Virus record (IMG/VR): IMGVR_UViG_3300034356_001466
Location: 1 to 21,601 of that record
Source of the DNA: a virus
DNA: 21,601 nt
Strand: one strand, 5' to 3'
Both the position numbers and the translations under genes were made by a program. The notes under the pieces are model-generated. The model searched no databases. It was given only the letters and a program-made list of their open reading frames with translations, and was not told the origin of the DNA. This document shows, in pieces, positions 1 to 21,601 of this stretch. The first letter of the stretch is position 1. The number at the start of each line of letters is the position of its first letter.

Positions 1-1
1 T

Positions 2-3000
2 GCTTATTTTAATGGATCATTTGATCAGCAGTTAGAAGCAATTGAAGCAGATACAGAAAGAGTTACTGCAATGTACTTAGAGTCAGTATCTAGCTCAGGA
101 CAAAGTGGTGACACTATAGAAATGCAACCTGACGGTACTGAAGAAATCAGTACTCAGGAAAGAGATCCTATAGACAACGATAAGCGAATTGCGGACTTAA
201 CAGAAGAACAGCAAGATGAGTTGGCTGACATGCTTGCTGAACTTAATAATCAATACGATGATGTCTTAGAAAGAAAGCAAACTATTGCTAAGGTAGTTGG
301 GACTGCTATAGACGCTGTAGCACCTAGCGAGATAATGGGAATGACTGATGCAGCTGCTCAGACAGAAGCTTACACAGAGTGGGTTAAAGACTTACTTACT
401 AAAGTAACAGAGGAAGCAGAAGCTGTTAGGCAAGTTATGGCTGATGATACTTCTTTAGCTCAGAGTGTTTTCTACGACAAGATATCTTATCTTGAGTATA
501 AAGCAGACAATAAAGAAAAGATTGACAAGAAGTTAGCTGAGATTAAAAAAATCAAAGAAGAGAGAAAAGCTGCTGAAACTCCAACTGTAGAAGAAACAAG
601 AAACAATGTAACTGCTAAAGAGAAGTCAGAGGAAACTGGCAAAGAGGTTAGCATTGAAGTTCCAGAGCTGATTCAATCAGATGTAACTCCAGAGTTTGCA
701 CAAGGTCTTACTGCATTGGAAAGTATGCCAAAGAGTAGACTTACAGCAACCGCAAGTCAAGCAGCAGGAGATATTGTTACAGACGAAGAGTACAATACCC
801 AACGTGGTGTTGTTATTCAAAACCTATTAGGAGAAGTTCTAGGTTCTGCTTCCTTGGATTCTGCTTTGGCTAAGATGTACTCTATTATGGAGGCAGCCGA
901 AGTATCAGTAGAAGAGAAAGCAAAAACTTTAGAGTTGATGAAGAAGATTGCAAACAGTGAGCCTGTGCTTGAAGAAGATTACACTCACATGTTTGAGTTA
1001 CTTTTAATCAAAGCAAACCTTGACTTAGCAAAGCTTAAGTTTACAGGTCCCGAAGCAGAAGTTGAGTTACCAGCAATAGTAGCAACACAGGTTGACGAAA
1101 GAACTACCGAAGAGATAGAAAGAACTACTGCCATTCCAAATGTACAACTAGGAACTTTGGAAGGTAAGTTAGTAGAGTATAATGGAGTTCGTGGTACCTT
1201 GGTGATTAGCGAAGGAGGAATTGTAACTGTTGAGACTGAGAATACCATTTACGAGTTAACAGGTGCGACAAAAGAAACCTCTACTCTTGAACATATGATT
1301 CAAGAAGTTGTTTCTGAGATGGATAGTAAAGAAGGTGATGACATTATCTCTGAGACAGAAGTAATGCTTGATAACGTCGAGTATCTGATTGAGACTGATG
1401 CTAAAGGCAACGTAGTAGGACTTAGAGATAAGACAAAGCCTCAAAAGAAAATTACTAACAACAAGTTATTGATTCGTGCTGAGGTTCTTCGTAACCGTTT
1501 AGAGCATCAAGTTATTACTGAGACAATTGAAACTACTCCTGAGTTGGTAGAAGATATTGCACAGGCAGTACAAGAGATACCAAGTGCACAGATAGTTGAG
1601 AATCTATTTAATTTCAACATGACAGACAATGTTGCAAGTGGTATAGACAAACTCTATGAAGACGGTAACAACAACAATCTAACTGAAGCAGAGTTACTAG
1701 AAATAGAACTTTGGGTGATGGATGCTTGGTACAAGTTAGATGACTTGGCAAAAGAATATCCAGAAGATGAGGTATTCCAAAATGCAATTGAGAACTTATT
1801 AATAATCAACAAATTACTTTATAATGGACAACAAAGAAAAAGTACTCGCAAAGCTGGTCCTAAAAAGCCTGCCGAAGCAAAAGAGAGAAGAACTGCTCCA
1901 AAAAAGAAACCAAGCAAAACCAAAAGCAAATCTCCGATAGTTAAAGAGAGTGTGCAGCCCACTCAGTTAACCTTAGATTTTGCTACTCCTGCTCCTGTAA
2001 CTAAGAAAGCAAAGACTAAAAAAGCAGAGGCTAAGATTAGTTTACCTGCAGAACAACCTACTGCTGAAACAAATGTTATTGACACACTAGCAAACAATCA
2101 AAAGATTGTAAGTGAAGTTAAAGTAGAAGTAGCTACAACAGAGGAAGCAAAATCTGAAGTACAGAGTAAGAATCAGATTCTTAATACTCAGAATCTTAAA
2201 ATGCCCATCAGTCCAAATAATCCTGATGCAGGGCATTTGAGAATACAGGAGAAGATTATTCAGTCTATAAACAAAGAACATAGAACAGCTAAGCCAGCTA
2301 TTGTAGATTTGTTTACAATGGTTGAGCAAGTTCTTGGTCCAGAGACTCTAACTCAAATGGAGGCTATCTTTACTGAAGTTCAATTAGGAGTAGACGCTGA
2401 ACGTAAAGCTGTATTGCGCAGTCAGTTCTTAAGTCTATTTCCTGCTAACTTTATGAAACCTACGGCAGCTGCGTATATGTTTGATACTCAGATTGTAAAC
2501 AAAGTTTCTCAGTCTGACCTTAACCAGGTTAACGAAATAAACCTAAACGCTACTGAGGAAGAATTGTATCAATTCAATAAAAACAGACTGGTGCCTGAGG
2601 TTGAGTTGAAGGATGGTAGAAAGATAAAAGATATGCGGGTTAGGCAATCTGAAGGTAAGTTGTTGTTCTTAAGAGAAGATAAGACAGAAGTAGATGGTAA
2701 AGAAGTAACCAATAAAACTTGGGTTACTTTGAGCCAAGTAAAAGATCCTACAAAAGTTCTTCAGTATCCTATTAAAGGTGTGACTCCTATGTCGTTTAAT
2801 GCCTTAAACGTATTGACTTTTACTATGCTTGATAACAAAGGTGAGGTACAACGCTACAATAACGAAGGAGATAAAACTGAGTCAGGAGACAAAGCACTCT
2901 TAATTTACTTACCTACTAGTAAAGCCAAAGCTAATCCAACATCACAACAGTTAGCAATGTCTGGCCTTAGGGGGCAAATAGTAGAAGGTAAAAGAGTAGT

Positions 3001-4261
3001 CCACCAGGTAGAACTTACAGGACCAAGTATAACTACCTCTTTTGTAACTAGAGAAGGAGAGCCAGCACCAACAAACGGAGATTACGAGTTTGAGTTTAGC
3101 ACTGAGACACTAACTCCTGTTGAAGCAACTATGACCCCTGCTGCTGTTATTGAAGACAAAGTAGTGGAGAAGACAATAGCTGTAGAGGCAACTCAAGAAA
3201 AGTCAGTAGCTGCTTTGGAGGCATTGATTGCTAAAGCTAAAACTATACCAGATCCTTCTAAAGAAGGTTACTTAATTGACGGAGAAAGATATGAGCGTCA
3301 GTCAGGCTTCACTAAACGTGTTATGGGTAAGACTCAAGTAGATACAGAAGATTCTGTTATCAACATGGAAAAGGGAGCTGCTGTAGGTAACTTGTTAGAT
3401 ATCATTGGACGTGATGTTCTTGGAGGCCGTACCGTAAAATCTTTGAGTGAGTATATCAAAGAAGCAGAAGGTATGGGTAAATCTTTGAGAGAAGGTAAAG
3501 GATACAAACTTGAGTTTACACAAGAACAGTTTGATGCTTTAGTAGCAGAACTAGAAAGTGTTAAGAAAGAACTTACTCGTCAGGGATACAAAGTATATAC
3601 TGAAGGGCTTGTAATCTATCGTAAGTATAACGCAGAAGAAAAGGTAGCTACAGGTTTTGCTGGTGTTGCAGGTGCTATGGATATTGTAGCAGTAGACAAA
3701 GACGGAGGTGTTCATATCATTGACTTCAAAAACAAGAAGTTTAAGAACACTCAAACGTTCAAGTCAAGCATGTATAACTCCAATGAACGTTTCCCTTCTA
3801 ACATTAGTAAGTGGGGTACGCAGCAAACTGCATACGGTGTATTATCAGGTGACTTTGGTTTACCTATTCGTTCAATTAATATCTTAGCTTTTGCTTCTCA
3901 GTATGAAGAAAGTAATGGAGTTATTACAGTTAATATGTTGAGTAAAGGTAGTGACCAAGTTCCTGTGTTAGCACAGAACAAGAGTGACATTTCTGACTCA
4001 ATTATTAGATTAAAATATGATAGCAAAATTGCTGCACAAATTAATTCACGTACAGTAAAGCCTACTCCTCAACCACTTAACAAGGAAGCTGATAAAGTAC
4101 AACTAGAGACTATCAAAGAAAATGTTCCTGATTTGACTGATTCAGAAGCTAGAAACGCTAGTCTTGTATTATCTTCGCTAGGTATGAATTTAAACAATGT
4201 AAAATCTGGTTTAGATTCTAAAGACGAAAATCCCACCACTAAAAATCCCCCTACCTGTTAA
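2..4261 (+). CDS. Giant virion-associated protein with C-terminal PD-(D/E)XK nuclease-like domain (5' partial)
   Basis: The frame is open to the left edge, so the true start lies outside the window. The first in-window Met is at 71, and residues below are counted from it (1396 aa). The N-terminal half is acidic and helical, with a charged coiled-coil stretch around 130-185 and a small beta-rich, SH3-like patch around 355-405. A Lys/Arg-rich linker covers about 588-660 and contains QLTLDF (632-637). Another beta-rich region spans about 850-1030. The C-terminal part reads as a RecB/Cas4-type nuclease: GAMDIV with D1204, IIDFKNKK with D1218 and K1220, then QQTAY (1251-1255), which matches the QxxxY motif. 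The tail is disordered and ends PPTC. The polymerase gene starts 2 nt after the stop, so the two are surely cotranscribed. I infer a packaged protein acting with the polymerase; whether the nuclease cuts DNA is unknown. Confidence 0.8.
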   Translation, partial: AYFNGSFDQQLEAIEADTERVTAMYLESVSSSGQSGDTIEMQPDGTEEISTQERDPIDNDKRIADLTEEQQDELADMLAELNNQYDDVLERKQTIAKVVGTAIDAVAPSEIMGMTDAAAQTEAYTEWVKDLLTKVTEEAEAVRQVMADDTSLAQSVFYDKISYLEYKADNKEKIDKKLAEIKKIKEERKAAETPTVEETRNNVTAKEKSEETGKEVSIEVPELIQSDVTPEFAQGLTALESMPKSRLTATASQAAGDIVTDEEYNTQRGVVIQNLLGEVLGSASLDSALAKMYSIMEAAEVSVEEKAKTLELMKKIANSEPVLEEDYTHMFELLLIKANLDLAKLKFTGPEAEVELPAIVATQVDERTTEEIERTTAIPNVQLGTLEGKLVEYNGVRGTLVISEGGIVTVETENTIYELTGATKETSTLEHMIQEVVSEMDSKEGDDIISETEVMLDNVEYLIETDAKGNVVGLRDKTKPQKKITNNKLLIRAEVLRNRLEHQVITETIETTPELVEDIAQAVQEIPSAQIVENLFNFNMTDNVASGIDKLYEDGNNNNLTEAELLEIELWVMDAWYKLDDLAKEYPEDEVFQNAIENLLIINKLLYNGQQRKSTRKAGPKKPAEAKERRTAPKKKPSKTKSKSPIVKESVQPTQLTLDFATPAPVTKKAKTKKAEAKISLPAEQPTAETNVIDTLANNQKIVSEVKVEVATTEEAKSEVQSKNQILNTQNLKMPISPNNPDAGHLRIQEKIIQSINKEHRTAKPAIVDLFTMVEQVLGPETLTQMEAIFTEVQLGVDAERKAVLRSQFLSLFPANFMKPTAAAYMFDTQIVNKVSQSDLNQVNEINLNATEEELYQFNKNRLVPEVELKDGRKIKDMRVRQSEGKLLFLREDKTEVDGKEVTNKTWVTLSQVKDPTKVLQYPIKGVTPMSFNALNVLTFTMLDNKGEVQRYNNEGDKTESGDKALLIYLPTSKAKANPTSQQLAMSGLRGQIVEGKRVVHQVELTGPSITTSFVTREGEPAPTNGDYEFEFSTETLTPVEATMTPAAVIEDKVVEKTIAVEATQEKSVAALEALIAKAKTIPDPSKEGYLIDGERYERQSGFTKRVMGKTQVDTEDSVINMEKGAAVGNLLDIIGRDVLGGRTVKSLSEYIKEAEGMGKSLREGKGYKLEFTQEQFDALVAELESVKKELTRQGYKVYTEGLVIYRKYNAEEKVATGFAGVAGAMDIVAVDKDGGVHIIDFKNKKFKNTQTFKSSMYNSNERFPSNISKWGTQQTAYGVLSGDFGLPIRSINILAFASQYEESNGVITVNMLSKGSDQVPVLAQNKSDISDSIIRLKYDSKIAAQINSRTVKPTPQPLNKEADKVQLETIKENVPDLTDSEARNASLVLSSLGMNLNNVKSGLDSKDENPTTKNPPTC

Positions 4262-4263
4262 CA

Positions 4264-7200
4264 ATGAATGCTTGTAGTATAAAAGGAACGCCCTACGAAG
4301 AAGAGTACAGACAGTTTATGTCTGAGGGTCGAATGATATTTGCATGGAATAAAAACAATGAACAACCTCTAGATAAAATAAAAGTAGGTAATGAAGTTGT
4401 AGAAAATCCATTGTACACCGAGTTGATGGCCCATCCTATTACACAAGGTAATAGGACAGAGGCATTAAAAATCATTGCCGAGACATTTCAAAGCGACTTT
4501 ACAAGTAAGTATACTCCAGGAGATAATGGACAGTTTTCTTTAGTTCAAGTTATAGATTACCTACAGCAAAAACAAAAGAGAATCGAGGATGCTTTAGCTC
4601 AGAAAATACAGAGTGTAAACGTAACTACAAGTAAAAGTATTAACTTTTATGAGGCTCAGATTAACGGAACCCCGACAGAGATTCATTTTAGTGATGCTGA
4701 AGGACAAGAAATCTTTGAAACCTTTGAGTACATGCTTGGTGAGTATGGTAGTTGGGCTGAAGTACAGCAACAGTTACTAGGACACAAGAACAACATAATC
4801 TCTAAGATTGATCCCAACAACGCTACTAGTATTGACATTAAACAGTTAAAGGCATTGGTAGAGATATCAGAAAACTTTGAGTTGTTTAGAGATTGGTATG
4901 AGAATCAAGAAGGTGTAGTAGGTATAGAAGAACTTGAAGCTGAGTTAGGAGAGAGTCAAGACTGGAAGACTAAAGAGAAGTCACAGAAAGAAAGAGCAAG
5001 TAAAAGAATCCTTGCACTAGTAACTTCACTGCCATCTTATAGAAAAGCAAGTGTAGGAGAATACAACTTTGCTGAAGAGAGACCATACAAAAGTGATGAG
5101 AAGGTAATAATCCAAGGAACTTTATTAGGCTTACCTAAGTCTGGAGACTTCCAAAAGAATTGGAACTTACTAAGTACAGCTTTATCGGGAATTACCGATT
5201 ATACAAAACAGTATGATGAGATTGCAATCTTAGCAAAAACTCATCCTCAGTTTAACAATCTACTAAAGAAGATTCCTAACCCACGTGTAGCAAACAGTAC
5301 AAAGACAATCAAACAAATTATGTTTGCTATGGGACTAAAGAGAATCTTTAGTAACCCAGAAACAATAGCTGTATCTCTTGACGTAAGTAAAAAAGGTAAC
5401 TCTGTATTTGTTACTCAGCAAATCAAGGGATTCAGAAACATCAAGAACCTGTTCAACCAATTAGACAAAAACTACTTTGCGTACAACAAAGACTATGCAA
5501 TGGTAGGAGACACTGGTACAGAGTTTAACGTAGATAAATTTGTCTCTGATTTTTCAAATCTGTTTTCTAATAGAGTTGCTATAGAGGCTTTAAGTACTAA
5601 AGACCTAAAAGCTAAAAAAGAACTTATTAGAGGTTTGTTTACTGGCGCTAATAAAAGTTACTACATCAATGAGTTTACTAAGTTGCTAAATGCACTAGGA
5701 GTAGGGTTATCTAATAAAGAGTACTTACTGCCTTCCAACATTGGTACAACAACTGAGATGTATACTGAGTACTTTGCAAGTTTCTCAAACATCTTTGCCA
5801 AGTTAAGATTAACTGCTCAAATCAATAGTGAACTTGTAAAGAACAATAGACCTACAATTAGTATTAAAGGTCCTTTGGCTTATATAGCAAATGCTGATGC
5901 GGCTGTTTTTCCTGATGGAAAGAATCCTTCTGAGGATGTTAAAGCAGCAGCGCAACAACTTGTTTCTGATAGAAAAACTCCATTCAAGATAGAAGGAGTA
6001 TTTGGTTTCCTACAAAAGAAGCAATCAGAATTAACAAGACTAGTAGAGTATATTAGTTCTTATGATATAGAACTTCGCCCTAGTTCTTACTTAACTGCAG
6101 AAGATAAGAAGAAGTTTATAAGAGGCCCATGGTTTTACTTGACTCAAAACACAAAAGCTGTTAATGAGGCTAGTAACTATGAAGAGTTAATTACAACTCC
6201 AGGTTTTGAAAGATTTGATTACCGCAAGAATCCAGATATTCTTGGATCTGTTTGGTTGACTCGTCTATTTGGTTTACCTAAAACTGTAAGGGAGATTGAA
6301 AGTCGTCCCCTCAATAGTTATAAGAAACAAGAGAAGTTTGGACTTCCTGTAAATCTTGAAATCAGAGACTTCAATGGAATAGAGTTTAAGAACATGGGAG
6401 AAAAGGTAGGTAAAACTACCACTAACCTACATCCTGGTGATAAAGTTATGCAGGACTTTATGAGTTTCTTTCAAAGCACAGAGATGGAGAACATCCGTTT
6501 TGGAGATAAGTCAAGTTCATTTAGCATTTACTTCAGTAACCCTGTACTTGGAGAGAAAATATATGTTCCTATCTCTACTAGTAGATTAGAAGGAAAGCCT
6601 GATGGTGACGCAGAAATAAGTGCTAAACAGCAATTCCTAGATACAATGACAGGGTATCTGCAATCTGAGTTCACTAGAGCCTTGGATTTGATTACTAACC
6701 CTCAGTCAGCAAATACTACTTATCAGAAGTACGGTAAGAACTTATTTATATTCGGAGAGATTTTACCTGACATAGCAGGCAAAGTAAAAAATGCAGAGAC
6801 AAGAGAGCAACTAGTTAGTTTGTACGAACTTGCTGTACAATCACTTCCTGCAGCTTTAGATAACTATTTTAAGAAAGAAGCAAGTAACCTTGTACGTACT
6901 ATGGTTAAGACTATGTCTTTGCCTATAGACAGACAATCTAGACCTACTGATGAAAGAACTAGATTATTGAGTACAGTTGCGTCTTTGAATAAGTTAAAGT
7001 TTGTTAACAGTCAGTTACTTCCAAAAGGCTATGACTTAAAAGTAACTGCAGATAATCTACAGTATCTTGCTGAGTTGTACATAAAGAATGGATTTATAAA
7101 CAACGTAGAGTTTATGAAATTCTTTGTAGGTGACTTAGCAAACTTCAATAAGACAGACAAAGATGCTCGTGAGGTATTTAAACGTATTCCTTTTACTTCT

Positions 7201-10200
7201 TCTCCTGGAACTCCTCCATATTGGGATAGCGCTTTACAAGAATTCTTTAAAGAAGATGCTAACCAAGATTCTTTAAGTAGAATTTATACAGGCACAGCAC
7301 ACGCATTCAGTCCTATTGTAAGAACTGTAGTATACAATGATGTACTTACGTTTGAAGCAGATGAGTTTGAGAAGTATAAAGAAGTATATAACAGTGGTCT
7401 ATGGGATTCTCTTTCAGAAAACGAACGTTATGAGTACGATGCCTACGTAAACAAAAGTGACGAGGAGGCAAATGCTCAAGGTGTAGTTACTTTAGATTTC
7501 TACAGAAACTATCTTATTTCTATTGAAGGCTGGAGCGACGCACAGGAAAAGTCATTCAATGACCAAGTAAGGATAGCACAGATTACTCAAGACCTAAAGA
7601 ACAATCCTGCTAACGCACAAGAGTTAATAGAGGAGCGTAGGGCACTTATTGAAAAGACAGGTAACATACCATTCCCTCCCCTTAAGTTGGGACACTATGG
7701 ACCTATAGTAGAAGATCCAAAGCTAAATGCTTTACACAAGTATTCTTTGGTTCCACTAGTACCAAGTGTAACCATTGGCAAACAACTTGAGAAACAGTTA
7801 GAGTTAATGTATCAAAATAGAGTTGACTACTATACTTTCAAATCTGGCTCTAAGATGGCTAACTACGGAGAGATGTTAGATTTCTACAAAGTGGCTGAAG
7901 GTGCTGATGGTAATCAAATGAAGGTAATGAATGATGCTCTTTCTGATAGGAACGTAACATCTATTCACTTACATAACCTAAGACAGCAGCAGTACCAAGC
8001 ACCTAAGTTTAAAGGAGAAAGTACTTTATCAACTCAGATGATGAAGTTGGTATTTGGAGATTTCTATGAGTTTGGTGAACTCTCTACTGATTTTACAGAA
8101 CCTACTAGACAGTATGTAAGTAGTTTGTACGACAGGTTTAAGACTTCGTTGAACGACTTAGTTAAGTTTGAGCAAGTACGTCTAGAAAGAAAACTAGGAG
8201 TAACTAGAAACGCTGAAGGTAAAATAGAAAACATCAATCAACTTCAGTTAGCAAATTACCTTGCAAAAGAGTTTGAAAAGAAAGAAGTATCAGAATCACT
8301 TCGTAAGTATATCCAAGTAGATGATAAAGGTAACTTTAAGTATCCACTAGACGCTATCAACGACAGAAGTCAGATAGAGTCTATGTTGTTGAATCTAATC
8401 AACAGCAAAGTTATTAGTCAAAAAATCTTTGGAGAAAGTTACATCCAGATTGCTGGTTCTGGATTTGAAGCATCACGTTTTGCTAAACCTACTAAAGAAC
8501 AGTTAGAGAAGTACGGTGCAAACGACTTACAGTTCTATAGAGTAGATCCTGTTACAGGTGAGACTCTTCCTATGGAAGTAAGAGTAGGATTCAATCCTGA
8601 GAAACATAGTGGTTTACTTAAACTTATGTATAAGGAAAAACCAGTGGGTACTCTTGAGAATCTAAATGAGATTCTTAAGTCAGACAATCCATTGGCTCTT
8701 AAGTTTAAGGAGAAGTACAAAGAACAGTTGACTATGGTTGGAGTACGTATTCCTGTACAAGGATTCCAATCAATGGAACATGTAATTGTAAAAGAGTTTC
8801 TTCCAGAGTCTGCAGGTGCAATTATGATTCTTCCTGCACAAATTGTAGTTAAATCAGGTGGTGACTATGATATTGATAAACTTACTTTCTTTGAAACAGC
8901 ATATGACGAAAGCGGTAACGTTATCGATAAAGCATTTGACTTAAAAGACTACGAGAGTAAGTTAACTGAGCAGAGAGAACTTAAGAAAGAGAAACAACGT
9001 TTGTTGGGAATCCTTAAAGTAATCAAGGATGAGATGAACGAGAACGAGGCGTATGCTCAAAGAGAAGACTTAAAGAAGGAATTAAAGAAGTTAGACGCTG
9101 AGGTAAAAAAATCACTAAAGAATCTTAACGGCCTACTAAATAGAGAAGAGTTCACAAAAGAAGACAAAGAAAAAGGACTTGACGAATTGTCTGAGAGTAA
9201 GTATGCTTTAATGAAAGTAGTAGCTGACTTAAGAACATTCGATGGAAAGAACGATACTAAAGCCTTGAATGTAATGTCTGCTCTTAGAAAGGACTTAGCA
9301 GAAGTTAATAAGAAGATTAATCAAGTAGACGATTATAAAAAAGGCATAACCAACAACCTAGTACAAACTCTAAAAGAAGTATTGTCTATTGGTGAGTTGT
9401 ATGACCATCTAGTAGTTCCTAACAACAATAACATCCTTACTCAGTACACAGGTAAGAGTAGACCAATCAGCACCACTCAGGTGTTTAATCCTATGACCTC
9501 TTGGAGAATCTACGCAGAGAACATCTTGTCTAAAGATGCTTTGGGTATCGATGCTAAGATTAATACGATGCAAAAGGAGTTTCAAAGAGCTAATCTAAAG
9601 TTCAATAGTAAACTCCTCAATGCCTACTATTTTCCATCAAACAAAGATGCTGAAGGTAACATACAACTAGGAGGCAAGAAAGACCAAGCAGGTAATCGTA
9701 TATCTAAAATTCTAAGTGAGTTTATCAATGGTCACGTAGATATTGCAAAGGAAGATTGGATTATCCTTTTGGGTATGAACCAAGAGACAAGTCCTCTAGC
9801 GCATGCTATGATTCTTTCAGGTACTCCTGTGAAGACAGTTATTGACTTCATTAAGTCTAAGCCAATACAATTGGTATTGGAGTTATCTAATCGTCCTGTA
9901 ATCAACCAAAAACTAGACAAGGCATACTTTAGCAAAAACTCCGCTATTGTCTCTCTGATAAAAAGTATAGCATACGAGATTACAGATCCAGATATTTCTA
10001 AAGAACTACAGTTAATAGCTAAGAATCAGACTGACAATCAAGTAAAAGGGAAGAAAGCATTAGGACAATACATTGAAACCTTATTGAGTAATCCTAAGAT
10101 AAACAAGCACTTAACTAACTTTAATCCAGAAGTAACACTAGCGCCTGAGGAGAAAGCCTTGAGAGACTTAGCCTACTACCTTCAGTTTGGTGTAGTTGTA

Positions 10201-11760
10201 GCACAACAAGAAAGTTTAAGAGAACTTACTAGTTTAGCTGATTTTAACACAGCCAACTACAGAACTACTTTCCAAAGTGTAGAATTGTTGGACAAACAAA
10301 GCACATTGAAGAGTGCATTTAACGGAGAGGCAATTGACTTTATGTTTAAAGACTCTGCCTTGGCACAGTTTAACGTAGGTTCTTTTACTTTAGATTTAAT
10401 GAGTGAGGCTTTTCCTCTTTCTGATTCTAAAGAAGTACATACTCAATTGAATAAGATGCTTGAGTTCTCAGAGTTAGTCTCTGAAGACGAAAGAAGAGAA
10501 GCAATCACTCAGTACAAAAACAACCTATTGTATACTCACGTGGCTATGAATGCTCAGGGTGAAAATGGTTCTTTGCTTGAGTATTACAGAGGGAAAGATG
10601 GATTGTTTGTTAAGAACATTGAGAACAATATGGCTCAACGTTTTGAGAAGTTAGCTTCAAATCCCGATTTAAGAGGAAACTTCTTATTCAATAACTTATA
10701 CATAGAAGACGATAACATCTTAGATAGAGAGTTTAGTTTCCATTTAAGAAACATTGAAAGTGTTGAGTATGGTAAGCAGTACAGAGAAGCATTCCTAGAA
10801 GGGCTTAATCACGCTGATGTAGAGGTTAGAAGTTTCTTTAAAGACCTAGCATTGGGTTCTTTTATGCAGAACGGAGCTCACTATAGAAGTAGGGATGTAT
10901 CTTCAGTAGTTCCTTTTGAGGCTTATGTAGAATACACTGCAACAGCTTATAACGAACTAATAGACATGAAGGACAACAATCCTGAAATGTTTAGCAAGTA
11001 CTTAAGTCTAGTTGGATTTGCTACTGTGTTATCCAGAGCCAACGGTTCTAAACCTCTAATTGCTCTTCCGTCTTATCTTTCTAAATATCACAAAGAAGCC
11101 ATTGATGCATTCTATCAATTGACTCCTGAGTTAGTAGAAAAAGTAACTGCACTAGAGAATGCAGTTCTAGGGAAAGAAGTAAGTCCAGTTACAAAACTAG
11201 AAGGACAGATGACATATTCCTATGGTAATGAAAAACGTCCTGATGTTATTGCTGCTACTACTTTTGATGCAATTCTTAGTGGAGAAAGAACTGCTACGAC
11301 TCGTTTTGAAAAGGACGGTAAATTAGACTATTGGAAAAGTGCTAAAGTAGGAGACATCATTACTTGGAAATCAGGAGACGGTCGTACTGTAGATGTAGAA
11401 GTAACTAAAGCATTACATCCTTTAGTTGGTTCTGGGAAGACTCCAGAGATATGGTCAAAGTTAGAAGGATGGTCAATAGGTCGTTTTAATACAAAAGTAA
11501 AACCTCTCATAAACCAAGCATATCAAATTGAATTTAAGTTAGCTAAGAGTATAGATGCTACCGATGCAAATAGTTTAAACCAAGATATGTTTGGTCCAGC
11601 AGAAATTCCTACTGATGTAATACCTCCTCAGAATCCTACTCTTCCTACTACTGATAAAGGTCCAGTTAATCTTAAGAACAAGTTAAACCCAGGTCAACCT
11701 GGTAATGATGAGGGAAACCTAGATGGCTTGGGCTTTGAAGAGGTCAGCTGCGATGTATAA
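4264..11760 (+). CDS. crAss-like single-chain DNA-dependent RNA polymerase (virion-packaged), C-terminal ASCH/PUA-like domain
   Basis: This 2498-aa protein is a DNA-dependent RNA polymerase of the crAss-like type, in which one chain carries both double-psi barrels. What I see: R1495-I-P-V-Q-G, then about 30 residues on SGGDYDIDK with D1534, D1536 and D1538. These resemble the RxP and NADFDGD elements of cellular beta-prime and would hold the catalytic Mg2+. Downstream are segments I recall from crAss-type polymerases: NNLVQTLKEVL (~1695), LGIDAK (~1760), and VDIAKEDWIILLGMN (~1824). A charged coiled-coil insertion covers about 1560-1690. Residues ~2322-2427 look like an ASCH domain (LSGERTATTRF, KVGDIITW, GWSIGRF). 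The tail is Pro/Gly-rich and ends EEVSCDV. In the crAss-like phage phi14:2 the homologue is packaged in the virion and transcribes early genes; the same role is inferred here. The start is set by the upstream stop 2 nt away; no Shine-Dalgarno is seen. Confidence 0.9.
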   Translation: MNACSIKGTPYEEEYRQFMSEGRMIFAWNKNNEQPLDKIKVGNEVVENPLYTELMAHPITQGNRTEALKIIAETFQSDFTSKYTPGDNGQFSLVQVIDYLQQKQKRIEDALAQKIQSVNVTTSKSINFYEAQINGTPTEIHFSDAEGQEIFETFEYMLGEYGSWAEVQQQLLGHKNNIISKIDPNNATSIDIKQLKALVEISENFELFRDWYENQEGVVGIEELEAELGESQDWKTKEKSQKERASKRILALVTSLPSYRKASVGEYNFAEERPYKSDEKVIIQGTLLGLPKSGDFQKNWNLLSTALSGITDYTKQYDEIAILAKTHPQFNNLLKKIPNPRVANSTKTIKQIMFAMGLKRIFSNPETIAVSLDVSKKGNSVFVTQQIKGFRNIKNLFNQLDKNYFAYNKDYAMVGDTGTEFNVDKFVSDFSNLFSNRVAIEALSTKDLKAKKELIRGLFTGANKSYYINEFTKLLNALGVGLSNKEYLLPSNIGTTTEMYTEYFASFSNIFAKLRLTAQINSELVKNNRPTISIKGPLAYIANADAAVFPDGKNPSEDVKAAAQQLVSDRKTPFKIEGVFGFLQKKQSELTRLVEYISSYDIELRPSSYLTAEDKKKFIRGPWFYLTQNTKAVNEASNYEELITTPGFERFDYRKNPDILGSVWLTRLFGLPKTVREIESRPLNSYKKQEKFGLPVNLEIRDFNGIEFKNMGEKVGKTTTNLHPGDKVMQDFMSFFQSTEMENIRFGDKSSSFSIYFSNPVLGEKIYVPISTSRLEGKPDGDAEISAKQQFLDTMTGYLQSEFTRALDLITNPQSANTTYQKYGKNLFIFGEILPDIAGKVKNAETREQLVSLYELAVQSLPAALDNYFKKEASNLVRTMVKTMSLPIDRQSRPTDERTRLLSTVASLNKLKFVNSQLLPKGYDLKVTADNLQYLAELYIKNGFINNVEFMKFFVGDLANFNKTDKDAREVFKRIPFTSSPGTPPYWDSALQEFFKEDANQDSLSRIYTGTAHAFSPIVRTVVYNDVLTFEADEFEKYKEVYNSGLWDSLSENERYEYDAYVNKSDEEANAQGVVTLDFYRNYLISIEGWSDAQEKSFNDQVRIAQITQDLKNNPANAQELIEERRALIEKTGNIPFPPLKLGHYGPIVEDPKLNALHKYSLVPLVPSVTIGKQLEKQLELMYQNRVDYYTFKSGSKMANYGEMLDFYKVAEGADGNQMKVMNDALSDRNVTSIHLHNLRQQQYQAPKFKGESTLSTQMMKLVFGDFYEFGELSTDFTEPTRQYVSSLYDRFKTSLNDLVKFEQVRLERKLGVTRNAEGKIENINQLQLANYLAKEFEKKEVSESLRKYIQVDDKGNFKYPLDAINDRSQIESMLLNLINSKVISQKIFGESYIQIAGSGFEASRFAKPTKEQLEKYGANDLQFYRVDPVTGETLPMEVRVGFNPEKHSGLLKLMYKEKPVGTLENLNEILKSDNPLALKFKEKYKEQLTMVGVRIPVQGFQSMEHVIVKEFLPESAGAIMILPAQIVVKSGGDYDIDKLTFFETAYDESGNVIDKAFDLKDYESKLTEQRELKKEKQRLLGILKVIKDEMNENEAYAQREDLKKELKKLDAEVKKSLKNLNGLLNREEFTKEDKEKGLDELSESKYALMKVVADLRTFDGKNDTKALNVMSALRKDLAEVNKKINQVDDYKKGITNNLVQTLKEVLSIGELYDHLVVPNNNNILTQYTGKSRPISTTQVFNPMTSWRIYAENILSKDALGIDAKINTMQKEFQRANLKFNSKLLNAYYFPSNKDAEGNIQLGGKKDQAGNRISKILSEFINGHVDIAKEDWIILLGMNQETSPLAHAMILSGTPVKTVIDFIKSKPIQLVLELSNRPVINQKLDKAYFSKNSAIVSLIKSIAYEITDPDISKELQLIAKNQTDNQVKGKKALGQYIETLLSNPKINKHLTNFNPEVTLAPEEKALRDLAYYLQFGVVVAQQESLRELTSLADFNTANYRTTFQSVELLDKQSTLKSAFNGEAIDFMFKDSALAQFNVGSFTLDLMSEAFPLSDSKEVHTQLNKMLEFSELVSEDERREAITQYKNNLLYTHVAMNAQGENGSLLEYYRGKDGLFVKNIENNMAQRFEKLASNPDLRGNFLFNNLYIEDDNILDREFSFHLRNIESVEYGKQYREAFLEGLNHADVEVRSFFKDLALGSFMQNGAHYRSRDVSSVVPFEAYVEYTATAYNELIDMKDNNPEMFSKYLSLVGFATVLSRANGSKPLIALPSYLSKYHKEAIDAFYQLTPELVEKVTALENAVLGKEVSPVTKLEGQMTYSYGNEKRPDVIAATTFDAILSGERTATTRFEKDGKLDYWKSAKVGDIITWKSGDGRTVDVEVTKALHPLVGSGKTPEIWSKLEGWSIGRFNTKVKPLINQAYQIEFKLAKSIDATDANSLNQDMFGPAEIPTDVIPPQNPTLPTTDKGPVNLKNKLNPGQPGNDEGNLDGLGFEEVSCDV

Positions 11761-11790
11761 TTGCATTCGTTTAAAAATCTATTAAATTTG
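11761..11790 (+). promoter_or_regulatory. Putative Bacteroidota-type promoter upstream of the third giant gene
   Basis: TTG at 11761-11763 lies 19 nt before TAAATTTG at 11783-11790, a full match to the TAnnTTTG -7 element used by Bacteroidota housekeeping sigma factors. It fills almost the whole 34-nt gap after the polymerase stop. Transcription would begin about 5-7 nt downstream, at or beside the ATG at 11795, so a transcript from here would be leaderless or nearly so. AT-rich sequence can produce such matches by chance. Confidence 0.45.
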
Positions 11791-11794
11791 TATA

Positions 11795-14700
11795 ATGTCT
11801 TGTATTGCTAAAATAAAATCACCTGTAAGTGGTAAGTCTATAAATAGTCCTGCGTACTATCAACTAACTTCTTTCTTTTCTCAAGCAGAGGGAAAGAAGG
11901 TATATGAGGCTATGACCACAGATACCTTCAAGGCCAACTTTGGTTTTGATTGGACTAAACCACATATCGGTGCTAGCACACGGGTAAACTACGCAGGTGA
12001 GCCTAAGATTCGTGAGATTAACCAACACCTTAAGTTGGGAATGTCTGAAGAAGAACTACAAGCAGCAGAACAGATTGAAGAGATTGGAGTACTTGGTTAT
12101 TTGGGAGAAACGTTTAGTTCTCCTAAAGCACTTGAGAACATAGGACTAGAGATTCAGTTGAATCCTAAGTTTGACATGATTAACTATGAAGTCATTTCTG
12201 TAGGAAACAGATTTCAGTTGTCAGTTAAACCCAAGGTAGGAGAAAAGAAACAGTATCCAATAAGTAGAGAGATTCTTGAGAAGTTTAAGTTTCCTCAGTT
12301 TGTTATTGACTCAGTACAGGATTTTAACAACGCAACATTCAAAGAGTTAATAGATAACCTAGCTAGTAACTCAGAGTTAGAACCTTTCCAACAAGAGATG
12401 CTTAAGAAGCTATCTCCTTTGATGTCAAAGAATCCTACACTGAAGTTAGCATTGTTTGATGACCTCAATGTAACTGACGAGTATCAGCGTTCGTTTTACG
12501 ACCCTAAGACAAACACAGTTTACATTGCAAAATCCACTCACACTCCTACTGATAATAAGTTTTTGGCTAGAGAGATTATCCACGAAGCAGTACATGCTTT
12601 CACAATCTCCATTCTAAATAATCCAAGAAACGCACAAGAAGTACAGTTTGTACAGGAGATGGAACAGTACTTTCAAAAGTACAGAAGCATAAATCCTGAA
12701 CTACAAAGTTACTATGGTCTTAAGAACGTAGAGGAGTTTGTATCTGAGTTCCTGTCTAATCCTTACTTCAGAGAGCAACTACAAGTAGCAGAGGCACAAA
12801 AAGAAGCATCTGCAGGAATCATTGAACGGATGTGGAATAGCATCAAAGGATTCCTTAACAGATACATCTTTGGAGACATGGGTTCTACCATGTTTGACCA
12901 AGTACAGGAAACCCTAGATGATTACTTTGACTACTTGATGACACTACAGGATTATCCAGAAAGTCCATCAGAACATCAAGTTAGGTTTAGTCAGCCTTTT
13001 CAGAACAGAGAACAGAAGCCAACAATCTATAGTAAGCTAACTGACTTCTACGAATACATTGATAGTAACGTAGATAGTACAATTTGGAACCAGTTAAGTC
13101 AGAACCTTACTGACATTGGTGGTAAAGAAACAATTGAATTAAGAGCAATCAGTCGTCTGCAAGATACCTTTGGTAAGATTTCTACATCGGATATTACAGG
13201 AAGTTTGATTGCATCTGGGCAGTTTGCAGTTGAGTTAAGACAGTTTACATCTAAGTTAGAAGAGGATTTAGAAATCTTAACTAGAGCTACATCATACTAT
13301 AGGCCTGATGTACTCCTTAAGAAGTACAACAGTGCTATTGCAATTGCACAGAGTATCAGAGAACAGATTGAGGGCTTCCAAAATAACCTAGTAGACCAAT
13401 TAACTTTTGCTACCTTCTCAGACTACGAAACTAAGCAACTTGTAGAAGTTGCTCAGAAACGATTAGACTTGCAGAAAGAAGTAGCAAACATTGAAGACTA
13501 TCGAGAGATTATTGACGATGAGTTAAAGAAAGCTAAAGCAGCTGTAGATGCAATTGAAGACAGAGCTAGACGTGCTATGCTTGATCCAGTAGCAGAAGTA
13601 GCTTCTCGTTTATTTACTAAGATTGCTGAGGACATGAAGAGTCCTGAGCATCCTCTTAGAAAAGAGTTAGCAGACTTGCTAGAGAAAAAAGCATACTACG
13701 AAAAGGTTGGTAACAAGAAACTACTACTTGATGTTGATAAACAAATTGTAGATGTAAAAAAAGCACTAGCATTTGCACCTACTCCTGAAAACATTAGAGC
13801 CTTATTAAACTCTTCTATGGACCAATCAATGGCCAATGAGAACATGTTTACTAGGTATCTAAACGTAGGGGGCTTTTCAGGTGTACCTATTGTAGATATT
13901 GTAAATGCCTTTATTAATGCACACACCACAGATGCAACTAACGATAACTTAGAAAAAGATACTAAGATTAGAGAGATTGAAGAACGTGTGGCTGCGAGAA
14001 ATCGTAAGAAAGGAATTGGTAGAAATGTTCTGCAAAGTGTAAAAGGACAATTTACTGTTAAAACTTCTAGCCTTAAGGACAAGTTTGAAGGATTCTTTAG
14101 AGTAGTTCCTATAAAGTATTACGATAAGAAAGGCAATGTCAAGATAGTTACTCAGAAAGTGTACAACACTCCTATGAAGGAGGCTGAGTTTCAAAATGAC
14201 TTAGGAGATTTGCAACATGCTTTGTACAAAGCACGTAGAACTGGAGAAGCTGATAAGATTGAAGCGGCTGAAAAAGCGTTACAAACATTCTTAGATGACT
14301 ACTCACAACGTCAGTTTGCAGATGACTACTATGAGGCAGAGAAGTTATTAAGTGATGACGCTAGAGAAGCACGTCAGGAGTTACTTAATGAAATAGAGAA
14401 TTATAGTAGTGTCTTTGGGGATGAGGATTTGGATGTACTTAGAACTAACTCTGTTAGAGGTTCTAAGTCAGAGAACGATCCTACCATGCGAGAAATAAGA
14501 GCAGCTAAGCGTAGGGCTTATGTGAGATTAGGTTCTATCTATAACGAAGATGGTACTGAAAAACCTATTGGAAGTAAAGAACGTAACATAGCTGAGTCTA
14601 TTGTTGCTTACAACAAAGCACGTAAGGAGTTAGATGTTGTTGAATTTGTTATTGGAGAAGAGACTCTAAACAAATTTAATCAGATTAAAGACCAGTTTGT

Positions 14701-17700
14701 TAGAAGAATATCTGAACTTAAATCTCAAGTTAGTAGTTTACAAGACACATTAGATGCTGCTGTCATAGCTAACGATTTATCTCAGGCTGAAGCAATTCAG
14801 AATCTTATATTCAACAAAAAAGTAGAGTTAGAAGCTGAAATTAAAAAGCAATCAGACTGGCTTGATGCAAACAGTAGAGTTGAAATTTTACCTGAGTTCT
14901 TTGAAAAGCAGCAAAACTTAAGTGACCAGATTAAAAACATTCTTCTTAAGTACGGAGAGAATCCAGAAGTTACTGAAAAGTATCAAAGATTATTTAGCGC
15001 AGTTAAAGGTTTCAGAGACCAAGACGGGACTATACAAGGTAGTCTAGTTGCAGAAGGACTGACTAAGACTATTAAGGATATTGAACAGTCTATTGAGGAT
15101 TTAAAGAAGCAAATTAAAAAGGATAGCAACATATCTGATGCAGATCAAAATGCTTTAAAGGCTTTGTTTAGTGAACTCTACAATTTGCAGTCAAAAGTAA
15201 ATACTCCTTATTACACAGAGACAGTAGAAACAATTAAACATAAACTAGAGGCAGACTTAACTGCTGAGCAGAAGACAGACATATTCAATCAGGCTAACAA
15301 AGAAGCTGATGCTTTTATGTCTAACGGAAACTTGCTGACTTTAAACCAACTTAGGTTATTAAGTAGTGAGAACTTCCAACCTGAAGAATACTTTGTAGGT
15401 AGAAACGCAGAAGACTTTGAAAGTCAAGAGAGTGACAAAGAAGCAATAGTGTCTATGTTTAAAGAGATACTTCTTAGGAAGTACTTGAATGAACAGTTAA
15501 GAGGGACAGATTGGTACAAGAATAACCACGTTGCTATTACCTACGAGGTGAAGACAGGAAACATGATTGTGTTTTTTGATGGCACATCCAAACCAGAGAT
15601 GAGAGAGGTTACAGAGATGCGACCTATTTACATTTGGAGAAAGACCATTCCAAACAATCAGAAGTATATCAAAAGAGATAGTCCTAGCTTCGACTGGGCT
15701 ACTCCTAGAATACGTACCGAGTATAAAAACCCTAACTATAAATTCTTAGGACAAGCACGCCCCCGTACTGACGGTAAAGACAGCAAGTATGTTAACGAGG
15801 AGTACACTAAACTAAGTGACGAAGAAAAAGGTATCATGAATGATATTCTTGCAATCTATGAAGATGACCAGCGCTCTATGCCAGTGTCTCAGAGATTGAA
15901 AGGATATGTAATGCCTAACGTATCTAAAGAAAGTAAAGAAGAGACACTAGATTACTTCAGACCTTTCTATAAATTGTATAGCGCCATTAGGTCTTTAAAG
16001 GTAGCATTCAAAGAAAACGTTGTAGGACAGGGAGATGAAGAAATAGAAGTAGACATTAGAGAAGCACAGAAGAAAATTAGTAGAAAGACCAATGTACGTT
16101 TGATTAAGACAAGGTTCAAAGAGCCACTCGAGGAAGGAGCTTCTACTGATAATATCTTAGGTGCATTGCATGCATACTCAATGTATGCTGCTGAGTTCAA
16201 AGGATTACAGAAAGCATTACCTACAGTTTTTGCTATTAGAGATACTTATGCTGCTAAGGGAAAAGAAGCCCGCGCAAAAAATCCTCAAGACGCTGCAACT
16301 GTTTGGCAGAAATTTAAAAGAGCTTCTGGCAAGTTAGTAGACTCTGTAGTAGGAGGAGACGAAAGTCAGAAAGAACTTATCCTTACTCAGATAGATGATC
16401 AGATTGCTAGATTTTTCTATGGTGCTTCTCTTAAAACAGGAAACAATGCAGTAAGTAGAGTGATTGAGCGTTTGGTTAACCACATGACTAATACATTCCA
16501 AAAGTATGTGTTAAAGTGGAATCCTATGCGTGTAGTTAAAAACATAACTAGTAACATACTTAACGCTGTAGGAAACACTTCTAAGTTTGGTTTAAGTAAA
16601 AAAGATATGTTGGCAGGTGTAGCAAAAGCTGCTTACCATAGAGCTGAGATTATAGGAATAGAGCAAGGTATGACTAAGATGACTCCTTACGTTGCCAAGT
16701 TAATCTATTTCCGAGCCATCCCTCTTGCCGACCCTACTGATTTATACCGTACAATTAACTCAGGATTTGTAACACGCTACCTAAACGGAGATAACTATAA
16801 TGCTCAAATCTTTTCTTCTAACGAAGCTATATCTACAATGGGTATCTACGAAGCGTTTATGGCAAAAACCTATGTACCCTACGAAGGCCCTAACGCAGCC
16901 CCTGGAACAAAGATTAAACTTCAAGATGCCTATGACTACATAAACGGTAAGTTAGTTCCTAAGGAAGGAGTATTTGGAATTAATCGCAGTAAACTAAATG
17001 AGTTAGTTGCTGAACGAAATGACTTTATTATTTCATACTTGCAGACCAATGGAGTTGACAACTACGACAAACTTTCTACGGTAAAAAAGGTAGAGTTAGG
17101 AAAACAACTTGCAGCTAAGTTTGACACTAGGATTAAAGCTGAAGAAGCATTTATCTCTAGTAGAGTTGACAAGTTAAAAGAAGTAGAGCGTGAGATGAGA
17201 GATAAAATTTTCCAACTTTATACTGCAACTCAAGGTAACTACACGAGACGTGGAAGATCTTATTATCAAAGTGTAGTGTGGTTAAAAGCACTCATGTCGA
17301 TGAAAGCTTGGTTATTCCCACAAGCAAGCAATATGTATGGTGGTAAGAAGTTTTCTATAACTACAGGTAGAATGGATCAGGGTATGTACTCTACATTCTT
17401 AGGTGCTGTTCGTAGAAAAGCTTTGGGGGTAAGAAGGCAAGGTATGAGTTTGGCTATGGACTACCAGTTTACTGAAAGAGAGAAGGAAGCTACTCAGCGT
17501 GTAGGTTGGAACATGGCCAATGCAAGTGTAATGTACTTACTAAATTACTATATAGTAAACTCAGCTATGCAGGCTCTTAGAGGAGCAGGTGAAGATGACG
17601 ATTACAGTGATTGGGCACAGTACTTGATTGCTCAATTAGCACTGGGTATGTTTGATGAAAATGCAGGTTCATTAAATCCAATATTTGCACCAGCTATTCA

Positions 17701-18694
17701 GTACAATAAATTTAAAACAGACCCACTTAAGAAACCTTACGAAGAAAAAGGAGTAGCAGGTAGAATTTTAAGTATGGCTTATGTTGCAACATTTGGACAA
17801 CAGATTGTAACTATAGATAAGATTTTAGATGGCTATGGTCTTTTAGGTGAAGCTGTTGCAAGTATTCCAGGACGTACTAAAAAGTGGTACGAACGTGGTG
17901 CAAGCTTAGGTGATGTTGGAGAAATATTTGATGAACCATACTACGAAATGAGTAGTGATGGTAGCGGATATAGATTGGCCAATCCTGCTATACCTTTCAA
18001 TACAGGTAGAAGTAAGTTTGCAGTAGGATTCAGTAAAGTTATCGGTATGGAAGTAGGTATTAAATCTATGGGTAATACAGGTTATAGACTTGCACAACAA
18101 GTTAAGTTTGTTCCTGTTCCTGGAGTTACTAACCCATATGGCAGACTTAATGAAATTAACAGTAGGATGGATGATATTTGGGATAAGTGGAGACTCAAGA
18201 GTGCTCAGGATATCAAAGCCATTGATGAAGCTGTTACAAGTAAAACTGACCCAACTACAGGAAAAACAGAAATCGTAGTAGACGAACAAGCAATCAAAAA
18301 CATTGGTGGTTTAACTACTATGTCTAAGGAAGACAGAGCAAAGTTTGTAGTAGAGTATGTAAAACTAGCTCAAGAAAAAGATGCTCTACTTGATCCAAAA
18401 ACAGGCTATTCTTTCTTAAGGTCATACGAAGAAAACCTACGTGTGTCACAGCAGCTAGGACAAAAAGAAGCTGCACAGAGAGATAAGTTTCTGAAAAAAG
18501 TAACAGGATATAAGAAGCCTAAGTTTGAGATTGGTCCTAAAGGAAAAGAAACATTGAAAGAAGCAAGTCAGTACAGAAAAATGCTTAAGGAAGAGTTAAA
18601 CACTAACACAAGTTACTATGACTCTATTTACAATGCCAGTCCTGAAGATAGGGAATTGATGGACGAGATAGATAGAAATCTACCACCTGAATAA
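11795..18694 (+). CDS. Giant virion-associated protein with HExxH metallopeptidase-like domain and coiled coils
   Basis: This is a 2299-aa protein. The N-terminus (MSC...IKSP) resembles that of the polymerase (MNACSIKGTP). Residues ~215-345 look like a zincin metallopeptidase: REIIHEAVHAF with H263, E264 and H267, followed by VEEFVSEFLSNP, where E314 or E318 could be the third zinc ligand, a layout seen in phage polyvalent proteins. Long charged helical stretches at about 470-640 and 940-1180 predict coiled coils. The C-terminal region has KWNPMRVVKN (~1570) and hydrophobic or amphipathic segments near 1910-1955 (MYLLNYYIVN, WAQYLIAQLALGMF), weakly reminiscent of large polyvalent protein-associated domains. 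The end is highly charged. Position next to the polymerase and nuclease-like giants suggests a third cargo protein, perhaps for ejection, membrane passage or protein processing. The peptidase activity is inferred from the motif only. No cysteine was found beyond C3. Confidence 0.8.
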   Translation: MSCIAKIKSPVSGKSINSPAYYQLTSFFSQAEGKKVYEAMTTDTFKANFGFDWTKPHIGASTRVNYAGEPKIREINQHLKLGMSEEELQAAEQIEEIGVLGYLGETFSSPKALENIGLEIQLNPKFDMINYEVISVGNRFQLSVKPKVGEKKQYPISREILEKFKFPQFVIDSVQDFNNATFKELIDNLASNSELEPFQQEMLKKLSPLMSKNPTLKLALFDDLNVTDEYQRSFYDPKTNTVYIAKSTHTPTDNKFLAREIIHEAVHAFTISILNNPRNAQEVQFVQEMEQYFQKYRSINPELQSYYGLKNVEEFVSEFLSNPYFREQLQVAEAQKEASAGIIERMWNSIKGFLNRYIFGDMGSTMFDQVQETLDDYFDYLMTLQDYPESPSEHQVRFSQPFQNREQKPTIYSKLTDFYEYIDSNVDSTIWNQLSQNLTDIGGKETIELRAISRLQDTFGKISTSDITGSLIASGQFAVELRQFTSKLEEDLEILTRATSYYRPDVLLKKYNSAIAIAQSIREQIEGFQNNLVDQLTFATFSDYETKQLVEVAQKRLDLQKEVANIEDYREIIDDELKKAKAAVDAIEDRARRAMLDPVAEVASRLFTKIAEDMKSPEHPLRKELADLLEKKAYYEKVGNKKLLLDVDKQIVDVKKALAFAPTPENIRALLNSSMDQSMANENMFTRYLNVGGFSGVPIVDIVNAFINAHTTDATNDNLEKDTKIREIEERVAARNRKKGIGRNVLQSVKGQFTVKTSSLKDKFEGFFRVVPIKYYDKKGNVKIVTQKVYNTPMKEAEFQNDLGDLQHALYKARRTGEADKIEAAEKALQTFLDDYSQRQFADDYYEAEKLLSDDAREARQELLNEIENYSSVFGDEDLDVLRTNSVRGSKSENDPTMREIRAAKRRAYVRLGSIYNEDGTEKPIGSKERNIAESIVAYNKARKELDVVEFVIGEETLNKFNQIKDQFVRRISELKSQVSSLQDTLDAAVIANDLSQAEAIQNLIFNKKVELEAEIKKQSDWLDANSRVEILPEFFEKQQNLSDQIKNILLKYGENPEVTEKYQRLFSAVKGFRDQDGTIQGSLVAEGLTKTIKDIEQSIEDLKKQIKKDSNISDADQNALKALFSELYNLQSKVNTPYYTETVETIKHKLEADLTAEQKTDIFNQANKEADAFMSNGNLLTLNQLRLLSSENFQPEEYFVGRNAEDFESQESDKEAIVSMFKEILLRKYLNEQLRGTDWYKNNHVAITYEVKTGNMIVFFDGTSKPEMREVTEMRPIYIWRKTIPNNQKYIKRDSPSFDWATPRIRTEYKNPNYKFLGQARPRTDGKDSKYVNEEYTKLSDEEKGIMNDILAIYEDDQRSMPVSQRLKGYVMPNVSKESKEETLDYFRPFYKLYSAIRSLKVAFKENVVGQGDEEIEVDIREAQKKISRKTNVRLIKTRFKEPLEEGASTDNILGALHAYSMYAAEFKGLQKALPTVFAIRDTYAAKGKEARAKNPQDAATVWQKFKRASGKLVDSVVGGDESQKELILTQIDDQIARFFYGASLKTGNNAVSRVIERLVNHMTNTFQKYVLKWNPMRVVKNITSNILNAVGNTSKFGLSKKDMLAGVAKAAYHRAEIIGIEQGMTKMTPYVAKLIYFRAIPLADPTDLYRTINSGFVTRYLNGDNYNAQIFSSNEAISTMGIYEAFMAKTYVPYEGPNAAPGTKIKLQDAYDYINGKLVPKEGVFGINRSKLNELVAERNDFIISYLQTNGVDNYDKLSTVKKVELGKQLAAKFDTRIKAEEAFISSRVDKLKEVEREMRDKIFQLYTATQGNYTRRGRSYYQSVVWLKALMSMKAWLFPQASNMYGGKKFSITTGRMDQGMYSTFLGAVRRKALGVRRQGMSLAMDYQFTEREKEATQRVGWNMANASVMYLLNYYIVNSAMQALRGAGEDDDYSDWAQYLIAQLALGMFDENAGSLNPIFAPAIQYNKFKTDPLKKPYEEKGVAGRILSMAYVATFGQQIVTIDKILDGYGLLGEAVASIPGRTKKWYERGASLGDVGEIFDEPYYEMSSDGSGYRLANPAIPFNTGRSKFAVGFSKVIGMEVGIKSMGNTGYRLAQQVKFVPVPGVTNPYGRLNEINSRMDDIWDKWRLKSAQDIKAIDEAVTSKTDPTTGKTEIVVDEQAIKNIGGLTTMSKEDRAKFVVEYVKLAQEKDALLDPKTGYSFLRSYEENLRVSQQLGQKEAAQRDKFLKKVTGYKKPKFEIGPKGKETLKEASQYRKMLKEELNTNTSYYDSIYNASPEDRELMDEIDRNLPPE

Positions 18695-18699
18695 ATGAC

Positions 18700-18729
18700 T
18701 TGACAAAACTAGAATTAAAAGTAACTTTG
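18700..18729 (+). promoter_or_regulatory. Putative Bacteroidota-type promoter for the structural/lysis genes
   Basis: TTG at 18700-18702 (within TTGACA) is followed after exactly 19 nt by TAACTTTG at 18722-18729, matching TAnnTTTG. Spacing and elements equal those at 11761-11790. It sits in the largest gap of the window (73 nt), and the predicted start near 18735 leaves a leader of about 32 nt before the ATG at 18768. This is the likely host-RNA-polymerase promoter for the small structural protein, fibre and lysis genes downstream. Confidence 0.6.
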
Positions 18730-18736
18730 TAATACG

Positions 18737-18748
18737 AGCCACAAGGCT
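18737..18748 (+). promoter_or_regulatory. Short hairpin in the 5' leader
   Basis: AGCC and GGCT pair around an ACAA loop (4-bp perfect stem) right at the predicted 5' end of the transcript from the promoter just upstream. A hairpin at the 5' end could stabilise the mRNA. It is short, and there is no T-run after it, so it is not a terminator. Chance is a real alternative. Confidence 0.25.
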
Positions 18749-18767
18749 GGGATAAAACCGATATACT

Positions 18768-19079
18768 ATGAGCGTAAATGCAGAACAACTATTTAACGAG
18801 CAGTCTAAAAAGTTAAGACAGATTGCCGCAAGTACAGGTCTAATGGCAGGAGCTGGAGGCTTTGTACGTTACACAACAGGAACTGTAAACGATGTACAGT
18901 TTACTGCAATTGTACCACAAGAAGACACAGTCTTTACTTCATTTAAAGTTAATGGAGTAGAACGCTTAACTGCTAATGGTATGAGTGGAGTTACCTTCAA
19001 ACAGTTTGCTTACCTTCCAGGTGGCGGAATTATTACAGGATTTGCTATCTCTTCAGGTAGTATAATTGCTTATAAGTAA
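18768..19079 (+). CDS. Small beta-rich structural protein, probable virion component
   Basis: This 103-aa protein has a short helical N-terminus (to about residue 25) and then alternating hydrophobic strands rich in Gly, Thr and Val. The last part (FAYLPGGGIITGFAISSGSIIAYK) resembles the ending of small structural proteins I associate with Bacteroidota phages; the match is from memory and no function is known to me. It is the first gene after the promoter at 18700 and its TAA overlaps the ATG of the fibre-like gene by one base, so the two are probably translated in a coupled way. No signal peptide, membrane segment or cysteine is present. No Shine-Dalgarno is seen before the ATG; the start is chosen because nothing longer fits behind the promoter. 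Confidence 0.65.
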   Translation: MSVNAEQLFNEQSKKLRQIAASTGLMAGAGGFVRYTTGTVNDVQFTAIVPQEDTVFTSFKVNGVERLTANGMSGVTFKQFAYLPGGGIITGFAISSGSIIAYK

Positions 19080-20713
19080 TGATTGGGATTGGTATAGGGG
19101 TAGGTAGAAGTGGTATAGTAAATCAACTTCCTTTTAGATTTACAGTAAATACGAACAATACCTCAGCAGGTAGTAGTACAAGTACGCAGTTTAAGTTACC
19201 CTTAGTTTCTTCAGGAACACTAAACGCTGTAGTAGATTGGGGAGATGGAACTTCTAGTACTATTACTACCTGGAACCAAGCAGAAGTAACACATACCTAC
19301 GCTACTGCAGGTGTATACGATATTAAAATTACGGGAGTACTTAGAGGATGGCAGTTTAATAATGGAGGTGATAGGTTAAAAATACTTGATATTATCAATT
19401 GGGGTAGTTTAAATATTAGTGTTGATGCGGGATTTGCGGGTTGTACAAATTTAACCGCAAGTGCAACAGATGCTCCTACTATTACAACTACAAGTTTGGC
19501 TACTTATTTTAGAAGTTGTAACAACTTTAATTCGGCAATCGGCTCTTGGAACGTATCAAATGTTCTTAATTTTAATGAAATGTTTTATATAAGCGGATTT
19601 AACAATGGAAATTCTGCGGATATAAATAATTGGACTATCAGAACAACGGGGTCGGTTTCAATGTCTCAAATGTTTAGACAATGTCCATTTAATCAACCAA
19701 TTGGAAATTGGAATACGAGTGCAGTTACTATTATGAACAATATGTTTCACGAAAATAGTTTTAATAGAGACATTAGCAATTGGAATGTAGGAAACGTAAC
19801 AACTATGAATAGGATGTTTTTTGGCAACTATTTTTTCAATCAAGATATTGGTTCTTGGAATACGGGTGCAGTTACTAATATGGGAGAAATGTTTCAAAAT
19901 GCGTCTTCATTTAATCAAAACATAGGAGCATGGAACGTGTCTAATGTAACAACATTTTCATCAATGTTTAATGGGGCAACCGCATTTAATAATGGAGGCT
20001 CAGCAGATATAAATAATTGGACAATTAGAACGGCAAGTGCGGTAAGTATGAGTAGTATGTTTAGGAGTTGTACCTTCAATCAAAACATTTCAAGTTGGAA
20101 CACAAGTGCAGTCACGAATATGTCGGCTATGTTTTCATTAAATGGTGCATTCAACCAACCAATTGGCTCATGGAATACAAGTGCGGTAACTGACATGAAT
20201 AATATGTTTTCCACATCCAATTTTAATCAAAACATTGGGGCATGGAATGTTTCAAACGTAACAAGTTTCGGAAATATGTTTGGAGCGAATTATTCATTTA
20301 ACAATGGAGGTTCCTCGGATATTAACAACTGGACAATTAAAAACACGGGTACGGTAAGTATGGTTGGTATGTTTGGAGATAGCACATTTAATCAGCCAAT
20401 AGGAAATTGGAATACAAGTGCGGTAACAAATATGTCATTAATGTTTAGGTTTAATACAACTTTTAATCAAGCTATTGGAAATTGGAATGTATCAAATGTA
20501 ACTAACTTTTCAAGTTTCATGGAAGGCAAATCAGCAGCCAACTATTCCGCAGCCAATCTTAATGCCATTTATAATGGGTGGAGTTCACGGTCTGTACAAC
20601 CTAACTTGAGTATTAGTTTTGGAAGCATAAAGTACACTGCAGAGGCTCAAGCAGGTAAAAATATTTTAGACTTTGCACCAAATAACTGGACAATAGTAGA
20701 CGGAGGTATATAA
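19079..20713 (+). CDS. PKD-like plus DUF285 (BspA-like) repeat protein, putative tail fibre/host-contact protein
   Basis: This 544-aa protein opens with a Gly/Ile-rich tip (MIGIGIGVGRSG). A PKD-like beta-sandwich follows at about 18-90: VVDWGDG (51-57) and HTYATAGVYDI (72-82) are its hallmarks. From about residue 137 to 500 it consists of some 14 tandem units of about 25 residues built on W-N-x-S-x-V-x-x-M-x-x-M-F and F-N-x-x-I-G, the DUF285/BspA-like surface repeat common in Mollicutes and Bacteroidota. There is no signal peptide, sortase motif or membrane anchor, which fits a virion protein rather than a cell-surface one. Its place between a small structural gene and the lysis cassette points to a fibre or receptor-contact role. 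Codon choice in the repeat part (more GCG, ACG and TCG) looks unlike the flanking genes, suggesting acquisition. Start and stop overlap both neighbours by one base. Confidence 0.7.
   Translation: MIGIGIGVGRSGIVNQLPFRFTVNTNNTSAGSSTSTQFKLPLVSSGTLNAVVDWGDGTSSTITTWNQAEVTHTYATAGVYDIKITGVLRGWQFNNGGDRLKILDIINWGSLNISVDAGFAGCTNLTASATDAPTITTTSLATYFRSCNNFNSAIGSWNVSNVLNFNEMFYISGFNNGNSADINNWTIRTTGSVSMSQMFRQCPFNQPIGNWNTSAVTIMNNMFHENSFNRDISNWNVGNVTTMNRMFFGNYFFNQDIGSWNTGAVTNMGEMFQNASSFNQNIGAWNVSNVTTFSSMFNGATAFNNGGSADINNWTIRTASAVSMSSMFRSCTFNQNISSWNTSAVTNMSAMFSLNGAFNQPIGSWNTSAVTDMNNMFSTSNFNQNIGAWNVSNVTSFGNMFGANYSFNNGGSSDINNWTIKNTGTVSMVGMFGDSTFNQPIGNWNTSAVTNMSLMFRFNTTFNQAIGNWNVSNVTNFSSFMEGKSAANYSAANLNAIYNGWSSRSVQPNLSISFGSIKYTAEAQAGKNILDFAPNNWTIVDGGI
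19490..20583 (+). repeat. Tandem DUF285/BspA-like coding repeats with a higher-order period
   Basis: About 14 diverged units of roughly 72-87 nt encode the W...MF...FN...I.. module; the first clear Trp unit starts at 19547. A longer module recurs: an FNNGxSxDINN segment followed by a WTI...VSM unit lies at about 19601, 19988 and 20300 (spacings about 387 and 312 nt), each followed by two or three plain WNT/WNV units. The array therefore looks grown by duplication of blocks of four to five units. Repeats of this family have been described at DNA level as palindromic amphipathic repeat coding elements. Confidence 0.75.
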
Positions 20714-21084
20714 TGAGCGAAATAAAATTCCCAACACAGAGAACATACTTTATCACCTATACTGATACGAGTATTTTTAATTATGGTTATATTGATCCAG
20801 ACCAACAAATGACAAGCGGTCAACCTGAACTATATCAAACGACAGATGAGCAGGCTTGGATAGTACAATTACAAACTGTATTTAATCTTGCTTATCCTAT
20901 TTTGCCTTATGGTAAGGTATGGGGTTATCAGTATGCTACAGAACAAGCAGGCCAAGAAGCACTACAAGAAATTGCAATTGAGTTTTCTAAGACTCGGTTA
21001 AACTCTTTAAGTAACTTTTGGTACATTATTTTTGAAGATGGTATGCAAACAACACTTGGTAATCCTTCTATAGTAAATCTATAA
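20713..21084 (+). CDS. Hypothetical protein downstream of the fibre gene
   Basis: I do not recognise this 123-aa protein. It is rich in Tyr, Gln and Thr, has no cysteine, signal peptide or membrane segment, and looks mixed alpha/beta: strands around YFITYTDTSIFNYGYI, a helix around 45-60, another around 78-95, and a strand WYIIFEDG near 102-109. Its ATG overlaps the TAA of the fibre-like gene by one base (TAATG), so coupled translation is likely. Small proteins encoded right behind phage fibres are often fibre chaperones or fibre-tip adaptors; that role is a guess from position only. The holin-like gene begins 6 nt after its stop. Confidence 0.6.
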   Translation: MSEIKFPTQRTYFITYTDTSIFNYGYIDPDQQMTSGQPELYQTTDEQAWIVQLQTVFNLAYPILPYGKVWGYQYATEQAGQEALQEIAIEFSKTRLNSLSNFWYIIFEDGMQTTLGNPSIVNL

Positions 21085-21090
21085 TAACTA

Positions 21091-21510
21091 ATGAAAACAT
21101 CAGCACTACTATACACAGGTACAACTCTCTTAGCTTTCTTAGGAACTTACTTCCTTAATCTAGGAGCAGATAATGCTGAGCAGTACTTAGCTGTAGTTGC
21201 TGTTGTGTTTATAGATGGATTCTTTGGGGTATGGGCAGGAACTAAGATGGAAGGCTTTAAAACGAATAAGGCTCTTAGCGTGCTTAAAACTTTGATGGTG
21301 TGGGTATTTATGCTTACAGGTATCTTAATGATTGAGAAGGGCTTTGAAGGTACCTTTTGGTTAAGTGAGACTATCTGTGCTCCCTTCATTCTCTTTCAGC
21401 TTACTAGTGCACTAAAGAACGCAGCCAGGGCAGGACTCATTAAGAATGAGTTACTACAGTTAATCTTAGATAAAATAGACCAACACAAAGTAAATGAAAA
21501 ACAAAATTGA
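21091..21510 (+). CDS. Holin-like membrane protein
   Basis: This 139-aa protein has three to four predicted membrane segments: about 7-24, 31-50 (YLAVVAVVFIDGFFGVWAG), 62-82 (LKTLMVWVFMLTGILMI) and 88-107, followed by a charged, soluble C-terminal helix. The Asp-Gly...Gly in the second segment, followed by a basic loop (GFKTNKA), fits the phage holin 4 (TcdE/phi-CP51 type) layout, whose members oligomerise in the inner membrane to time lysis. Its length is usual for that family. It has one Cys (in ETICAPF). Its last 17 bases overlap the start of a gene for a membrane-anchored protein, as expected in a lysis cassette. It could instead be another small membrane protein, but size, topology and context favour a holin. 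Confidence 0.7.
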   Translation: MKTSALLYTGTTLLAFLGTYFLNLGADNAEQYLAVVAVVFIDGFFGVWAGTKMEGFKTNKALSVLKTLMVWVFMLTGILMIEKGFEGTFWLSETICAPFILFQLTSALKNAARAGLIKNELLQLILDKIDQHKVNEKQN

Positions 21511-21601
21511 AGCTATCATAATAGGGCTACTGCTAATAACAGTAGCCTTCTTGTTATGGGAAAGGCAATCCCTAAATAGCGGAAGCGAAGAAAAGTTTAT
21601 G
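21494..21601 (+). CDS. N-terminal membrane-anchored protein, possible i-spanin/lysis accessory (3' partial)
   Basis: An ATG at 21494, inside the end of the holin-like gene (17-nt overlap, different frame), opens a frame that runs off the right edge after 36 codons. It starts MKNK, followed by one strongly hydrophobic helix (IIIGLLLITVAFLLW) and then a polar stretch (ERQSLNSGSEEKF). A short positive N-terminus, a single anchor and a charged periplasmic portion directly after a holin is the pattern of an inner-membrane spanin (Rz-like) or a signal-anchor lysis protein. The visible part is too short to decide. Confidence 0.5.
   Translation, partial: MKNKIEAIIIGLLLITVAFLLWERQSLNSGSEEKFM
21523..21549 (+). 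terminator. Hairpin resembling a weak intrinsic terminator or attenuator
   Basis: GGCTACTG (21525-21532) and CAGTAGCC (21540-21547) form a perfect 8-bp stem around a 7-nt loop; one G-T and one A-T pair extend it to 10. A T-rich but broken stretch (TTCTTGTT) follows. It lies 13 nt after the holin stop and inside the next reading frame, over the codons for its membrane helix, so it could reduce rather than end downstream transcription, or shape translation. It may also be a chance product of the coding sequence. Confidence 0.35.

Follow-up and report, generated by a model that had tools for sequence, protein, structure and literature searches.

Three consecutive giant proteins (pieces A, B, and C) encoded in the window analyzed here, a 21,601-nucleotide stretch of viral DNA (IMG/VR record IMGVR_UViG_3300034356_001466), contain 4 cysteines in 6,216 residues, one at each end that faces a neighboring piece, and these terminal cysteines most likely tie separate pieces of a virion RNA polymerase (RNAP) block into one continuous chain, as judged from comparison with related phages. 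We put the probability at about two in three that A, B, and C form one linear cargo chain in which an interchain disulfide at each break restores continuity and which is packed and ejected as a thread.

Cysteines at the facing ends of three giant proteins

All three genes lie on the plus strand. Piece A (positions 2 to 4261; 1,419 amino acids [aa], open at the 5' end) has its sole cysteine as its last residue, facing B (codon 4256 to 4258); the 107-kb contig L002, whose B is 98% identical to that of the window, encodes a full-length A of 2,284 aa in which the sole cysteine is likewise the last residue, and the A-terminal cysteine is invariant in alignment A3. Piece B (4264 to 11760; 2,498 aa), a giant virion RNA polymerase similar to gp50/g066, has only Cys 4 (4273 to 4275), facing A, and Cys 2496 (11749 to 11751), facing C. 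Its last 70 residues (11548 to 11757), which include Cys 2496, are predicted to be a flexible tail (AlphaFold2 pLDDT of 30 to 46 at model residues 481 to 550), and Cys 2496 is the sole invariant column in the last 550 aa of B (alignment A7). Piece C (11795 to 18694; 2,299 aa), similar to g065/gp49, has only Cys 3, facing B (11801 to 11803; invariant in alignments A2 and A8), and none at its C terminus. The original prediction that the sole cysteines of these giants sit at facing ends was exact, and its view that this is unlikely to be accidental held up: the probability that four uniformly placed cysteines would occupy the four facing ends, each to within 4 aa, is ~4e-12, and that of the window pattern is ~2e-5 when the terminal-cysteine rates of other same-strand open reading frames (ORFs) are used (among control same-strand ORFs of the loci, 13/151 N termini and 11/206 C termini). 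The placement is not due to chance, and its replication in relatives is a stronger test than either P value.

By sequence, the window giants are assigned to the virion RNAP block of a crAss-like phage; the terminase, portal, and capsid genes of the order Crassvirales lie outside this 21.6-kb fragment. A tblastn search with window B matched 77 phage records, including crAss001 gp50, and the 60 of these that were listed are mostly named crAss-like or belong to Crassvirales genera. Window B has the invariant residues of the DxDxD-type RNAP motif described previously (PMC7886860), with G1532, D1534, D1536, and D1538 in alignment A1 (residues 1532 to 1538, positions 8857 to 8877), as expected of the giant polymerase, and residues 261 to 538 of C, the downstream partner, match g065 of phi14:2 (26% identity, E value of 7e-13). 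A structure comparison with the N-terminal 500 aa of C (predicted structure, mean pLDDT of 77) gave no match at an E value of 0.001. Piece A directly precedes B and was equated with gp47/g067 by position; a phmmer search with window A matched neither g067 nor gp47 and recovered only 8 of 69 A proteins, all near relatives, and the A pieces of distant lineages, for which no mutual sequence similarity was detected, were likewise equated by position. The gp47/gp50/gp49 block of crAss001, a phage of Bacteroides intestinalis, and the g067/g066/g065 block of phi14:2, a phage of Cellulophaga baltica, share with the window the A-B-C order, the DxDxD polymerase in B, and the terminal cysteines, and their B and C are related to those of the window by sequence. 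The vRNAP of N4 (gp50; 3,500 aa) is likewise a giant virion polymerase with no cysteine, as are its neighbors gp51 and gp52 cysteine free, but it is a single chain without terminal cysteines, whereas the window encodes three separate chains.

Terminal cysteines in related phages

The first 17 relative loci, down to 34% identity, have a cysteine at every facing end present and none in the interiors. After removal of near-duplicates (184 of 265 loci kept), 389/394 facing ends carried a cysteine, compared with 3/285 outer ends. The facing ends comprise the A C terminus (65/67), the B N terminus (67/67, with a further 11/13 for B pieces whose A is outside the locus, the two misses being broken genes), the B C terminus (128/130, with a further 8/8 for B pieces with no C detected), and the C N terminus (129/130). 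Among outer ends, cysteines were seen at 0/49 A N termini, 0/78 AB N termini, 0/38 BC or ABC C termini, and 3/120 C C termini; two of these three belong to four-piece chains, in which they are inner ends, and the third is a broken gene. Without deduplication, the facing ends scored 85/90, 89/90, 194/197, and 195/197 and the outer ends 0/71, 1/99, 0/43, and 3/181. The facing-end association has a Fisher P value of 1e-182, in which relatedness among loci is ignored, and the prediction for the whole chain matched exactly in 129/133 chains.

For N termini, an ATG anywhere within the first 60 codons was accepted, the same for facing, outer, and control ends; the annotated starts of p-crAss, crAss002, and bajarod were judged too early, and in L012/L017 the cysteine lies upstream of the ATG. 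Of these, crAss002 has a separate A and a fused BC. The end counts over the 184 loci include three loci in which A was sought on the opposite strand (L136, L145, and L153) and one in which it was set by hand (L207) after an N-terminal cysteine had been seen. Opposite-strand ORFs picked by script in L022, L038, and L056 are not the A piece. Counting against the rule are L126, L168, and L170, in which the cysteine lies in a hydrophilic tail, as the 50th, 29th, and 24th residue, respectively, counted from the C terminus. The C N-terminal cysteine of L156 is at residue 9, and L314 has a MAC start upstream in another frame. Since L305 already has a fused BC, the next ORF there, of 940 aa, was taken as unrelated, and the 891-aa ORF that follows in L281 is below the length limit and lacks similarity to A or C pieces. 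A hold-out prediction stated beforehand fitted 11/11 scorable new loci; two others (L336 and L342) have polymerase ORFs without a C-terminal cysteine and without a partner of at least 900 aa, which counts against the rule. Another hold-out locus (L340) looks cellular.

A wholly cysteine-free interior was found in the window and in 53/181 loci, and other relatives have up to 7.3 internal cysteines per 1,000 aa, yet keep the terminal ones. The expectation that terminal cysteines would persist among relatives was therefore borne out, while the expectation of a cysteine-free interior applies only to those 53 loci. Cysteine depletion looks like a property separate from the terminal pair. We do not favor the idea that the interior is cysteine free in order to guard the terminal pair, because six full fusions and the N4 vRNAP are cysteine free without any terminal cysteine.

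In 381/389 ends there is a single cysteine in the terminal 15 aa, with few histidines, and one cysteine per end is the stoichiometry of a disulfide. A metal or cluster site shared between two chains, or cysteines that meet without a bond and clasp the ends noncovalently, would likewise give paired conserved cysteines; however, two ligands per joint are too few for an ordinary zinc site, and we regard this arrangement as quite unlikely.

The rule still holds in crAss001 and phages like it, which encode A on the opposite strand, and it is independent of gene order and strand. This bears on the earlier suggestion of a relic of polyprotein cleavage and on an accident of nucleotide sequence at gene junctions. 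The genes do abut in the window, as both would have it, but the opposite-strand A keeps the pattern, control same-strand ORFs have terminal cysteines only at the low rates given above, and unbroken chains lack these residues. We therefore rejected the junction artifact and, since fused proteins also have no conserved pair, the relic; the chance that either is correct is negligible.

The two other proposals, packaging or docking tags and modification sites, here taken to mean that each terminal cysteine independently attaches its piece to a third virion component, would agree with the presence of at least one terminal cysteine on nearly every separate piece of multipiece chains. Middle pieces, however, carry two, and a free-standing tag is disfavored because single-piece A-B-C chains have no terminal cysteine and outer ends almost never carry one, which makes this reading very improbable; a generic modification site, moreover, leaves the pairing unaccounted for.

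Fused and moved joints

Relatives were found in which A and B, B and C, or all three are fused. The nine full A-B-C fusions (L181, L182, L184, L189, L202, L209, L222, L230, and L281) have no terminal cysteine; similarity confirmed the C part in 9/9 and the A part in 8/9, and six of the nine have zero cysteines in a whole chain of 4,700 to 5,640 aa. No conserved vestigial cysteine pair was evident at fused joints. Some cysteines fall in a wide joint zone in 17/77 AB fusions and 12/38 BC fusions, and their density there equals or falls below that in the rest of the chain (AB, 30 per 34,650 aa versus 263 per 263,918 aa; BC, 15 per 15,200 aa versus 299 per 159,949 aa). Where a cut has moved or been added (L191, L197, L207, and L084), a new cysteine pair flanks it, two of these loci (L191 and L084) being four-piece chains. 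Breaks without a pair were read as an intron, insertion, or frameshift (cr108_1, bajarod, L034, L302, and L239): the polymerase gene is split into two frames in L239 and L302, and introns or frameshifts are our reading of the lone breaks in cr108_1, bajarod, L034, and others.

On the RNAP tree, the A/B joint requires at least 8 changes and the B/C joint at least 9, with 5 and 7 independent supported pairs, respectively, and none contrary. At the B/C joint, labels agreed in 166/167 cases and the 7/7 independent pairs give a P value of 0.016. At the A/B joint, for which the test was repeated with blind labels, these agreed in 144/145 cases, and the sign test on the five independent pairs gave a median P value of 0.0625 (range, 0.0625 to 0.125), so that this joint alone falls short of 0.05. 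Since the terminal pair is present at broken joints and absent at fused ones, the linkage part of the original head-to-tail disulfide prediction is strongly supported, while the disulfide chemistry itself is something that we infer.

Discussion

We propose that A, B, and C would be consecutive N-to-C pieces of one virion cargo chain, packed with the RNA polymerase, in which the two cysteines flanking each gene break would form one interchain disulfide, head to tail, making the joined chain equivalent to a fusion protein. The bond would presumably form in the producing cell or on leaving it. Its purpose, put more tentatively, may be to pack the pieces and eject them through the narrow tail as a single thread, with their order and 1:1:1 ratio fixed. 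Reduction in the host cytoplasm may occur and would be dispensable, because the fused versions have nothing to reduce. With slightly less assurance, we further think it probable that the terminal cysteine pair is interchangeable with a peptide bond, a cargo of ~5,000 residues being cut variably into 2 to 4 genes on either strand, rejoined at each cut by a disulfide, and delivered as one covalent thread by crAss-like phages with this block.

Several points weigh against this proposal. The cytoplasm, where assembly takes place, is reducing, and anaerobes of the gut are hosts to many of these phages. Other cysteines lie inside the chain in many gut relatives, and in phages with three separate pieces wrong pairing (A to C or B to B) would have to be prevented. 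A phage thioredoxin as partner enzyme was considered and set aside, as it is not linked to the split state (6/40 contigs, including one full fusion). The phi14:2 polymerase is reported in a review to be active in vitro, so that the linkage may be unneeded for catalysis.

The crAss001 virion does have interchain disulfides, in the gp57 dimer and in tail hub and ring proteins (PMC10172136); these join folded structural subunits, whereas the proposed pairs would lie at the very ends of cargo proteins and stand in for a peptide bond. The same study detected gp47, gp49, and gp50, of 262.5, 154.5, and 276.9 kDa, respectively, in the virion by mass spectrometry and did not resolve them by cryo-electron microscopy. 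The virion RNAP of P23-45, fused to the tail tape measure (PMC10770324), is covalently tied to a giant delivery protein but is joined by gene fusion. According to the authors of that paper, which contains neither the word cysteine nor the word disulfide, fusions of this kind may link translocation with transcription. Among the literature matches listed, no published description of a cysteine-tied RNAP chain was found, and the portions available of the crAss-like vRNAP literature mention neither the terminal-cysteine rule nor its link to fusion and splitting.

The disulfides could also be real and serve assembly, by 1:1:1 copackaging or ordered stacking at the portal, rather than ejection as a thread. 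The same comparative evidence would fit, as would the volume estimate for crAss001, which takes, as an example, six copies of each RNAP-associated protein (PMC10172136). Noncovalent docking, however, could already give ratio and order, and the almost invariable substitution of cysteines for a peptide joint points to the need for a covalent link that bears load; we consider the assembly purpose unlikely, though the least so of the alternatives to ejection of the chain as a thread.

Crassvirales have been called the most abundant human gut viruses, and according to the authors of the crAss001 structure, further study is needed of how cargo proteins and DNA get through tail constrictions of <50 Å during ejection (PMC10172136). 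A covalent A-B-C thread, if true, would account for the order, ratio, and continuity with which the pieces are ejected, and it may help to account for some of the variable protein boundaries noted in the polymerase genes of one group (PMC7886860). The terminal-cysteine rule can serve, at the sequence level, to correct start sites as well as gene models, and the covalent thread would offer a principle, taken from nature, for designing split giant proteins.

RESULTS

The window is a viral record of 21,601 bases. Three giant proteins, A (positions 2 to 4261, with an open 5' end), B (4264 to 11760), and C (11795 to 18694), are encoded head to tail, and their 6,216 residues include four cysteines: one is the final residue of A, two are Cys 4 and Cys 2496 of B (2,498 residues), and the fourth is Cys 3 of C. 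These positions confirm the original observation that the cysteines sit only at the ends where consecutive proteins face each other. B belongs to the crAss-like virion RNA polymerases: it matched 77 phage records by tblastn (crAss001 gp50 among them), most of the 60 matches listed of these 77 are named crAss-like or belong to Crassvirales genera, and its catalytic-motif residues are invariant among the aligned relatives. Residues 261 to 538 of C match phi14:2 g065. Similarity of A to phi14:2 g067 and crAss001 gp47 was undetectable, and A is placed by position only; Pfam and PHROGs gave nothing convincing for A, B, or C. C carries HEAVH (12581 to 12595), which we take to be a zincin-type metalloprotease motif; its H263, E264, and H267 are invariant in the alignment of C homologues, and the region is without a family match. 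The window also encodes a protein with DUF285 repeats, which matches PKD more weakly (19079 to 20713), and a holin-like protein (21091 to 21510).

At 17 loci of relatives found with B, every facing end present carries a cysteine, at identities down to 34%, and none lies between the terminal ones. The phi14:2 proteins g067, g066 (the polymerase structure is 6vr4), and g065 have one (residue 1797 of 1,797), two (3 and 2179 of 2,180), and one (3 of 1,421), respectively; crAss001 gp47, gp50, and gp49 have one (2339 of 2,341), three (5, 1334, and 2404 of 2,412), and one (5). The expectation that terminal cysteines persist among homologues was borne out at the 17 loci and in both phages, whereas that of a Cys-free interior held at the 17 loci but not in crAss001 gp50 (Cys 1334). 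Since the crAss001 gene for gp47 and the gp50-gp49 genes lie on opposite strands, the pattern tracks the proteins and not gene adjacency. In two Intestiviridae, another cargo-region protein (L120:1490-3763 and L127:1456-3129) has a cysteine 11th and 8th from its C terminus, respectively, in a similar RCGG context; its neighbor is without an N-terminal cysteine.

Among 27 phage records examined for fusion state, A and B are fused in 12 of 12 Suoliviridae and 1 of 7 Steigviridae (cr108_1), and B and C in 6 of 6 Intestiviridae. In AB|C phages (a bar marks separate genes), the conserved terminal cysteines are those at the AB end and the C start: AB of Flavobacterium phage Fpv3 (4,287 residues) has a single, penultimate cysteine, and AB of cr1_1 (4,551 residues) has two, of which one is the fourth residue counted from the C terminus. 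The exception is cr273_1, in which the last cysteine of AB is 50th from the end. A|BC phages have the conserved terminal cysteines at the A end and the BC start and none at the BC end. At fused joints, cysteine density is no higher than background and the conserved pair is absent.

Seven viral-contig scans with Cys-free peptide patterns internal to the proteins, with phage records added, yielded 317 loci, 265 of them with a polymerase core; the non-redundant subset comprised 184. At 35 of the 317, reading TAG as Gln lengthens long reading frames by at least 35%, likely reflecting stop-codon reassignment, of a kind described in the available text of PMC7886860. In non-redundant loci, a cysteine was present at nearly all facing ends (A C terminus, 65/67; B N terminus, 67/67; B C terminus, 128/130; C N terminus, 129/130) and almost never at outer ends (A N terminus, 0/49; AB N terminus, 0/78; BC or ABC C terminus, 0/38; C C terminus, 3/120). 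Tallied apart were B N termini with A outside the locus (11/13; L239 and L302, in which it is missing, have a broken gene) and B C termini for which no C was found (8/8). As a control, further ORFs of ≥400 amino acids on the same strand in these loci had terminal cysteines at 13 of 151 N termini and 11 of 206 C termini. The chain class was assignable in 133 of the 184 loci (51 were not), and the whole-chain prediction was exact in 129 of these, 25 of which fit with one end unreadable (ABC, 9/9; A|BC, 24/24; AB|C, 58/60; A|B|C, 38/40). Three misfits (L126, L168, and L170) have the cysteine 24 to 50 residues short of the C end, and the fourth, L191, is a four-piece chain. The result was similar without deduplication, and deviants were traced individually.

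None of the nine one-protein chains (∼4,700 to 7,400 residues) has a terminal cysteine, and six, with core ORFs of 4,700 to 5,640 residues, are entirely Cys-free (L181, L182, L184, L189, L202, and L281). All nine match separate C proteins in their C-terminal part, and eight match A proteins or an AB head in their N-terminal part; L189 is the one without a head match. Cuts elsewhere in the chain come with a new cysteine pair, one residue on each side. C of L191 is split into 1,167 (Cys 4 and 1166) and 1,308 (Cys 4) amino acids; in L197, the first cut lies inside B by profile coordinates; L084 has an additional 1,052-amino-acid piece with a cysteine close to each end and one internal; and in L207, a Cys-terminated 710-residue fragment precedes a chain of 5,053 residues that has Cys 3, another three cysteines in its interior, and none at its end. 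Breaks in cr108_1, bajarod, L034, L302, and L239 are without flanking cysteines and are read as introns, insertions, or frameshifts. Residues 65 to 778 of the L207 chain (L207:2147-17308), ahead of the polymerase, share 46% identity with a separate post-polymerase piece (L084:4408-7581) and also resemble part of another (L286:18305-26071), which points to domain shuffling within the cargo chain.

In a FastTree phylogeny built from the polymerase core of 183 loci, the minimum number of changes was 8 for the A/B joint, labeled blind, and 9 for the B/C joint. Among independent pairs taken from supported branches, agreement was 5/5 for A/B with these blind labels, with none contrary (some random pairings reached 4/5), and 7/7 for B/C; with partly hand-set labels, agreement was 6/6 and 7/7, respectively. 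For a hold-out, the prediction was fixed in writing before bacterial genome assemblies were scanned, giving 23 loci. All 11 new, joint-scorable loci fit at every readable end, four as AB|C (L321, L326, L327, and L328) and seven as A|BC (L330, L331, L333, L334, L335, L337, and L339). L322 also fits, with a partner below the length threshold. Three loci duplicated earlier ones (L320, L323, and L338), L324 had no core, and at L325, L329, L332, and L341 the contig ends before the needed end; L336, L340, and L342 had neither a 900-amino-acid partner nor a C-terminal cysteine, and L340 looks cellular. These crAss-like contigs (L320 to L342) are binned in assemblies labeled Bacilli, Lachnospiraceae, Sphaerochaeta, and an archaeon, reflecting either binning error or unexpected hosts.

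DISCUSSION

As far as sequence comparison reaches, a cysteine pair and a peptide bond are shown to be alternatives at each joint. The available text of PMC10172136, PMC10136315, PMC7886860, PMC8954989, PMC10770324, and PMC8042965 makes no mention of the cysteines of these proteins, and a search on cysteine or disulfide and these proteins, with partial coverage of subscription papers and bioRxiv preprints, gave nothing relevant among the matches listed. Exactly one cysteine lies in the terminal 15 residues of nearly all ends (B C terminus, 127/128; C N terminus, 123/129; A C terminus, 64/65; B N terminus, 67/67), and most of these ends are without histidine. A metal site at the joint fits this composition less well than one disulfide per joint does. 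In the window, the B cysteine lies at the tip of a tail of 70 residues that is predicted to be flexible, and the C cysteine just ahead of the opening strand of a domain modeled with fair confidence, a layout that would suit a flexible arm reaching over to hook the protein that follows. The available text of PMC10172136 describes interchain disulfides in other proteins of the crAss001 virion, in which gp47, gp49, and gp50 were detected, all three with unresolved structure, and states that these three must traverse constrictions of <50 Å.

N4 vRNAP (3,500 amino acids) and its neighbors gp51 and gp52 have no cysteine, like the six Cys-free full fusions, which suggests that cysteine is excluded from ejected proteins. 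The cysteine pair at a joint would form a disulfide, making the pieces one covalent chain. Such a chain may serve to eject the pieces in a set order as one thread, a role of which we are less sure than of the disulfide itself; the main rival for this role is co-packaging of the pieces in a fixed ratio.
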